Shown in pieces: positions 1 to 64,000 of a DNA stretch of 64,000 bases. The translations under genes and the position numbers were made by a program. The notes under the pieces were generated by a model. That model was not told the DNA's origin. It saw only the letters and a program-made list of their open reading frames with translations, and searched no databases. Position 1 is the first letter of the stretch. The number at the start of each line of letters is the position of its first letter. The DNA is from Psychroflexus tropicus DSM 15496 (GTDB lineage: Bacteria; Bacteroidota; Bacteroidia; Flavobacteriales; Flavobacteriaceae): contig NZ_KB905342.1 of NCBI RefSeq assembly GCF_000378765.1, forward strand, positions 1 through 64,000. The letters are read 5' to 3'.

Positions 1-3
1 ACC

Positions 4-13
4 GTTGGGTGTA
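4..13. repeat. integron-like core half-site (left of ParDE)
   Basis: GTTGGGTGTA occurs here, and its exact reverse complement TACACCCAAC lies at 628-637 just after the toxin gene. GTTGGGT fits the integron core consensus GTTRRRY and ACCCAAC fits RYYYAAC. The spacing and orientation are those expected for a one-promoter gene cassette. No integrase is in the window and the second half of the right-hand attC is not seen, so the integron reading is an inference. Confidence 0.45.
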
Positions 14-25
14 ATTTGAGCGAAA

Positions 26-65
26 TTTTACCAATTTGATTTTTTACCAAATTTTGGTATATTTG
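26..65 (+). promoter_or_regulatory. parDE promoter and probable autoregulatory operator
   Basis: TTTG at 35-38 and TATATTTG at 58-65, 19 bp apart, match the Bacteroidota TTTG/TAnnTTTG promoter very well. A perfect 6+1+6 palindrome ACCAAATTTTGGT (46-58) fills the spacer and touches the -7 box. TTTTACCAA is also directly repeated at 26-34 and 42-50. ParD-type antitoxins repress their own operon through such sites, so this is the likely operator. Confidence 0.65.
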
Positions 66-81
66 AATAAAATTAAAAGTA

Positions 82-330
82 ATGAAAAACACATCAATAT
101 CGCTTGGAAATTATTTTGACCAATTTGTACAAACTCAAGTTTCTGCTGGACGATACAAAAACGTCAGTGAAGTAATCAGAGCTGGACTTAGGCTTTTGGA
201 AAATGAAGAGAGTAAAGTAATTGCTCTACGAAATGCAATTCAAGAAGGACTAAACAGTCCATTAGTAGAAGACTTTGACTTTGACGAAAATCTAAAAAGA
301 TTAAAAGCGGAAAAAAGAAAAAATGGCTAA
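82..330 (+). CDS. parD: ParD-like ribbon-helix-helix antitoxin
   Basis: This 82-residue protein resembles type II antitoxins of the ParD/CopG group. The N-terminal half (about residues 1-50) has the ribbon-helix-helix pattern: a beta strand (TSISLGNYF), then helices around SAGRYKNVSEVIRAGLRLL. The C-terminal half is charged, ends in KRLKAEKRKNG, and would wrap the toxin. Its last 8 bases overlap the start of the toxin gene, the usual arrangement for translational coupling in these operons. It is expected to bind the operator at 26-65 and neutralise the downstream ParE-like toxin. The family call is confident; target and activity are inferred. Confidence 0.88.
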   Translation: MKNTSISLGNYFDQFVQTQVSAGRYKNVSEVIRAGLRLLENEESKVIALRNAIQEGLNSPLVEDFDFDENLKRLKAEKRKNG

Positions 331-622
331 AGTAATTTTAAGACAAAAAGCCATTGATGACTTGAATGACATTTGGGATTATACTTTTGACAAATGGTCT
401 GCAAAACAAGCAGACAAATATTATGCTACAATAAAGTTAGCCTGTAACGGAATTGGACAAAATCCTGATGTTGGAAAAGAATATGACGGAATAAACAAAA
501 ACTTGCTCGGACTAAAATCTGGGAAACATATTATATTTTATCAATCACTTTCCGAAGATAGAATTGAAGTCATAAGAATTTTACACGAGCGAATGGATTT
601 GAAGAAAATAATAACCGAATAA
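323..622 (+). CDS. parE: ParE/RelE-superfamily toxin
   Basis: The 99-residue product has the ParE pattern: an N-terminal helix pair (AIDDLNDIWDYTFDKWSAKQADKYYATI), a central glycine-containing turn, and a C-terminal strand set with HIIFYQSLSEDRIEVIRILHERMD, where the conserved Arg/His near the end is typical. ParE toxins act on DNA gyrase, while RelE relatives cleave mRNA; sequence alone favours ParE. It overlaps parD by 8 bases. The pair lies between inverted core-like sites (4-13 and 628-637), which fits carriage on a mobile cassette. The gene appears intact. Confidence 0.88.
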   Translation: MAKVILRQKAIDDLNDIWDYTFDKWSAKQADKYYATIKLACNGIGQNPDVGKEYDGINKNLLGLKSGKHIIFYQSLSEDRIEVIRILHERMDLKKIITE

Positions 623-627
623 AAAAC

Positions 628-637
628 TACACCCAAC
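628..637. repeat. integron-like core half-site (right of ParDE)
   Basis: TACACCCAAC begins six bases after the parE stop codon and is the perfect inverted copy of 4-13. A complete attC would need a matching GTTRRRY site roughly 50-150 bp further on. None was found before the IS110 remnant, so the site is either truncated or not a true attC. Confidence 0.4.
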
Positions 638-639
638 AA

Positions 640-1001
640 AGAACTGAGGTAAAAAACAACTCTTTTCTTCATTAATTTTAGACATTATTATTCTAGGCTC
701 ACAGATTCCATTAATGGATTCTTTAAGCTTTTTTGTTCCTTTCATTGTGTGCTATTTACTTTGGCAGTATAGAGACATATGCTTCATCATACGGTAGCCC
801 TGATTTGGCTATAGCAAAGCATTGTTTAGGTAGCTTGTTGGCCACTGCAATCAGTGCTAACTTTTTGCTCTTTCCCTTGTTTACGATTCGCTGGTAAACT
901 TTTCGATGACTAGGTATTATTTTGCCTTTCTACGACACATACTCATAAAAATGATACCTTGAAGCTGAAAAACTTAGACGAAATTTAACGAACAACACTA
1001 A
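640..1001. other. gene-poor stretch holding insertion-sequence debris
   Basis: Apart from the IS110-type fragment (756-929) and the short palindrome near 707-718, no gene is supported here. The stretch separates two accessory genes and probably marks past insertion and deletion events. Confidence 0.5.
756..929 (-). pseudogene. IS110-family transposase, C-terminal remnant
   Basis: The complementary strand encodes about 57 residues containing VYQRIVNKGKSKKLALIAVA, followed by NKL-KQCFAIAKSG-PYDE. This matches the C-terminal (Transposase_20) end of IS110-type DEDD transposases in Bacteroidota, which ends shortly after the PYDE motif. Upstream the frame is closed by a stop (930-932), and neither the catalytic N-terminal part nor an intact end is present. 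The piece is therefore a dead fragment lying between the ParDE unit and the broken hydrolase. A small palindrome TCCATTAATGGA follows at about 707-718. Confidence 0.72.
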
Positions 1002-2249
1002 ATGAAAAATATAGTAACAATCATAATATTTTTGACAATATTATTTTCATGTAAAGAAAATAACGAAACTAAAGAAACACTTGAAAAAGATAATACTGCA
1101 TTAAACGACACATTAACTAAAAGTTTAAAATCAGCTTTTGAGAAAGGTGCTATTGTTGGATTTTCTGTGTCTGTTGTTGACGATAACGGCTTGATTTACG
1201 AAAATGGTTTTTGATATACAGACATTGAATTGAAAAAAAGGTATACGCCAAATACAACACAAAATATTGCTTCAATTTCCAAAACATTAATTGGAATTTC
1301 GCTCTTAAAAGCACAAGAATTGGGGAAAATAGAATTAAACGACCCAATTAATAAGTACCTGCCTTTCAAAATCATAAATCCTAATTACCCTGATAAACCA
1401 ATTTTAATTAAACATCTTGCTTATCATACATACTCAATAATTGATGTTGACGAAGTATATTCAAAATCCTATGTTTTAAAAAAATCTGAACATAATGACA
1501 ATGAAGGTGTGTACGATTGGTTTAGTAGGCCCAAAGATAAAATTTCACTCATCGAATTTATTGAAAACAGCCTTACTGAAAATGGAAAATGGTATGCTAA
1601 AGAAATCTTTGCCAATACAAAACCAGGAGAAATAAGAGAATATTCAAATATTGGAGCTGCTCTTTGTGCACAAATTATTGAATTTGCAACTGGACAAGAT
1701 TACCGATCTTTTACAAAGGACTATATTTTAAAACCCTTAAAAATGACGTCTTCTGGTTGGTCATCAAAAGATATTGACACCACAAACTATTCGCGATTAT
1801 TCGCAAACAAAGAAATGCTGATAGCAGAATATTCTTTAATTACTTATCCTGATGGTGGCTTTATAACTTCAAATAATGATTTGGGTCTGTTTTTAACAGA
1901 ATTGATGAAAGGTTACAAAGGAGAAGGTTGACTTTTAAATAAAGACAGTTATGAAAAGTTATTTGAAAAGCAAAAATTTCCAAATGTTACAACTGGAGAA
2001 GAATTTGGGATTTTTATGGAATTTAGCAAAGAATTTATAAAAATTAAAGATAATGTAATTGGTCACAATGGTTCAGACCCTGGAGTTATGACTGCAATGT
2101 ATTTTAATCCAAAAACCGAAACAGGCAAGATACTTTTGGTAAATACAGACTCAGATTTTGACGATAATTTTTGGCCAGAAATTGCATCAATTTGGAACTC
2201 ATTGATAAAATACGAAACTAAATTAAGCAGGCCAAAAGCCAGCAGGTAA
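1002..2249 (+). pseudogene. serine hydrolase (beta-lactamase/class C fold), two in-frame stops
   Basis: Three stretches of one reading frame (1002-1214, 1230-1931, 2016-2249) join into a single protein of about 415 codons, interrupted by TGA at 1212-1214 and 1929-1931. The N-terminus is a lipoprotein signal (MKNIVTIIIFLTILFSC). The class C/PBP4-like motifs are all kept: S-I-S-K (SxxK), Y-S-N, and H-N-G near the end. Family members usually read GFGY where the first TGA stands, so single-base changes explain it. No frameshift is needed. A nonsense-mutated pseudogene is the simplest reading, because neighbouring genes use TGA as a normal stop. The last few codons (LSRPKASR) run into repeat-like DNA. 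Confidence 0.75.
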
Positions 2250-2272
2250 CAATGTAAAAACATAATTTCAGC

Positions 2273-2341
2273 GGATTCAACTATCCCGACAGCCGTCGGG
2301 ACAGGCTGTCCGAATCCCCGCCTTTGCCGGCAGGCAGGCAC
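2273..2341. repeat. GC-rich nested palindrome
   Basis: In an otherwise AT-rich region, GGATTC (2273-2278) pairs with GAATCC (2312-2317). Inside it TCCCGAC (2284-2290) pairs with GTCGGGA (2295-2301), and GACAGCC (2288-2294) can alternatively pair with GGCTGTC (2304-2310). A GC-rich tail, GCCGGCAGGCAGGCA, follows. The composition and structure resemble dispersed palindromic repeats found next to cassette-like genes in flavobacterial genomes. That comparison is from memory, and whether it moves is unknown. Confidence 0.55.
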
Positions 2342-2478
2342 TCGGAATTACTGTTATTGTCGCTAAGCCGAAAGTTTTGGTATATTTAAGAATGAAAAGT
2401 GCATGAAACAGGTCAACTTCAATTGAGTTAACTTGTACATCACACCTTTATTACTATACTTTGATCTATAACTCAATT

Positions 2479-2934
2479 ATGAAAAGTGCCCTAATCCTCT
2501 TGGCTTTCATGACCATTACGGGAACCTCATTATCTCAGGAAAAGTTTCCGGTGTTAACCGACGATGCATTAGTGGGTTCAGAAATCTCAAATTTAAATCA
2601 CCAACGACCCTATAAATTTGTGGTCTTTGGCGCTATAAAATGCTCTTACAGTAAATTTTTAGTTGATCAATTATCTTATTTTGATGATTGTGAGCAGTTA
2701 GAAATCATAATCATTTTGGAAGATAGCAAAGAAGCTATTTTAAAGGAATATCCAAAGTTGATTGAAACCTACAGGGTGTACACTAACGAAATATTAAATT
2801 ATAAATTAACTAAAAATCAGGATATTACACCACAAACATTTTTATTCAAAGATGGTGAGCAACTCTTATATATTAAAGGAGTTAAAAAAAGAATGTTTAT
2901 CAAAATCAATAAAAAAATCAGTTGCAACATCTAA
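2479..2934 (+). CDS. secreted thioredoxin-fold-like protein, unknown function
   Basis: The start is taken at the ATG at 2479, because the frame upstream opens only with TTG and the ATG gives a clean signal peptide (MKSALILLAFMTITGTSLSQ). The mature part of about 130 residues has KFVVFGAIKCSYSKFLVDQL followed by an EIIIIL strand and later ITPQTFLFKDGE. This is the order of secondary structure and the cis-Pro (TPQTF) loop seen in thioredoxin/redoxin domains. Only one cysteine sits at the position of a CxxC motif, so a dithiol redox role is doubtful. No neighbour informs the function. Fold assignment is moderate; function is unknown. Confidence 0.6.
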   Translation: MKSALILLAFMTITGTSLSQEKFPVLTDDALVGSEISNLNHQRPYKFVVFGAIKCSYSKFLVDQLSYFDDCEQLEIIIILEDSKEAILKEYPKLIETYRVYTNEILNYKLTKNQDITPQTFLFKDGEQLLYIKGVKKRMFIKINKKISCNI

Positions 2935-3086
2935 AGGCTAACTAAAATAAGTGTCGTAGACTGTAAAGTTGCCTACTCTACTCAAGAGCCTTGAGAATAA
3001 ATGCTCTTGGTTACTTTTGTTCAACTAGACCGTACTAGCTCATAGGTAGCGATTCGCGGCTTTACTAATCTATAAAACTAATCCTA

Positions 3087-3308
3087 ATGCTCAATAAACT
3101 CTACTCCAAAACGTCTCAAAAAGACCTAAACGCCATGCTTAAACTTTATACTGCGCTCATCATCGTCTCCGCAGTTTTAGTGTTGGTAATGAATAGCCTG
3201 AGTTATTTGTTTCTATCTTGTGATTCCCAACTAAAACCATCTATAGGTCTTTTACTCGTGATCGCCTGGAGTGCTATTAATGTAGATTATCTTAAAAAAT
3301 ATAAGTAA
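3087..3308 (+). CDS. small membrane protein, unknown
   Basis: The 73 residues contain two likely membrane segments (about residues 20-42 and 52-65), with a basic N-terminus and a lysine-rich end (NVDYLKKYK). It starts a run of three short membrane-protein genes on the plus strand (3087-4115) that may be co-transcribed. No family is recognised. Confidence 0.5.
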   Translation: MLNKLYSKTSQKDLNAMLKLYTALIIVSAVLVLVMNSLSYLFLSCDSQLKPSIGLLLVIAWSAINVDYLKKYK

Positions 3309-3386
3309 AACAGCTTATATTCAACATTTATATTACAAATTTGAGACCATTAGCAGGTACAAAATCAATTTCAATATCGACTCCGT

Positions 3387-3833
3387 TTGTCACTCTTCGC
3401 CCTCTTTAGCTTTATCGCCTTAGTGGTGATGGCTGATTTTTTATGGCCTGAAAAACATATTAATGATAACATCAATGAAGTCCAAAAACAGCGACAAAAC
3501 TATTATAATGCCGCTAGAAATTTTCATTATTCCTATAAAGTCATCACTGATGAACATGAATATTATGTCACCGAAGACTTTGCTGAGTTAGAGCTACCAG
3601 GCAAACCAATAGAGTATTCAGTTTCTTTTTTGCTTGAAGAAGTGAATTGGTATAGATTAGCAGCTTCTCAACAAAAATCTTACTATTCCTTAAGATTAGT
3701 ATCTGGCCTTGTGCTTCCATTACTATCGCTATTGAGCATTCTCCTAGTTTTTCGATATAAAAGAAAAATAGGTACATTAGTTTTTGTGCTAAACCTCCTC
3801 ATGCTGGCTAACCGCATCTTTTTAATACTATAA
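3387..3833 (+). CDS. membrane protein with extracytoplasmic domain, start uncertain
   Basis: An N-terminal membrane segment (FALFSFIALVVMADF), a polar region of about 70 residues rich in Tyr/Glu, and two C-terminal membrane segments can be seen. The only start in frame is TTG at 3387. The frame is open upstream to 3354 and reads QFQYRLRLSLFALF, which looks like genuine coding sequence, but no ATG is available before a stop. A one-base loss near 3370 would join it to the neighbouring frame (RYKIN). The gene may therefore be 5'-damaged. Unrecognised family. Confidence 0.45.
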   Translation: MSLFALFSFIALVVMADFLWPEKHINDNINEVQKQRQNYYNAARNFHYSYKVITDEHEYYVTEDFAELELPGKPIEYSVSFLLEEVNWYRLAASQQKSYYSLRLVSGLVLPLLSLLSILLVFRYKRKIGTLVFVLNLLMLANRIFLIL

Positions 3834-3842
3834 ACCCAAACC

Positions 3843-4115
3843 ATGAAATCCAACACCTTAAACTCTCAGCCCACCAAACAACTAAAAACCAATCTCACCT
3901 TGCTAAAAGTGATGAGCCTACTCATATCCATATCTTCACTTGCTTTAATTGGTATTTGTGTATATGGGATGCTCACCAAGGAAAACATTTCTGCTTTTAT
4001 TGCTCTTATGGTCGTGGGGATATCCTGCCTGGCCATACTCCCTCTGCAACTTATCAACATCAAACGCATTTCCACAGAACTGAAATCCAGGAAAGAACAG
4101 GATAAAACTCTTTAA
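3843..4115 (+). CDS. small two-helix membrane protein, unknown
   Basis: The 90-residue product has a polar Asn/Gln/Thr-rich N-terminus, two hydrophobic helices (about residues 22-44 and 50-70) and a charged tail ending KSRKEQDKTL. It begins nine bases after the preceding membrane-protein gene and is probably in its operon. No recognisable domain. Confidence 0.5.
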   Translation: MKSNTLNSQPTKQLKTNLTLLKVMSLLISISSLALIGICVYGMLTKENISAFIALMVVGISCLAILPLQLINIKRISTELKSRKEQDKTL

Positions 4116-4297
4116 AAAACAGTCTTGAGGATCATTCCACCGCGCTCCTGATAGCAGTGGAAATCCCCGCCTGGTGTTTTTACAAAAGTTGTACTGTGGT
4201 AAGCTTGACTAAAGGAAAGCCTTACCAAAGTTTACAACTTAGAATAACAGTGGGCGGTGTTGAAGCGGATAGCAGGACGAAGCGCCCAAAAAAAACT
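4116..4297. other. intergenic stretch with degenerate repeat-like sequence
   Basis: Between the convergent genes ending at 4115 and 4298 no gene is convincing. Around 4264-4287 lies AGCGGATAGCAGGACGAAGC followed by GCCC, a GC-rich string of a type I recall as common in flavobacterial intergenic DNA. GGGCG at 4252-4256 can pair with CGCCC. The A-run follows it on the plus strand, so it does not make a standard terminator. Confidence 0.3.
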
Positions 4298-5203
4298 TTA
4301 GAAGTCGTAATTGAGACCTACCCCCAGTACTTCACGGATTTGGAATCCTCGCACAGCATTATCGTCATAAATGGCCTGGAAGGTAAAGTTTGCCGAGATG
4401 TATTTATTGACATTCATCACCAAGTTGAGCGTATAGTCGATATCTACATTTTGTGGATCTTCCAGGTAATTGGAATACAAGCCAAGAACATTATCTAGTG
4501 TAATATTCTCCATCAATTTAAACTTAACAAATGCATTAAGGGAGGCTCCAAATTCTGTTCTGATAGTTTCGCCTTCATCTAGTCCAAAAAAATCGCCGTC
4601 TACATAGCCTGCTGTTGTCGTGAATCTGTCATTGGCGCTAATAACACGACCGGTAACTGGAGAGACATTCACTCTAATGTCATCGCTTTGTTTCCATAAA
4701 GCACCAAGACCAAGTTGAGTAAAAGCGGGTGACATGAATTGAGTCTCCAGAGTTCTTATTTCATTACCCTGGTCGTCTTCTCCAAATTCGTAGCCTTTGT
4801 CGAATTGCGTTCTAAAATTCAAGAATGCTGAAGCATACCACTTAGAATTGCCAATTTGACGACCTACCGTAGAATTGATTTCCAAACGGTCATTGGTTTT
4901 TCTATAAAACTCCTGATCCCTAGTCTGATTGATCCCATAGTCCCCTAAAAATTTGGTATTCCAGGTATAGTTTCCTTTATTATAGTTGATATCGTAATTG
5001 ATAACCACATTGGCCGAATAGTTGCTGGTACCTCCACCCTGCCATTCATCATTAAAAGCAGCCTGATTGATTAGGAACTGGAAATTACCTTCATAAGTCC
5101 AAATGGTATCTTTGGATGTAGTTGAATTGGAGTCAGACTGAGCGTGAGCTAATAGTCCTGTAAATAGCATAGCCAATAGACTAAATAGATGGTTAAGTTT
5201 CAT
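4298..5203 (-). CDS. DUF3078 family outer-membrane-type protein
   Basis: The start is placed at the ATG at 5203, because the longer frame adds a non-secretory leader while this start gives a signal peptide (MKLNHLFSLLAMLFTGLLAHAQ). The mature part is rich in alternating-polarity strands ending in aromatic residues and finishes with Phe (LNYDF), as outer-membrane beta-barrels do. W-Q-GGG-TSN near residue 55 is characteristic of DUF3078 proteins of Bacteroidota. It lies downstream of DUF2480 and the suf genes on the same strand with a 90-base gap, so it may be a separate unit. Function is unknown. Confidence 0.8.
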   Translation of the reverse strand: MKLNHLFSLLAMLFTGLLAHAQSDSNSTTSKDTIWTYEGNFQFLINQAAFNDEWQGGGTSNYSANVVINYDINYNKGNYTWNTKFLGDYGINQTRDQEFYRKTNDRLEINSTVGRQIGNSKWYASAFLNFRTQFDKGYEFGEDDQGNEIRTLETQFMSPAFTQLGLGALWKQSDDIRVNVSPVTGRVISANDRFTTTAGYVDGDFFGLDEGETIRTEFGASLNAFVKFKLMENITLDNVLGLYSNYLEDPQNVDIDYTLNLVMNVNKYISANFTFQAIYDDNAVRGFQIREVLGVGLNYDF

Positions 5204-5293
5204 CGTGACTAATTTAAAAGTGCGATTGTAAATGTAAATAATAAAATGAAAATAAAAACCTAAGTCCTTCAAATTAAGGTTGAAAGCCTGTAT

Positions 5294-5806
5294 TTACTTA
5301 GATTTTGGTCTTTTGTAGAGAGGTACTGCAGAACAAGCTTCTCCATACATTACAGATTTAGCCAATGGCTGAAGATATTGTAAAGCCATTAAATAAGCGT
5401 TTTCTGGAACGGGTCTATTGGAACAGCCTTTAATAATGACAGGTTTGTCTTGATAGTCTGAAAAATCTACTTCTTCGAGAATGTTTTGATAAAGCGTTGC
5501 ATTAAGAAACTCTAAATCTCCATAAACTATTTTACGAGCAACTGGCTGCAGATAGGAAGTGATGAGAAGGTAAGCCCAGCCAGGCACAATAGCTTCACTG
5601 GAACAGTGAAGCGCCACATAAGCGTCTTGATATTTAGACCAATCGTAATTTTTTAAGTTCACTCTGAATTCTTTTTCTTTAAGGATGATACCCTCAAAAA
5701 GCCAATCTTTAATATCGATTATTTCTCGATGACCTTCGGGATAGTAATCTTCCAGATTAAAGGTCTTTAGTGAACTTTGAGCGACTTTGTTAACGATTTC
5801 TGCCAT
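5294..5806 (-). CDS. DUF2480 family protein
   Basis: This 170-residue cytoplasmic protein has no signal peptide. The body shows two related halves: a LHCSSEAIVPGWAYLLITSY block and a later IIKGCSNRPVPENAYLMALQ block, each followed by LQP-A and a YGD/YGE motif. DUF2480 is typically found with Suf genes in Bacteroidota. Here it starts three bases downstream of sufT, so it is almost certainly translated from the suf mRNA. A role linked to Fe-S assembly is inferred only from this position; the paired Cys residues could matter. Confidence 0.85.
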   Translation of the reverse strand: MAEIVNKVAQSSLKTFNLEDYYPEGHREIIDIKDWLFEGIILKEKEFRVNLKNYDWSKYQDAYVALHCSSEAIVPGWAYLLITSYLQPVARKIVYGDLEFLNATLYQNILEEVDFSDYQDKPVIIKGCSNRPVPENAYLMALQYLQPLAKSVMYGEACSAVPLYKRPKSK

Positions 5807-5809
5807 AAA

Positions 5810-6133
5810 TTATAACATTCCTAGTTCGAGTTTTGCTTCTTCACTCATCAAATCCTGGGACCAGGCTGGATCGAAAGTTAGCTCTACTTCACATTCATTT
5901 ACCCAATCCAGGGATGCAGATTTTTCTTTTACTTCCTGAGGCAGGGATTCTGCTACAGGACAGTTTGGCGAAGTTAGGGTCATTAAAATTTTTACATCAT
6001 TGTCTTCGTTGACGAACACGTCGTAAATTAAACCAAGTTCGTAGATATCTACTGGGATTTCTGGGTCATAAATCGTCTTTAAAACCCTTACAATATCTTC
6101 TCCCAATTGTTCTGTGTTGATTTCTTCAGCCAT
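5810..6133 (-). CDS. sufT: SufT/MIP18-like (DUF59) Fe-S assembly protein
   Basis: The 107-residue protein is a DUF59 (MIP18) domain with the hallmark DPEIPVDIYELGLIYDV and the later LTSPNCPVAESLP motif carrying the conserved Cys. SufT/PaaD-like proteins help mature Fe-S proteins, and the eukaryotic MIP18 acts in cluster targeting. It sits five bases downstream of sufE and three bases upstream of DUF2480, inside the suf operon. Length is normal for the family and the key motif residues are present. Confidence 0.9.
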   Translation of the reverse strand: MAEEINTEQLGEDIVRVLKTIYDPEIPVDIYELGLIYDVFVNEDNDVKILMTLTSPNCPVAESLPQEVKEKSASLDWVNECEVELTFDPAWSQDLMSEEAKLELGML

Positions 6134-6138
6134 AATTC

Positions 6139-6570
6139 TTAAGCTTTATTTTGTTGACTATTGTAAGCAATAGCATACATTTTCATTTGTTTGATCATGC
6201 TCACCAGACCATTAGCACGTGTTGGAGACAAGTGTTCTTTAAGTCCTATTTCATCGATGAAACTGGTGTCTGCATTAATAATATCTTCGGGTTTCTGTCC
6301 AGAAAACACCCGAATCAAAATAGCGATAATGCCTTTAGTAATAATCGCATCAGAATCTGCAGTGTAGCTCACCTCATCATCATCCATCTCGGCATACACC
6401 CAAACTTTACTCTGGCAGCCTTTAATGATATTTTCTTCGATCTTATACTTTTCGTCGATGATTGGCAAAGATTTACCTAGCTCTATCATGTATTCATAAC
6501 GCTGCATCCAATCGTCGAACATGCTAAACTCTTCAATAATCTCCTCCTGTCTTTCTTTAATACTACTCAC
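6139..6570 (-). CDS. sufE: SufE cysteine-desulfurase sulfur acceptor
   Basis: This 143-residue SufE accepts persulfide sulfur from SufS and passes it to the SufBCD scaffold. The active cysteine lies in the conserved IIKGCQSKVWV motif (about residue 52), and the C-terminal LSPTRANGL helix is typical. The start is GTG at 6570, one base after the stop of the upstream META-domain gene, so translation is probably coupled. All family landmarks are present. Confidence 0.93.
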   Translation of the reverse strand: MSSIKERQEEIIEEFSMFDDWMQRYEYMIELGKSLPIIDEKYKIEENIIKGCQSKVWVYAEMDDDEVSYTADSDAIITKGIIAILIRVFSGQKPEDIINADTSFIDEIGLKEHLSPTRANGLVSMIKQMKMYAIAYNSQQNKA

Positions 6571-6571
6571 T

Positions 6572-7003
6572 TTACTCTTGCTTTTTAGCTTTTATAACTA
6601 TTTCTCCTTCCTTGTTCAAAAAGTTGATCGCTTGCTTTGAATTTTCAAACTGGGTGACTGAAGCTGCCTTTTGAAAAAATAAGTTTTCCAGCTTCATCGT
6701 TTCCTCACAATACATTTTTGTGGCAGAAGCGAAACCTAAATCTAATGTCTTTCCATCGAGTTTATAACTGAAATTATAATTATTGCATCCAGAATTGCCC
6801 GATATCGTAGAGTTATCAGGATTTACCTTAAGCGTTAGGCCAGATTCAGATACATCTTGATCACCTAGATGAGTCACAATATAGTCTTGCGACATTAATT
6901 GATCTGAGATCATTTTTCCCTGTTTTTGTGCTTTACAGGAACCTAACAACAGAACTAAAGATAAAACTGTGAGACTCAGATAAAGTTTTGAATTGATTTT
7001 CAT
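6572..7003 (-). CDS. META-domain lipoprotein inside the suf operon
   Basis: A lipoprotein signal ends in LLLGSC. The mature part contains a META/HslJ-type domain with SGNSGCNNYNFSY and the later MYCEETMKLENLFF block. META-domain proteins occur in HslJ and related envelope proteins, often linked to stress resistance; their biochemical role is not well defined. The gene overlaps sufS by four bases (ATGA) and is followed after one base by sufE. A cell-envelope lipoprotein is thus stitched into a cytoplasmic Fe-S operon. Confidence 0.85.
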   Translation of the reverse strand: MKINSKLYLSLTVLSLVLLLGSCKAQKQGKMISDQLMSQDYIVTHLGDQDVSESGLTLKVNPDNSTISGNSGCNNYNFSYKLDGKTLDLGFASATKMYCEETMKLENLFFQKAASVTQFENSKQAINFLNKEGEIVIKAKKQE

Positions 7004-8238
7004 AATAGCATAGATTTTGCTTTTTTCAAAGCGGTTATAAAAGCGTCTATTTCTTCTTTTGTGTTATAAAAAGCAAAAGAAGCTCTCACCGTGCCCGGAA
7101 TCTTATAAAACTCCATGATTGGTTGAGCACAATGATGTCCAGTTCTTACAGCTATTCCCATTTTATCTAGTAACGTTCCTATATCATAAGGATGAAGATT
7201 TTCTATGTTAAAAGATAAGACTGCTGTTTTATGTTCTGGTGATGTTCCGTATATAGTTACACCTTCAATTTTTTGAAGTTCTGAAGTTGCATATTTTAAC
7301 AGTTCCATTTCGTAGGCTGCAATCGCATCAAAACCAATGGAGTTCATATAATCTAAAGCCGCTCCAAATGCAATACCACCCGATATGTTTGGTGTTCCTG
7401 CTTCAAATTTATGAGGTAAACCGGCGTAGGTAGTTTTCTCAAAGGTCACTTCTGCAATCATCTCGCCACCACCTTGATAGGGAGGCAGCATATTTAGTAA
7501 GTCCTCTTTACCATATAACATCCCAACCCCCGTGGGGCCACAGATTTTATGAGCAGAAACAGTGTAATAATCTACATCCAGTGCCTGTACATCAGCTTTA
7601 ATATGTGGGGCAGATTGTGCACCGTCTATTAAGACCTTTGCTCCCACATCATGAGCTATTTCTATAATTTCTTTAATAGGGTTTATGGTTCCCAGTGCAT
7701 TGGAAACATGGTTGACAAAGACCAGCTTGGTATTCTCGTTGATAAGCCCTTTGTAGGTTTCCATTTCCAACTCCCCTTTGTGAGACATTGGGATCACTTT
7801 TAAAGTAGCTCCTGTCTTCTGACAAAGGATTTGCCAGGGCACAATATTGGAATGATGTTCCATGGCCGAAACCAGTATTTCATCTTCTGGTTTCAAAATA
7901 GAGGCGTAACCATTTGCCACTAAGTTGATACTGTGCGTTGTTCCTGAGGTTAAAATGATCTCATGCGAATGCTCTGCATTGAAATGCGCTCTTACTTTCT
8001 CTCTTGCAGCTTCGTAAGCATCTGTTGCAATCTGTGATAGAGAGTGTACGCCTCTATGGATATTAGCATTTTTGGTTTCGTAGTAATCTACGATGCAATC
8101 GATAACCTGTTTTGGAGTCTGCGAGGTTGCCGCATTATCAAAATAAACTAAAGGCTTTCCATTGATTTCTCGATGGAGTATAGGAAAATCCTTTCTGATT
8201 TTTTCTATATCTAAAAGTTGTTCAGAAGTATTCGTCAT
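7000..8238 (-). CDS. sufS: SufS group II cysteine desulfurase
   Basis: A PLP enzyme of about 412 residues that takes sulfur from L-cysteine to give a persulfide for SufE. Landmarks in order: the N-terminal YFDNAATSQTP, an AMEHHSN motif, the PLP lysine in SAHKICGPTG, and the catalytic cysteine in RTGHHCAQP near residue 365. The ATG at 8238 is preferred over the GTG 21 bases upstream because homologues begin close to it. It lies between sufD and the META lipoprotein gene, which it overlaps by four bases. Confidence 0.95.
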   Translation of the reverse strand: MTNTSEQLLDIEKIRKDFPILHREINGKPLVYFDNAATSQTPKQVIDCIVDYYETKNANIHRGVHSLSQIATDAYEAAREKVRAHFNAEHSHEIILTSGTTHSINLVANGYASILKPEDEILVSAMEHHSNIVPWQILCQKTGATLKVIPMSHKGELEMETYKGLINENTKLVFVNHVSNALGTINPIKEIIEIAHDVGAKVLIDGAQSAPHIKADVQALDVDYYTVSAHKICGPTGVGMLYGKEDLLNMLPPYQGGGEMIAEVTFEKTTYAGLPHKFEAGTPNISGGIAFGAALDYMNSIGFDAIAAYEMELLKYATSELQKIEGVTIYGTSPEHKTAVLSFNIENLHPYDIGTLLDKMGIAVRTGHHCAQPIMEFYKIPGTVRASFAFYNTKEEIDAFITALKKAKSMLL

Positions 8239-8287
8239 GTTTCTTTTCGTTTTAATCACTTCTAAGCAAGTTGTCTCAATCGTAAGA

Positions 8288-9601
8288 CTACAGGTTGAAA
8301 CCTAATTCAACGCCAAGTTTCAAGGCAATTTGTTTAGTAATTCTTTTTTTGATTTCAGGAATTTTTACACTGCTTAACACATTGTTTGCAAAGGCAAACA
8401 TCATAAGAGCTCTGGCTTCTTTTTCAGGTATACCACGGGTTCTTAAGTAATAAAGTGCTTCATCATCAAGCTGACCAATTGTACAACCATGGCTACATTT
8501 CACATCGTCTGCAAAAATCTCCAGTTGTGGCTTAGAATTACAAGAGGCCGTATCATCAATCAGAATGTTGTTATTGCTTTGAAAAGCATTGGTTTTCTGA
8601 GCTACTTTATCCACCAATACATTACCATTAAAAACCCCAACCGACTTTTCTGAAAAAATTCCTTTATAATCCTGGTGACTTTCACAGTTTGGTTGAGTGT
8701 GATGAACTAGTGTGTTATGATCTACATGTTGCTTACCTTCTAAAATAGTAACTCCCTTTAAAGTGGAATTACAATTTTCTCCATGCTGATAGAACTTGAG
8801 ATTATTTCTAGTGATCTTTCCTCCAAGAGAAAACGTATGAAGTGAACAATTACTGTCACGCTCCTGTTTGATAAAAGTATTATCGATTAGTGAGGAAGTG
8901 ATTTTATCGTTTTGAATCTTGTAATAATCCACGTCAGCGTTCTTACCCACGTAAATTTCTGTAACTGAATTGGTAAGTACAGGGTGCTCAGTTAAGCTTT
9001 GATGTCTTTCTATAATTTGCACTTGAGCTCCATCTTCAGCAATAATTAAGTTTCTTGGCTGAACCATTAAGGCAGCTTCATTGCTAGTAAAGAAATTGAG
9101 CACCTGGATAGGTTTTTCTGCCGCTACATTTTTTGGAATTCTAATGTAAGCGCCTTCACTGGCAAAAGCAGTATTCAAAGAGGTCATGCTTTCCTCTGGC
9201 ACTATTTTGTTGAAGTACTTATTGATAATTGGTTTATACTTTTCCTTATCCAGTGCAGAAGACATCAAACAAGCATCAATCTTATCATGGGTAGTACTCG
9301 ATAAATGCGAAGAAAAAATACCATCCACAAATACAATCGTGTAGGTATCTATATCGTGAATGAAATATTTCTTTACGTCTTTGTAGTCAATAGCATCTTC
9401 TTTCTTCGGAAAAATACTATAATCTTCTTTCAGGATCGAATTTAATGAAGTGTATTTCCATGCTTCCATCTTCTTTGTAGGAAACCCTGTATTTTCAAAA
9501 AATTTAATCGCTTTATTTCTGACTTCATGTATATCATTATCCAGATCTACATGTTCTTCAAAAGCCAGATAGGAAGACATTAATTTATCTTTAAGTTCCA
9601 T
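8288..9601 (-). CDS. sufD: SufD subunit of the Fe-S scaffold
   Basis: The 437-residue protein belongs to the SufB/SufD family. The C-terminal core carries the beta-helix signature around FAEDG-QVQIIERHQ, the conserved DVKCSHGCTIGQLD-EALYYL block with its Cys/His residues, and R-ARALMMFAFAN near the end. SufD pairs with SufB and is engaged by the SufC ATPase. The gene follows sufC after 32 bases. The length is normal for SufD, shorter than SufB as expected. Confidence 0.95.
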   Translation of the reverse strand: MELKDKLMSSYLAFEEHVDLDNDIHEVRNKAIKFFENTGFPTKKMEAWKYTSLNSILKEDYSIFPKKEDAIDYKDVKKYFIHDIDTYTIVFVDGIFSSHLSSTTHDKIDACLMSSALDKEKYKPIINKYFNKIVPEESMTSLNTAFASEGAYIRIPKNVAAEKPIQVLNFFTSNEAALMVQPRNLIIAEDGAQVQIIERHQSLTEHPVLTNSVTEIYVGKNADVDYYKIQNDKITSSLIDNTFIKQERDSNCSLHTFSLGGKITRNNLKFYQHGENCNSTLKGVTILEGKQHVDHNTLVHHTQPNCESHQDYKGIFSEKSVGVFNGNVLVDKVAQKTNAFQSNNNILIDDTASCNSKPQLEIFADDVKCSHGCTIGQLDDEALYYLRTRGIPEKEARALMMFAFANNVLSSVKIPEIKKRITKQIALKLGVELGFNL

Positions 9602-9633
9602 AATTTGAATCTTTTTTGTTTAAACTGAAGGGG

Positions 9634-10395
9634 TTATGAGGACATTTCTGCACGTTCCTCTTTGAGCCAATCATAACCTCTTTCTTCGAGTTCTTTGGCT
9701 AGCTCTTTGCCTCCGGTTTTCACGATTTTACCATCCATCAGTACGTGAACTACATCTGGCACGACGTAATCTAAAAGACGCTGATAGTGTGTAATTACTA
9801 AAGTAGCATTATCCTTAGTCTTTAATCTGTTGACGCCATCAGAAACGATTCTCAACGCATCGATATCAAGACCAGAATCGGTTTCATCCAAAATAGCCAA
9901 CTTAGGCTCAAGCATTGCCATCTGAAAGATTTCATTACGTTTCTTTTCTCCACCAGAAAAACCTTCATTGAGTGATCTGGAAAGGAATTTCCTATCCATT
10001 TCAAGTAGTGCAGATTTTTCACGAATCTTCTTCAACATCTCATTAGCAGGCATATCCTTTTGCCCTCTGGATTTTCTTACCTGGTTGATGGAGGTCTTGA
10101 TAAAGTTCGTTACAGATACTCCAGGGATTTCAACTGGGTATTGAAACGAAAGAAAAATCCCTTTGTGAGCTCTCTCATCTGGAGACAGTTCAGATATATT
10201 TGCTTTTTCAAACAAAATATCACCTTCAGTCACTTCAAAATCTTCATTTCCTGCTATAACTGAAGCCAAAGTACTCTTTCCTGAACCATTGGGTCCCATA
10301 ATAGCATGAACCTCTCCTGGATTAATCTCCAGGTTAATTCCTTTTAATATTTCTTCGCCTTCAACGCTGGCGTGTAGATTTTTTATCTTTAACAT
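9634..10395 (-). CDS. sufC: SufC ABC-type ATPase of the Fe-S scaffold
   Basis: The 253-residue ATPase has the Walker A motif GPNGSGKST (about residues 35-43), a Q-loop ([12 protein letters not shown]) and the SufC-type signature [14 protein letters not shown]. Walker B ([12 protein letters not shown]) is followed by the switch histidine in VITHYQR. SufC powers conformational changes of SufB-SufD during cluster assembly. It lies eight bases downstream of a small lipoprotein gene that separates it from sufB. No transporter permease is near, which fits a cytoplasmic role. Confidence 0.96.
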
Positions 10396-10403
10396 AACGT
10401 GTC

Positions 10404-10775
10404 TTATTTATTTAATCTCAAACTATCATCACTCGATGATGGCTGTACTTTAATTATATTTTTAATCTTTATAAGTTCTGGCCAAGCATCTTTTTCAGGA
10501 TTGTCCTGTACACTAGCCTGCAAGGTCACATCGAAGGATGCAAAAGGATCTGAATTTAACTCTTTGGCCTGGGCGATAAGCGTCTTAGCTTTAGCATCCA
10601 TAATCACTCCATAGATACCGTCTTTTTTTTTAAAAACCGCAACAGAATCAGTGTAAATAAATTCGCCAGACAATGTTTGTAAGGATGTTTCATTTGAAGA
10701 CGCCGACTTAGAGTCTGACTGACAACCGGCTAAAACCGATACAAACAAAATCATAAAAACAAGATACTTTTTCAT
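10404..10775 (-). CDS. small lipoprotein of unknown function between sufB and sufC
   Basis: The ATG at 10775 gives a clear lipoprotein signal ([18 protein letters not shown]). The mature region is about 105 residues, starting with a Ser-rich linker, then an all-beta-looking part ([20 protein letters not shown]) and a [10 protein letters not shown] segment. I recognise no domain. It starts seven bases after the sufB stop and ends eight bases before sufC, so it is co-transcribed. Its placement inside the scaffold genes is unexpected for an envelope protein. Confidence 0.8.
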
Positions 10776-10782
10776 AGTAAAA

Positions 10783-12228
10783 TTATCCAACAGAACCCTC
10801 TAATGAAATTTCAAGTAATTTCTGTGCTTCCACTGCAAATTCCATAGGAAGTTTATTTAACACCTCTTTACTGAATCCATTCACGATTAAAGCAATAGCC
10901 TTTTCTGTATCGATACCACGTTGATTACAATAAAAGATTTGATCTTCCCCAATTTTACTAGTTGTCGCCTCATGCTCGACCTGAGCAGATTTATTTTTAG
11001 CTTCAATATACGGGAAGGTATGTGCTCCACATTTATTACCCATTAAGAGGGAATCGCACTGAGAAAAGTTTCTTGCATTTTCTGCACGTTTATTGATTTG
11101 AACCAAACCTCTATAGCTGTTTTGAGATTTACCAGCTGAGATTCCTTTAGATATAATAGTACTTTTGGTATTTTTACCTAGGTGCACCATTTTTGTTCCA
11201 GTATCTGCCTGCTGAAAATTATTAGTGACCGCGATAGAATAAAATTCTCCAGTGGAGTTATCCCCTTTCAAAATACAACTTGGATACTTCCAGGTTACTG
11301 CAGAGCCCGTTTCTACCTGAGTCCAGCTTATTTTTGCATTTTTTTCGCAAAGTCCACGTTTAGTTACGAAGTTAAATACTCCACCTTTACCTTCTTTATC
11401 ACCAGGATACCAGTTTTGAACGGTAGAGTATTTTATCTCTGCGTTATCTAGTGCTACTAGTTCAACTACTGCAGCATGAAGTTGATTTTCATCCCTTGAT
11501 GGAGCAGTACAACCCTCTAGGTAACTTACATAACTAGAATCTTCTGCAATCACCAGAGTTCTTTCAAACTGACCGGTTCCTGCTTGGTTAATTCTAAAAT
11601 AAGTGGACAATTCCATAGGGCATTTTACCCCTTTTGGAATGTAACAAAATGACCCATCACTAAATACAGCAGAATTTAAAGCGGCAAAAAAGTTATCTTT
11701 GTGCGGCACAACTGATCCTATATATTTTTTCACCAATTCTGGGTGCTCCTTAATCGCTTCTGAAATGGAGCAAAAGATAATCCCTTTTTCTGCTAGTGTT
11801 TTTTTGAATGTTGTAGTAACCGAAACAGAGTCCATAACCACATCCATGGCAACTCCTGCTAATTTTTTCTGCTCATCTATAGAAATACCAAGTTTTTTGA
11901 AGGTCTCCAGCATTTCTGGATCTACTTCATCTAAACTATCGTATTTAGGTTTTGTATTTGGTGCAGAATAGTAAGAGATAGCCTGATAGTTTGGTTTTTC
12001 ATAACCAATATTAGCCCAGTTAGGCTCTTCCATGGTTAACCAGTGTCTATAAGCATCCAGCCTCCACTGTGTCATCCATTCTGGCTCTCCTTTTTTCTTA
12101 GAGATACCTATAACTACATCTTCATTGAGCCCAGGAGGAAATGTATCTGCATCCATCTCCGTGTAAAATCCATATTCGTATTCTTTATTCTGAAGCTCTT
12201 TCTCAAGTTCTTGTTCTGTATAAGCCAT
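10783..12228 (-). CDS. sufB: SufB subunit of the Fe-S scaffold
   Basis: The 481-residue SufB is the main scaffold on which the nascent cluster is built with SufC and SufD. Conserved stretches include [20 protein letters not shown], the [19 protein letters not shown] block with the conserved Cys, the QNWYPGD motif, and the C-terminal [22 protein letters not shown]. It lies 15 bases after sufA and precedes the small lipoprotein gene. Length and motifs are standard. Confidence 0.96.
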
Positions 12229-12243
12229 AATTTTTGTTTTAAA

Positions 12244-12573
12244 TTAAAGTGAAAAACTTTCACCGCAACCACATGTTCTTTGTGCATTTGGATTATTAAA
12301 TACAAATCCTTTTCCATTCAATCCTCCAGAATATTCTAGAGTCGTTCCTACAAGATATAAGAAACTACTTTTATTCACAATGATTTTGACATCATTATCT
12401 TCAAAAACCTTATCTTCTTCTAATTTGGTTTGATCAAAATTTAACTCATATGATAAACCCGAACAGCCACCGCTTTTCACACCGACTCTTACGTAGTGAT
12501 CTTTAACGTTAAAGCCGTCTTCTGCCATTAAATTAGCAATTTTTTGCTTGGCTGTTTCACTAACTTTAATCAT
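12244..12573 (-). CDS. sufA: SufA/IscA-type Fe-S carrier protein
   Basis: The 109-residue A-type carrier has the three invariant cysteines: one in SGGCSGLSYEL (about residue 37) and two in CGCGESFSL at the C-terminus. These proteins take clusters from SufBCD and hand them to targets. It is the first gene of the operon, just behind a good promoter (12602-12609). Distinguishing SufA from ErpA or IscA by sequence alone is not certain; the name follows the operon. Confidence 0.92.
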   Translation of the reverse strand: MIKVSETAKQKIANLMAEDGFNVKDHYVRVGVKSGGCSGLSYELNFDQTKLEEDKVFEDNDVKIIVNKSSFLYLVGTTLEYSGGLNGKGFVFNNPNAQRTCGCGESFSL

Positions 12574-12601
12574 AATTAATAGATTAATTCTAAATTGAGT
12601 A

Positions 12602-12609
12602 CAAAGATA
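12602..12609 (-). promoter_or_regulatory. suf operon promoter -7 element
   Basis: Read on the minus strand the sequence is TATCTTTG, an exact TAnnTTTG. It stands about 28 bases upstream of the sufA ATG, giving a short leader. A convincing -33 TTG is not visible. No clear binding site for an IscR- or Fur-type regulator was recognised. Confidence 0.55.
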
Positions 12610-12747
12610 GGATTTAAGCCTCTATTCACCATATCACTTAACATAATTATTTAGAATGTATGCTATAAGATTTCCTTATCTAAGAGGAGGTCTAAAGCCC
12701 ACGTTCTCAAACCCATTCAACTCAAATTAGTTGAAAAAGTTCTGCAA

Positions 12748-13215
12748 TTATTTAGACAAAATGATTTGAGCATTTTCTATGGCTTCTGCAATAGATTTTT
12801 GCATTTCCTCAGCAGATTTATACTGGGCATCTAGAAGTCGCATTTTAGCCATAATACTATCTTTATCCTGAGTTTCGAGCCCTCTATTGATTTCGGTTCT
12901 GGAAAACGAATCACTAAAATTTTTCATCCAGGACATCATAAGGTCATGTGCTTGCTTAAGATTAGCGATGGCATTGTTGTGAAGCTCTAACTTTTCAACA
13001 TCAACCTCTTCAGCCTTTTGAAGCTCTTCTTTTTGAGTCTCTAATTCGGTTATCAAAGTGTTGATTTTACTCATTCTCGGCATCACATCGTCATGAATTT
13101 TGATGGTTTCTTCCATTTGTTTATCAAAGGCTTTAGCTTCTTCCGTTTTCCCTTGTTGGCATGAAATTGAAAAAATAACAAATACTAAGCTTAATAATTT
13201 TATTGTAGTCTTCAT
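12748..13215 (-). CDS. coiled-coil lipoprotein, unknown
   Basis: A lipoprotein signal (VFVIFSISC) precedes about 135 residues that are almost entirely charged and helical, with heptad-like stretches (LITELETQKEELQKAEEVDV and EEMQKSIAEAIENAQ). Similar proteins in Bacteroidota are often mis-named viral A-type inclusion proteins. It lies 11 bases downstream of dprA on the same strand and may be read with it. No biochemical role can be assigned. Confidence 0.75.
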   Translation of the reverse strand: MKTTIKLLSLVFVIFSISCQQGKTEEAKAFDKQMEETIKIHDDVMPRMSKINTLITELETQKEELQKAEEVDVEKLELHNNAIANLKQAHDLMMSWMKNFSDSFSRTEINRGLETQDKDSIMAKMRLLDAQYKSAEEMQKSIAEAIENAQIILSK

Positions 13216-13226
13216 TCTATAATATT

Positions 13227-14330
13227 TTAAATGATTTCAAATTGCTTACCCGGCAAAGGACGCACACATCCCGACAACTCAAGACTAATCAGGATGGAGG
13301 CTAACTTATGCGTAGGCAAACTACACTTCAAAGATAAGGTATCAAGTTCTGCTTTACCAATTTCTCTTAAGGTTTCGACAACCAACTGCTCTTCTGAAGA
13401 TAAATCGACAAACAATTGAGTTTGTTTGTTGTCTTTTTCAGAACTCACATCCCAGTTTAGAAAGTAAATCAAATCTGCTGCACTCGTAATCATTTGAGCT
13501 TTTTGTTGTTTGATTAGCATGTTGCATCCCCTGCTAAATTTATCATGAGGACGACCAGGTACGGCAAAAACTTCCCGATTGTAGGAATTCGCAATGTCTG
13601 CAGTGACCAAGGAACCCCCTTTCTCTGCGCTTTCAATAACTAGGGTTGCTTCACTTAGACCAGCCACTATCCGATTTCTGCTTAGGAAGTTTTTTCTATC
13701 AAATGTATTATGACTACAGAAATCTGTATAGAAACCACCATTATGTTCAATAGCTTCCACATACTTTTGATGCACTTTAGGATAAATTTGATCCAATCCA
13801 TGGGCTAAACAAGCAACAGTCTGAAGATTATTATCTATCGCTGCCTTGTGAGCAACAATATCGGTACCGTAAGCCAATCCTGAGACTATAACTGGATTGA
13901 TAGGTGCTAGATCATTGATTAGCTTTTCACAGAAAGCAATGCCTTGACTACTGATTTGGCGAGTCCCTACAACACTTAAAATAGGCTTATTTTTTAAATT
14001 GATATTGCCTCTGGAAAACAGTAATATTGGTCCATCAATACATTGTTTTAGACGAGAAGGATAATCTTCATCTTTATAATAATGAACCTTGATTTGATGA
14101 TCTTCTATGAATTGGAGTTCTTGCTCTGCCTCTTTTAAGTTAGCGGTATCTTTCAAGCTCTGCAAACGCTTTTTACCAATACCCTCTACAAAAGCAAGTT
14201 CTTCATCTTTAGCTTGAAAGAGGCGTGTTGCGCTTCCAAAATGCTCCAGTAACTTTTTGGCATTGATTTGTCCAATACCAGAAAGGTTTTGCAACACCAA
14301 CAAGTTAAGGAGTTCTTGATTTTGTATCAT
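13227..14330 (-). CDS. dprA: DNA-processing protein DprA
   Basis: The 367-residue protein protects incoming single-stranded DNA and loads RecA during natural transformation. The start is set at the ATG at 14330, giving the normal N-terminus MIQNQELLNLLVLQNLSGIG; the longer frame lies inside the antiporter gene. An N-terminal helix-hairpin-helix region (GIGQINAKKLLEHFG, GIGKKRLQSL) is followed by the Rossmann core with SVVGTRQISSQG, VSGLAYGTD and the GGSLVTAD-ANSYNREVFAVPG signature. A C-terminal winged-helix (DprA_WH) part ends the protein. It starts seven bases after the antiporter stop. Confidence 0.95.
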   Translation of the reverse strand: MIQNQELLNLLVLQNLSGIGQINAKKLLEHFGSATRLFQAKDEELAFVEGIGKKRLQSLKDTANLKEAEQELQFIEDHQIKVHYYKDEDYPSRLKQCIDGPILLFSRGNINLKNKPILSVVGTRQISSQGIAFCEKLINDLAPINPVIVSGLAYGTDIVAHKAAIDNNLQTVACLAHGLDQIYPKVHQKYVEAIEHNGGFYTDFCSHNTFDRKNFLSRNRIVAGLSEATLVIESAEKGGSLVTADIANSYNREVFAVPGRPHDKFSRGCNMLIKQQKAQMITSAADLIYFLNWDVSSEKDNKQTQLFVDLSSEEQLVVETLREIGKAELDTLSLKCSLPTHKLASILISLELSGCVRPLPGKQFEII

Positions 14331-14337
14331 GAGAAAT

Positions 14338-16239
14338 TTAAGACTCGTTTTCCATATTCTCTCTTTCCTTTGCTTTTTGCTTTTTGAGAGATTGCTCCTC
14401 CACCACCTTCTTGGAAGGTTCTTTTTTGAAGGACTTACCAAGGTAAACCAACTTTGATTCTGACTCGACTTCAACCGATTTGGTGTCATTTGGCAGAATA
14501 TCTAATTTACCATCTGGTGATTTTATAAACAAAGGAATAATTTCAGACTCTACCTTACTTATTTCGATGAGTCCCTGGAAGTGTTCATTAGAGTTTAAAT
14601 TAATTTCATGAATTTCAGGGTATTTCCGCGTTAGATTAACCAGCTTTATGTAATCATCGGTTTGAGAAAACAACCCATCTTTAGGATTGTTTTCTGGATC
14701 TTCCATCTCTTCTGAAGATATCACTCGAAAGGTTCCCTGCTCACCAAATTGCTTTGAAAAATTTTCAATCGCTTTTTTATTGACGGCTGTGTTTCCGGTT
14801 AACGCCATAAGATAACCCACATCGCTAAGTTCTACATTATCGATTAAGTCATCAGAATAAATATTAGCATTGATGGCGTCGATGCCCATTTCTTTAGCCT
14901 TATCGATGTTACTTTTGTTATTATCAACAATCACAACATGCCTTTCATTGTCTCTTAAGTATTTGGCTATAATCCTCGAAAAGGAAGACGATCCTACAAT
15001 TAGTATACCTTGAGAATCTCTTAAGAATACACCCACCAATTTGGCGAAGGATCTTGCAGTGGTTGCATTAAGAAGGACTGTCCCTAAAACGATTACAAAG
15101 ACCAAGGGCGTTATTAATTCTGCATTGGTCACATTTTGATCGACTAATTTTAATCCAAAAAGTGACGCCACCCCAGCAGCTACAATACCTCGCGGTCCTA
15201 CCCAGCTAATGAAAAGTTTTTCTCTGGTTTCCAGAGTAGATTTATAACTGCTCAAAAACACACCCAATGGCCGCACCACGAAGACCACCACAGCAAAAAG
15301 AATTAGGGTTTCCCAATTGATCACCATGAGCAGGTTCTCAAAATTGATGTTGGCTGCTAGTAAAATAAACAGGATGGAAATGAGCAGAACACTTAAAGAT
15401 TCTTTGAAATATAATAGTTCTTTAAGGTTAGGTAAATTGGTATTCCCCATAATTATTCCCATAACTACGACAGCTAATAATCCGCTTTCATGTGCAAAAT
15501 GATCTGCCAGTACAAAAACACCGAGTACAGTTGCCAGTGTAAAAACATTCAGCAAATAGTGAGGAATGATTTTGGATTTAATAGAAAAGGCCAATGCTTT
15601 TGCAAAGGTAAATCCAAAGGTGAAACCGAATAGAACAATCTTCCCAAATTCGATTAAAGCAGTGGTCGTAAAAGCCTCTCCTCCACCCGCGGAGATAAAT
15701 TCAAACACCAAAACCGCAACCAAGGCACCGATAGGATCTATTAAGATGCCTTCCCATTTCAAAATGGTAGACACATCTTTTTTCAGTGGAATATTTCTCA
15801 AAATAGGAGTGATTACGGTTGGACCAGTAACAATGATAAGTCCTGAAAACAACAGAGAAATTTGCCAGCTTAAACCAAGAATCCAGTGAGCTGCCATCCC
15901 GGCGCCCACAAAGGTTATGATAACAGCAACCGTGATTAGTTTGACAATGACAGGCCCTACATTTAATATTTCACCGCGTCTAAGCGTAAGGCCTCCTTCA
16001 AATAAGATAATTCCTATGGCTAATGAAACAAAGTAAAAAAGACTCTCCCCTGGAAACAGTCCTGACTCTCCATTCCAAATAGGCTCTATAAGCTTGGAAC
16101 CATCGGCAGTATAAAGCGAAGCTATGGGGCCTACCAGAAGTCCTATGAGTATAAGAGGTAAGATCGCAGGAATTTTGAAACGCCATGCAAACCACTGTGC
16201 CAAAATCCCAAGTATAATTATTCCTGCTAATTCGATCAT
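14338..16239 (-). CDS. cation/proton antiporter (CPA family) with RCK domain
   Basis: The 633-residue protein has about twelve membrane segments in residues 1-395, with GLLVGPIAS, VTGPTVITPIL and WVGPRGIVAAGVASLFG as typical CPA1/NhaP-type motifs. It is followed by a cytoplasmic nucleotide-binding RCK/TrkA-N-like domain (GILIVGSSSFSRIIAKYLRD, VIVDNNKSNIDKAKEMGIDA). A charged Lys/Glu-rich tail ends the protein. It probably exchanges Na+ or K+ for H+ at the inner membrane with ligand gating through the RCK part. It is followed closely by dprA; the functional link is not obvious. Confidence 0.88.
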   Translation of the reverse strand: MIELAGIIILGILAQWFAWRFKIPAILPLILIGLLVGPIASLYTADGSKLIEPIWNGESGLFPGESLFYFVSLAIGIILFEGGLTLRRGEILNVGPVIVKLITVAVIITFVGAGMAAHWILGLSWQISLLFSGLIIVTGPTVITPILRNIPLKKDVSTILKWEGILIDPIGALVAVLVFEFISAGGGEAFTTTALIEFGKIVLFGFTFGFTFAKALAFSIKSKIIPHYLLNVFTLATVLGVFVLADHFAHESGLLAVVVMGIIMGNTNLPNLKELLYFKESLSVLLISILFILLAANINFENLLMVINWETLILFAVVVFVVRPLGVFLSSYKSTLETREKLFISWVGPRGIVAAGVASLFGLKLVDQNVTNAELITPLVFVIVLGTVLLNATTARSFAKLVGVFLRDSQGILIVGSSSFSRIIAKYLRDNERHVVIVDNNKSNIDKAKEMGIDAINANIYSDDLIDNVELSDVGYLMALTGNTAVNKKAIENFSKQFGEQGTFRVISSEEMEDPENNPKDGLFSQTDDYIKLVNLTRKYPEIHEINLNSNEHFQGLIEISKVESEIIPLFIKSPDGKLDILPNDTKSVEVESESKLVYLGKSFKKEPSKKVVEEQSLKKQKAKERENMENES

Positions 16240-16335
16240 AAAAAGTTAAATTTGAGTCGTTAAAAATAGCATAATCCAAAAGACTCGAATTTCAAAGTTA
16301 AGACTCTTTTAGTATTTTGCCTTAAAATAATCTCT

Positions 16336-17196
16336 ATGACTTTATACCCAATAGAAACTGGTCACTTTAAACTTGATGGCGGAGCAATGTTTGGAGTGGT
16401 TCCAAAATCACTCTGGCAACGCACCAATCCTGCAGACAACAACAATATGATAGACATTGCAGCGACCAGCTTACTCATTGAAGATGGAAAGCAGCTCACC
16501 CTTATCGATACGGGTCTTGGTAATAAACAAAGCGAAAAATTCTTTAGTCATTACCACCGATGGGGAGATCATAGCATTGACAAGTCTTTAAAAAAACACG
16601 GATTTCATAGAAACGATATTACTGATGTGTTTATGACTCACCTGCACTTCGATCATTGCGGAGGCAGCATACAGTGGAATAAAGACAGAACAGGATACGA
16701 ACCTGCATTTAAAAATGCTAAATTCTGGACCAATCATGAACATTGGGATTGGGCTATTCACCCAAACGATAGAGAAAAGGCATCTTTCCTCAAGGAAAAC
16801 CTGTTACCAATGCAGGAATCTGGTCAGCTAAATTTTCTAGAACGCTCTGAGAATCGTCATTTTTACAAAGAATTTGGGTTTGAAGTATTATTTGTAGATG
16901 GCCATACGGATAAGCAAATGATACCTATAATAGATTATAAGGGGAAAAAGCTGGTGTTCGCAGCAGATTTACTCCCTACGGCTGGGCATATTCCTTTACC
17001 CTTTGTAATGGGTTACGATACGAGACCACTAGAAACCCTGAAGGAGAAAAAACTATTTTTGAACGAGGCTGTAGAAAAGGACTATTATATTTTTTTAGAA
17101 CATGATGCTCATAATGAGATCATCAATTTAAAGACTACTGAAAAAGGGCCCCGACTCGACTCCAAATTCACATTTAAAGAACTTTTTACAAATTAA
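16336..17196 (+). CDS. MBL-fold metallohydrolase
   Basis: This 286-residue metallo-beta-lactamase-fold enzyme carries the metal motif THLHFDHCGG (about residues 107-116), a later VDGHTDKQM His, the bridging Asp in LVFAADLLPT, and a final His in LEHDAH. Overall layout resembles the lactonase/RNase Z-like group of hydrolases acting on small molecules. No signal peptide. It is transcribed away from the antiporter gene and lies 15 bases upstream of the subtilisin-like gene. The substrate cannot be told. Confidence 0.87.
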   Translation: MTLYPIETGHFKLDGGAMFGVVPKSLWQRTNPADNNNMIDIAATSLLIEDGKQLTLIDTGLGNKQSEKFFSHYHRWGDHSIDKSLKKHGFHRNDITDVFMTHLHFDHCGGSIQWNKDRTGYEPAFKNAKFWTNHEHWDWAIHPNDREKASFLKENLLPMQESGQLNFLERSENRHFYKEFGFEVLFVDGHTDKQMIPIIDYKGKKLVFAADLLPTAGHIPLPFVMGYDTRPLETLKEKKLFLNEAVEKDYYIFLEHDAHNEIINLKTTEKGPRLDSKFTFKELFTN

Positions 17197-17211
17197 TTTC
17201 AATAATAACAG

Positions 17212-18891
17212 ATGAAAAATAACTTAATTAAAGCTGGAAGCTTAGGGTTTCTTGCATCAAGCCTTCTTGTAGGATGTGCAAGCGGTCCAAAAATCACTTC
17301 AAAACCCATTCCCAATCTACAAAACACTAACGAAAAGGTCGTAGATCTCACGGATGAGGAATTAGAAAATTGGGGAAGTAAAGATCTTAGCAAGGACACC
17401 ATACCTGGGATGAGTATAGAAAGAGCTTACACAGAGCTCGTCAAAGATTATCAGGGCAAAACCGTAGTTGTAGCTGTACTCGACAGCGGTATCGATATAG
17501 AACACGAAGATCTGGAAGGAGTGATTTGGACAAATATAGATGAAGTTCCTGATAATGGAATTGATGATGATGGCAATGGATTTGTAGATGATATTCATGG
17601 CTGGAACTTTTTAGGCGATGTGGTAGAGGAAAACCTGGAATACACTAGAATTGTTCGAGACTACAAAGATCAATTTGAAGGTAAATCCATTAGCGATATA
17701 GATCAGGATCGAGAGGATAACTTTAAACTGTACAAGGCTGCAAAAGCTAAATATGATGAAGAGCTAAAAGCTACAGAATCCAATATCAATAGATATGTGA
17801 TGATGAACAATCAAATTCAGCAAGCTGAAGAAAGTTTGAAGAACGAACTTGAGGTAGATAAGCTGACGATTGATAATGTAACAGCCTTTCAACCAGAAGA
17901 TGATACTGCAGTCAATCAAAAAATGATGTTGCTTAATCTGATGAATAATTTTGATGAAGATTTGACAGTTATTCAAGATCAGCTTGCGGAAGCAATAGAA
18001 TATTTTGAGAACAGAAAACAATACCACTTCAACCTGAATCTAAAAGCTAGAGAGAAGCACTTAGGAAATGATGAAGATGATTTTTCAACCAAAATTTATG
18101 GTAATAATCAAGTAAGTGGTCCTACAGAGGAAAAAGAAGATGCAAAGCACGGAACTCACGTAGCTGGAATCATAGCTGCTAGCAGAGACAATGATAAAGG
18201 AATGAATGGTGTGGCCAACAATGTTTTGATCATGCCTATACGAGCAGTACCTGATGGAGATGAGTATGATAAAGATATAGCTCTCGGAATTCGTTACGCT
18301 GTAGATAATGGTGCTAGTATCATCAACACTTCCTTTGGTAAATACTTCTCTACCCATCCAGAATGGGTGATGGAAGCTATTAAATATGCAGAGGAAAACG
18401 ATGTTTTAATCGTAAATGCTGCAGGTAATGAAGGCCTGAACCTTGATGATACAAGGGTATATCCTAATGATGAAACTCCAGAGAATCCAGAGAATTTTGT
18501 CGACAATTTTATCAATGTAGGATCTATTACTTCTGAATATGGGGGAAACCTGGTTTCTGGCTTTTCTAATTACGGAAAGCAGAGTGTAGACCTATTTGCA
18601 CCAGGATCGTCTATTTATTCTACTACGCCTTTAGACACCTACGAATTTTTACAAGGAACTTCAATGGCTTCTCCTAATGTAGCTGGAGTAGCCGCTATGA
18701 TAAGATCTTTATATCCCAAGCTTAGCGCCGCTCAGATGAAACAGATATTAATGCAATCTGGTCTTACCACAGAAGAGGAAGTCATCCTAGGCGGAGACCC
18801 TGAAAACACAAAAACGTTCAGTGAATTGTCAGTTTCTGGAAAAATAGTAAATATGTATAACGCAATCATTTTAGCCTCAAAAACCAAATAA
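17212..18891 (+). CDS. S8 (subtilisin-like) serine peptidase lipoprotein
   Basis: The 559-residue protein has a lipobox (LLVGC, Cys22), so it is anchored in the envelope. Catalytic residues are in place: Asp91 (AVLDSGID), His313 (KHGTHVAG), the oxyanion Asn406 (NAAGNEG) and Ser484 (GTSMASPN). Between the Asp and His blocks lies an unusually long insertion of roughly 170 residues (about 130-300), rich in charged helix and partly coiled-coil. It probably forms a lid or a substrate-binding arm. The gene stops just before the M1 aminopeptidase, suggesting an envelope protein-degradation pair. Confidence 0.92.
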   Translation: MKNNLIKAGSLGFLASSLLVGCASGPKITSKPIPNLQNTNEKVVDLTDEELENWGSKDLSKDTIPGMSIERAYTELVKDYQGKTVVVAVLDSGIDIEHEDLEGVIWTNIDEVPDNGIDDDGNGFVDDIHGWNFLGDVVEENLEYTRIVRDYKDQFEGKSISDIDQDREDNFKLYKAAKAKYDEELKATESNINRYVMMNNQIQQAEESLKNELEVDKLTIDNVTAFQPEDDTAVNQKMMLLNLMNNFDEDLTVIQDQLAEAIEYFENRKQYHFNLNLKAREKHLGNDEDDFSTKIYGNNQVSGPTEEKEDAKHGTHVAGIIAASRDNDKGMNGVANNVLIMPIRAVPDGDEYDKDIALGIRYAVDNGASIINTSFGKYFSTHPEWVMEAIKYAEENDVLIVNAAGNEGLNLDDTRVYPNDETPENPENFVDNFINVGSITSEYGGNLVSGFSNYGKQSVDLFAPGSSIYSTTPLDTYEFLQGTSMASPNVAGVAAMIRSLYPKLSAAQMKQILMQSGLTTEEEVILGGDPENTKTFSELSVSGKIVNMYNAIILASKTK

Positions 18892-18893
18892 TT

Positions 18894-20717
18894 ATGCTAA
18901 GAAAAATAATAACAATCTCATTAGTACTTGTTTTTACAGCCACAATGGCTCAAAATAATACTGGCTACTGGCAACAACATGTAGATTACGAAATGGAAAT
19001 CGATTTTGATGCAGGATCTTATCAGTATGATGGGGAACAAAAGCTGGTGTACAGTAACAATTCTCCAGATACTCTATCTCGGGTATTTTATCATATGTAC
19101 TTCAATGCCTTTCAGCCCAACAGTGAAATGGACATCAGATCCAGAACCATCAAAGATCCTGATGGACGGGTAAAAGATCGAATTTCTAAATTAAGTGAAG
19201 ATGAAATCGGTTTTATGAGACCGAAATCCTTGAAGCAAGATGGCAAGCCTTTAAATTATGAGCTGGTAGGAACCGTACTAGAAGTAGAACTTGACCAACC
19301 CATTCTCCCTGGAGAATCTACCACATTTATGATGGAATTTAAAGGGCAGGTTCCCGTTCAAATTCGAAGATCAGGAAGAAATAATGCAGAAGGAGTAGAA
19401 TTATCGATGACGCAGTGGTATCCTAAGATGGCCGAATATGATTTTGAAGGCTGGCACGCCGACCCCTACATCGGAAGAGAATTTCATGGTGTTTGGGGAG
19501 ATTTTGATGTCAAAATTACAATCGATAAAGACTTCATATTAGGCGGTACAGGTTATATCCAAAATCCTAATGAGGTGGGTTACGGCTATGAAGATGAAGG
19601 CGTCAAGGTTAAAAGGAGAGGAAAGAAATTAACCTGGCATTTTGTAGCCCCTAATGTTCATGATTTTACCTGGGCTGCAGATAAAGAGTATATCCATGAT
19701 CAGATCACGGGGACTGATGGCACGACCCTACATTTTCTTTATAAAGACAATGAGGACATCAAAGAGAATTGGAAAAAATTACAATCAAAGACATCAGATC
19801 TTCTTGACTACTTCAATGAGCATATTGGCGATTATCCTTATGATCAGTATTCTGTTATCCAAGGCGGAGACGGAGGTATGGAATATGCTATGTGTACGCT
19901 CATCACTGGAGAGCGAAAATTTGGAAGCCTTGTAGGAGTTACTGCTCATGAAATGGCTCATGCCTGGTTTCAGCATATTCTTGCAACAGACGAAGCTCAA
20001 CACGAGTGGATGGATGAAGGTTTTACTTCATACATATCTGGTCAGGCTATGAATGAAATAATGGATCAAAATGAAGAAAATCCAACTGCAGGAAGCTACA
20101 GAGGCTACGTAAGCTTAGCCAATTCTGGCTATGAGCAACCTCAGACCACACATGCTGATCGTTATCAATACAACCAGGCTTATGGAATTTCAGCCTATTC
20201 TAAGGGCGCTGTATTTCTTGCTCAGTTAGGATATTTAATTGGAGAAGAAAACTTGAGTAAAACTCTAAATAGATATTTTGACGATTGGAAGTTTAAACAC
20301 CCTACGCCAAATGATTTCATACGAGTCGCTGAAAAAGTAAGTGGAGCTGAGTTAAGCTGGTATCTTAATGATTGGACAAGAACGACCAACACAATAGATT
20401 ATAGCGTAAAAGATGTTTCAACTGAAAGTCAAAACACCATAATTACGCTGGAGCGAATAGGGTTAACTCCTATGCCACTTGAGGTAAAAGTGAGTTATGA
20501 AGGGGGAACTTCTGAAACCTATTACATTCCCTTAAGAATAATGAGATGGGAGAAACCTGAAGCTGGAAAAGTCGTAGAAGATTGGGCCTGGGCTTATCCT
20601 ACTTATGAACTTAATATTCCTACTAAAAGATTTAGCATTGAGAAGATAGAAATTGACCCTTCTGGTCTTATGGCGGATGTCAACAGAGAAAACAATGTCA
20701 AAGTTATGAACGAATAA
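18894..20717 (+). CDS. M1-family metallopeptidase (aminopeptidase N-like)
   Basis: The 607-residue secreted peptidase has a signal peptide ending near TATMAQ. The gluzincin zinc site is complete: His352-Glu353-Met-Ala-His356 with Glu375 eighteen residues on (HEWMDEGFTSY). The M1 exopeptidase motif is replaced by GGDGGMEYAM, an acceptable GxMEN-like variant with Glu. It begins two bases after the stop of the S8 peptidase gene and ends at a shared bidirectional terminator. It likely trims peptides in the periplasm or at the cell surface. Confidence 0.92.
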   Translation: MLRKIITISLVLVFTATMAQNNTGYWQQHVDYEMEIDFDAGSYQYDGEQKLVYSNNSPDTLSRVFYHMYFNAFQPNSEMDIRSRTIKDPDGRVKDRISKLSEDEIGFMRPKSLKQDGKPLNYELVGTVLEVELDQPILPGESTTFMMEFKGQVPVQIRRSGRNNAEGVELSMTQWYPKMAEYDFEGWHADPYIGREFHGVWGDFDVKITIDKDFILGGTGYIQNPNEVGYGYEDEGVKVKRRGKKLTWHFVAPNVHDFTWAADKEYIHDQITGTDGTTLHFLYKDNEDIKENWKKLQSKTSDLLDYFNEHIGDYPYDQYSVIQGGDGGMEYAMCTLITGERKFGSLVGVTAHEMAHAWFQHILATDEAQHEWMDEGFTSYISGQAMNEIMDQNEENPTAGSYRGYVSLANSGYEQPQTTHADRYQYNQAYGISAYSKGAVFLAQLGYLIGEENLSKTLNRYFDDWKFKHPTPNDFIRVAEKVSGAELSWYLNDWTRTTNTIDYSVKDVSTESQNTIITLERIGLTPMPLEVKVSYEGGTSETYYIPLRIMRWEKPEAGKVVEDWAWAYPTYELNIPTKRFSIEKIEIDPSGLMADVNRENNVKVMNE

Positions 20718-20740
20718 TTTCCAAAACTTTGATAAGCTAA

Positions 20741-20767
20741 AAAGCCATTCAATTATTGAATGGCTTT
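20741..20767. terminator. bidirectional hairpin terminator
   Basis: AAAGCCATTCAA (20741-20752) and TTGAATGGCTTT (20756-20767) form a perfect 12-bp stem with a 3-base loop, with T-runs on both strands. It serves the M1 peptidase gene (plus) and the convergent T9SS gene (minus). Confidence 0.88.
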
Positions 20768-20771
20768 TTTA

Positions 20772-22808
20772 TTAGTTTTTGATGAGGAGTTTGAACGTTT
20801 TAGTCATATTATCAGATTTAAGATTAACCAAATACACTCCTTCACCAGGTCTGAAATCGTCAATAATAAGAGTGTTTGCAACCCCAGCTTGATGAGTATA
20901 CAGCTGCTGACCTATCAAGTTAAATATGTTGACCTGAACGTCAGTTAAGTTCTCTAAACCAGAGAGCTGAAAGGAGTCTCTGGTAGGATTCGGATGTAGC
21001 CGAACCGAGGCTAATAGATTAGCCTGAACCGATAAAGTTTCAGGTGAAATCTTAATTGAAAAGCGATCCTGTGAGGTAGATCCCGCAACTGATGAATCCA
21101 CATTAAATTCATAGGAAGGATCACTACCTCCTATAGGTGTTTCTGTGTTTAGATAATGGTCTATCAAATAGATTTGTGCTGGAAACTCGTCTGTAGTTTC
21201 AAATTTTAGAACATAATTCTCTCGTCGATATTGATCAACGTATAACGGAAGGAATATCTCTTCATTGGGCATAGACCTTCTTTCTAAAGCTATAAGGTCT
21301 TGATCTAATACCCTTGTTAAGTTTTCATCTACATTAGGAAGTTTCAATATATCATCTTCATTGGAGTCTGAGTAAGAGTCTCCAAATTTAACTCTGAAGC
21401 TATCTGAGGGAGTACTTCCCTGTTCATAAGATAGTTGATTATATAATTGAACATCGATGTAAGCTAGATCATTTTGCGATAAGATCTCGGTTTGGGAAGG
21501 ACTTAGAGCCTTATCCTGTTCTGAAAAATTGATTTGAGCAAAGCCGTTATCTTTAGTTTGGACGAAGGCCGCCTGCATGGGTTGCAAGTATTGGTTAGCT
21601 TCAGAATTTGAGGAATTAGTCACAGTAGATAGGTCTATGATGACAAAAGCTCCTCTACCCCCTAGCTCCGACTCTTCTAAATCTTGAACACCACCCATGG
21701 TTGGATCCCACACATAATATACATCATTTCTAATATTGATAGAGTTTTTTAGAACAGAACTCATATCGATCTGCGCATGGTAAGGGTTACCAATCAAGCT
21801 AAATCCATTTTTTTGATTTGAAATCTGACTTGATGAAAAATTATCTGTTATCAATTCTCCGTTAGATCTCAATCTTGTAGACGTAGGTGTAGTAGTGTTT
21901 GAATAAATGTTAATATGTCTATCTCCTCTTATAAGCACCATATAAGGAGATCCTGCAGTAAGTGTAGTTTCATCAGTATTTCCGATTGGAACAAACTCGT
22001 TTAAACTATGAGAATATTCAAACATTGAGGCATCTCCTGAAGGGTTATAATCAAACCCATTATCGCCATCTTGGCCTAGGTGGGCAGGACCGGGACCTGG
22101 ATTTAAACCTGTGATGTGAGTCCCTAAACCTTCTGGAACACTGTCATCACTAAAGCCTTCTGCATCTTCCTGCCAGTTTTCTCTTATTGAAGAGCTTGTA
22201 TTGACCGATGGACTAACCATTCGATAAGCTCTCCGTGCTGGAAAGCATTGTTCTGTAGTAACCTTACCTGTAATGTTACCTTGAACTCTTACGACTTGAG
22301 CTGTAGAATTGGTTGTAAAATCACATTTTAAGTTTAAATGATTAAAGGTCAATAAATTTCCATCTTCGATATATAGATTACCATAAACTTGAATTTCATC
22401 TTTGACATGAACAGTTGATGGATTATTAACTCTTATATGGTGAAATATTCCTTCACCCCTTATAAACTGTGCAGAATTTCCATTGAAAATTAATTCCCCT
22501 TCCCCTTTTATCGACCCTTCATTTTCAAGATGTCTGTTTATTTTGAGTGAATAAAATTTTTGAATATTGATGCTAACTTCATCATCAACTTCCAGCTCTT
22601 TTATCTCTACCTGAATATCAATGATTGCGTTAGCTTCTACAACGACTTTGGAATTAATAGATGGCAGCTGACCACTTTCCCAATTATTAGGGTTGCTCCA
22701 GTGACCCTCAGTAATAAATCTAGAGGTGTCGAGAAGAGTTGATTCTGCTTTAGTATTTAGAGAAAAAAATAAAGCAAGAATTAGAAAGATAAAAAAATAT
22801 TTATTCAA
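20772..22808 (-). CDS. T9SS-exported surface protein 1 (678 aa)
   Basis: The start is TTG at 22808; no in-frame ATG exists and it aligns with the MNK- starts of its two paralogues. After the signal peptide comes a W-NNW-GQLP block (residues about 35-55) typical of the beginning of right-handed beta-helix modules. Next is a conserved section shared with the paralogues: EQCFPARRAYR, GFDYNPSGDASMF, ANQYLQPMQAAF. The C-terminus is a type A T9SS sorting domain (LHPNPTRDSFQLSG, then a Gly-Val-Tyr-Leu-Val strand). Unlike its paralogues it has no small CTERM gene behind it. Probably an adhesin-like surface protein. Confidence 0.85.
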   Translation of the reverse strand: MNKYFFIFLILALFFSLNTKAESTLLDTSRFITEGHWSNPNNWESGQLPSINSKVVVEANAIIDIQVEIKELEVDDEVSINIQKFYSLKINRHLENEGSIKGEGELIFNGNSAQFIRGEGIFHHIRVNNPSTVHVKDEIQVYGNLYIEDGNLLTFNHLNLKCDFTTNSTAQVVRVQGNITGKVTTEQCFPARRAYRMVSPSVNTSSSIRENWQEDAEGFSDDSVPEGLGTHITGLNPGPGPAHLGQDGDNGFDYNPSGDASMFEYSHSLNEFVPIGNTDETTLTAGSPYMVLIRGDRHINIYSNTTTPTSTRLRSNGELITDNFSSSQISNQKNGFSLIGNPYHAQIDMSSVLKNSINIRNDVYYVWDPTMGGVQDLEESELGGRGAFVIIDLSTVTNSSNSEANQYLQPMQAAFVQTKDNGFAQINFSEQDKALSPSQTEILSQNDLAYIDVQLYNQLSYEQGSTPSDSFRVKFGDSYSDSNEDDILKLPNVDENLTRVLDQDLIALERRSMPNEEIFLPLYVDQYRRENYVLKFETTDEFPAQIYLIDHYLNTETPIGGSDPSYEFNVDSSVAGSTSQDRFSIKISPETLSVQANLLASVRLHPNPTRDSFQLSGLENLTDVQVNIFNLIGQQLYTHQAGVANTLIIDDFRPGEGVYLVNLKSDNMTKTFKLLIKN

Positions 22809-22825
22809 ACCGCATTTTCGTTTAT

Positions 22826-22872
22826 CAAAAGTAGCGATTAGATGAAGCTTGATTTGTAGAATAAATTCGAAA
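22826..22872 (-). promoter_or_regulatory. conserved upstream element plus -7 box, T9SS gene 1
   Basis: On the minus strand TTTCGAATTTATTCTACA (22872-22855) is followed after exactly 21 bp by TACTTTTG (22833-22826), a perfect TAnnTTTG. The TTG start codon is 18 bases beyond. The element contains two TTC half-sites 10 bp apart. The same layout occurs at 26366-26412 and 30911-30957. Confidence 0.75.
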
Positions 22873-22932
22873 TCAGGCAGATATGTAAAATTCTATTCTC
22901 ATTTAACAATAATAAAGTTATTGTGAGGCGCT

Positions 22933-22950
22933 TGTAGAATTAAGTCTACA
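22933..22950. promoter_or_regulatory. palindromic variant of the conserved upstream element
   Basis: TGTAGAATTAAGTCTACA is half identical to the 18-bp element but forms an inverted repeat (TGTAGA/TCTACA). It lies between the small CTERM gene's terminator and T9SS gene 1, with no TAnnTTTG box 21 bp away. It may be a second binding site or a chance resemblance. Confidence 0.35.
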
Positions 22951-22956
22951 AAAAAC

Positions 22957-22982
22957 AAAACCACTTGTTATCAAGTGGTTTT
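22957..22982 (-). terminator. terminator after small CTERM gene A
   Basis: AAAACCACTTG (22957-22967) and CAAGTGGTTTT (22972-22982) form an 11-bp stem with a 4-base loop. On the minus strand the hairpin is followed by a T-rich run (22951-22960). It closes the T9SS protein 2/small protein A unit. Confidence 0.85.
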
Positions 22983-22994
22983 ATTAGGTAGTTT

Positions 22995-23192
22995 TTATTT
23001 ATTTTTCACTTTCCTAATCCCAAGGTAGCCTCCAACTGCCAAGCCTATGGCGATTAGACCGTTGATAGGGGCTACCGGCTCATCTCCCACATCATCATCA
23101 AAACCAGGTAACTGTGCCGATGCTTCAGTAGATAGTAATAACATGATGAGTAATAATCCTAATAGTATATAGTGTGACTTTTGAAGTTTCAT
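22995..23192 (-). CDS. tiny secreted protein with CTERM-type anchor (copy A)
   Basis: The 65 residues consist almost entirely of sorting signals: a signal peptide (to about ...STEASA), an acidic linker QLPGFDDDVGDEP, then VAPINGLIAIGLAVGGYLGI as a motif plus membrane helix, and a basic end RKVKNK. The three-part tail resembles the PID-CTERM class of short Bacteroidota proteins; I name that class from memory. It starts two bases after the stop of T9SS protein 2, so translation is likely coupled. Cleavage at the PIN motif would free a peptide of only about 15 acidic residues. Confidence 0.75.
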   Translation of the reverse strand: MKLQKSHYILLGLLLIMLLLSTEASAQLPGFDDDVGDEPVAPINGLIAIGLAVGGYLGIRKVKNK

Positions 23193-23593
23193 ACCTATTG
23201 TTTTATAAGTTTGAAGGTTCTTTCACCTTGATTGGTTTTCAATTTGACTAAATAAATGCCTGTATTCGCCTTAAAGTCGGTTACCTCTATCGTAGATTGT
23301 CCGCTTAAGCTTTGTTTATACACCTGCTGACCCAGCATGTTATAAATCTCCAGCTCTGCACCTTGCTCTAAGTCTCTGCCTGTTATGCTAAAGCTACCCT
23401 GTGTAGGATTAGGGTAAAGACTCAAAGTAGACAGACTCTCTTCTACTGTGGATAAGCTCTCAGGTTCAAATACCAGACTAAAGCGATCTGTAGCTACAGA
23501 TTCTGGAATAGAATTGTCTATGCTAAAAGCATAGGTGTTTTCTGAACTTGTCATCTCAGTCAACTCATTTAAATAAGCATCTTTGAGGTAGAC
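23026..23593. repeat. long direct repeat, copy A
   Basis: The segment covers most of the small CTERM gene A, the 2-bp junction and the end of T9SS gene 2. It matches 26541-27108 at a constant offset of 3515 bp. Over about 23170-23593 only around eight differences are seen by eye (roughly 98% identity). Homology ends sharply after the GGTAGACTT point. Confidence 0.85.
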
Positions 23594-26347
23594 TTTATAA
23601 TTACTTAAATTCTCTATGTCGACGAATTCTAGGGTGTAATTGAAATGCTTATAGTTGTTAATAAACAAATCTAAAATTTCTTCTTCTTTAGGATACTGTC
23701 TTAATTCAACCGACAAAAAAGAATTACTTTCTACTCGTGCAAGATTTTCATCATCGTTACCCATTTTGTGAAAATCATCATTAATTTCATTTTCAAAGTC
23801 ATCACCAAAGAAGAGCTTTAACCCATCTACAGAAAATAAATCTGAAGACACTTCGTCTTCTGCATAAAGATTTAACTGAAGATATTCTGTTTCATCTACT
23901 GAAAAAGTTGTAGTCTGAGGGTTGGAAACCACTTTCTGAGACTCTGTAAAGTTTAATGCTGGTGTAGACGAAAGTGTACTAGTTTCTACAAATACAGACT
24001 GCATCGGCTGCAGGTATTGATTAGCAGACGAAGAGCTGTTGTTATTTGACCAGTTACCCGCTACTTTCGAAACTGTTACATACGCCCCTCTTGTGCTTAT
24101 GGTCGGATCCCAAACATAAAAGACTCGTGGTCTCAAATTTGCAGAGGCTGTCAAAACTTGATCCATATCGACTTGAGCATGGTAGGGGTTTCCTACTAAA
24201 TTAAAAGAACCACTATTAGAATTCAGGGGGGTTGAGGTGGTTAAGCTACCAGTAGTAAGCGTCCCAAAAGCAGACAGCTTTGTATCTGTAGGAGGTGCGG
24301 AATTTGACGTTATATCAATTGTCCGGTCTCCACGAATCATCAAGCGATAAGGCCGACCTACCGACAAATTATCGGTAGTATTCATAGCCATGCTCCAGCT
24401 TGCATTTAGGTTATCAAAAGTAAACATGGAAGGATTTCCAGAGGGATTGTAATCAAATCCATTCTGACCATCCTGACCAACAGTTGCATTTGAAGACCCT
24501 GGCTCTACTCCTGTAATGTGGGTTCCATAGTTTAAACGTGGTACATCTAAGTAATTACTCGGATTGTCCTGCCAGTTGGCTCTAATAGAAGTTGATGTAT
24601 TAACAGAAGACGTTACAAACCTAAAGGCTCTGTTGGCAGGAAAACATTGCTCTACAGTTACACCACCACTTATGGAACCAGTTACTTCGCCCACTTGAGC
24701 TGTTTTTCTAACAGGCGTGAATTGACAAGCTAAAGTTAATCTATCATTGGTATCAAAATCTCCGTTAATGACGTCCAATAATGAGGTTAAAGTAATGTCT
24801 GTATTACTAGTTACACCACTAGCATTTTCTATGGTAAGAATATCTAAATTTCCTGAGATAAAGTTGTCTGGTATAGTTTGAGCGCTCGTTCCAGAAAAGT
24901 AAAGGTTAGACCCAGGTGTGCTTCCATTGATTAAAGAATTATTGCCTCTTGTGACATCTCCGGAAATTGCAAATACATTGCCATTGATGACTATTGAGGT
25001 GTCATCTTCCATAGTCAAATCCTTAGCGCCAGCATTGCTCAATAAAACAGGATATCTAGGAGCACCTGAAGGAATCAGGACGTTAAAATTGGCATTGGGT
25101 ATTTCACCATTTAACCAGTTAGAAGTATTATTCCATTCATTTGATACTGCCCCTGTCCATTCAGAATCAACACAGGTCCCAACAAGATTTACGACAGCAC
25201 TTATACCGGGTTCCATACTTGTATTTTCAAATCGGATAGAATGGAAATCACCAATTTCAAATACCAAGTCATCGAAAGTAGCCTGCCCTAGCGCATTAGT
25301 TGTTTGAGTCAAAGTACCTAATAATTCTCCTGGACCCGTTTCAATAAAAGCAGTTATAGCAAAACCTGCCTGCTCAACAGGAGCACCATTGAAATCCTGA
25401 ACTTGCACCACAAAATCCTGAGCCATCTCCCCATTACAATCGGACACTGTTGGCTGGCTTACAACTTCGATTTCTCTAGCTACAGATAAGGATTCTTCAT
25501 TATAAGCAATAAAAGCTGGATCCGAACTTCCACTAAATGTATATTCCAAAGCAACAACTGAACCAACATTTGCAGCCGTAATTCCAAAGCTTGAAACATC
25601 AAGAGCAATAAAACGTATGTCTCTTCGAGTATTTGTAATCCCTGCTGTACTATTTAATCTATAAAAATCAATGATCCAACTTGCTAACCTTGGAGCTGAA
25701 GAGTTATTATCCAATCTAAATGAGACCTCGGTACCTACCATATTCCCAGAAGCATCTACTAACCTGGCAAGATCAAATGAGCCTGAAGGTTGAGCTATTT
25801 GAGATATGAGAATATCTGGAATATTATCTCCGATAGCCGAAGGCTCTATTCCATTGGCACTTAGTCTAAATTCGAAACTATTACTAGAAGGTATGTTAGC
25901 GAATCCAGAACCCAAATTAAGTCCTTTCTCACCGTTGGTTAGAAATTGTGTCAATTCCTGACCGCTTAAGTTTGCTTCAAAAGGTTCGGTTGATGAAGAA
26001 TTTACTCCATTGTCAATGCCGTCAAACAGTTGACCTAATCCAATGTAATAAGCCCCACCACCAGATGTAGGTAAGGAATTAAAAGGTAAGGCTCTAAAAT
26101 TAGCAGGCGTAAATGTTACACCCTCCTGGGTCAACTTTGCATCGTCAACTCCTGTTGAAAAGGTAGTTCCTCCGAATCTAAATCCTAATAAGTTATGAGA
26201 GTTTTCTGGTTCAATTGAATTTATTGAACCTTGGCCAGACACCCAGTATCCTTCATAATCTGTTATGATTTGATCTACTGTCTGTGCTTGAGTGAAACTC
26301 AATGCAAACACAAAAAGTATCGTTAATAGATAAGTAATCTTGTTCAT
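23195..26347 (-). CDS. T9SS-exported surface protein 2 (1050 aa)
   Basis: Signal peptide (MNKITYLLTILFVFALSFTQ). An N-terminal region of about 270 residues has no recognised domain. A beta-sandwich-like section follows (PTVSDCNGEMAQDFVVQVQD, about residues 300-390), probably an invasin/Big-type domain. Then come a W-NTSNW-GEIP beta-helix start near residue 395 and the module shared with the two paralogues (VEQCFPANRAFRF, NQYLQPMQSVF). The last about 75 residues form the T9SS type A sorting domain (LYPNPTQGSFSITG). Its final 200 codons are nearly identical to those of protein 3. It is followed at once by small CTERM gene A. Confidence 0.85.
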   Translation of the reverse strand: MNKITYLLTILFVFALSFTQAQTVDQIITDYEGYWVSGQGSINSIEPENSHNLLGFRFGGTTFSTGVDDAKLTQEGVTFTPANFRALPFNSLPTSGGGAYYIGLGQLFDGIDNGVNSSSTEPFEANLSGQELTQFLTNGEKGLNLGSGFANIPSSNSFEFRLSANGIEPSAIGDNIPDILISQIAQPSGSFDLARLVDASGNMVGTEVSFRLDNNSSAPRLASWIIDFYRLNSTAGITNTRRDIRFIALDVSSFGITAANVGSVVALEYTFSGSSDPAFIAYNEESLSVAREIEVVSQPTVSDCNGEMAQDFVVQVQDFNGAPVEQAGFAITAFIETGPGELLGTLTQTTNALGQATFDDLVFEIGDFHSIRFENTSMEPGISAVVNLVGTCVDSEWTGAVSNEWNNTSNWLNGEIPNANFNVLIPSGAPRYPVLLSNAGAKDLTMEDDTSIVINGNVFAISGDVTRGNNSLINGSTPGSNLYFSGTSAQTIPDNFISGNLDILTIENASGVTSNTDITLTSLLDVINGDFDTNDRLTLACQFTPVRKTAQVGEVTGSISGGVTVEQCFPANRAFRFVTSSVNTSTSIRANWQDNPSNYLDVPRLNYGTHITGVEPGSSNATVGQDGQNGFDYNPSGNPSMFTFDNLNASWSMAMNTTDNLSVGRPYRLMIRGDRTIDITSNSAPPTDTKLSAFGTLTTGSLTTSTPLNSNSGSFNLVGNPYHAQVDMDQVLTASANLRPRVFYVWDPTISTRGAYVTVSKVAGNWSNNNSSSSANQYLQPMQSVFVETSTLSSTPALNFTESQKVVSNPQTTTFSVDETEYLQLNLYAEDEVSSDLFSVDGLKLFFGDDFENEINDDFHKMGNDDENLARVESNSFLSVELRQYPKEEEILDLFINNYKHFNYTLEFVDIENLSNYKVYLKDAYLNELTEMTSSENTYAFSIDNSIPESVATDRFSLVFEPESLSTVEESLSTLSLYPNPTQGSFSITGRDLEQGAELEIYNMLGQQVYKQSLSGQSTIEVTDFKANTGIYLVKLKTNQGERTFKLIKQ

Positions 26348-26365
26348 AATAAGATATTTGTCAAC

Positions 26366-26412
26366 AAAAATAGACTTAGCTCATGATCCTGTTTGTAGAA
26401 TTAGTTCGAAAT
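26366..26412 (-). promoter_or_regulatory. conserved upstream element plus -7 box, T9SS gene 2
   Basis: On the minus strand TTTCGAACTAATTCTACA (26412-26395), then 21 bp, then TATTTTTG (26373-26366). The ATG lies 19 bases beyond. The element is identical to that of T9SS gene 3 and occupies the place of a normal -33 box, as expected for an activator-dependent promoter. Confidence 0.8.
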
Positions 26413-26506
26413 TCAAGTACTAAAAACTTGTCTCTAAATCTGCAAATCAAATTCGAGGTTTATTTTGGATTAATCCAACTAAATAAGAATTTTTACAGAC
26501 CGAGTA

Positions 26507-26707
26507 TTAGCTACCGTTCCTCAGTTTGGTATAACCAAAATAGCCTCCAACTGCCAAGCCCATAGCGATAAGACCGTTGATTGGGGCTACCGGCTCATCT
26601 CCCACATCATCATCAAAGACAGGCAACTGTGCCGATGCTTCAGTAGATACTAATAGTAGGATGAGTAATAATCCTAATAGTATATAGTGTGACTTTTGAA
26701 GTTTCAT
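26507..26707 (-). CDS. tiny secreted protein with CTERM-type anchor (copy B)
   Basis: Paralogue of copy A: 66 residues with the same signal peptide, acidic linker (QLPVFDDDVGDEP) and PINGLIAMGLAVGGYFGY helix. The last residues differ (TKLRNGS instead of RKVKNK). It begins two bases after the stop of T9SS protein 3 (TAG-GT-ATG), again implying coupled translation. The conserved acidic linker in both copies argues that the mature peptide matters. No CTERM-processing enzyme is encoded in this window. Confidence 0.75.
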   Translation of the reverse strand: MKLQKSHYILLGLLLILLLVSTEASAQLPVFDDDVGDEPVAPINGLIAMGLAVGGYFGYTKLRNGS

Positions 26708-27108
26708 ACCTATTGTTTTATAAGTTTGAAGGTTCTTTCACCTTGATTGGTTTTCAATTTGACTAAATAAATGCCTGTATTCGCCTTAAAGTCGGTTACC
26801 TCTATCGTGGATTGTCCGCTTAAGCTTTGTTTATACACCTGCTGACCCAGCATGTTATAAATCTCCAGCTCTGCACCTTGCTCTAAGTCTCTGCCTGTTA
26901 TGCTAAAGCTACCCTGTGTAGGATTAGGATAAAGACTCATAGTAGACAGACTCTCTTCTACTGTGGATAAACTTTCAGGTTCAAAAACCAGACTAAAGCG
27001 ATCTGTAGCTACAGATTCTGGAATAGAATTGTCTATGCTAAAGGCATAGGTGTTTTCTGAACTTGTCATCTCAGTCAACTCATTTAAATAAGCATCTTTG
27101 AGGAAGAC
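26541..27108. repeat. long direct repeat, copy B
   Basis: Second copy of 23026-23593, covering the small CTERM gene B, the junction and the end of T9SS gene 3. The identity of the C-terminal sorting domains of proteins 2 and 3 comes from this duplication or from gene conversion. Confidence 0.85.
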
Positions 27109-30100
27109 TTGAGTATTGAGGTTGTCTGTTAAATCAAATTTCATCACATAAGCCTCTCTTCTGTACTGATTGATGAACAATGCCAACTCTTCTTCAACCT
27201 CCGGGAATGGTCGTCTTTCAATAGCCGAATACACGTTATCTTCAACCCTGGCTAAGTTCTCATCTAGATTTGATAGTTTAGGGGAATCATCTTCAGTAGT
27301 CTTATTGTAAGATTTATCAAACTTAATACGCAAACCATCTGATGGAGTGTTGCCTTCTGCATAAGATTCTGCATCAAATAACTGAATGTTGATATATTCT
27401 GCTTTTGATAAAGATTTTACCTCTGTTTGAGTTTGCTCAACGGCCTTCATTGATTCTTCAAATGTTACAGATGCTGGACCATTTACAGAGGTTAAAACGA
27501 AAGCCGCTTGCATAGGTTGCAAATATTGATTAGCTGATGAGGTGATTGAATTAGTACCTGCAGGTAAATCAACTGTCACGTAAGCTCCTCGCCCTCCTTG
27601 TTGCCCCACTGTTGGAGCGCCTCCTAAAGTTGGATCCCAAACGTAGTATTCAGCAGTTGAAATGTTTGTTGAAGCGGACAGTACTGTATTCATATCGACC
27701 TGAGCCTGATAGGGGTTGGCTACAAAACTAACCTCTCCTCCTACATTTGATAAAACACTCTGTGTTGTATTACCAATCAATAAGGCTCCTGTAGCTCTAA
27801 GTCTTGTATTAGTTGGAATTGCTGAGTTGCTTGTTACATTTATACCTCTATCGCCTCTAATAAATAATCTATATGGAGTTCCAGCTTCTAAAGCCTGATT
27901 GGTCGAAGCTATGGCATCCCATTGTCTCGGCACATTATTACTGAAGGTAAACATGGATGGATTACCGCTACCAGTAGCATCAAAGCCATTGGCCCCTGTA
28001 ATTGAACCAGTAATATGCGTACCAAAACCTGGGTTAGGATTTTGATTATCTGTTGGGAAATTAAGTCCTGTGTTATTAACTCCTTCCTGCCAGTTACTTT
28101 GTATTGTCCCACCAGTCACAGATGAGGAAATAAACCTGAAGGCCCTTCTAGCTGGAAAGCACTGCTCTACAGTCACATTTCCTACTATGGCACCATTCAC
28201 CGGAGCGACTTGTGCAGTTTTAACAGGTGTGAATGAGCAGCGTAGATATAAATTGTTATCTGTATTAAATGTTCCTTGGTCTACATATAACACGCCGTTC
28301 AAATCCATTGGAGTATCCAATGGATTATCTATTGACACAGATGTAGGATTATCTAACCTTAAGTTCTCAAAAGATCCATCCCCTGAAATCATCTGGGCGG
28401 AAGTGCCATCTAAAATGACTTCGCCATCGCCGTTTATTAAGCCATTGTTAATGATGTTACCATTAGCATTAAGACTTGCTCCAGAATTTATAGATATCTC
28501 AAAGCCAGAATCCAGAGTTAAAGCTCTCGTATCGTATTGAAATGGAACCGTAGCGTTAGCTCTTACAATAACGTCATTGGAACTATTAGGTATCGTATTA
28601 GTGTTCCAATTCGAAGTTTCGTTCCAGTTTCCAGTAGTCTCAAATATGAAGCTACAACCTTCATTGATAGAATCATCGATAGCATCAGTGTAATTAAATC
28701 CATTATAACCTGCAGAAATGACTCTACCTTGAGCATCTACTACTGGAACGCCAGCACCAAATACACCATCATCACCCCCATCTGCATTCGCTAAAGCATA
28801 ATATTCATTAGCATCTGAGCATCCATCATCATCTGAGTCTAGATCAAATCGATTCACTAAACCATCACCATCAGTGTCTAAATCACCAGATGGTGAAGCT
28901 AATACTGAAAATGGTATTTGTGTTTTGGTTATAGTAGAACTCTCATAAGAAACCTCAAGTAGATCATCTCCTGTATTTTCAAAATAAAGGATTTCTATGA
29001 AATGTAATCCTTCGGTTAAAGCAATCGAACCAGAAACTTCTGTTGCTGAATGCAATCCGTCATTATCTACCACTTCAACTCCGTCGATAAAAAGTTTTGA
29101 TCCATCGTCAGAATTAGTGAAAAACGTGTAGGTATCGTCTGTGGAAATATCTACAAATCCTGTGAATCTTACAGAGTAAGTGGCCGCGTTACCAGTAATA
29201 GCTATACTGAGCGCTTCAACATCAAAATCTGAAGCCACTCCAGTTTGTGTCGCTCCTGTGTTAGGTATATTATCTACAGTGAACCCACTAGGAACTAAAT
29301 CGTAATACTCATAATTTAGTTCTCCGAAATTGAGATCTGACTCATTACTATCTAAAACTCCATCGTTGTCATCGTCTAAATCAACGAAATTTGGTACTGA
29401 GTCTGCGTCAAAATCATCGCAGGCACGATTAATGGAATTATCAGTAACATCTTCAAAATAAATACCATCATATCCCGCTGCGATTACTAAACCATCAGCA
29501 TCAACAGCTGGTGCTCCTGCACCAAACACACCATCGTCACCACCATCTGCATCAGATAATCCATAATACTCATTAGCATCAGAACATCCATCGTTATCCG
29601 AATCTAAATCCAAATAATCTGGTGTTCCATCTCCATCAGTGTCGAAACTTGTACCACCTGCACTAACTATTAAAAATGGAAGCGGTTGTTTAGAGATAGA
29701 CGGTCCTGCATAAGATACAGACAAATTTTCTCCTCCGGAATTTTCAAAAAACAAAACTTCAATATCATAGTCTCCAGCTGTTAACGTTATATTTCCTTGT
29801 CTTTCTCTATTACTATGTAACCCATCATTATTTACGACTTCAGTACCTTCGATGAATAGCTTAGAACCATCATCAGAACTGGTATAAAACGTATAGGTAC
29901 CAGAGCTTGTAATATTGATTGTTCCAGTATAACGAATTGAAAATGTATTGTTATCGCCAGGTGTGATAGCCTGCCATAAAGCATCTACATCAAAGTCTGA
30001 AACTGTACCTGTTGCTATAGCTCCACTTGTGGGAATATTATCTACAGTATTTCCTGCTGGAGCTGAATTATAAAATTCATAGTTTAAAGAACCGCCGCCT

Positions 30101-30894
30101 TGTTCTAAGAAATTGGTAAGACCATCATTGTCGCTATCTAAATCGACAGAATCCGGAACTCCGTCTTCATCGGTGTCAGTCACCAATGAAAAAGCGAACA
30201 CACCTGCATTCAAAAACGCTGTAGTGGCATAATTAATATTAGCATTTTGAGCTGTTGTTGAATTCACCGTCTTGAAACCAGTTTCCAATGAAATAGCATC
30301 ACCATCTGGATTGGTATTTTGATTCACTGTGTTGCTGAAATTTGTAAATGTAACCGCCTGCCCAATTGGTGTATCGTTTTTAGCCAAAAATAAGCCAAGA
30401 ACAAGACTATTTGGGCTTGATAATCCAGGAGTATTACCAGAATTGATAGTATTGACTTGTGTAGCTCCAGAATTATTTACACTGAATTGGTCTAAAGCTC
30501 CAATTATATTTCCAGAAACAGAAAATTCCTGAAGAGCTAGTGCTGCATCACCACCGGAAGTCCATTCCGCTGAAACTAATGTTGCTTCTGAGGCGCCAGC
30601 TATCTTATAATAATAACCAAAACCTCTTCTGTTAGTGCCTGCAGTGTTAAAATAGTCATCCGTTACTTTCGTCCAGCCAGAACTTAACATGTTTGACTGA
30701 TTTCCTGCATTACCATCTTCAGTGACAGGGATAGCTACTAATAAATTACCTTCTGTTGGTGTAGCTGTAAATGAAACTGAAACTTGAGATCCGGATGAAT
30801 TCACTCCTTCTGTTGACTGTATCAGGGTCGCAGTTTGTGCAAAGGACGATACATAGGATAATATTAAAATGAAAAGAGATGTAATTTTATTCAT
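26710..30894 (-). CDS. T9SS-exported surface protein 3 (1394 aa) with two PA14 domains
   Basis: A signal peptide is followed by a beta-rich N-terminal domain of about 220 residues. Two similar blocks come next, each with acidic calcium-binding TSP3-type repeats (TDTDEDGVPDSVDLDSDNDG and alike) around a PA14-like domain. The PA14 cores show TYTFYTSSDDGSKLFIEG and TYTFFTNSDDGSKLFIDG (about residues 270-405 and 535-665). Then follow W-ETSNW-TIP, the module shared with proteins 1 and 2 (VEQCFPARRAFRF, NQYLQPMQAAF), and the T9SS type A sorting domain. PA14 domains often bind sugars, so a surface glycan-binding role is plausible. The small gene B follows. Confidence 0.87.
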   Translation of the reverse strand: MNKITSLFILILSYVSSFAQTATLIQSTEGVNSSGSQVSVSFTATPTEGNLLVAIPVTEDGNAGNQSNMLSSGWTKVTDDYFNTAGTNRRGFGYYYKIAGASEATLVSAEWTSGGDAALALQEFSVSGNIIGALDQFSVNNSGATQVNTINSGNTPGLSSPNSLVLGLFLAKNDTPIGQAVTFTNFSNTVNQNTNPDGDAISLETGFKTVNSTTAQNANINYATTAFLNAGVFAFSLVTDTDEDGVPDSVDLDSDNDGLTNFLEQGGGSLNYEFYNSAPAGNTVDNIPTSGAIATGTVSDFDVDALWQAITPGDNNTFSIRYTGTINITSSGTYTFYTSSDDGSKLFIEGTEVVNNDGLHSNRERQGNITLTAGDYDIEVLFFENSGGENLSVSYAGPSISKQPLPFLIVSAGGTSFDTDGDGTPDYLDLDSDNDGCSDANEYYGLSDADGGDDGVFGAGAPAVDADGLVIAAGYDGIYFEDVTDNSINRACDDFDADSVPNFVDLDDDNDGVLDSNESDLNFGELNYEYYDLVPSGFTVDNIPNTGATQTGVASDFDVEALSIAITGNAATYSVRFTGFVDISTDDTYTFFTNSDDGSKLFIDGVEVVDNDGLHSATEVSGSIALTEGLHFIEILYFENTGDDLLEVSYESSTITKTQIPFSVLASPSGDLDTDGDGLVNRFDLDSDDDGCSDANEYYALANADGGDDGVFGAGVPVVDAQGRVISAGYNGFNYTDAIDDSINEGCSFIFETTGNWNETSNWNTNTIPNSSNDVIVRANATVPFQYDTRALTLDSGFEISINSGASLNANGNIINNGLINGDGEVILDGTSAQMISGDGSFENLRLDNPTSVSIDNPLDTPMDLNGVLYVDQGTFNTDNNLYLRCSFTPVKTAQVAPVNGAIVGNVTVEQCFPARRAFRFISSSVTGGTIQSNWQEGVNNTGLNFPTDNQNPNPGFGTHITGSITGANGFDATGSGNPSMFTFSNNVPRQWDAIASTNQALEAGTPYRLFIRGDRGINVTSNSAIPTNTRLRATGALLIGNTTQSVLSNVGGEVSFVANPYQAQVDMNTVLSASTNISTAEYYVWDPTLGGAPTVGQQGGRGAYVTVDLPAGTNSITSSANQYLQPMQAAFVLTSVNGPASVTFEESMKAVEQTQTEVKSLSKAEYINIQLFDAESYAEGNTPSDGLRIKFDKSYNKTTEDDSPKLSNLDENLARVEDNVYSAIERRPFPEVEEELALFINQYRREAYVMKFDLTDNLNTQVFLKDAYLNELTEMTSSENTYAFSIDNSIPESVATDRFSLVFEPESLSTVEESLSTMSLYPNPTQGSFSITGRDLEQGAELEIYNMLGQQVYKQSLSGQSTIEVTDFKANTGIYLVKLKTNQGERTFKLIKQ

Positions 30895-30910
30895 AGTAAT
30901 AAATTTTATG

Positions 30911-30957
30911 CAAAATTATTACTATATCTACGTAAACTCTGTAGAATTAGTTCGAAA
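30911..30957 (-). promoter_or_regulatory. conserved upstream element plus -7 box, T9SS gene 3
   Basis: On the minus strand TTTCGAACTAATTCTACA (30957-30940), then 21 bp, then TAATTTTG (30918-30911). The ATG is 17 bases beyond. The element and the 21-bp gap match the other two T9SS genes exactly, while the surrounding sequence does not, so the match reflects selection rather than recent copying. Confidence 0.8.
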
Positions 30958-31012
30958 AAACACGACTAACCCAACTATATAAGCAAAATACAGAAAGAAT
31001 TAGCATTCTAGT

Positions 31013-32206
31013 TTAAATGGAACGCTTGACGGTTTGAGAAGAAATATAGGAAGCTAAAAATCCTAAACTAGAAATGGTTACAAAAACGATAAGGATATTA
31101 ATAAATTCAAGCCTTACCGGATAAGCTAAACTTGGGGTAATCATGATCCACTCAAAATACAATTGAAAGAGGATCAGAATAACGGCCAGCAATAAACCAA
31201 TGATACCTCCAGCCACACTCATCAATCCACCTTGATAAAAAAATATACGCTGAATTTCTTTTTTGGTCAGCCCTAGGTTCAATAAAGTTTTTGAGTTTTG
31301 GCGTTTTTCTAGAATCGCTATGATGATGGAACCAATCACATTGAATAAAGCGATGACAATAACAAGAGTAAAAATCAGATAGACCGCAAGATTTTCTGTA
31401 TTAAGCATTTTGTAAAGACTGTCATTTAACTGAACTCTATCTTTAACTAAAACTTCCCCGTTGAAAATCTTAAGGAGCTTTTCCTTCACTAAGTTGAGGT
31501 TCGCCTCCTCACTAACTTTTACTTCCAAGGCTGAAACTTCATCACAATTGAGCTTTAAGAGGCTTCTGGCGAAACCGATATCTGTGTATGCGAATTTTGT
31601 ATCCAACTCTTCATTGATGGAATATATACCAACAACTGTTGCATTTGCAGCTCTAAACGCCTCCTTAACATCTAAAATTTGGCCCTTACCAGGCTTAGGA
31701 ACATAAAGCCCTAAAAGTCCCGAATAGTCTCTTATTCCTGCAGACAATTCTCTTGACAAATCATTACCTAGAACAACTTGATAGGCATTATTTTCTATCC
31801 ACTGACCTAAAAATATTGCGCTTTTAATATCAGAAACCTGTTGATATGAAGTATCCACTCCCTTAATAAAAGCAGGGGTATTTTTGGATTTAAAACTCAA
31901 TAATACTCGCTCTTCGATGACTTCTGAATACAGTATAATATCCGTTTCGTTTTTGAGCTGAGCCCTTTGCGTAGAGTCCACTTTAAAAAATTTACCCGAA
32001 GCAGGAAGTACCTTTAAATCGGGATCAAACTTATTGGTAAAAGAAAGACTAAATTCCTTGAGTCCAGAAAAGGCAGACAAGACTACAAACAGAGATAAGG
32101 AGCCAGCAATCACTCCGATAGAGGCAATCCAAGTAATTATATTGATAGCTGTATTAGAGCTTTTTGAGAAAAGATAACGCTTAGCGATGTAAAAGGAAAC
32201 GTTCAA
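31013..32206 (-). CDS. FtsX-like permease (LolC/LolE family)
   Basis: This 397-residue membrane protein has the MacB/FtsX architecture: an N-terminal helix (ITWIASIGVIAGSLSLFVVL), a large periplasmic domain (residues about 50-265) and three C-terminal helices. The FYQGGLMSVAGGIIG segment is typical. It probably extracts lipoproteins from the inner membrane together with an ATPase encoded elsewhere. The start is TTG at 32206, overlapping the rbfA stop (TTGA), so translation is coupled to rbfA. Confidence 0.88.
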   Translation of the reverse strand: MNVSFYIAKRYLFSKSSNTAINIITWIASIGVIAGSLSLFVVLSAFSGLKEFSLSFTNKFDPDLKVLPASGKFFKVDSTQRAQLKNETDIILYSEVIEERVLLSFKSKNTPAFIKGVDTSYQQVSDIKSAIFLGQWIENNAYQVVLGNDLSRELSAGIRDYSGLLGLYVPKPGKGQILDVKEAFRAANATVVGIYSINEELDTKFAYTDIGFARSLLKLNCDEVSALEVKVSEEANLNLVKEKLLKIFNGEVLVKDRVQLNDSLYKMLNTENLAVYLIFTLVIVIALFNVIGSIIIAILEKRQNSKTLLNLGLTKKEIQRIFFYQGGLMSVAGGIIGLLLAVILILFQLYFEWIMITPSLAYPVRLEFINILIVFVTISSLGFLASYISSQTVKRSI

Positions 32207-32595
32207 TTCTTCTTGCGCTTATCTAAGAGATCTGGATTTTTTATAGGATCGCTTTTTCCTTTGAACGCCTGCTCTAGATTATTGATGTATTCAATTGAAT
32301 CATCGTTAAAAAAAGAGAGCTCTGGCATTCTTCGTAACTGGTTTTTAGTACGCTGGGCAACTTCATGCTTTATCTTAGACTTCATAGCCTTTACCTCTTC
32401 GACGATGGCTTCAGATTTTTCTGAAGGAAAAATACTTAGGTGTGCTTTAGCCTGAAGTAAATCTGGAGTCACTCTCACCTTTGTCACGGAAATAATTAAA
32501 TTCTGTGTTCCAGCTGCTTTGAGCTCAAGTTGTATTACCTCAGCAAGGTCTTTTTGAAGTATTCCTGCTATTTTTTTTTGTCTATTAGATTCCAT
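32203..32595 (-). CDS. rbfA: ribosome-binding factor A
   Basis: The 130-residue RbfA helps 30S subunit maturation and is needed for cold growth in other bacteria. The start at 32595 gives MESNRQKKIAGILQKDLAEV, the normal N-terminus. The KH-like core includes ISVTKVRVTPDLLQAKAHLSIF and a later ...LRRMPELSFFNDDSIEYINN signature. It overlaps the permease gene by four bases and has its own -7 box just upstream. Confidence 0.94.
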   Translation of the reverse strand: MESNRQKKIAGILQKDLAEVIQLELKAAGTQNLIISVTKVRVTPDLLQAKAHLSIFPSEKSEAIVEEVKAMKSKIKHEVAQRTKNQLRRMPELSFFNDDSIEYINNLEQAFKGKSDPIKNPDLLDKRKKN

Positions 32596-32599
32596 TTTG

Positions 32600-32607
32600 C
32601 AAAGGTA
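32600..32607 (-). promoter_or_regulatory. rbfA -7 element
   Basis: On the minus strand the sequence is TACCTTTG, an exact TAnnTTTG, ending only four bases before the rbfA ATG. If used, the mRNA would be leaderless or nearly so. Confidence 0.5.
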
Positions 32608-32625
32608 AAACAATTATATAAATGC

Positions 32626-32633
32626 TAGTTTTG
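32626..32633 (+). promoter_or_regulatory. methylmalonyl-CoA epimerase gene -7 element
   Basis: TAGTTTTG fits TAnnTTTG exactly and lies 27 bases upstream of the ATG at 32661. With the rbfA box it makes a compact divergent promoter. Confidence 0.5.
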
Positions 32634-32660
32634 TATCACAACTTTCTAAAGAAATACCAG

Positions 32661-33071
32661 ATGATAAAAAAAATTGAGCACCTAGGAATAGCCGTTAAAG
32701 ACCTGAATGAAGCTACAAACACCTACCAGGCTTTACTGAATAAAGCCCCCTATAAGACTGAAACCGTAGAGCGCGAGGGCGTGGAAACCGTATTCTTTGA
32801 GTGTGGAGAAAGTAAGATTGAACTCTTAGGGGCTACCAAGGAAGACAGTCCAATAGGCAAATATCTAAGCAAACAAAAGGAAGGCATTCATCATATTGCT
32901 TTCTATGTAGATGACCTCACTTCTGAAATCAAACGCTTACAGAATGAAGGCTTTCAGCTGCTAAGCGATACTCCAAAACCTGGTGCAGATCAAAAAAACA
33001 TTGTTTTTCTCCACCCTAAAAGTAATCACGGTGTTTTAATAGAACTATGCGAGGATCGATCTCAATTTTAA
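32661..33071 (+). CDS. mce: methylmalonyl-CoA epimerase
   Basis: The 136-residue VOC-superfamily enzyme interconverts (2R)- and (2S)-methylmalonyl-CoA in propionate metabolism. The ATG at 32661 gives the family start MIKKIEHLGIAVKDLNEA. Metal ligands are seen in IEHLGIAV (His), the Glu/Gln region FFECGESKIELL, EGIHHIAFYV (His) and GVLIELCE (Glu). Length and motifs are standard. It is followed by the tRNA gene. Confidence 0.92.
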   Translation: MIKKIEHLGIAVKDLNEATNTYQALLNKAPYKTETVEREGVETVFFECGESKIELLGATKEDSPIGKYLSKQKEGIHHIAFYVDDLTSEIKRLQNEGFQLLSDTPKPGADQKNIVFLHPKSNHGVLIELCEDRSQF

Positions 33072-33135
33072 TTTTAAAATACTTTGGCTGATAACAAACT
33101 TATACTTATTTTTGCCAACCTCAATAATCAGTGCC

Positions 33136-33209
33136 GGTCCCATAGCTCAGCTGGTTAGAGCACCTGACTCATAATCAGGTGGCCCTTGGTTCGAGTCCAA
33201 GTGGGACCA
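33136..33209 (+). tRNA. tRNA with CAT anticodon (Met or Ile2)
   Basis: A complete cloverleaf: acceptor stem GGTCCCA pairs with TGGGACC, the D-loop contains AGCTCAGCTGGTTAGAGC, and the anticodon stem CCTGA/TCAGG holds the loop CTCATAA (anticodon CAT at 33170-33172). The T-arm has GGTTCGAGTCC. The discriminator is A33209 and CCA is not encoded. CAT can be elongator Met or lysidine-modified Ile2; sequence alone does not settle it here. Confidence 0.93.
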
Positions 33210-33214
33210 CAATT

Positions 33215-33250
33215 AAAAAGCCTTTCTGCTTGATGCAAAAAGGCTTTTTT
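33215..33250 (+). terminator. terminator after tRNA
   Basis: AAAAAGCCTTT (33215-33225) pairs with AAAGGCTTTTTT (33239-33250), with a T-run. It can serve the tRNA and, on the opposite strand, the DUF4136 gene. Confidence 0.82.
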
Positions 33251-33291
33251 CATTAGTAGATTTTATTTAGTAGTTTATTGACTAAAGCTGC

Positions 33292-33906
33292 TTAGTTATT
33301 ATTTTCAATAAGTGGATATTCTGTAAATATTTGGTTGATAGCATCCATCACTGCTTGAGTTTCGGTTTGCTCCCTCATAGGTTCTGATGTTCTGCCTTTC
33401 CAGACGGATCGCTTAGTTTCTCTGTCTACCAAATCAATAACAACAACACCTTCTTCATAGGAATATGTATCTGAAGTATAACCAACAATACCACCTGAAT
33501 TGTACCAATTATACCATCCTCTGTAATAAAAGGGTTGATAATAGCTATTTACAGGTGTAGTTGCAATAGTGTTTCCATAAGGATAAGTAGCATAAACAGG
33601 TTCTGTATCACGCTCGGTTTCTATATCCGTAGCTGTACTAACCAATACAAGCAAATCTGGATTGTCTCTATCCAAAACATAACCTGCTTGCTTCATCCGT
33701 TCATTTATCGTCTCGATTAAAAACGCATTGAGTTCATCTGATTCCTCTTGTATATTAGATAGATCTATAGCAGCATTAGGCAAATATGAAAACGTTTTAT
33801 AGGTCTTCAAATCAGCTTGATTTGGCCTCACTGTCTTAATACTTGATCCACAACCCGTGAACAATAAAAAGGCAAGAGTCGATACTATTATTTTAAAATA
33901 ACTCAT
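33292..33906 (-). CDS. DUF4136 lipoprotein
   Basis: The lipobox is LLFTGC (Cys19). The mature part has the DUF4136 pattern: DLKTYKTFSYLPNA, then IETINERMKQAGYVLDRDNPDLLVLV, a Tyr/Gly-rich variable centre, and VVIDLVDRETKRSVWKGR near residue 165. DUF4136 proteins are envelope lipoproteins of unknown function. About 170 bases upstream are free of genes. The gene stands alone. Confidence 0.88.
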   Translation of the reverse strand: MSYFKIIVSTLAFLLFTGCGSSIKTVRPNQADLKTYKTFSYLPNAAIDLSNIQEESDELNAFLIETINERMKQAGYVLDRDNPDLLVLVSTATDIETERDTEPVYATYPYGNTIATTPVNSYYQPFYYRGWYNWYNSGGIVGYTSDTYSYEEGVVVIDLVDRETKRSVWKGRTSEPMREQTETQAVMDAINQIFTEYPLIENNN

Positions 33907-34079
33907 AATAAAATTAAATTTTTAAATTAAATTAAAACTAAAAACTAAAAGACCACTCGTAGCAGTTCCATAGATTTTACAATGAGTTTAAGCATATAAT
34001 GACTTAAATTGTAAAATTTTAGTAAAATTATACCTAGATATCTTTTGAATATAAGTTGAAACATTATGAACTTATCTAA

Positions 34080-34916
34080 ATGACCCCTGTTAAATCATTA
34101 CACAAAACATTCAAGTTCAGATTTATTCTTGGCTTCTTCCTTCTATTAGGTGAAATAAGTTTGTGCCAGGTCAAATTAAGCTCCTGGAATATAAGACACC
34201 TAGGTAATTCAAAATCAAATTCTGAAATACGCTTTATGGCTAAGACCTTAAAAAATTACGACATTGTAGCCATACAAGAGGTAGTGGCGGGAAATGGAGG
34301 CGCACAAGCTGTAGCTAGGTTAGCTGATGAACTCAACAGGACAGGTAATAAATGGCAATACGCTGTAAGCGATCCAACTCAAGGAGGAATATACAGCTCT
34401 GAACGTTACGCCTATTTGTGGAAGGACAGTAAGCTAAAACTACATCAAAAACCCTGGCTGGATACCGATTGCGTTGAGGATTTTGAACGCGAACCTTATT
34501 TCATCACCTTTGAGTACAAAACCCAGTTGTTTACACTGGTTAATATTCACGCCGTACCTAAATCTAAACAGCCCGAAACCGAATTAAAGCATCTAAAGCT
34601 ATATCCCGAGCTATATCCAGAACGTCATTTTATATTTCTGGGAGATTTTAATTTAGCACAAACCCACACCGTATTCAATCCTCTTAAATCGATGGGGTTT
34701 ATGCCCGCCTTAGTTAATCAAAAGACGAGTCTCAAGATGAGATGCAAAAACAATATGTGCCTTGCTTCAGAATATGATAACCTCTTTTTAGACACGAGCG
34801 AATTTGAAACCATCAGCAGCGGGGTGAATCCCTTTTATAAATCCTTCCCAGATTTAAAATCCGCTAGAACGATCTCAGATCACATCCCTGTTTGGGTTGA
34901 ATTCGACTTTTACTAA
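34080..34916 (+). CDS. secreted endonuclease/exonuclease/phosphatase-family protein
   Basis: The 278-residue protein has a hydrophobic signal (FILGFFLLLGEISLC) and the EEP (DNase I-like) fold: SSWNIRHLG, the catalytic Glu in VAIQEVVAG, FLGDFNL with Asp/Asn, and the final catalytic SDHIPVWVEF. A likely extracellular or periplasmic nuclease, perhaps for DNA as a nutrient; a phosphodiesterase role on other substrates is possible. It is convergent with the NUMOD4 gene, ending four bases from it. Confidence 0.87.
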   Translation: MTPVKSLHKTFKFRFILGFFLLLGEISLCQVKLSSWNIRHLGNSKSNSEIRFMAKTLKNYDIVAIQEVVAGNGGAQAVARLADELNRTGNKWQYAVSDPTQGGIYSSERYAYLWKDSKLKLHQKPWLDTDCVEDFEREPYFITFEYKTQLFTLVNIHAVPKSKQPETELKHLKLYPELYPERHFIFLGDFNLAQTHTVFNPLKSMGFMPALVNQKTSLKMRCKNNMCLASEYDNLFLDTSEFETISSGVNPFYKSFPDLKSARTISDHIPVWVEFDFY

Positions 34917-34919
34917 GAC

Positions 34920-35468
34920 CTAATAATCTGTAACAGATCCCCAGTTTTCACCGCTCTTGATCCTATAAAGTTGCATTTCAGAAATACCAAATTGCTTGGC
35001 AATCATCTTCATACGGGTCTTTCGGTTAGGATCATGAATTTTACGCTTAATAATCTTAACCTGAGCCTCTGTTAATTTTGAATAGGTTCGTTTTCTTGGT
35101 CTATTGATATACTCGGGATTGGTAAATTGATGCTTCTCTTTTTCTTTTTTTGTAGCCCATTTAAGGTTCTCTACCTTATTGTTACGTTTGTCATAGTCCA
35201 AGTGAATCACATACACTCCATCTCCTTGTTCTAGAAAGTGCTGAGCAACTAGTTTGTGTACGTATCGGCTTGTAGATTTTTTGTTAACTTCTTGCTTCAA
35301 TGGTAAAGTTTGATAACCATTGATGAAAGATTCCTTCACCAGAACCTCTTTCTCGCCTTTGCAGTTTAAGATTCTGCCATAATTAGAAACTTTGTATTTT
35401 TCGAATTCAGCAATTCGATCGTCAAATACAATTTCCTTCCATTGTTCATTGTAAAAATTACGAATCAT
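34920..35468 (-). CDS. NUMOD4/HNH-type endonuclease-like protein
   Basis: The 182 residues start with a NUMOD4-like motif (EQWKEI...YKVSNYGRIL), followed by an HNH-like part (VIHLDYDKRNNKVENLKWAT) in which the usual N-H-x-D of homing nucleases reads I-H-L-D. The C-terminus holds a helix-turn-helix of the type AEAQ-KIIKRKI...IAKQFGISEMQLYRIKSG, normally used for DNA binding. It is free-standing, with no intron or intein host gene nearby. Such genes may be mobile or domesticated; nuclease activity is uncertain given the altered first residue. Confidence 0.78.
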   Translation of the reverse strand: MIRNFYNEQWKEIVFDDRIAEFEKYKVSNYGRILNCKGEKEVLVKESFINGYQTLPLKQEVNKKSTSRYVHKLVAQHFLEQGDGVYVIHLDYDKRNNKVENLKWATKKEKEKHQFTNPEYINRPRKRTYSKLTEAQVKIIKRKIHDPNRKTRMKMIAKQFGISEMQLYRIKSGENWGSVTDY

Positions 35469-35604
35469 TAGTTTTTGATTTTGAGACCTTGTTCTAGGAT
35501 GAAGGTGTTCCGAATCAAAATAAAATGGTATAATTAATTTGCAATATAACTGATTTATTTATTTATTAGAATAGTAAAGTCTAATAATTAAATTTAAAAA
35601 TGAT

Positions 35605-36663
35605 TTAAAATAGACCCAGCAACTTAAAGCCTAACTCGTCTACAGAGGATGCTTTGGGGTGGTAAGCAGAAACATTAGTTAACAAAATAACAGCTTTTTG
35701 AGTATCGGGAATCATAAAAACGGATGAAGAATAGCCCGCTGTTCCACCATTATGCCAGTATAAATCATTGCCATCTTCTGCTTTTAGAATATGCCAGCCA
35801 AGTCCGATTCTCAAATTGGAATTGACCATGAAGGTTGGCATGGTCGTTAAGGCAAAGGCCGCTTTACCTTCATTGAAATGAGCGATAACAAATCTGGATA
35901 AATCTGATGTCGTCGATAAAATCTCACCTGCACCTTCAAATTGGTTCATATCCCAAGGGGGTGTTGATGAACCACCGGCATCCAGACCCTGTACCAACTG
36001 AAAGTTGGACGATTCTTTCAAAAGCGAAGATTGTTCCATTTTGAGCGGGTCAAAAATATACTCAGAAAGTAATTCTGAAAACGACTTTTCTGTAGCATTT
36101 TCGAGAGCCTTAGTGAGGATAGCAGCTCCAAGGTTGGAGTACTGATACCTGGACTGAGCCCCTTCTGAAATCTTCATTTCGGTAGTTAAATAATAAAGAA
36201 GATCCTCTTCTGCATACATTTTGTAAGGATTTTTAAAATCCGCAGCCAAAAGATTTAAATTGGAAGGAAGGCGAGGTAGCCCAGAAGTATGATTGGAAAG
36301 CTTTTCCAGAGTAATGGTTTGATCGTTAAGCTTTGGCCCGAAAAACTTCTGAAGGCTATCTGTTAATTTTAATTTTTTATCTACCACCAATTGGGCTAGA
36401 AGCGAGGAGGTGAAGACTTTAGTTACAGAACCTATCTGAAAGACCGAAGCGCTGTTATCGATTTCATTTATGGTATCCGTTAACTTGATTTGACCAAAAT
36501 AATCGATCTGATTCCCAGATACCACAGCCACAGAAAATTGAGTTTGTTCTGGAAATTCAGAAACATAGTTTTTTATGGTTTGATTGATTTTATCTTCAAA
36601 ATTCTGAGCCACTACTACATTACCAAACTGTAATAGTATAAGTATTAAAGTGTAAAGCTTCAT
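35605..36663 (-). CDS. secreted serine hydrolase (beta-lactamase/class C fold)
   Basis: The 352-residue protein has a signal peptide ending at VVVAQ. The class C motifs are intact: Ser-x-x-Lys in IGSVTKVF (about residue 78), YSN in YQYSNLGAA, and HNGG in WHNGGTAGYS near residue 305. It could be a D-aminopeptidase, esterase or peptidoglycan-related hydrolase; a resistance role should not be assumed. It is an intact relative of the broken hydrolase at 1002-2249. Confidence 0.85.
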   Translation of the reverse strand: MKLYTLILILLQFGNVVVAQNFEDKINQTIKNYVSEFPEQTQFSVAVVSGNQIDYFGQIKLTDTINEIDNSASVFQIGSVTKVFTSSLLAQLVVDKKLKLTDSLQKFFGPKLNDQTITLEKLSNHTSGLPRLPSNLNLLAADFKNPYKMYAEEDLLYYLTTEMKISEGAQSRYQYSNLGAAILTKALENATEKSFSELLSEYIFDPLKMEQSSLLKESSNFQLVQGLDAGGSSTPPWDMNQFEGAGEILSTTSDLSRFVIAHFNEGKAAFALTTMPTFMVNSNLRIGLGWHILKAEDGNDLYWHNGGTAGYSSSVFMIPDTQKAVILLTNVSAYHPKASSVDELGFKLLGLF

Positions 36664-36717
36664 TTTATAAAGAGGTCAATTTGAATTATAACATCATATA
36701 AAAGTAACCACAATTCA

Positions 36718-37710
36718 TTAAACGAATTGATAATCAGCAAATTTATCTTCAACCTCATCAAAAGCTGCAAACACATCTTCAGCATGGTCTGAGGTAACCA
36801 TCTTCATGCGGTACTCTTTAAAATGAGGAATACCTTTAAAGTAATTGGTATAATGTCTTCTGGTCTCAAATACTCCCAGCTTCTCTCCTTTCCAGTCAAT
36901 GGCCATTTCAAGATGACGCCTGGCAATGTTCACTCGCTCAACTAAGGTTGGAGGCTCACAGTGAGTTCCCGTTTCAAAATAATGCTTCACTGCTTTAAAA
37001 AACCAAGGTGAGCCAATGCTGGCACGCCCTATCATCGCCCCATCTAAACCGTATTCATCACGCATTAACACAGCTTTTTCTGGAGTATCCACATCGCCGT
37101 TTCCAAATACAGGGATATGCATTCTGGGATTATTCTTAACTTTAGCAATAGGTTTCCAGTCAGCTTCACCTTTATACATCTGTGCACGAGTTCGCCCATG
37201 AATGGAGATGGCTTTACAACCTACATCCTGAAGGCGCTCAGCTACTTCGTAAATCTTAATAGAATCGTGATCCCAGCCCAGTCGTGTTTTAACCGTGATA
37301 GGCAAATCAGTGTGCTTGACCATAGCTTCGGTCAACTTCACCATAAGATCCACATCCTTAAGAATTCCTGCACCAGCTCCTTTAGAAACTACTTTTTTAA
37401 CCGGGCAGCCAAAGTTAATATCGATGACATCGGGTTTTGTGCGTTCCACAATCTCAACAGATTTCAGCATAGAGTCCAGATTAGCTCCAAAGATTTGAAT
37501 TCCTACCGGGCGCTCTTTTTCATAAATGTCAAGCTTTTGAGTGCTTTTTGCAGCATCCCTAATCAGACCTTCTGAAGATATAAATTCAGTGTAAACCATA
37601 TCTGCTCCATATTCTTTACATAGGGCACGAAATGGAGGATCACTAACATCTTCCATAGGTGCAAGCAAAAGTGGAAACTCTCCTAAATCTATGTTATCTA
37701 TCTTAGCCAC
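36718..37710 (-). CDS. dusB: tRNA-dihydrouridine synthase
   Basis: The 330-residue flavoenzyme reduces specific uridines in tRNA D-loops. The TIM-barrel shows APMEDVSDPPFRALC, the FMN-binding DINFGCPVKKVVSKGAGAG with the catalytic Cys, SIHGRTRAQMYKG, and VFGNGDVDTPE...MIGRASIGSPWFF. The start is GTG at 37710; it has an upstream TAATTTTG box on the minus strand. Assignment to DusB rather than DusA or C follows the overall motif pattern. Confidence 0.92.
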   Translation of the reverse strand: MAKIDNIDLGEFPLLLAPMEDVSDPPFRALCKEYGADMVYTEFISSEGLIRDAAKSTQKLDIYEKERPVGIQIFGANLDSMLKSVEIVERTKPDVIDINFGCPVKKVVSKGAGAGILKDVDLMVKLTEAMVKHTDLPITVKTRLGWDHDSIKIYEVAERLQDVGCKAISIHGRTRAQMYKGEADWKPIAKVKNNPRMHIPVFGNGDVDTPEKAVLMRDEYGLDGAMIGRASIGSPWFFKAVKHYFETGTHCEPPTLVERVNIARRHLEMAIDWKGEKLGVFETRRHYTNYFKGIPHFKEYRMKMVTSDHAEDVFAAFDEVEDKFADYQFV

Positions 37711-37802
37711 ACGTTTTTATTGCAAAATTAGGGAATTCTAAACAAATCACATAAAGCTTTTAACAGGTAAACTTAAGTTCTATAAAAGCCAAACAATTCC
37801 TG

Positions 37803-37810
37803 TATATTTG
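37803..37810 (+). promoter_or_regulatory. lepA -7 element
   Basis: TATATTTG is an exact TAnnTTTG, 49 bases before the lepA ATG. No clear -33 TTG is visible at the usual distance. Confidence 0.5.
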
Positions 37811-37859
37811 CGATTCAAATTCTTAAGCTATAAAAGCTGAAGATTAGGAAAACTGGACT

Positions 37860-39656
37860 ATGAAGAACATTAGAAATTTTTGCATCATCGCTCATATTGA
37901 TCATGGTAAAAGCACCCTGGCCGACCGTTTATTGGATTTTACAAAATCTGTTACTGAACGGGAACGTAAAGAGCAGCTTTTAGATAATATGGATTTGGAG
38001 CGAGAGCGTGGTATCACGATCAAAAGCCACGCCATCCAGATGGTGTACGATTATAAGGGTGAGGATTATGTTTTTAATTTAATTGACACACCTGGTCATG
38101 TTGATTTTTCTTACGAAGTTTCCAGATCCATAGCTGCCTGTGAAGGTGCCTTACTTATAGTTGATGCGGCACAAAGCATTCAGGCACAAACTATTTCGAA
38201 TCTATACTTAGCTTTAGAGAACGATCTTGAAATAATTCCAGTTCTCAACAAAGTAGATTTACAGAGTGCTAATCCAGATGAAGTAACAGATGATATTGTA
38301 GATCTGCTAGGTTGTGACCCATCCGATGTGATAAGAGCCAGTGCCAAGAATGGTATTGGTATTGAAGAAATTCTCAATGCTATTGTAGAACGAGTACCCG
38401 CTCCCAAGGGAGATCCTGAAGCTCCTTTAAGGGCTTTGGTATTCGATTCGGTCTACAATCCCTTCCGTGGTATAGAAACTTACTTTAGAGTTTTTGATGG
38501 TAGCATCAAAAAAGGTCAAAATATAAAATTTGTGGCCACCGATAAAAATTACTCGGCCGATGAAGTAGGCACCCTAAAATTAGTTCAGTTTCCAAAAAAA
38601 GAAATACAGGCTGGTGATGTAGGTTATTTAATCACAGGAATCAAAAACGCCAAAGAAGTAAAAGTAGGTGATACCATTACCGATGCCGAAAACCCTACGC
38701 TTCATGCTGTGGCTGGGTTCGAAGATGTAAAGCCCATGGTATTTGCTGGTATTTATCCAGTAGAGACCGATGAATACGAAGAATTACGAACGGCGATGGA
38801 GAAATTGCAGCTAAACGACGCTTCTCTGGTCTTTGTTCCAGAAAGTTCTGCCGCATTAGGCTTTGGTTTTAGATGTGGGTTTTTAGGTATGCTACATTTG
38901 GAAATCATACAGGAACGACTTGAACGAGAGTTTGATATGACTGTGATTACTACGGTACCTAACGTTTCTTATAATGCCTACACTTTAAAAGAAAAAGATA
39001 AAGCTATTATTGTCAGTAACCCTTCAGATTTACCAGAACCTTCTTATCTGGATCGAGTTGAAGAACCTTACATCAAGGCAAGCATTATAACAAAATCAGA
39101 TTTTGTAGGCCCGGTTATGTCACTTTGTATTGAAAAAAGAGGACAGATAACTAATCAGACTTATTTAACACAAGATAGAGTTGAATTAAGTTTCGATATG
39201 CCACTGGCTGAAATTGTATTTGACTTTTACGATCGGTTAAAAACAGTTTCAAAAGGTTATGCTTCATTTGATTATTCCCCAATCGGAATGAAGAAATCAA
39301 AATTGGTAAAAGTAGATGTCTTACTCAATGGCAATACGGTAGATGCACTTTCAGCTTTACTCCATATCGATAATGCATACGATATCGGTAAAAAGATCTG
39401 CGAGAAATTAAAAGAATTGATTCCGCGGCAGCAATTCGATATTCCTATACAAGCTGCTATCGGCGCTAAAATAATTGCCAGGGAAACGGTAAAAGCCCTG
39501 AGAAAGGACGTAACTGCCAAATGTTATGGTGGTGATATCTCCAGAAAGCGTAAACTTCTTGAAAAACAAAAGAAGGGTAAAAAACGTATGCGCCAGGTTG
39601 GAAATGTTGAAATTCCTCAGGAAGCTTTCATGGCAGTTCTGAAGCTAAACGATTAA
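37860..39656 (+). CDS. lepA: elongation factor 4 (LepA)
   Basis: This 598-residue ribosomal GTPase is full-length. The G1 motif AHIDHGKST, the switch region [14 protein letters not shown], the G3 [12 protein letters not shown] and the G4 NKVDL are seen in order. EF-G-like domains follow, and the LepA-specific C-terminal domain contains [20 protein letters not shown]. It acts on elongating or assembling ribosomes. It stands alone between dusB (divergent) and a convergent ABC permease. Confidence 0.97.
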
Positions 39657-39816
39657 ACAAATTTTCTTTTTATATCTAAAACAGAAAGTTTTAAGTTGAA
39701 TTTGTTATTAGATAGTTTTATGCTTTAAGATACATTTCTTTAAATTATTGCCTAACCTTAACTATCCAACTTGGTTTAGAATTCCTACTGAAGCTAAGGA
39801 AGTAAATTATACTTTT

Positions 39817-39849
39817 AGACCTCACAGGTTTTTGAAACCTGTGAGGTCT
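39817..39849. repeat. perfect 15-bp palindromic repeat
   Basis: AGACCTCACAGGTTT (39817-39831) and AAACCTGTGAGGTCT (39835-39849) form a perfect hairpin with a 3-base loop. It is not followed by a T-run on either strand, so it is not a typical terminator. The 247-bp gap between lepA and the convergent permease holds nothing else convincing. The sequence resembles palindromes scattered through flavobacterial genomes (recollection, not checked). Confidence 0.7.
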
Positions 39850-39903
39850 GGAGAATCTAAAAATAGTTTTAGAAAAACTAACTTATTGTTTTCAAAATAC
39901 GAT

Positions 39904-40992
39904 TTAAGCCTTCACATCCAAAGCATCTCTTAAGGCATTTCCCATGAGCATAAAGGCCATCACCAAACTCATAATACCTAGACCTGGAATGATGGCTAAA
40001 TAGGCTTTTCCTAAGATAATGTAACTGTAGTGATCTTTGATCATCGCTCCCCAGCTAGGGGTTGGCGGCTGAGCTCCAATGCCAAGGAAGCTTAATCCAC
40101 TTTCTATCAAAATAGCGGCTGCAAAATTTGCGGCAGATATAACAATAACCGGAGCTAATACGTTTGGTAAAATATGTTTTACAATAATTCGCTGGTTCCT
40201 AAATCCCAAGGCTCTGGCGGCAGTAATAAATTGAGAGGATTTCACACTCATCACCTGACCTCTCACTACTCTAGCCACTTCAACCCACATCGTTAGCCCT
40301 ACGGCTATAAATACCTGCCAAAATCCTTTGCCTAATGCTAATGTGATAGCAATGACGAGTAACAAAGTAGGAATTGACCAGGTAACATTAATAAGCCACA
40401 TCACCGCTGCATCCACCTTTCCACCGTAATAGCCTGATATAGATCCAAGAAAAATACCAAGAACCAAAGAGATAAACACAGAAATGAATCCAACTGAAAA
40501 TGAAATGCGTAAGCCCACCAACATCCTGCTAAGCAGATCTCTTCCATATTTATCTGTGCCTAGCCAAAAAGTTTTTTCATATATGTAATCTGAGATTGGT
40601 TGATCTGGAGATAATCTTAAGTTAACTTCATTCTTTAGAGATTCTTCTTCAACTCCATAGTTTAGGAAATACAAGGAATTCCCTTCTAATCTATAGCTGC
40701 TAATCGGAACAATTTCGTTTGGATTTTGATCTCCAAAAAAGGCTCCATCCAACCAGGATTGTTCACCGGTAGTAAGGTTAGGCAGCTCTAGTACTTTAAC
40801 AGAAAAACCAGGAGGTTTAGAATGTATACTCAGCGCCATGTTATTGGCATTTTGTGAGTCGTCTGGCGCTAAAAAATAAGCGAAAACACCAATAAGGAAA
40901 CATATAACAATGTACCAAAAACTCAAAACGCCCCAAAGGTTCTTCGAAAACTTTTGGAGCGCTAAGTCTTGTAAAGAGCTGTTTTGTTTCAA
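39904..40992 (-). CDS. ABC transporter permease (DppC/OppC type)
   Basis: The 362-residue protein has one N-terminal membrane helix, a periplasmic insertion of about 90 residues, and five helices in the binding-protein-dependent transport domain. TFWLGTDKYGRDLLSRMLVGLR is the typical DppC motif before the core, and EAA-like AARALGFRNQRIIVKHILPN is the ATPase-contact loop. It likely imports peptides or nickel-like substrates, but no ATPase or binding protein is adjacent. The start is TTG at 40992; no ATG is in frame. Confidence 0.88.
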   Translation of the reverse strand: MKQNSSLQDLALQKFSKNLWGVLSFWYIVICFLIGVFAYFLAPDDSQNANNMALSIHSKPPGFSVKVLELPNLTTGEQSWLDGAFFGDQNPNEIVPISSYRLEGNSLYFLNYGVEEESLKNEVNLRLSPDQPISDYIYEKTFWLGTDKYGRDLLSRMLVGLRISFSVGFISVFISLVLGIFLGSISGYYGGKVDAAVMWLINVTWSIPTLLLVIAITLALGKGFWQVFIAVGLTMWVEVARVVRGQVMSVKSSQFITAARALGFRNQRIIVKHILPNVLAPVIVISAANFAAAILIESGLSFLGIGAQPPTPSWGAMIKDHYSYIILGKAYLAIIPGLGIMSLVMAFMLMGNALRDALDVKA

Positions 40993-41008
40993 ATGTGATG
41001 AAATTTAC

Positions 41009-43156
41009 CTATTCTTTCCTAGCTGCAAGTTTACTGGAATTTTTAGCAATATTTAAATCTTTCAGCACATTTAAGGCCTCTTCTACATATACATCTTTAG
41101 CTAAACTTTCATGCCATCTATTTCTCTTTTGGGTGAGCGATGAATCCTTTTGCATGATAGTTTGTTCATAAGGCAGAGAATTGTAGGTTAGATTAGTCTT
41201 AAACTTGTTGATCCCTTCAAACCTTTGAGCCATATTTTCAACCATTTCCATTTCCTCATTGTAACTCTCATAATTAAGGCTAAACTTATCTTGGTCTCTC
41301 TGTCTTTTTATCCATTTTGCATTTTCTTCTATAAGCTGGATTTGTTTGTTACTAGATAACCTCTCTTTGCTGGCAGCAATCACCTTATCTAGATTCTCAT
41401 ATCCCTCCCAAACCTTATAGTCTGCAGGAGCTATCTTATCCCATGGCATTGGATTTTCATAATCTCTTTCGCCTATATCTATAAAAGAATAACGATCTGG
41501 AACCGCAACGTCACTTTCTACACCTTTCAGCTGGGTAGAACCACCGTTAATTCGATAAAATTTCTGAGTCGTAATTTTTAAAGCTCCCATGTCTCCAAAA
41601 GAACTGTTTCTCATCCAGCGGTTTAAATCCACCACGTTCTGAACAGTCCCTTTTCCATAGGTTTGCTCACTTCCCAATACGACCGCTCTTTTATAATCTT
41701 GCATAGCTGCAGCTAAAATTTCTGAAGCTGAAGCAGACAATTCATTAACAAGAATTACCAAGGGTTTATCCCAAATAACATCTGCATCTTTATCTCTTAA
41801 AACTTCTGTATTGTTTTTGGCATCCCTTACCTGTACAATAGGTCCTTTTTCTATAAAGAATCCTGCAATATCAACGACGGTAGATAATGAGCCTCCACCA
41901 TTGTTTCTTAAATCTATGATTAAACCTTCAGCGCCAACTTCGTTGAGCCTTTCCAACTCTTTTTTGATATCAGAAGCAGCATTTCTATTGTTATAATTTT
42001 GCATATCAAAATAAAACTTAGGCAGATTGATTATTCCAAAAACATCACCGTCTTTTTCTACTGTTGAAGATTTAGCATAAGTCTCTTCTATCTCTACAAC
42101 ATCTCTAATGATATTAATCACCTTGGTACTGCCATCAACTTTTTTTACGGTGAGAGATACTTGAGTACCTTTTGGTCCTTTGATTAAGTCTACGGCATCA
42201 TCTAGTCGCATACCTCTAATATCTACAGGCTCTTCCTCGTCCTCTTGCTTGACCTTTTGAATTAAATCTCCAACTTCCAATTCTCCGTTGGTCCAGGCCG
42301 GTCCTCCAGAAATCACTTCAACAATCTTAACATTGTCTCGTTGTTTTTGGAGTCTTGCACCAATCCCTTCAAGTTTCCCGGACATGGAGATGTCAAATCT
42401 ATCTTTATCCTGCGGAGCAAAATAATTAGTATGAGGGTCAAACTGACTTACAATGGAGTTAATGTATAAACTGAACCAATCTTTACGTTCCAGGTCGGAC
42501 ATAGTATCAAAGTAATTCTCTGTCGACTCTCTAGTGATTTCTCTTGCTTCTTCTTCAAGCTCTGCATCAGTTTTCACCTCTACATCTTCTCCATCTTCGA
42601 TTTGTTGTTCTTGCTCTTCCTTCAAATCATGAAAAGTGGAAAGCGTTGAAAATTTAAATTGTTGTCTCCAACGTTCTTTGAGTTCTTTAGTATTTTCAGC
42701 ATAATCAACATCATCGTAATTGGTATTGATCTGTTCAGTCTCAGTAAAATCAAAAGGTTTTTCTAGTAACTCACCATAAAAGGCCTTAGCCTCGGCCATT
42801 CTTTTTTTATACCTATTAACAGTCAAGTCGAAGAAAATCAGGTTTTTGTTATTGATCTGATCATCAAGCTGGGTTTCAAAGGCTTCAAACTCTTCAAAGT
42901 CACTTTTTAGAAAGTGTCTTTTGATGGGGTCCAGGCCTTTCACATAGTCTTTAAAAACCGCTTGGGAAAAGTCGTCATCAATTTCTCTCATATCAAAATG
43001 GCCCTGTTCAATCACGTAAGTAATTAACTCTATAAGGACTTGATCTCTGTCGGAATCTTCATCAAAATCTTTTGTTGTAAAACTACAGGCTGTTACAGAC
43101 AGCAGTGTCACTAAAAATAAAATGACAAGATTGTTTTTAAAATTATATCTTTTCAT
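41009..43156 (-). CDS. carboxy-terminal processing protease (S41, Tsp/Prc type)
   Basis: A lipoprotein-type signal (VTLLSVTAC) is followed by a long helical N-terminal region, then a PDZ domain (about residues 245-335; VISGGPAWTNGELEVGDLI). The S41 catalytic part has the Ser in VNELSASASEILAAAMQ and the Lys in EQTYGKGTVQNV, and a C-terminal DUF3340-like domain follows. The ATG at 43156 is preferred to the one 15 bases upstream. It degrades tagged or damaged periplasmic proteins. It lies 16 bases downstream of no other gene and is divergent from surE. Confidence 0.93.
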   Translation of the reverse strand: MKRYNFKNNLVILFLVTLLSVTACSFTTKDFDEDSDRDQVLIELITYVIEQGHFDMREIDDDFSQAVFKDYVKGLDPIKRHFLKSDFEEFEAFETQLDDQINNKNLIFFDLTVNRYKKRMAEAKAFYGELLEKPFDFTETEQINTNYDDVDYAENTKELKERWRQQFKFSTLSTFHDLKEEQEQQIEDGEDVEVKTDAELEEEAREITRESTENYFDTMSDLERKDWFSLYINSIVSQFDPHTNYFAPQDKDRFDISMSGKLEGIGARLQKQRDNVKIVEVISGGPAWTNGELEVGDLIQKVKQEDEEEPVDIRGMRLDDAVDLIKGPKGTQVSLTVKKVDGSTKVINIIRDVVEIEETYAKSSTVEKDGDVFGIINLPKFYFDMQNYNNRNAASDIKKELERLNEVGAEGLIIDLRNNGGGSLSTVVDIAGFFIEKGPIVQVRDAKNNTEVLRDKDADVIWDKPLVILVNELSASASEILAAAMQDYKRAVVLGSEQTYGKGTVQNVVDLNRWMRNSSFGDMGALKITTQKFYRINGGSTQLKGVESDVAVPDRYSFIDIGERDYENPMPWDKIAPADYKVWEGYENLDKVIAASKERLSSNKQIQLIEENAKWIKRQRDQDKFSLNYESYNEEMEMVENMAQRFEGINKFKTNLTYNSLPYEQTIMQKDSSLTQKRNRWHESLAKDVYVEEALNVLKDLNIAKNSSKLAARKE

Positions 43157-43255
43157 GTTCTCAAAATTCATTAAATCTCAACTAAAGTAATATTTTTCAA
43201 TTTACAGTAAAAACCATACCGCATTTTTAAATCCTAGCTAATAATTTGTTAAACG

Positions 43256-43263
43256 TATTTTTG
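43256..43263 (+). promoter_or_regulatory. possible surE -7 element
   Basis: TATTTTTG matches TAnnTTTG and lies 50 bases upstream of the surE ATG. The -33 position is not recognisable, so the assignment is tentative. Confidence 0.35.
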
Positions 43264-43313
43264 ATCCCTAATACTTGGTGAAATGCTTATTTTAGCAACT
43301 TAAAAATAAGAAT

Positions 43314-44099
43314 ATGCAAAACGAAAATAAACCGCTTATTCTGGTCACCAATGATGATGGAATTACAGCTCCGGGAATAAGGCATCTTATAAAGATCATG
43401 AAAACCATTGGAGAAGTTGTGGTTGTGGCACCGGACAGGCCACAAAGCGCTATGGGACATGCCATAACTATAAGCGACAATTTATATTGCGACCCAGTCA
43501 CAATTGATAAGTATTCTCAGGTCAAAGAATTTTCCTGTTCTGGCACTCCTGCAGATTGTGTAAAAATAGGGACTCAGGAAATTTTGGATCGAAAACCAGA
43601 CTTATGTGTGAGCGGAATCAATCACGGATCAAACTCTTCCATCAATGTGATCTACTCAGGGACCATGAGTGCTGCTGTAGAAGCTGGCGTAGAAGGTATC
43701 CCTGCCATTGGTTTTTCTCTTTTGGATTACTCTATGGAAGCCAATTTTGATCATACTACCAAGTATGTAAAACGCATTACAGAGCAAGTCATTCAAAACG
43801 GTCTACCAAAGGGCGTTGTTTTAAACGTCAATATTCCAAAAGTGAGTGATGAAAAATTAAAGGGGGTGAAAATTTGCAGACAGGCCAATGCTCGCTGGCA
43901 AGAACAATTTGATAAGCGTCAAAGTCCTCAGGGGAGAGATTACTACTGGCTTTCTGGAGAATTTATCAATCAGGATGAGGGAAAAGAAACCGATGTGGAA
44001 GCTCTGGAAAATAACTATGTCTCTATTGTTCCTGTCAAGTTTGACCTCACAGCTCATGATTTCATTAAAGATCTAAATTCTTGGACAATTAATGATTAA
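43314..44099 (+). CDS. surE: 5'/3'-nucleotidase SurE
   Basis: The 261-residue SurE hydrolyses nucleoside monophosphates during survival or repair. The family start ILVTNDDGITAPGIRHL supplies the metal-binding Asp pair. VVVAPDRPQSAMGHAIT and the GTPADCVKIG and SGINHGSNSSINVIYSGTMSAA motifs follow, with Asn and Ser ligands. Length is normal. The last eight bases overlap the next gene. Confidence 0.96.
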   Translation: MQNENKPLILVTNDDGITAPGIRHLIKIMKTIGEVVVVAPDRPQSAMGHAITISDNLYCDPVTIDKYSQVKEFSCSGTPADCVKIGTQEILDRKPDLCVSGINHGSNSSINVIYSGTMSAAVEAGVEGIPAIGFSLLDYSMEANFDHTTKYVKRITEQVIQNGLPKGVVLNVNIPKVSDEKLKGVKICRQANARWQEQFDKRQSPQGRDYYWLSGEFINQDEGKETDVEALENNYVSIVPVKFDLTAHDFIKDLNSWTIND

Positions 44100-44373
44100 A
44101 AAAGAGATTGCATTAGGATTTTTAATCGGGATTGCGGCAAATCTGGCTGGAATGTTTTTATACATCAGCTTGATTATGCAAAAAGAATTTGAAACCGTCT
44201 TGAGCCAGGCTTCCGAAGAAGGTGTATTAGGAAGCATCATTGCCTTGGGAGCTATTTTAAACTTTCTGCCATTTTTCGTTTTCATCAAAAAGAAACAAGA
44301 TTACAGAGCGAGGGGCGTACTCATGGCTACCCTTTTGAGTGCTCTTGTTATTTTAATTACCAAATTTTTTTAA
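44092..44373 (+). CDS. small three-helix membrane protein, unknown
   Basis: The 93 residues hold three hydrophobic helices (about 5-28, 45-65, 74-92) and a short basic loop (KKKQDYRARG). It overlaps the end of surE by eight bases and is followed after five bases by the thioesterase, so all three are one operon. No known domain. Confidence 0.75.
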   Translation: MIKKEIALGFLIGIAANLAGMFLYISLIMQKEFETVLSQASEEGVLGSIIALGAILNFLPFFVFIKKKQDYRARGVLMATLLSALVILITKFF

Positions 44374-44378
44374 ACACT

Positions 44379-44852
44379 ATGTATACTAAAACTTTTGAGA
44401 TACGCTGGAGCGATCTGGATGCAAATAGACACTTAGCTAACTCATCCTATCAAAATTTCATGAGTCACACGCGAATGGCTTTTCTGGTAGAAAACGGATT
44501 TTCACAGAAAGAACTAGTAAAACACAACTTGGGACCTATTGTATTCTACGAGCATATCTATTACTTCAAAGAATTAAAACCCGAAGATGAAGTCAAAGTT
44601 AGTCTTGAATTAAAAGGTCTGAGTGAAGACGGAATGTTCTTCCAATTTGAACATAACCTTTACAATCATAAAGGAAAAAATTGTGCCAGATGTGAGATGA
44701 TGGGCTCATGGCTAGACTTACATTCACGCGAATTGGTGGCGCTTCCGGAACATCTTTTAAAACCTCTAGAATTTCTTACCAAAACTGAAGATTACAAAAT
44801 ATTGACTAAAGAAGATACGAGAAAGCATGGGGTTAAGCCTAAGCACCTATAA
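44379..44852 (+). CDS. acyl-CoA thioesterase (hotdog, 4HBT-like)
   Basis: The 157-residue protein shows the hotdog-fold pattern: the catalytic Asp region IRWSDLDANRHLANSSYQNF, then a long helix and strands with EHIYYFKELKPEDEVKVSLEL. It hydrolyses acyl-CoA or related thioesters; exact chain specificity is unknown. It is the last gene of the surE unit and is followed by a terminator. Confidence 0.88.
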   Translation: MYTKTFEIRWSDLDANRHLANSSYQNFMSHTRMAFLVENGFSQKELVKHNLGPIVFYEHIYYFKELKPEDEVKVSLELKGLSEDGMFFQFEHNLYNHKGKNCARCEMMGSWLDLHSRELVALPEHLLKPLEFLTKTEDYKILTKEDTRKHGVKPKHL

Positions 44853-44876
44853 GTCATTACGTTAAAACGCAAATTA

Positions 44877-44910
44877 AAAAAGGGTTCAATTTTAGTATTG
44901 AACCCTTTTT
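44877..44910 (+). terminator. terminator of the surE unit
   Basis: AAAAAGGGTTCAAT (44877-44890) and ATTGAACCCTTTTT (44897-44910) make a 14-bp stem with a 6-base loop and a T-run. Confidence 0.88.
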
Positions 44911-45012
44911 GTTTGATATAATAGATTGAAATTAGTGCCCCACTATCGTTTGGCTATCTTGTAATTATAAACATACTTACTAATTATTTTCATCTAAGTT
45001 GATCAAATTTAA

Positions 45013-45040
45013 AAAACCATCTCTTAAAAGAGATGGTTTT
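45013..45040 (-). terminator. probable fasciclin-gene terminator cut off by the IS3 element
   Basis: AAAACCATCTCTT (45013-45025) pairs with AAGAGATGGTTTT (45028-45040). The surE unit already has its own terminator at 44877-44910, and the minus-strand fasciclin gene ending at 46467 has none of its own other than the palindrome inside the IS. The IS3 element (45054-46445) lies between them, so this hairpin most likely belonged to the fasciclin gene before insertion. Confidence 0.6.
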
Positions 45041-45075
45041 TATTATAAACATATGTCCCGTCCTGAAATAGCGAT

Positions 45076-45092
45076 ACACTAAACTTTAGTGT
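45076..45092 (+). promoter_or_regulatory. hairpin immediately before the IS3 start codon
   Basis: ACACTAAACTTTAGTGT is a perfect 8+1+8 palindrome that ends one base before the orfA ATG (45094) and covers the place of a ribosome binding site. In transcripts entering from outside the element it could hide the start, a known strategy of insertion sequences to limit transposase synthesis. Confidence 0.5.
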
Positions 45093-45093
45093 A

Positions 45094-45528
45094 ATGAAGA
45101 AGTCAACAAAGACGGTTTATGTAAAAAGAACCCAAAAAGACTACTCGCTTTCTTTTAAGCTTCAAGTAGTAGAGCAAATTGAGACAGGGCAGCTGGACAG
45201 GCTTTCTGCACATTTGAAATACGGTATTCAAGCCAGATCTACTATCACTTCCTGGCTCAGAAAATATGGTACCTTTGACTGGGAGAACCTATCTACAGTA
45301 TCCATGGCAAAAAAACCAGAACAAAGAATCATTGAGCTTGAGGCCAAAATTAAACTCTTGGAAAAACAAAAAGCTCGTGCTGAACACTTAGCAGAGAGAG
45401 CTGATAAGAAAGTAATCATTTTTGATATGCTAGTTGATATGGCAGAGAAAGAATACGATATCGCTATCAGAAAAAATTACACGCCCGAGTTATTGAACGC
45501 TTCAAAGAAGAAAAAAAAGAAACAATAG
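45094..45528 (+). CDS. IS3 transposase OrfA
   Basis: The 144-residue OrfA has a helix-turn-helix (SFKLQVVEQIETGQLDRLSA, then ITSWLRKYG) followed by a leucine-zipper-like coiled coil (EQRIIELEAKIKLLEKQKAR). It binds the ends of the element and dimerises. Near its end lies the slippery heptamer A-AAA-AAG (45513-45519), where a -1 shift leads into orfB. Without the shift it terminates at TAG 45526-45528. Confidence 0.9.
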   Translation: MKKSTKTVYVKRTQKDYSLSFKLQVVEQIETGQLDRLSAHLKYGIQARSTITSWLRKYGTFDWENLSTVSMAKKPEQRIIELEAKIKLLEKQKARAEHLAERADKKVIIFDMLVDMAEKEYDIAIRKNYTPELLNASKKKKKKQ

Positions 45529-46388
45529 TTTCTGCCTGTAACTTACTTGGGCTAGATAGACAGGTATATTATCGAGCCATTAAATCCAGAACTCAAAAAC
45601 AACATATCTCACAACAAGTCATAGATTTAGTTAGAGTTATACGAAGTAAAATGCCTAAAGTAGGCACAAGAAAATTGTATCATATGTTGAAGGATAAACT
45701 CTCTGCTTTAAATGTAGGAAGAGATAAACTCTTTAGGATACTAAAGGCCAATCATATGCTTATAAAACCAGAACGGAGCTATCATGTAACTACCGATTCA
45801 CATCATCGATTTAGAAAACATAAAAACATCGTTTGTAATATCGAAATTAATAGACCAGAGCAAATATGGGTAAGTGATATCACCTATGTAGGTACTAGAG
45901 CAAATCCTTCATATTTAGCCTTAATAACAAATGCTTATTCTAAGAAAATTATGGGTTATAATGTGAGTGATAGTCTAGCAGTAGAAGGTTCGTTGCTAGC
46001 TTTAGAAATGGCTTTAAAAAATAGATGTTATAAGGGCAAGCCTTTAATACATCATTCAGATCGAGGACTTCAATATTGTTCTAATGACTACCAAAAATTA
46101 CTATCGGAAAACCACATAAGTGCAAGTATGACAGAGAAATATGATCCTTATGAGAACGCCATAGCAGAGCGGATTAATGGAATATTGAAACAAGAATTTA
46201 ATATAGCCAAAAATATAAAAGAGATGAGTTTAAAGAAAAAACTGATCAAAGAAACAATAGATATTTATAATATATTGAGACCACATCTGTCAAACCACAT
46301 GCTAACACCAGTAGAAATGCACCAACAAAATAAAATCAAAAGAAAAACATATAAGACAAAAAAGCTAAGCAATGAGCTCATTGCTTAG
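45519..46388 (+). CDS. IS3 transposase OrfB (expressed by -1 frameshift)
   Basis: The frame opens from GAA at 45519 after a -1 slip and continues ETIVSACNLLGLDRQVYYRA through to 46388, giving an OrfAB product of about 431 residues. The rve integrase core is intact: Asp in WVSDITYVGT, Asp in HHSDRGLQYCS, and Glu in NAIAERINGILKQEF. An internal ATG (45651) would start only a truncated protein. The stop codon lies inside the terminal palindrome 46360-46393. Confidence 0.88.
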   Translation, partial: ETIVSACNLLGLDRQVYYRAIKSRTQKQHISQQVIDLVRVIRSKMPKVGTRKLYHMLKDKLSALNVGRDKLFRILKANHMLIKPERSYHVTTDSHHRFRKHKNIVCNIEINRPEQIWVSDITYVGTRANPSYLALITNAYSKKIMGYNVSDSLAVEGSLLALEMALKNRCYKGKPLIHHSDRGLQYCSNDYQKLLSENHISASMTEKYDPYENAIAERINGILKQEFNIAKNIKEMSLKKKLIKETIDIYNILRPHLSNHMLTPVEMHQQNKIKRKTYKTKKLSNELIA

Positions 46389-46393
46389 CTTTT
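46360..46393. terminator. perfect palindromic terminator at the end of IS3 orfB
   Basis: Seventeen bases on each side of the point between 46376 and 46377 are perfectly complementary (AAAAGCTAAGCAATGAG and its partner), with T-runs on both strands. It includes the orfB stop and can also end transcription coming from the other side. Confidence 0.85.
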
Positions 46394-46466
46394 AATTAGT
46401 AATTTAATCCTTTAATAATCTGTATCAATTATTTAGGACTAGACAATAAAATATAATTATGGGCGA

Positions 46467-47834
46467 TTATTGTACAATAATTTGACCATTCATAGATCCA
46501 TGTACAGTACAGATATAATCTGCAATTTCATCTGCTAATTCTTGGGTAAGAGTAAAGTCGAATTGGTCATCAGAAGTTTGAAAATTAACTCCAGCATCTC
46601 CTTCAAAGGATCCTTCAGCACTCATACTCAAAAGAGCATTTCCTGATGCATCTCTAATTTCAAATGGATGTGGACCAAAGCCTGTTACTGATAACTCATA
46701 ACGGGTACCAACGGTTAAGGTCCATGTACTATTATTTTCATTTAAGTTAGTCACATTAGCACCTGCAGTGATAGCACTAACAAAATAAGCACTAGCTCCA
46801 TCATTATCAACTGTCATTTCAACAACACTAACAGCCTCTGGTAATTCTGGTAATAAAACACCATCGATAACATGAACTACTCCGTTTTCAATCGCTACAT
46901 CTGCTGTGGTAACATTATAGGTAGTACCAGCAGCGTCTGTAACTGTAACATCAGATCCTGATCTGGTAACTGTTAATTCTTGATCTGCTAGTGTATTGAA
47001 AGTCTGAGCACCTTCATTCAAATCCTCTGCGAAAGCTACAGCAGGAACGACGTGGAAACCTAAAACAAGTTCTAGGTTGTCGACACCACCTATTGCTTCC
47101 ACTAATTCATTTAAGTCTGCTGCATTAAAAGCATCTAAAGCGTCAGCAAAGGCATCGTTTGTTGGAGCAAATACAGTAATTGCATCAGCATTTAATAAAG
47201 TCTGATCCAATCCATCTACTGCACCTACAGCATCCAGTAAAGTTGTTAACCCAGCATCTGTAGCTGCTTCAACTAAATTTGGCAACTCAGGCTCAGGTAA
47301 GGTTGGAAGTAATACTCCATCAATAACATGTACTACACCATTTTCAATTTCTACGTCTGCAGTGATCACATTTCTTACGGTTCCATTAGCATCTGTAACG
47401 GTCACCTCACTACCTGTTCTAGTCACTGTAATTTCTTGTCCAGCTAACGTGTTGAAGGTTTGTTCTCCTTCAGCTAAATCAGTTGAGAAAGCAACTGCTG
47501 GAACAACATGAAAGCCAAGAACAAGTTCAAGATTATCCACTCCGCCTATAGCTTCTACCAAACCATTTAAATCGTTTACATTAAAAGCTTCAAGTGCATC
47601 CCCAAATGCTTCATTGGTTGGAGCAAACACTGTGATGGCATCAGCATTCAATAATGTTTGATCCAAACCGTCTACAGCACCTACAGCATCCAACAAAGTG
47701 GTTAAACCAGCAGCTTCAGCAGCTTCAACTAAATTTGGTGGAGTTTGTGTAGGTGTGGTATCATCGTCATCTGAACATGACACTCCAGCTGTTAATAATA
47801 CAGCTAATAGCAAAAATTTTGAAAGTAATTTCAT
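46467..47834 (-). CDS. surface lipoprotein with two fasciclin domains and a cupredoxin domain
   Basis: The start is the ATG at 47834, giving a lipoprotein signal (MKLLSKFLLLAVLLTAGVSC). The following SDDDD resembles the acidic export signal of surface lipoproteins in Bacteroidota. Two FAS1 domains (about residues 35-180 and 187-330) are nearly identical in sequence; both contain LTTLLDAVGAVDGLDQTLLN and an ENGVVHVIDGVLLP end. A cupredoxin-like domain (about 340-455) follows with possible type 1 copper ligands: His in GFGPHPFEI and Cys-His-Met in YICTVHGSM. Probably an adhesion protein able to bind copper. Confidence 0.88.
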   Translation of the reverse strand: MKLLSKFLLLAVLLTAGVSCSDDDDTTPTQTPPNLVEAAEAAGLTTLLDAVGAVDGLDQTLLNADAITVFAPTNEAFGDALEAFNVNDLNGLVEAIGGVDNLELVLGFHVVPAVAFSTDLAEGEQTFNTLAGQEITVTRTGSEVTVTDANGTVRNVITADVEIENGVVHVIDGVLLPTLPEPELPNLVEAATDAGLTTLLDAVGAVDGLDQTLLNADAITVFAPTNDAFADALDAFNAADLNELVEAIGGVDNLELVLGFHVVPAVAFAEDLNEGAQTFNTLADQELTVTRSGSDVTVTDAAGTTYNVTTADVAIENGVVHVIDGVLLPELPEAVSVVEMTVDNDGASAYFVSAITAGANVTNLNENNSTWTLTVGTRYELSVTGFGPHPFEIRDASGNALLSMSAEGSFEGDAGVNFQTSDDQFDFTLTQELADEIADYICTVHGSMNGQIIVQ

Positions 47835-47992
47835 AGTATTTTTTGTTTTTAGATTACGTAAATAAAACAAAGTGAAACCAGAAATTACTACTTCAAAATT
47901 CACGTTTAGCATATAATTAACAAGAATGATGGATTTAAAGGACTATTTCTTAAAAAAGCATGAAATTTATTAAAGAAGCTATAAGAATTAAA

Positions 47993-48021
47993 AAAGAGCT
48001 CAGTACTTTACTGAGCTCTTT
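47993..48021 (-). terminator. terminator after the four-fasciclin gene
   Basis: AAAGAGCTCAGTA (47993-48005) and TACTGAGCTCTTT (48009-48021) form a 13-bp stem with a 3-base loop. It ends the gene at 48047 and separates it from the next fasciclin gene, which therefore has its own promoter in 47835-47992. I see no clear TAnnTTTG box there. Confidence 0.85.
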
Positions 48022-48046
48022 ATAAACAATTGATTTAAATTTTATA

Positions 48047-49897
48047 TTAATCTACCTCTGGAAGTAAAACCGTATCAATGGAGTGAATAACCCCATTAGA
48101 CGCCTGAATGTCGAAAGATGCTATAGTGCTCATTCTTCCTCGTGGGTCTGTCAACGTTCCTTCTGTGGTGTTCACTGTGAGGTCTGAACCTAATGTAGTT
48201 ATAATACCATCTTCTAGACCTGTTGACCTCAAATTAAATCCTGTGATCACGTGTGTATTCAAGGACGCTGTTAGCGTAGCAGGATCGATATCTTCTATAC
48301 TGTTCACCTGAAGCTCATCGAGCAAATTATCAAAGGCCTGATTGGATGGTGCAAATACGGTAAATGGTGAAGGCGTTGCACCAAAGGGAGTAGATAACAC
48401 ATCCACATAGTTTTGAGAGGCTTGATCTTGATTAGTCAAAGCAGACAGTAAACTCGAAAAATTAGGATCTGCACTTATAAATGTGACTATAGTAGGTAAG
48501 TCTATAACTTCATTTACAATATGAATAACCCCGTTATCAGCTTCATTATCTGGTGTAGTTACAGAAGAAACACCATTGAGTAAAATTCCGTTGCTTGTGT
48601 TGACAAAAAGGCTTAACTTATTTTCAGTAGCTCCATAAGTAGCTAATGTACTGGCATATGAGGTTTCAAAATCACCTGAGAAAGACACCTCATTCAAAAC
48701 ATGATTCAATAATAATTGCGTGATGACTTCCACTGAAAAATCAGTAATTTCACTTCCGTTTAAATAAGAATCAAAGGCTTCATTATTTGGAGCAAAAACT
48801 GTAAAATTAGCAGATCTATCGGCTAAGACTTCATCTAAGCCTGTGTATTCTAAAGCGGATACAAGGCTAGACAAATCATTGTTAGTTGATGCTACGCCCG
48901 TTATTGTAGGGTCTATAATACTTAAAACTTCTTCAGGTAATAGTACTTTATCAATTGTATGCATTACCCCATTATCGGCTTGTATATCAGTCTCGATTAA
49001 TGAAGCATTTGTTCCAGATGCATCTTCAACTTGAGGCGATTCGCTGAGATCGAACTCGAGAGACTCGCCTTGGAATGTTTCGGCAGTCAGACCTGTGGAT
49101 AAATCACCTAATCTTACATTATTGTCGGTAATAACATGATATTTTAATACAGTTGCCAGGATTTCAGGATCTACTTCCTGTAAACTCTCAACCCCTAAGG
49201 TTTCTATTAGATCATCAAAAGCTGCATTTGTTGGCGCAAAAACGGTAAATGGAGCATTATTACCTACATTGGAGAGCAGTTGTATAAAATTCAAATCTTC
49301 AGATTCTGCTAATTGAAGGGCTTCAACTAAAGAAGACAGTTCAGGGTTAGCATCAGCTTGAGTGACTATTGTTGGTTTCGATATTACATTATTTACAATA
49401 TGGACAACTCCATTGGAGGCAATGTTATCTGCATTATCTACCTCCGCTATACCGTTTAGTACTACTCCATCTTGCGCATTAATAAAAAGACTGAGCCGAG
49501 CTTGAGCCACCGAACTGCTAGTAAAGGTTGTGCTGTATCCTGTAGAAAGGTCTGCAGCAAGATTTTCTCCTTCAATGACATGGTTTAAAAGCAATTCTCT
49601 CAATTCATCTTCGGGAACAGCCCCTAAGCTCGCGTAACCATTAAGTTCCAGAAATTGTGTGAAAGCTGCGTTAGTTGGAGCGAACAATGTAAGATCTTCA
49701 TCTGTTGTAAAGTCTGATACTAGATTTACAGTTTCTAAGGCTGCTAATAAATTAGACAACTCTGGATCATCAGTAACTATTTGTGCAATGGTGTTTTCGG
49801 TGTCTGGATTTTCTAGGACGATATCGTCATCCTCAGAACAGGACACGATTCCACAAAGTATAAAAAAGGAAAGAAAAAATTTTGATAGGGATTTCAT
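48047..49897 (-). CDS. surface lipoprotein with four fasciclin domains
   Basis: The 616-residue lipoprotein (FILCGIVSC, then SEDDD) has four FAS1 domains, roughly residues 35-175, 180-320, 325-460 and 465-615. Each shows the H1 motif (LTLFAPTNAAF, FTVFAPTNAAF, FTVFAPNNEAF, FTVFAPSNQAF) and the H2-type NGVVHIVN/NGVIHIVN end. FAS1 repeats mediate cell adhesion. Domains 1 and 3 resemble each other, as do 2 and 4, suggesting a duplicated pair. It lies upstream of the fasciclin-cupredoxin gene on the same strand but behind its own terminator. Confidence 0.9.
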   Translation of the reverse strand: MKSLSKFFLSFFILCGIVSCSEDDDIVLENPDTENTIAQIVTDDPELSNLLAALETVNLVSDFTTDEDLTLFAPTNAAFTQFLELNGYASLGAVPEDELRELLLNHVIEGENLAADLSTGYSTTFTSSSVAQARLSLFINAQDGVVLNGIAEVDNADNIASNGVVHIVNNVISKPTIVTQADANPELSSLVEALQLAESEDLNFIQLLSNVGNNAPFTVFAPTNAAFDDLIETLGVESLQEVDPEILATVLKYHVITDNNVRLGDLSTGLTAETFQGESLEFDLSESPQVEDASGTNASLIETDIQADNGVMHTIDKVLLPEEVLSIIDPTITGVASTNNDLSSLVSALEYTGLDEVLADRSANFTVFAPNNEAFDSYLNGSEITDFSVEVITQLLLNHVLNEVSFSGDFETSYASTLATYGATENKLSLFVNTSNGILLNGVSSVTTPDNEADNGVIHIVNEVIDLPTIVTFISADPNFSSLLSALTNQDQASQNYVDVLSTPFGATPSPFTVFAPSNQAFDNLLDELQVNSIEDIDPATLTASLNTHVITGFNLRSTGLEDGIITTLGSDLTVNTTEGTLTDPRGRMSTIASFDIQASNGVIHSIDTVLLPEVD

Positions 49898-50005
49898 AAA
49901 TTAATTTTTTGTGAAGAAACGTTTAAACTAAGACTGCATCAAATTTACCAGTGATTTTTAATCCTTTTTTAACTCATCACTTAAACCTAAATAGACAACT
50001 TCAAT

Positions 50006-50656
50006 TTATGGGCATGAGTTTATAGAAGACTCATAAATACTCATGAATTCAGAATTTGAATTGATTTTATTAGTCTCTGAGTCGGGCCCTATAAGTGCTA
50101 CCGGATATTCAATTTCGTAAACATCATCTTCGTGTAAGGTGTCTAAATAACGAAACACTTCTATATTACTATCTAAAACCAAAGTCTCGAAGTTGGTATT
50201 GGATTGATTATATTGTTTGATAGAAATAGGGTATTCAAAATTTAAACAGGAGTTAGGCTCAAGACCAAAATCATTCTCGCAGGAATTGGTCAATAAGGTC
50301 AATTCTGAAGTGTTACGAACCTCATGTTCGTTATAATTGAAAAAAACTATATTGACTGGAAAAAGGATTTCAATATTGTCTGCTTCATCAATCATCTGCA
50401 AATTCTGGATGGAATTTACACGTATTTGCTCAGAATTTACGCTGAGATCATAAGGAAAAACAAGACTAAAGCATGACGTGCTATCAACATGATCATCGAA
50501 AGATGCATTATGGAGAGTCATGGATTTAATCATGGAAGTAAGCTCTGATGATCTATGGGTTGTATCTATAGATTCAATTATTTGTTCATCATCACTGTAG
50601 CAACTCGAAAAAAGAAAATGGCAGGAAAGAAAGATAATATTGTAATTTTTCATCAT
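50006..50656 (-). CDS. lipoprotein of unknown function
   Basis: Two adjacent ATGs (50656, 50653) can start it. A lipoprotein signal (FLSCHFLFSSC) is followed by YSDDEQ, again an acidic stretch after the lipid-bearing Cys. The rest (about 190 residues) is acidic and rich in Asn, with strand-like pieces such as CFSLVFPYDLSVN and a later CLNFEYPISIKQYN that echo each other, as does YEIEYPVALIGPD. Three related ...FPY/EYP... repeats may form a small beta structure. It is divergent from the ECF sigma gene; no family is recognised. Confidence 0.72.
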   Translation of the reverse strand: MMKNYNIIFLSCHFLFSSCYSDDEQIIESIDTTHRSSELTSMIKSMTLHNASFDDHVDSTSCFSLVFPYDLSVNSEQIRVNSIQNLQMIDEADNIEILFPVNIVFFNYNEHEVRNTSELTLLTNSCENDFGLEPNSCLNFEYPISIKQYNQSNTNFETLVLDSNIEVFRYLDTLHEDDVYEIEYPVALIGPDSETNKINSNSEFMSIYESSINSCP

Positions 50657-50730
50657 AAACCTTCTTTTTAATATAAAACAACTTAAATTAGAAATTTCCT
50701 ACCAATCTATTTATTAGAGTTGCAAAATTA

Positions 50731-51255
50731 ATGAAAACACCTAAAACCTTATTTAAAAATTGTTGTGAACAAGCTGTATTTTCAAATCTACATCAAAAAT
50801 ATGCTAAAGATTTACATGATTTTATTTATTACAAATTTGGCAGCGCTTATAATCCAAAGGATAAAGTTCAGGAGGCCTTTATGAAGCTATGGGAAAATTG
50901 TGAAAAAATAGCTCCCGATAAAGCAAAAAGCTATTTGTTTTCTGTGGCCAACAATACAACCCTCAATGTAATCAAACACAATAAAGTGGTGTTGAAATAT
51001 GAGACAAACTCTAGACCTAGCTCATCAGATCATCAAGACCCCCAATTTATCTTAGAAGAAAAAGAGTACCTAAACAAATACCAAAAGGCCCTATCAAAAC
51101 TAACGGAAGAAAAAAGAGTAACCTTTTTAATGAACCGTGCTGAAGGCAAAACTCACAAAGAAATCGCAGAATTGCTAGGAATCTCCAGGAAAGCTGTAGA
51201 AAAACGGATATACACGGCCTTGGAGCAATTAAGAAAAGAAATTCAAGAGATATGA
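50731..51255 (+). CDS. ECF-type RNA polymerase sigma factor
   Basis: The 174-residue sigma factor has region 2 (KYAKDLHDFIYYKFG...KDKVQEAFMKLWENC, then KAKSYLFSVANN) and region 4 with the helix-turn-helix EGKTHKEIAELLGISRKAVEKRIYTAL. It directs polymerase to a small regulon that probably includes the genes downstream. The FecR-like anti-sigma gene starts 55 bases after its end. The order sigma-FecR-TonB receptor is a classical cell-surface signalling set. The ATG at 50731 is preceded by an A/T-rich leader. Confidence 0.92.
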   Translation: MKTPKTLFKNCCEQAVFSNLHQKYAKDLHDFIYYKFGSAYNPKDKVQEAFMKLWENCEKIAPDKAKSYLFSVANNTTLNVIKHNKVVLKYETNSRPSSSDHQDPQFILEEKEYLNKYQKALSKLTEEKRVTFLMNRAEGKTHKEIAELLGISRKAVEKRIYTALEQLRKEIQEI

Positions 51256-51310
51256 TAATTTTAAAGTAGGAATTTAAAGGGCTAAATTGTCTTATAACTG
51301 AAGAATAGGT

Positions 51311-52219
51311 ATGAAAGAGGAAAAAGTTATCAAAAAATGGCTCAAAAACGAGCTATCTAAAGAGGAGCTTGAGGCGTTCAAAGAATTAGACGCCTACCCT
51401 ACTTACATTAAACTTTCAGAGCAAGCCAGACACTTTAAGGCTCCACAATTTGATGAGCAGTCTTCCATAAAAAGTTTGAAATCTCAAATCGAATTTAAAC
51501 AACAAGGGGCTTCCAAAAGAAAGAAAATGTACTATTATTATGCTGGTATTGCTGCCATTCTTGTTTTAGGTTTCTTTATTTTTAACACTATTGAATCTGT
51601 CTCAGGTTTGACTTCTTTTGAAACCAAGATAGCAGATACAGAACATATCATTTTACCAGATCAGTCTGAAGTAGATTTAAACGCTAGTTCAACACTCAAT
51701 TATGTAAGCAATCAATGGGACACCAAAAGAACACTTGAGCTTGACGGCGAAGCCTACTTCGAAGTGACATCTGGCAGTAAATTTACTGTCAATACAACTT
51801 ATGGGACTGTTGAGGTGCTTGGTACAAAATTTAATGTAAAGTCCAGAACATATGGATTCGAAGTGACTTGTTATGAAGGTTCTGTTGCTGTTGCTCTTAA
51901 CGATAAGGAATTTGTCTTAAAGCAAAACGATCAATTGCTTTACGATTCCTCTTCCATCCAAAAAAAGAAAATTGAAAAAAAATCTCCAGATTGGAAAAAC
52001 AAGTACACTACTTTAAAAAGCAGAACACTGGAGCAGGTGCTTGAAGAATTCAGCTACTATTACGATGTCGATTTTGATGTAAAAGGCATTAATACTTCGA
52101 GACTTTACACAGGAAGTTTCCCTCATAACAATTTAGAAATTGCTTTAAAATCCATTACTTTGCCACTAGAGTTGACCTATCAGATGAATGATAAAACGGT
52201 CATTTTAAGCAATAAGTGA
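51311..52219 (+). CDS. FecR-family anti-sigma regulator
   Basis: The 302-residue protein has an N-terminal cytoplasmic part that would hold the sigma factor, one membrane helix (YYAGIAAILVLGFFIFNTI, about residues 78-96), and a periplasmic FecR domain (ETKIADTEHIILPDQSEVDL...ELDGEAYFEVT). The C-terminal DUF4974-like domain (LEQVLEEFSYYYDVDFDV) contacts the receptor. It transmits the signal from the TonB receptor to the sigma factor. The TonB receptor gene starts inside its stop codon region (GTGA). Confidence 0.9.
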   Translation: MKEEKVIKKWLKNELSKEELEAFKELDAYPTYIKLSEQARHFKAPQFDEQSSIKSLKSQIEFKQQGASKRKKMYYYYAGIAAILVLGFFIFNTIESVSGLTSFETKIADTEHIILPDQSEVDLNASSTLNYVSNQWDTKRTLELDGEAYFEVTSGSKFTVNTTYGTVEVLGTKFNVKSRTYGFEVTCYEGSVAVALNDKEFVLKQNDQLLYDSSSIQKKKIEKKSPDWKNKYTTLKSRTLEQVLEEFSYYYDVDFDVKGINTSRLYTGSFPHNNLEIALKSITLPLELTYQMNDKTVILSNK

Positions 52220-54732
52220 AGATTTTAAAATTATATTTAGTTGTAGTATTAGGATTTAGCTGCTCAACCCCGCTAAATGCTCAAATTAATCCTCATTCTG
52301 AAGATTTAGCTAGCTATTTAGAATTTTTAGAGGAAGAATTCGATATCACTTTTTCATACGCAGATGAAGAAATTGAAAATTTAAAAATAAGTAGATCTAA
52401 GGATTTGATAGATCTAAAGCAGCATCTTCATTTTTTAAAAAACAAGACGCCCTTTAGGTACATAAGACAAAACCAAACGAGAATTTTAATTGTTCCCTTA
52501 CCTTCAAAAAAGACCATATGTATATCTGTTACAAACGAACTTACTGGTGAAAGAATAAACAATTCATTTTTAAGGCTGGATGCCATTATTTTCAAATCCG
52601 ATTTAAATGGAGAGTATAGAATTCCAGTGGTTAAGCAAGAGCTTCACGTGGTTATCAGTGCAAAAGGTTTTGCAGAAAAAGCTCTAAAAATTCGTGCTGA
52701 TAATGATATAGATTGCTATAGTTTCAAACTCACCCCCTTTTTTGAAATGTTGGATGAGGTTTTTTTAACCAATCTATTAACCAGCGGAATACAAAAGTTC
52801 GCCTCGGGAGGGTTAGAAATTAATTACAAAGACTTTGGACTTTTACCCGGATTGGTAGAGCCAGACGTTTTACAGAGTCTTCAGGCTTTACCTGGCATTA
52901 CAAGCAGAAAAGAAAGTGTTTCCTATTTAAATGTAAGAGGCGGTACCCACGATCAAAATTTATTTCTTTGGGATGGAATTAAAATGTATCATACTTCACA
53001 TTATTTTGGTATGATCTCCGCCTTCAACCCCTACATGACCCAAAAGGTCACCTTAATAAAAAACGGAACCTCCTCCAAATTTGGAGATGGAGTCTCTAGT
53101 TTAATCAACATGAAAACAAGCGACTCTATTGCTAGTCACGTTGAAGCAGAAGCAGGGCTCAATCTTATAAATGCCGATGCTATTTTAAGGACACCGCTAA
53201 ACAGTGATTCCTCCATGGAAGTTTCTTTTCGGAGGTCAATAAACTCAATTTGGGAAAGCCCAACTTACGACCGCTATTTTGACAAAGTTTTTCAAAACAC
53301 AGCAGTGACTGATTTTGAATCCTCAACATCTCAACAAAATGATGATTTTTCATTTTATGATGCTACCCTTAATTATAAGCATAAACTCTCTGGAAAAGAT
53401 TACCTAAAAGCCAACTTATTTTACGCTAAAGACCGCTTTTCATTGAATAGATTTGAAATTGAAGGTAATCAAATCAATACAAGATCTAGTGATTTGGAAC
53501 AGTCCAACCTAGCAGGGGGATTATATTATGAACGAAACTGGTCGTCCCAAACCCAAACTCAAGTTCAATTTTATACTTCAAAATACAACCAGTCCTCGGT
53601 CAATACTAATTTTTTGGATGCACAAAGCCTGGAACAGATCAATGAAGTAAGAGAAACAGGGTTTAAAATAAATGTACAAACTCAACTTTTTTCTAATTTA
53701 GTTTTAGAAAGTGGTTATCAATTCAATGAAACCGGTGTTTTAAATTCTGAAGAAATTGATAATCCTGGATTCTTTAGGGAACTTCGAAATTCAATCTTAA
53801 CCAACAGTATTTATTCACAATTTAATTATCAATCTAAGAGTAGTCGTCTTAATCTCAGTCTTGGCGGAAGGTTAAACCATTATTCCAAATTCAATAAAGT
53901 TTTAGTAGAGCCTAGACTTAATTTAAGTTATCAATTGATTGATGATTTATTCTTGGAAGTCCTGGCGGAGCGAAAAAGCCAGGTGACTTCTCAAGTCATA
54001 GATTTACAAACGGATTTTTTGGGAGTTGAAAATCGGAGATGGATAGTATCCAATCCAGACAATAGTCCAATTATAGAAAGTTGGCAATGGTCTTCTGGTC
54101 TCAATTACATCAAACCCAACTGGTTTATCAATCTCGATTTATACAATAAAAAAGTAGAGGGCATTACATCTCAAGGGCAGGGATTTCAAAATCAGTTTAG
54201 GTTTGTAAGGACGCATGGAAGTTATGATATAAAAGGCATAGATTTTTTGATCAATAAAAGTTTTAAGTCTTTTTCTGGTTGGATAAGCTACAGTCTTTCA
54301 GAAAATAATTATCAGTTTGACGAATTACAACCCTCTCAGTTCCATAACAATCAAGATATAAGACATGTAATTTCGACAGGCTTAAGTTTTGAGAAAAAAG
54401 GATTCAAATTATCCACTGGCTTCAATTGGCATTCTGGAGCGCCTACAACCCTTTTAGCAGAAGAACAACCTCTAGTTTCTCAGCAAATCAATTATCAAGA
54501 ACCAAATGCAGCCAGACTCCCAGACTATTTTAGACTAGATTTTTCGTCTACCTATACTTTTCCTATAGGAAAAAAATTAAAAGCCCTGGCAGGTCTATCC
54601 TTCTGGAATCTTCTCGGGAATTCAAATGTTTTCAATCAGTTCTATCAGCTAGATCAAAATCAAGACATCCAGACTATAACACAAGAAGGATTAAATTTTA
54701 CCCCAAATTTTCTTTTCAGACTCGAGTTTTAA
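52216..54732 (+). CDS. TonB-dependent outer-membrane receptor with STN signalling domain
   Basis: The start is GTG at 52216, overlapping the fecR stop. A signal peptide (VVLGFSCSTPLNAQ) is followed by an STN domain (ITFSYADEEIENLKISRSKD), a carboxypeptidase-regulatory-like segment, the plug domain (VEPDVLQSLQALPGITSR...YLNVRGGTHDQNLFLWDG) and a long beta-barrel to residue 838, ending in LEF. The STN domain marks it as the sensor of the sigma/FecR set. The ligand is unknown; no SusD partner is next to it, so glycan uptake of the SusCD type is not indicated. Confidence 0.9.
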   Translation: MKILKLYLVVVLGFSCSTPLNAQINPHSEDLASYLEFLEEEFDITFSYADEEIENLKISRSKDLIDLKQHLHFLKNKTPFRYIRQNQTRILIVPLPSKKTICISVTNELTGERINNSFLRLDAIIFKSDLNGEYRIPVVKQELHVVISAKGFAEKALKIRADNDIDCYSFKLTPFFEMLDEVFLTNLLTSGIQKFASGGLEINYKDFGLLPGLVEPDVLQSLQALPGITSRKESVSYLNVRGGTHDQNLFLWDGIKMYHTSHYFGMISAFNPYMTQKVTLIKNGTSSKFGDGVSSLINMKTSDSIASHVEAEAGLNLINADAILRTPLNSDSSMEVSFRRSINSIWESPTYDRYFDKVFQNTAVTDFESSTSQQNDDFSFYDATLNYKHKLSGKDYLKANLFYAKDRFSLNRFEIEGNQINTRSSDLEQSNLAGGLYYERNWSSQTQTQVQFYTSKYNQSSVNTNFLDAQSLEQINEVRETGFKINVQTQLFSNLVLESGYQFNETGVLNSEEIDNPGFFRELRNSILTNSIYSQFNYQSKSSRLNLSLGGRLNHYSKFNKVLVEPRLNLSYQLIDDLFLEVLAERKSQVTSQVIDLQTDFLGVENRRWIVSNPDNSPIIESWQWSSGLNYIKPNWFINLDLYNKKVEGITSQGQGFQNQFRFVRTHGSYDIKGIDFLINKSFKSFSGWISYSLSENNYQFDELQPSQFHNNQDIRHVISTGLSFEKKGFKLSTGFNWHSGAPTTLLAEEQPLVSQQINYQEPNAARLPDYFRLDFSSTYTFPIGKKLKALAGLSFWNLLGNSNVFNQFYQLDQNQDIQTITQEGLNFTPNFLFRLEF

Positions 54733-54827
54733 GAATAATCACCTACCTAATTTATTCTCTTTATATTTAACTTTTTTTAAAAAAAAGAGTCTAATTTCAA
54801 AAATCTGACCCTTTAAAATCAAATTAT

Positions 54828-57335
54828 ATGAGACAAGTAATTGTAGTTTTTATTCTAAGCTTATTTAGTTTTTCAAATGCTCAAAATCTTAGTTTAGAAG
54901 ATTATTTACCAACCGATGTAACTTACAATCAAAACATACCTAAACCCAGCGAAGTCTTAGGTTATGTTCCAGGCGAATGGCATGTTAGTCATGATAAATT
55001 AGTCCAATACATGACGGCTCTCGATCTGGCTTCAGATAGAATCAAGATGGAAAATAGAGGCTTTACTTATGAAAAAAGGCCTTTAATTCTTCTCACAGTG
55101 ACCTCCCCAGAAAATCATGAAAACCTTGCAAATATTAAGGAAAATCATCTAAACATCGTAAGCGGAAAAGTAAACAAATCAGAGCTTAGCACTATGCCTG
55201 TTGTGGTAAATCAAGGCTTTTCAGTTCATGGTAACGAGCCTAGTGGAGCAAATGCTGCATTGGTTTTAGCCTATTATCTAGCTGCTGCAGAAGGTCCTGC
55301 GATCGATAACTTACTTAAAAATACTATTATACTCCTGGATCCAAGTTTTAATCCTGATGGCCTACAGCGTTTTGCGTATTGGACCAATACAAACAGAAGC
55401 ACGAATCTCAACCCTGATCCTCAGGATAGAGAATTTTCTGAAATCTGGCCCGGAGGCAGAACTAACCATTATTGGTTTGACCTTAATAGAGACTGGCTAC
55501 CTGTTCAACTCTTAGAAAGCCAGGCTCGCATCGAGACGTTTTATGATTGGAGACCTAATGTTCTTACAGACCATCATGAAATGGGCTCAAATTCCTCATT
55601 CTTTTTCCAGCCAGGTATACCCGAACGTACAAACCCGTTGACGCCACAACTCAACCAAGATCTAACCGAAAAAATTGGAACTTATCATGCAGAAGCTCTA
55701 GATAGCATTGGTTCACTTTATTATTCTCAGGAAAGCTTTGATGATTTTTATTACGGAAAAGGTTCAACTTTCCCAGACATCAATGGATCTATCGGAATTC
55801 TATTTGAGCAAGCAAGCTCAAGAGGTTCTGGACAGATGACAGACAATGGGCTGTTAACCTTTGCATTTACGATCAAAAATCAATTTACCACAGCTCTGTC
55901 TACCTTGAAAGCCTCTTTGGAGATGAAAGAAGAAATTCTAAATCTTCAATATCAATTCTATAGAAATGCAGAAAAAAATGCAGATAAAGGAGCTTATGTG
56001 TTTGGAAGAAAGGGAGATCCTGTACTTGCTAATGAACTTGCAAAAGTTTTAAAGCAGCATCAGGTTGAACTTTACAGACTAAATCAGGATGAACGCGTTG
56101 ATGGTAAGGAGTTTGACAAAAACTCTTCTTACATCATACCTAAAAATCAATTACAGCACAGGCTCGTTGAAGCCATGTTTGAAGAGAGAACTACATTCAA
56201 GGACAGTATCTTCTACGATGTGTCTGCCTGGAGTTTTAAACATGCATTTGACGTTGACTTTGCAGAAGTTAAATCTATAAAAAGAGGAGATAAGGTTAAT
56301 CAGCCTGAACTTTCTTCTGAAGAAAATCTTGAAAAGTCTAACTATGCTTATGCGCTAAGATGGAGTGATTTTTATTCTCCTAAGGTATTACATGAAATCA
56401 TGGAGGCAGGTATAAGAGTAAAGGTCGCTGAAAAACCTTTCCAGTCTGCTACTGAAGAATTTGATTATGGAACAATTATGATTCCTGTTCAGAATCAAAA
56501 CAAATCTGGTGATGAGATCTATGAATTACTCAATACATTACAGAAAGACAATCACGTGAAGATTTCTTCGTTAGCAACAGGATTGACTCAAGGCATCAAT
56601 TTGGGAAGCCCGAACATGAGCCATTTGGAACTGCCAAAAATAGCGATGCTCGTTGGTGAAGGCGTTCGGTCTTATGATGCTGGAGAGATCTGGCATATGC
56701 TGGATTACAGATTTGAAATTCCTGTAACCAAGCTGGATACCAAGGATTTCAATCGAGTGAGCTTAGAGAAATATACGCATCTTGTCATTCCAAGTTCGAG
56801 CAGTAATGCGATAAATTCATCTGGAAAAAGTAAGTTGAAAGACTGGGTTAGAAAAGGTGGTAATATTATTGCTTATAAAGGCACTGCTAACTGGCTAAAA
56901 GCAGAGAAAATGATCGATTTTGAAACCGTTAAGGATACTGTTGTCGCAGAGGATGTAAGTTTTGGTGAGCGAAGTGCTTTTTATGGAGCCAAGCGAATTG
57001 GAGGAACCATTTTCAATACAAAAGTAGATCTTTCTCACCCCCTATTATACGGTTATAATGATACTGAATTAGCTGTTTTTAGAAACTCTAATATGATGAT
57101 GAAAGCGGATGAGTTAAGCTTCAACAATCCAATCCAATACACCCAATCTCCATTATTAAGTGGATATATCAATGAGGATAACCTGAAGCTGATCAAAGGA
57201 ACAGTTCCTTTTAAACACAACGGCTACGGAAGAGGTAATGTTATGATCTTTACAGACAATACTAACTTTAGAGCCTTTTGGTTAGGGACATTCAAATTAT
57301 TTTTGAATTCAGTCTTTTTTAGTGACCAAATGTAA
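54828..57335 (+). CDS. large secreted M14-family zinc carboxypeptidase
   Basis: The 835-residue protein has a signal peptide (FILSLFSFSNAQ). The M14 zinc site is present: His134/Glu137 in FSVHGNEPSG and a His in LTDHHEMG near residue 248, with the catalytic Glu in GILFEQASSRG. Length far exceeds a single M14 domain; the C-terminal half (about residues 480-835) has a glutamine-amidotransferase-like fold hint (IAMLVGEGVRSYDAGEIWHM). It lies 95 bases after the receptor gene and may belong to the same regulon, digesting peptides at the surface. Confidence 0.88.
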   Translation: MRQVIVVFILSLFSFSNAQNLSLEDYLPTDVTYNQNIPKPSEVLGYVPGEWHVSHDKLVQYMTALDLASDRIKMENRGFTYEKRPLILLTVTSPENHENLANIKENHLNIVSGKVNKSELSTMPVVVNQGFSVHGNEPSGANAALVLAYYLAAAEGPAIDNLLKNTIILLDPSFNPDGLQRFAYWTNTNRSTNLNPDPQDREFSEIWPGGRTNHYWFDLNRDWLPVQLLESQARIETFYDWRPNVLTDHHEMGSNSSFFFQPGIPERTNPLTPQLNQDLTEKIGTYHAEALDSIGSLYYSQESFDDFYYGKGSTFPDINGSIGILFEQASSRGSGQMTDNGLLTFAFTIKNQFTTALSTLKASLEMKEEILNLQYQFYRNAEKNADKGAYVFGRKGDPVLANELAKVLKQHQVELYRLNQDERVDGKEFDKNSSYIIPKNQLQHRLVEAMFEERTTFKDSIFYDVSAWSFKHAFDVDFAEVKSIKRGDKVNQPELSSEENLEKSNYAYALRWSDFYSPKVLHEIMEAGIRVKVAEKPFQSATEEFDYGTIMIPVQNQNKSGDEIYELLNTLQKDNHVKISSLATGLTQGINLGSPNMSHLELPKIAMLVGEGVRSYDAGEIWHMLDYRFEIPVTKLDTKDFNRVSLEKYTHLVIPSSSSNAINSSGKSKLKDWVRKGGNIIAYKGTANWLKAEKMIDFETVKDTVVAEDVSFGERSAFYGAKRIGGTIFNTKVDLSHPLLYGYNDTELAVFRNSNMMMKADELSFNNPIQYTQSPLLSGYINEDNLKLIKGTVPFKHNGYGRGNVMIFTDNTNFRAFWLGTFKLFLNSVFFSDQM

Positions 57336-57361
57336 AATTTTTAGTTTTTTGTTATAAGGTG

Positions 57362-57395
57362 AAAAGCTTGTAGTCGATTGATTACAAGCTTTTTT
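57362..57395 (+). terminator. terminator after the M14 peptidase gene
   Basis: AAAAGCTTGTA (57362-57372) and TACAAGCTTTT (57383-57393) form an 11-bp stem with a 10-base loop followed by T residues. Confidence 0.8.
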
Positions 57396-57436
57396 CATAT
57401 TCATATTTGTTGTAAATTATTTCAAATTAAAAATTG

Positions 57437-58348
57437 ATGAGAGCCTTAGTCATATCTGGTGGAGGAAGTAAGGGTGCTTTTGCTGGTGGTATTGCAGAAT
57501 ACCTCATAGAAGAGTGCCAAAATAAATATGATTTGTTTTTAGGGACATCTACCGGTAGCCTATTGGTCCCTTTGTTGTCTATTGGCGAAGTTTCTATGCT
57601 TAAAAGTATATTTACATCTGTAAATCAAAACTCAATTTTTAGCCGGAGCCCATTGATCATCAAAAAGAAAAATGAAGAGTTTCAAATAAAAATCAATCAT
57701 TTAAATGTTCTGATAGGGTTTCTCAAAGGTTCTAAGACTTTTGGTGAAAGTAAAAATTTAAGAAAATTGATTTCGGATAGCATTACCACCGAAATTTTTG
57801 ACCGCATGCAGCAGCAGGACAACGATGTTGTGATTACAGTTTCTAACATAAGTCTAAGCGGAGTAGAATATAAGTCTATAAAAGACTACTCAAGAGAGGA
57901 GTTTTGTGACTGGATTTGGGCATCCTCCAACGTTATTCCTTTTATGAGTTTGATGACAAAAAATGGTTTCGATTATGGTGACGGTGGGTTAAGCAATATT
58001 GTTCCCATAGCAGAAGCTATTAACCGAGGAGCCAGCGAGGTAGATGTCATCGTTTTAAAGACCGATAAGCAACTTCAAAAACAACCAGTTCAGAATGTTT
58101 TGGATCTCACTACACGTGTGTTTGATTTTCTACTCGATCAAATCATCACCAATGATCTCACGATTGGGAAACTGAGAAGCCAATACGAACAGGTAAATCT
58201 CAATTTTTATCATCCTCCAGAAATGCTTACTAAAAATTCTTTGATCTTTGATTCAGAAAAGATGAAGGCCTGGTGGAAAATGGGTTTTGAATATGCCAAA
58301 ACCACCAATCCATTTTGTAGAAAAATTGAGACCAAACTATTTCGTTAA
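57437..58348 (+). CDS. patatin-like phospholipase
   Basis: The 303-residue protein carries the oxyanion motif SGGGSKGAF near the N-terminus, the nucleophile Ser38 in GTSTGS (GxSxG) and the catalytic Asp in DYGDGGLSN near residue 180. It probably hydrolyses phospholipids or acylglycerols in the cytoplasm, with no signal peptide or outer-membrane barrel. The ATG at 57437 is chosen over the TTG just before it. It is convergent with the membrane-protein gene at 58371. Confidence 0.9.
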   Translation: MRALVISGGGSKGAFAGGIAEYLIEECQNKYDLFLGTSTGSLLVPLLSIGEVSMLKSIFTSVNQNSIFSRSPLIIKKKNEEFQIKINHLNVLIGFLKGSKTFGESKNLRKLISDSITTEIFDRMQQQDNDVVITVSNISLSGVEYKSIKDYSREEFCDWIWASSNVIPFMSLMTKNGFDYGDGGLSNIVPIAEAINRGASEVDVIVLKTDKQLQKQPVQNVLDLTTRVFDFLLDQIITNDLTIGKLRSQYEQVNLNFYHPPEMLTKNSLIFDSEKMKAWWKMGFEYAKTTNPFCRKIETKLFR

Positions 58349-58370
58349 CAGGAGTTTCAGGTTTATTAAT

Positions 58371-59465
58371 CTATTTATCGAAGGGAAGGGTGTTATCTCG
58401 TTTATAAGGATAACTCCTGATCAAGAATTGAGATTCACTAGAGAATTCGTCTCTAAACCGAGTTTTAAACTCCTCGAATACGGGAAGGTAGGGCACCATT
58501 GGTACGTTCAATTCTTTCATAGACCAGTCAAACACGCTGATGTACTCTTTACCTTTATAAGTTAAGGTTTTAAAGTCTGGTTGAGTAGTAGGTGAATAAG
58601 CGTACAAGAAATCGGTACCTCCACTGTAAAGGCTAAATGACATCAGTGGTGAATGCTTTCCAAAAAAGCTAAAGACGGGTAAAATCACTATTACTATGCC
58701 CAAAATTATGAAGGAGACATTTCTAAAATGATTCAACTTATAATCACTACAGCGATCTTCGAGAAATAGAGCTGCAAAAACAATCATCAGTACATTCCAT
58801 GGCCATATGATAGAATTAAAATTTGTTCCGAATGGACCTAAAGCGAAAAGCAAGAGAAAATGCATGACAATGATAAACGACCATGCCCAATTTCTGAATT
58901 TGGTCCAGAGGATAAGTCCTAAAGATATTTCAGTGAGCGGCAGAGCAAAGCCTATTGCCTTAACCGCTCGGTGAAAAGCAATTTCAGGGGCGATGTTCAA
59001 AAAATCAATGAGAAAAAATTTACCCCAGATAAAATTAATAAAACCCAAGTTCAGTTTCTGTAACCCGCTAAATATATAAGTAACTGAGAGTAAGAAAAAA
59101 AAATAGCTTTTAAATAATCTAGGGCTAAGAAGCCCTAAACTAAGCGTAACCATAAATTGAAATATGGAAGGTTGCCATCTCACCTGATCTAATCCCATCA
59201 AAAAAAGTTCTAAGACTAGAATAGAAACTAAAAGAATTTGTTTTGGCTTGATCAAAGCTAGAATCATAAATACCACACTCAAAAATGAAATGCTATTTGA
59301 AACTTGAGAAGGCGTGTTAAGCAAAGCATCATGAATTGGTAATTCTGGGAAAGTTCTATTCCATGACCACCAAAGCTTCACTGACATGGCCTTGAATATT
59401 AACCAGAAACCAAGTGTAAGTCGAAGAACAGTCGTCCTAAAACAAAGAGTAAAGTCAGATTTCAC
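58371..59465 (-). CDS. polytopic membrane protein, HTTM/DoxX-like
   Basis: The 364 residues contain about eight hydrophobic segments and a polar C-terminal tail of about 70 residues. Features such as YIFSGLQKLNLGFINFIWGK and LPLTEISLGLILW recall the HTTM (vitamin K-dependent carboxylase-like) and DoxX membrane families, but the match is loose. The start is GTG at 59465. It is isolated from operon partners. Function unknown. Confidence 0.65.
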   Translation of the reverse strand: MKSDFTLCFRTTVLRLTLGFWLIFKAMSVKLWWSWNRTFPELPIHDALLNTPSQVSNSISFLSVVFMILALIKPKQILLVSILVLELFLMGLDQVRWQPSIFQFMVTLSLGLLSPRLFKSYFFFLLSVTYIFSGLQKLNLGFINFIWGKFFLIDFLNIAPEIAFHRAVKAIGFALPLTEISLGLILWTKFRNWAWSFIIVMHFLLLFALGPFGTNFNSIIWPWNVLMIVFAALFLEDRCSDYKLNHFRNVSFIILGIVIVILPVFSFFGKHSPLMSFSLYSGGTDFLYAYSPTTQPDFKTLTYKGKEYISVFDWSMKELNVPMVPYLPVFEEFKTRFRDEFSSESQFLIRSYPYKRDNTLPFDK

Positions 59466-59583
59466 TTTTGAAAATTAATCAGCTACAGAAGTCAATACTA
59501 CAACTTTTCTGTTAACCTGAAATCCTAAAAAGGGCCTAAAGCCTATTGATCTTAGTTTAAATCACCATTTGCTCAATTCTCAA

Positions 59584-60420
59584 TCAAGGATTGCAGAAGT
59601 CACAGTACATAGGATCTTCAGTGGTTTTTTGGTGAGGATAAAGTTGTTCCTTTTTAAATTCACAATGCTTACACAAATAAATAAAACTCAAAGTGGAATT
59701 TGTAGGCTGACCGCACAGACTACATTTGAGTCCTTTAATTACTTCAGAAACAGTAAAACCCGGCATTTCACACTCAGGACATTTAGAGTTGATCTGGTCG
59801 ACCAATTTTTTGGTCAGCTGTTCAATCACCTGCATCCGGGTTGGATTATACATGGCTCTCATATCGGTTTCTACGTAAGCTTTACCATACTTTGACTTCA
59901 AACTTTCAAACTGATTTTTGAGGAACTCTTCATCTATAATACCTTTATACACTTCTGAATTGTCATCTTTTGAAGGACGTAAAATGAGACCATGTGTTGG
60001 AAAGTCAACCTTGTCTGCAAATTCTATTAGGTCTTTTTTAGATGACACAGTTTTTCCATTAAAATTTGTAGAAGGGCTCAACTCTCTAGCTATGACTTCG
60101 ATATTATTTTTCTTATCGATGAAAATCATAAACTCATCATCAGCATTAATCAAAAAAACAGAAGGATGAGGACCAAAAGAGCCCTCACTGGCAATCCCCA
60201 AGTCGCAATTATTTTTTTTCATCGCAGCCAAACATTTTTGCCTAGCCGTTTCTAAAGGACCATGAGTTCTTTCAATTTCACCAGAAAACGATCCAAACGA
60301 ATCCGTATCAAAAGACTGGTCTGTAAAACATTTTACTCCGAAAGCACTTTCTAAAAGAGGTGCAATTACCTTTTCCTTTTTATGCTTTGTAGCAATGATT
60401 AACCTTCTATTTTGAAACAT
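59584..60420 (-). CDS. DUF6671 family protein
   Basis: The 279-residue product has an N-terminal domain beginning LIIATKHKKEKVIAPLLESA, which is arranged like NTP pyrophosphatase-type folds, with GPLETARQKCLAAM and ASEGSFGPHPSVFL motifs. Its C-terminus carries three to four CxxC pairs (CPECEMPG, CSLCGQ, CKHCEF, CDFCNP) that probably bind zinc. The layout fits DUF6671. The ATG at 60420 is preferred to GTG at 60423. No neighbour explains its role; nucleotide sanitation is possible but unproven. Confidence 0.8.
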   Translation of the reverse strand: MFQNRRLIIATKHKKEKVIAPLLESAFGVKCFTDQSFDTDSFGSFSGEIERTHGPLETARQKCLAAMKKNNCDLGIASEGSFGPHPSVFLINADDEFMIFIDKKNNIEVIARELSPSTNFNGKTVSSKKDLIEFADKVDFPTHGLILRPSKDDNSEVYKGIIDEEFLKNQFESLKSKYGKAYVETDMRAMYNPTRMQVIEQLTKKLVDQINSKCPECEMPGFTVSEVIKGLKCSLCGQPTNSTLSFIYLCKHCEFKKEQLYPHQKTTEDPMYCDFCNP

Positions 60421-60475
60421 CACCTTATAAATTCAAGATTACCTAAGTTAATTAATTTTCAATTTGACCTGATAA

Positions 60476-61435
60476 TTATACTTTTTTAGTTGCTCTGGTC
60501 AATTTATCATTCAGCGTAAGACCAAGTCCAAATTCTGGGAGTTTCTCGGCTATAATTCTATCTAAATTTAACTGATCTAAGCGATGCATTGCAGCATAAA
60601 GGTTTTTCGCCGCTTCATTTAAATCTCCGCTTGGTGAAAGGATTTCCTGGCTGTAGACTGGAAAATCTGTAATCTTATGCTGAAAAAGAAGAACTCCAAT
60701 TTTCTCTCCAGGAAAAGAGCTAGCTAACTCTCGGACATCTTCTGTAAGAAAAGTGTCTGTTTTTGGAGCATAGTGTCTGGAAAGCATGCCTGGTGCTTGA
60801 GGGTTTATTATGGCATTTGTATCTAAGCTTATTACTTCTCCAACTGACTTTTGAATATCATCTAAAGGTAAAGAGCCCAATCTATAAACTACTGGAGTAT
60901 CCTGTTTAAAACCGATAATAGTAGACTCTATTCCACGCTGACAATCACCACCATCCAAAATAATTTGAAGATTATCATGAAAATAGTGGTCGACGTGCGC
61001 TGCTGAGGTTGGACTGATGGAGCCAAAAGGATTAGCACTCGGGGCTGCCAGAGGATAGTCCAATTGTTTAAGAAGAGCCAAACTTAACGGATGATTAGGT
61101 ACTCTTACTGCCAATGTAGACTTTCCAGAGGTGACCAAATCTGAAATTTCAGGACTTTTTTCTAACACTAAAGTAAGGGGACCAGGCCAAAAATCTTCTG
61201 CTAACTTATAAGCTTTGGAAGGTATGTTCCTTGTAATTTGAGGTAGATACTCCAAAGATTTTATATGGACTATTAAGGGGTTGTAAAGAGGCCTCTTTTT
61301 GAGTTCAAAGATTTTTGAAACTGCAATTTCACTTAGAGCGTTTCCAGCAAGACCGTATACCGTTTCTGTGGGAATAGCTACCAAATCATTCTTATTTAAA
61401 ACCTGTACTGCTGGCTCTATATCTTTTGTGATCAT
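60476..61435 (-). CDS. tsaC: L-threonylcarbamoyladenylate synthase (TsaC/Sua5)
   Basis: The protein makes threonylcarbamoyl-AMP for the t6A modification of ANN-decoding tRNAs. The N-terminal YrdC fold shows AIPTETVYGLAGNAL, FELKKRPLYNPLIVHI, and SANPFGSISPTSAAHV. A C-terminal Sua5 domain (about residues 215-320) is present, so this is the long Sua5 type. The ATG at 61435 is used. It ends on the same strand 14 bases downstream of the dihydroorotase-like gene. Confidence 0.92.
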   Translation of the reverse strand: MITKDIEPAVQVLNKNDLVAIPTETVYGLAGNALSEIAVSKIFELKKRPLYNPLIVHIKSLEYLPQITRNIPSKAYKLAEDFWPGPLTLVLEKSPEISDLVTSGKSTLAVRVPNHPLSLALLKQLDYPLAAPSANPFGSISPTSAAHVDHYFHDNLQIILDGGDCQRGIESTIIGFKQDTPVVYRLGSLPLDDIQKSVGEVISLDTNAIINPQAPGMLSRHYAPKTDTFLTEDVRELASSFPGEKIGVLLFQHKITDFPVYSQEILSPSGDLNEAAKNLYAAMHRLDQLNLDRIIAEKLPEFGLGLTLNDKLTRATKKV

Positions 61436-61449
61436 CAAAAAATTGAATT

Positions 61450-62793
61450 TTATTGTTTCACCTTTAAAGCTAGACCCCTGTATTTTTCATCAAAAATCCC
61501 ATCGGCGTAAACCAGATTTCCGTTGACGAAAGTATGAGTGATCTTAGTTGAGAACGTTTCCCCCTCTAAGGGTGACCAGCCGCATTTGTAGAGGATATTA
61601 TCTTTACTAACGGTCCATGGCTTATCCATATCGACGATGGTAAGATCTGCAAAATAGCCTTCTCTTATAAAGCCTCTTTTTACTATATTATAGAGTATTG
61701 CTGGATTATGACACATTTTTTCTGCAATCTTTTCCAAAGAGATAAGTCCCTTTTTATAAAATTCAAGCATAACTGTGAATCCGTGTTGCACCATAGGAGC
61801 TCCAGACATCGATTCAAAATAGGGTTTTTCTTTTTCTTCCAGTTGGTGCGGAGCGTGGTCGGTCGTAATGAGGTCGATTTTATCCTCGAGCAAAGCTTTG
61901 AAAAGTCCCTGCCGATCTTTTTCAGTTTTAATAGCCGGATTCCATTTGATTAAGGTCCCAAGCCGTTCATAATCTTTTTCAGAAAACCAAAGATTCTGTA
62001 CACAAACCTCGGTAGTAATCTTTTTCTCGGTTAGTGGTTTGGAGTTATCAAACAAATGTGTTTCTGCTTCGGTGGTGAGGTGAAGAATATGTAATCTGGC
62101 ATCATGCTTTTTAGCCAATTTGATGGCACGTTCTGTTGCTTCAAAACATGCCTTTTCACTTCTTATATAAGGGTGATGTTTAACTGAAAGATCGTCGCCA
62201 TAACGACTCCTAAAAAGCTTTTCATTTTCTACAACCATCTCTTCTTTTTCAGAATGAATGGCGATGATAGATTTGCAATGAGCGAAAAGCTTTTCCATCA
62301 TTTCCGGCCGGTCTGCGATTAAGTTACCTTTTTTCGTAAAATAAAGTCCGTCATCTGAGACTGCAAGTAGTCCTGACGTATCAAGCTTGATTATCTCTTC
62401 GAGATTATCGGCATTGACTCCTAGAAAAAAACCAAAATTAGCCAGTGATTTTTGAGATGCCAATTCATACTTTTCATTAAGCTTGCCTAAGTCCATGACA
62501 TTGGGAGAAGTGTTTGGCATATCGATAAACGAAGTAACTCCTCCGGCAATAGCAGCTTTGCTTTCAGTATACAGATCTGCTTTATAGGTAAAACCAGGAT
62601 CTCTAAAATGAACCTGACCATCTAAAACTCCGGGGAGCACATAAAGCCCAGAACCATCGATCACCTTAATATCATTATCTTCTTCAATCTGGCCAATCTT
62701 AGCAATCAATCCCTCACTGATTAGGATATCAGCAACTTTGACTTCATTTTCATTGACGATTTGAATGTTTTTAATCAACGTGTTTTGCATCAT
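61450..62793 (-). CDS. dihydroorotase-like amidohydrolase (PyrC-like), altered metal site
   Basis: The 447-residue protein has the cyclic amidohydrolase fold. Present are His62 (QVHFRDPG), His180 (IIAIHSEKEE), His235/His238 (HILHLTT) and Asp312 (TTDHAPH). The first His of the usual HxH motif is Gln60. In place of the GIKLFMG-type segment carrying the carboxylated Lys, it reads SGLLAVSDDGLYF (about 140-152). Several Bacteroidota sequences carry Gln here, so this may be a family variant. It could be an active unusual dihydroorotase or a non-catalytic partner. The start is ATG at 62793; a second ATG follows it. Confidence 0.82.
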   Translation of the reverse strand: MMQNTLIKNIQIVNENEVKVADILISEGLIAKIGQIEEDNDIKVIDGSGLYVLPGVLDGQVHFRDPGFTYKADLYTESKAAIAGGVTSFIDMPNTSPNVMDLGKLNEKYELASQKSLANFGFFLGVNADNLEEIIKLDTSGLLAVSDDGLYFTKKGNLIADRPEMMEKLFAHCKSIIAIHSEKEEMVVENEKLFRSRYGDDLSVKHHPYIRSEKACFEATERAIKLAKKHDARLHILHLTTEAETHLFDNSKPLTEKKITTEVCVQNLWFSEKDYERLGTLIKWNPAIKTEKDRQGLFKALLEDKIDLITTDHAPHQLEEKEKPYFESMSGAPMVQHGFTVMLEFYKKGLISLEKIAEKMCHNPAILYNIVKRGFIREGYFADLTIVDMDKPWTVSKDNILYKCGWSPLEGETFSTKITHTFVNGNLVYADGIFDEKYRGLALKVKQ

Positions 62794-62840
62794 CTCAACT
62801 GAATTAATATTTATGTTTTTCGACCATTGCAACTCAACTT

Positions 62841-63809
62841 TTAAAAGTAATTAATGATTCCAAGGTATACTGGTATCCCAAAAGTGATATTAAAGGGGAA
62901 GGTAATTGCTAATGCCATAGGCAAGTAAAGCCCTGGGTTGGCTTTCGGGACTGCTAATTTCATTGCAGCAGGCACCGCGATATAAGAAGCACTAGCTACC
63001 AGTATAGCCAAAAGCAAGCTATTCCCTTCGCTTTCCAGGAAAAGTCCAGAAATTAGAGCAGTTAAGCATCCGTTAACTAGAGGAATCAGAACCGCAAACA
63101 AAAAAGCAGAAAGCCCATTACTTTTAAAAACTTTGAGATGTTTACCACTGGAAAGTCCCATATCTAGTAAAAACACAGCCAGAAACCCTTTAAAAATATC
63201 TGTCGTAAAAGGCTCGATACCTCTTGCCTGTTCATCACTAGCCATAAATCCTATGAACAAGCTACCTACTAATAAAACTACACTGCCGTTGCTCAAGGAG
63301 TGTTTTATAATTGAACTGAAATTAATTTTTGGTGCTCCTTTAGAAGATTTCGCAAAGACGGCTAGTAAGAGGACACCCATCACAATAGCAGGAGCTTCCA
63401 TGGAAGCCATTACCGCTACCATAAAACCATCGTATTCTATTCCCTGCAAGTCTAAAAAAGAAATAGTAGTTAGAAACGTGACCGCACTGATGGAACCATA
63501 GGCTGCAGCTACCGCCGCGGCATTATAGATTCCAAATTTTCTTTTTGCGATCCAAAATGTATAAAGCGGGATAAGAATTGCACTGAGCAATCCAATAGCA
63601 AACGCCCAGATAATTTCACCTCCAAACTCACTGTGAACTAACTCTTGTCCACCTTTAAAACCGATGGAAAACATTAAATACAAGGAGATGAATTTTGAAG
63701 AATTTGCAGGGATTTCTAAATCACTTTTTATAAAAGCAGCAAATATTCCCAAGCAAAAGAACAATAATGCAGGGTTGGTTAAATTATCCAGCAGCAGGTT
63801 CAAATCCAT
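62841..63809 (-). CDS. SbtA-type sodium-dependent bicarbonate permease family
   Basis: The 322-residue membrane protein belongs to the SbtA/DUF897 family, with about ten segments and the SIGFKGGQELVHSEFGG motif, AYGSISAVTFLTTISFL and a symmetrical MEAPAIVMGVLLLAV in the middle. FLLDMGLSSGKHL and SASYIAVPAAMKLAVPKANP lie in the second half. It likely imports bicarbonate or another anion with Na+. The ATG at 63809 is used. It lies 47 bases upstream of the dihydroorotase-like gene on the same strand, and pyrimidine synthesis does consume bicarbonate. Confidence 0.87.
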   Translation of the reverse strand: MDLNLLLDNLTNPALLFFCLGIFAAFIKSDLEIPANSSKFISLYLMFSIGFKGGQELVHSEFGGEIIWAFAIGLLSAILIPLYTFWIAKRKFGIYNAAAVAAAYGSISAVTFLTTISFLDLQGIEYDGFMVAVMASMEAPAIVMGVLLLAVFAKSSKGAPKINFSSIIKHSLSNGSVVLLVGSLFIGFMASDEQARGIEPFTTDIFKGFLAVFLLDMGLSSGKHLKVFKSNGLSAFLFAVLIPLVNGCLTALISGLFLESEGNSLLLAILVASASYIAVPAAMKLAVPKANPGLYLPMALAITFPFNITFGIPVYLGIINYF

Positions 63810-63935
63810 AAATCCTAATGTTAATATTTTGCTGCAAATATTTAACAAAAAAAGAAATGCAAAACATTTACTTTTTTAATGCTTCCCATAAAACATTTAT
63901 AAGTACGTAGGCATGTTAATTCTTAGGATTCAAAG

Positions 63936-64000
63936 TCAAACCTTAACCAACATTTTTCCCTTGTTTTTACCGTCGAAAAGATCGATAAAGGCTTGAGGAA
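63936..64000 (-). CDS. MDR-family NAD(P)-dependent oxidoreductase, C-terminal end
   Basis: The last 20 codons before a TGA stop read PQAFIDLFDGKNKGKMLVKV. This matches the C-terminus of medium-chain dehydrogenase/reductase (CurA/quinone-oxidoreductase-like) enzymes. The gene continues outside the window, so nothing more can be said. Confidence 0.7.
   Translation of the reverse strand, partial: PQAFIDLFDGKNKGKMLVKV

Follow-up and report, generated by a model that had tools for sequence, protein, structure and literature searches.

An 18-bp sequence element, positioned exactly 21 bp upstream of a TAnnTTTG promoter box, precedes a small set of surface-protein genes in a Psychroflexus genome and in five related species. 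We consider it likely that this element is the operator of a transcription activator, which would exert class II activation on a small surface regulon at housekeeping promoters. Our inference of protein binding, activation and start points draws on the sequence of the element, its fixed spacing, the genes behind it and its conservation across the six species.

Element, box and genes in the window

The window, i.e., the whole stretch of 64,000 nucleotides that was analyzed, contains TTTCRAAYTWATTCTACA-N21-TANNTTTG on the minus strand at all three places for which a preliminary description had reported an element, 21 bp and a TAnnTTTG box (Table 1). The spacing is 21 bp at each of them, and only the middle coordinates had been given 1 bp too high. 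Searching the window with the 18-mer pattern yielded seven matches at up to three mismatches, three of them exact, where 0.62 were expected (100 shuffles). The distance from the box to the start codon is near-fixed as well (17, 17 and 16 nt in the three genes), a regularity absent from the preliminary description.

All three genes encode T9SS surface proteins, and two of them are directly followed by a gene for a small protein. By eye, the small proteins have the layout of PID-CTERM proteins, i.e., an N-terminal hydrophobic stretch, PING, a second hydrophobic stretch and a basic end. However, the NF046080 (PID-CTERM) profile scores four such genes at 18.6-20.5 bits (E 0.002-0.009), below its curated cut-off of 26 bits, and we therefore name them PID-CTERM-like. 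No PID-CTERM-like gene was found after the 678-aa T9SS gene. A terminator-like hairpin separates one of the PID-CTERM-like genes from the promoter that follows. A near-perfect palindrome, possibly a second site, lies ahead of the third element and has a weak counterpart with four mismatches in one of five orthologous upstream regions (L104).

Table 1 Features of the window locus
Feature	Position	Strand	Remark
18-bp element TTTCGAACTAATTCTACA	30940..30957	-	exact match; ahead of 1394-aa T9SS gene
-7 type box TAATTTTG	30911..30918	-	21 bp from element
T9SS type A surface protein, 1394 aa, PA14 domain	26710..30894	-	
PID-CTERM-like small protein, 66 aa	26507..26707	-	2 bp past 1394-aa gene; NF046080 match under cut-off
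18-bp element TTTCGAACTAATTCTACA	26394..26411	-	ahead of 1050-aa T9SS gene
-7 type box TATTTTTG	26365..26372	-	21 bp from element
T9SS type A surface protein, 1050 aa	23195..26347	-	
PID-CTERM-like small protein, 65 aa	22995..23192	-	2 bp past 1050-aa gene
Terminator-like hairpin ACCACTTG-TTAT-CAAGTGGT, T run on minus strand	22960..22979	-	sequence read directly
Near-perfect palindrome TGTAGACTTAATTCTACA	22933..22950	-	starts 78 bp upstream of third element (22855-22872)
18-bp element TTTCGAATTTATTCTACA	22855..22872	-	ahead of 678-aa T9SS gene
-7 type box TACTTTTG	22826..22833	-	21 bp from element
T9SS type A surface protein, 678 aa, TTG start	20772..22808	-	

Occurrence in the genome and in related species

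The complete arrangement occurs at six sites in the window's own genome (3.0 Mb, 16 contigs), of which the three outside the window precede two further T9SS-type surface-protein genes and one gene of the OmpA family. The 18-mer alone matches five times exactly, once with one, three times with two and 30 times with three mismatches; since these 39 matches compare with 37 for a reversed control, only the best six stand out. All six, with 0-1 mismatch in the 18-mer, have a box exactly 21 bp downstream although no box was required in this search. As the box occurs only 93 times per 128,000 positions in the window, six out of six at this distance is not chance. Requiring the box at 21 bp, with up to three mismatches over element and box, returned the same six sites and no control match. 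Their start codons follow the box after 16-17 nt, or after 13 or 19 nt in the case of ompA.

The flanks had been described as otherwise unlike, which holds for the six sites: mean pairwise identity is 0.92 for the element and 0.88 for the box, but 0.33 for the 21-bp spacer and 0.30 for the 40-bp upstream flank (i.e., about 30% for flanks and spacers versus 92%). The T9SS genes are paralogous and some of them stand in tandem, the two window operons have homogenized 3' ends (576 bp, 96% identity), and some promoters are recent duplicates with a spacer identity of up to 0.81. The element might thus be a duplication remnant or crossover site of tandem T9SS/PID-CTERM cassettes without any regulatory role. 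We regard this as very unlikely, as the element is preserved although most spacers and flanks have drifted apart to background level, and as ompA, which belongs to no cassette, carries the element at the same distance in six species.

Of the 44 type A tails detected in the genome, 4 belong to genes seen to have an element; another gene with an element is truncated at the end of its contig. Hence, the element is limited to a small part of the T9SS genes. The candidate regulon, as read from the sequence, would comprise five T9SS-type genes and ompA.

The same arrangement was found in five related species, giving 27 sites over six genomes that lie ahead of T9SS/PID-CTERM operons, one further T9SS gene and ompA. 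The box lies shortly upstream of the gene and is exact at 22 sites and carries one mismatch at five, the sites having been selected for a box with at most one mismatch. Initially, 32 sites were collected, five of which (L096:295, L097:16009, L098:2787, L100:114 and L104:12823), with three to four mismatches plus an imperfect box, were dropped as chance. The information table holds 26 sites, to which the four-mismatch ompA site of genome G311 was added for the analyses of symmetry and TTG below. Because some promoters are recent duplicates, with AGAAATTGAG common to several of the sites in other species, the 27 sites do not represent 27 independent events. The five relatives contain at least 15 exact 18-mers, and each of the 15 among the matches listed is followed after 21 bp by a box with no more than one mismatch.

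Within the group, the element precedes 14 of the 17 PID-CTERM-like operons with a visible promoter region and all six ompA genes (0-4 mismatches). Beyond it, two of 13 readable ompA upstream regions (G174 and G300) retain AATTTTACA 21 bp before TATATTTG; this comparison covered 22 loci, two of which gave no frame, while L249 was incomplete. In the remaining 21 Psychroflexus genomes, allowing up to three mismatches gave one match per genome at most, yet 17 of them have PID-CTERM-like genes. The 18-mer alone at up to two mismatches is present in all 27 Psychroflexus genomes, outside the group at about the frequency of the reversed control.

Many matches at random spacings had been named as the outcome that would speak against the element, and this is not what we observed. 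An exact scan of one genome per species (84,980 species, a collection that may omit the records of the window's own genome) with the spacing left free between 6 and 36 bp returned 13 matches; the spacing was 21 bp in 12 of them and 20 bp in the remaining one. The set may have further weak members: searching for the promoter-proximal half-site as WATTCTACA-N21-TANNTTTG at up to two mismatches gave 369 matches over the six genomes, compared with 293 for the reversed control (67 and 57, respectively, in the genome G000), and the excess of 76 is larger than the 27 known sites.

Exact matches to element-N21-box also occur in the DUF6646 promoters of three Flavobacterium species, and two further DUF6646-like Flavobacterium genes match with zero and two mismatches (L309 and L293). 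The surroundings of these sites are conserved, too. Of 299 Flavobacterium genomes, 53 have a match at up to three mismatches and 39, by our own count, a control match. Out of 30 DUF6646 loci of other genera, the 18 readable in the right direction fit with five to eight mismatches; the remaining 12 were read in the wrong direction and lie outside the comparison. The single site before the Flavobacterium genes may be chance, i.e., one chance sequence in an ancestor. As an anecdote, the perfect palindrome TGTAGAATTAATTCTACA stands 22 bp ahead of a three-mismatch match in F. aquatile (L287).

Symmetry, position and possible readers of the element

The element leans to an imperfect dyad, TNTNGAAYTAATTCNANA, in which the promoter-proximal half, ATTCTACA, varies less than the distal half. 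Three forms pair at 6, 7 and 6 of 9 positions (p = 0.02, 0.006 and 0.04 by shuffling); over all forms the range is 4-7, the frequent form TTTCGAACTTATTCTACA having 5. The center of the element lies ~30 bp upstream of the -7 box. In Flavobacterium psychrophilum, the TAnnTTTG box has been mapped at -12 to -5 (PMC9723704), and a like position here would put the center near -42.

The preliminary description had the element replace the -33 TTG. Our counts are consistent with this but do not prove it: a TTG 17-23 bp before the box is found at 0 of 27 element sites and at one of the 12 boxes that precede window genes (two of these 12 being element promoters). In a second count, restricted to promoters with an exact box and an ATG start, none of 16 element promoters has it, versus 11 of 66 other box-bearing upstream regions.

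Class II activator sites of the CRP or LuxR type are centered near -41.5 or -42.5. The element would share with them a predicted location over the -35 region, a leaning to a dyad and a fixed phase to the putative promoter; it differs in its box, which is of the Bacteroidota type. We propose that one activator, probably as a dimer on the imperfect dyad, would bind near -42 and contact RNA polymerase with the housekeeping sigma factor, and would co-induce the T9SS/PID-CTERM operons together with a T9SS gene that lacks PID-CTERM and a gene of the OmpA family. The earlier notion of an activator-dependent regulon of T9SS surface proteins is retained in so far as a single activator-type element, conserved and fixed in position, suggests it in the six-species group; its scope needs widening to ompA and narrowing to a small T9SS subset.

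A repressor operator over the -33 region, lifted under some condition, would suit the dyad leaning and the overlap with the polymerase site equally well. Such a repressor needs no spacing fixed to the base pair, and all 27 sites are without a -33 TTG, though only 11 of the 66 other box-bearing regions have one. We judge a repressor improbable.

The fixed spacing and the overlap with the -33 position could also mean that the element belongs to the promoter proper and is recognized, without a separate activator, by an alternative sigma factor or by RNA polymerase in a special form. The genome does encode ECF sigma factors (window 50731-51255), and another ECF gene (L097:2085-2618) lies in the same stretch as two element genes of G301. 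Yet the box is the housekeeping TAnnTTTG, and 18 conserved base pairs are long for a -35 element. In F. psychrophilum, the motif SM6 (ECF-type) has CGT in the -10 region and SM4 (sigma-54) has -24/-12 elements (PMC9723704). Neither set of features is conserved here: a sigma-54 promoter (-24 GG/-12 GC) was rejected as no spacer column with conserved GG or GC exists (at most 0.7 bit), and an SM6-type ECF promoter because of the TAnnTTTG box. Overall, we find it rather unlikely that the element is such a promoter part.

The two TTC triplets 10 bp apart had led to the suggestion of a LytTR-like regulator. LytTR sites compiled for LRS operons consist of two direct repeats of 9 bp, separated by 11-13 bp, and lie upstream of the -35 (PMC6193735). 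Both kinds of promoter would have an activator site just upstream, but the layout differs, here being one 18-bp block that extends over the -33 position and tends towards inverted symmetry, with 0-0.8 bit in the 40 columns upstream of it (0.6 and 0.8 in the two nearest). A regulator of this type thus appears most improbable, and the suggestion was dropped.

Returning to the activator, the neighbors listed for the element genes in 17 stretches, most of them judged by their first 50 residues, include no compelling regulator gene. Among the Pfam-scanned neighbors, only the two ECF sigma genes above and one AAA protein are regulator-like; the latter (L031:7488-8990) adjoins the C1:973848 locus and shows a weak sigma-54-activator match.

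Relation to known regulons

To our knowledge, few transcription activators of Bacteroidota and their sites have been worked out, and the switching of T9SS cargo sets is largely open. The element delineates a compact, exactly defined candidate regulon, and the motif can be used to fish for the regulator. Our literature search found no paper on PID-CTERM and, by titles and the beginnings of abstracts, no such element in work on TAnnTTTG regulons and activators or on T9SS regulation. The F. psychrophilum motifs SM1-3 share the TAnnTTTG box, while SM4-6 (sigma-54, TAnnTTGY and CGT) are unlike the Psychroflexus promoters, and the excerpted description of the sigma-factor motifs contains no comparable 18-bp upstream element (PMC9723704).

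Tentatively, the Psychroflexus group may have taken an ompA activator site, seen more weakly in 2 of 13 readable upstream regions outside the group, and extended it in stronger form to almost all of its T9SS/PID-CTERM operons. This sorting module would then have a regulatory code of its own, much as the PEP-CTERM genes have the PrsR motif. These proteobacterial genes, studied along with PrsR/PrsK, carry a 17-nt motif at a mean of 62.8 nt upstream of a sigma-54 type motif, and the distribution of the 17-nt motif pointed to one dedicated regulator (PMC1569441). In both cases an upstream motif of similar length, 17 nt in the PEP-CTERM genes and 18 in Psychroflexus, sets apart some of the genes for sorted surface proteins. 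In the PEP-CTERM genes, it goes with a sigma-54 type motif, and the sorting signal is PEP-CTERM with exosortase, whereas in Psychroflexus it stands 21 bp from a TAnnTTTG box ahead of T9SS/PID-CTERM-like genes and ompA. The 3' ends read TTTACA in the PEP-CTERM motif and TTCTACA in the Psychroflexus element.

An 18-bp element at a fixed distance from the -7 box

The window carries three T9SS type A surface-protein genes on the minus strand (1394, 1050 and 678 aa), each with its own promoter-like region upstream. As claimed in the preliminary description, an 18-bp element stands exactly 21 bp upstream of a TAnnTTTG box at all three loci. The start codon follows 16-17 nt after the box. A PID-CTERM-like gene (i.e., a small gene matching NF046080 below its cut-off; 65-66 aa) begins 2 bp after the 1394-aa and 1050-aa genes, and direct reading of the sequence revealed a terminator-like hairpin between the second of these small genes and the next promoter. 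The T9SS proteins of the two operons share 98.8% identity over their final 80 residues, while their N-terminal parts are unlike. Together with their near-identical 3' ends, the pattern resembles the outcome of gene conversion or of an exchange of cassettes.

Allowing up to three mismatches, the element matched seven times in the window (three exactly) against 0.62 expected. In the whole genome it gave 39 matches, compared to 37 for a reversed control pattern. In each of the six best of these (five exact, one with a single mismatch) the box lies at 21 bp. No exact box was found at this distance among the 24 of 33 weaker matches whose context was seen; the box itself occurs at 7.3 per 10,000 positions in the window. 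The genome-wide search for element, 21 bp and box that had been proposed earlier returned, at up to three mismatches, the same six sites and none for the control. Mean pairwise identity among these sites is 0.92 for the element and 0.88 for the box, but 0.33 for the spacer, 0.30 for the 40 bp upstream and 0.45 for the 28 bp downstream of the box, in line with the unlike flanks described before. One pair, by eye 26394 and C12:459, has a spacer identity of 0.81, which we read as a recent copy. When 26 sites from the six species are compared, the element holds 0.7-2.3 bits per column and the box 0.3-1.9, compared to 0-0.7 in the spacer, 0-0.8 upstream and 0-1.2 downstream.

Target genes in P. tropicus and its relatives

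Besides the three window genes, the element precedes three genes elsewhere in the genome (see table). Five of the six targets agree with the suggested regulon of T9SS surface proteins, one of them (C12:459) by its BLAST clustering; the sixth is an OmpA-family gene, whose neighbours by eye are sugar transferase-like and acetyltransferase-like genes. A Pfam scan of the C12:459 gene, incomplete at its contig end, found no domain. The genome encodes 44 T9SS type A tails, four of them in genes seen with the element, and four PID-CTERM-like genes; the partner-gene promoter is in view for three of the latter, and all three have the element. The 4.5-kb contig C12 also carries another T9SS tail and a PID-CTERM-like gene besides the gene with the element, and is probably a piece of one more tandem array, broken off at a repeat.

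Features discussed in the text (window positions unless a contig or stretch is named)
Location	Genome	Feature
23020-23595 and 26535-27110	P. tropicus	3' ends of neighbouring T9SS/PID-CTERM operons, 576 bp at 96%
34920-35468	P. tropicus	NUMOD4/HNH endonuclease-like gene, retained close to T9SS locus in related species
50731-57335	P. tropicus	Consecutive genes: ECF sigma factor, FecR-type anti-sigma factor, TonB-plug protein, M14 carboxypeptidase-like protein
C1:973848	P. tropicus	Target: glycine-rich T9SS gene, 953 aa, then PID-CTERM-like gene
C12:459 (stretch L030)	P. tropicus	Target: clusters with T9SS genes by BLAST; truncated at end of contig, tail unseen
C1:150823	P. tropicus	Target: 434 aa, OmpA and beta-barrel domains
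L031:7488-8990	P. tropicus	AAA-domain gene (AAA_5 match, weak sigma-54-activator Pfam match) adjoining C1:973848-type T9SS locus in four species (relatives in L097, L100, L105)
C34:145183	P. lacisalsi KACC 14089	PID-CTERM-like locus, no element
C7:33711	P. longus CAK8W	PID-CTERM-like locus, no element
C27:117019	P. sediminis DSM 19803	PID-CTERM-like locus, no element

Several sites were found in only six of 27 Psychroflexus genomes, i.e., P. tropicus (6), P. gondwanensis ACAM 44 (6), P. montanilacus CCL10W (5), P. lacisalsi (4), P. longus (3) and P. sediminis (2). OmpA of the five relatives is 79-84% identical to that of P. tropicus, compared to at most 57% in other members with a match (except one fragment at 69%); the six thus form the nearest group by OmpA identity. 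Of its 27 sites, 15 precede T9SS genes, six precede ompA genes, and the other six belong to the 678-aa gene and to its orthologs in the five relatives. A PID-CTERM-like gene was seen for 14 of the 15 T9SS genes, one gene being cut. Conversely, the partner promoter region is in view for 17 of the group's 18 PID-CTERM-like genes, and 14 have the element. At the remaining three loci the whole-genome search gave no match, and even the closest fits around the presumed start (uncertain for the P. longus gene) have 6-8 mismatches; by sequence, these three look like diverged members. A half-site scan of the six genomes gave 369 matches against 293 in the control, an unexplained excess, and the regulon may therefore extend beyond the sites listed above.

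Proposed mode of action of the element

From these sequence features we infer the function of the element and its regulon. Class II activators sit near -42.5. The box lies at -12 to -5 in F. psychrophilum (PMC9723704), which places the element at a predicted position of about -51 to -34, centred near -42.5. With starts taken from the box position, the predicted leader is 12-13 nt, compared to a median of 24 in F. psychrophilum. In the three forms of the element that were tested, 6, 7 and 6 of the 9 possible pairs fit a dyad (p by shuffling 0.02, 0.006 and 0.04), and in the whole site set 4-7 of 9; the promoter-proximal half, ATTCTACA, is the more constant one. A dimeric activator on the element could contact polymerase from this class II position, which would explain the fixed 21-bp spacing. 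The element had also been said to replace the -33 TTG. No TTG lies 17-23 bp before the box in any of 16 element promoters, but only 11 of 66 other upstream boxes have one; its absence agrees with activator dependence, short of proof. The start codon follows the box after 13-20 nt in these 16 promoters; for the 66 others the median is 25.

A LytTR-like regulator, as suggested initially, is not supported, the element lacking the defining features of LytTR sites. Those of an ECF promoter and of the sigma-54 promoter/PEP-CTERM motif pair are likewise absent. Among published systems, the closest in spirit is the motif upstream of PEP-CTERM genes through which PrsR was identified (PMC1569441).

Distribution beyond the six species

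Six other Psychroflexus genomes have one site apiece, that of G174 being ompA. Among 16 ompA loci outside the group, 13 were readable; G174 and G300 keep AATTTTACA 21 bp before TATATTTG with a degenerate distal half, and no element was seen in the other 11. PID-CTERM-like genes occur in 23 of the 27 genomes and therefore in 17 outside the six; inspection by eye of 19 stretches from such genomes revealed no equivalent element. Half-site look-alikes in three upstream regions (L139, L147, L148) do not lie 21 bp before a box. One of these genomes, G308 (L138, its contig C16, and L139), has 17 PID-CTERM-like genes, of which several are arrayed in tandem, and two partner genes in L138 share the upstream sequence TTGTCTATATGATATCTATATCTAATTTTT, unlike the element.

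In a sample of 299 genomes of the family, 35 had a match at up to three mismatches and 40 a control match (counted by hand), and none but P. tropicus had more than two; matches outside the genus are thus background. An exact scan of 84,980 species with free element-box spacing found ten sites in Psychroflexus and three in Flavobacterium. The latter precede small outer-membrane-like genes, the one scanned being DUF6646. Two of these genomes, reachable by the 21-bp pattern, have one exact site apiece and otherwise at most two three-mismatch matches; among 299 Flavobacterium genomes, 53 had a match and 39 a control match (counted by hand). We regard these sites as a lead, which may reflect either the same regulator on one gene or one inherited chance sequence. 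In F. aquatile (L287), an intergenic perfect palindrome, TGTAGAATTAATTCTACA, lies 22 bp upstream of a three-mismatch site and is the symmetric form of the element.
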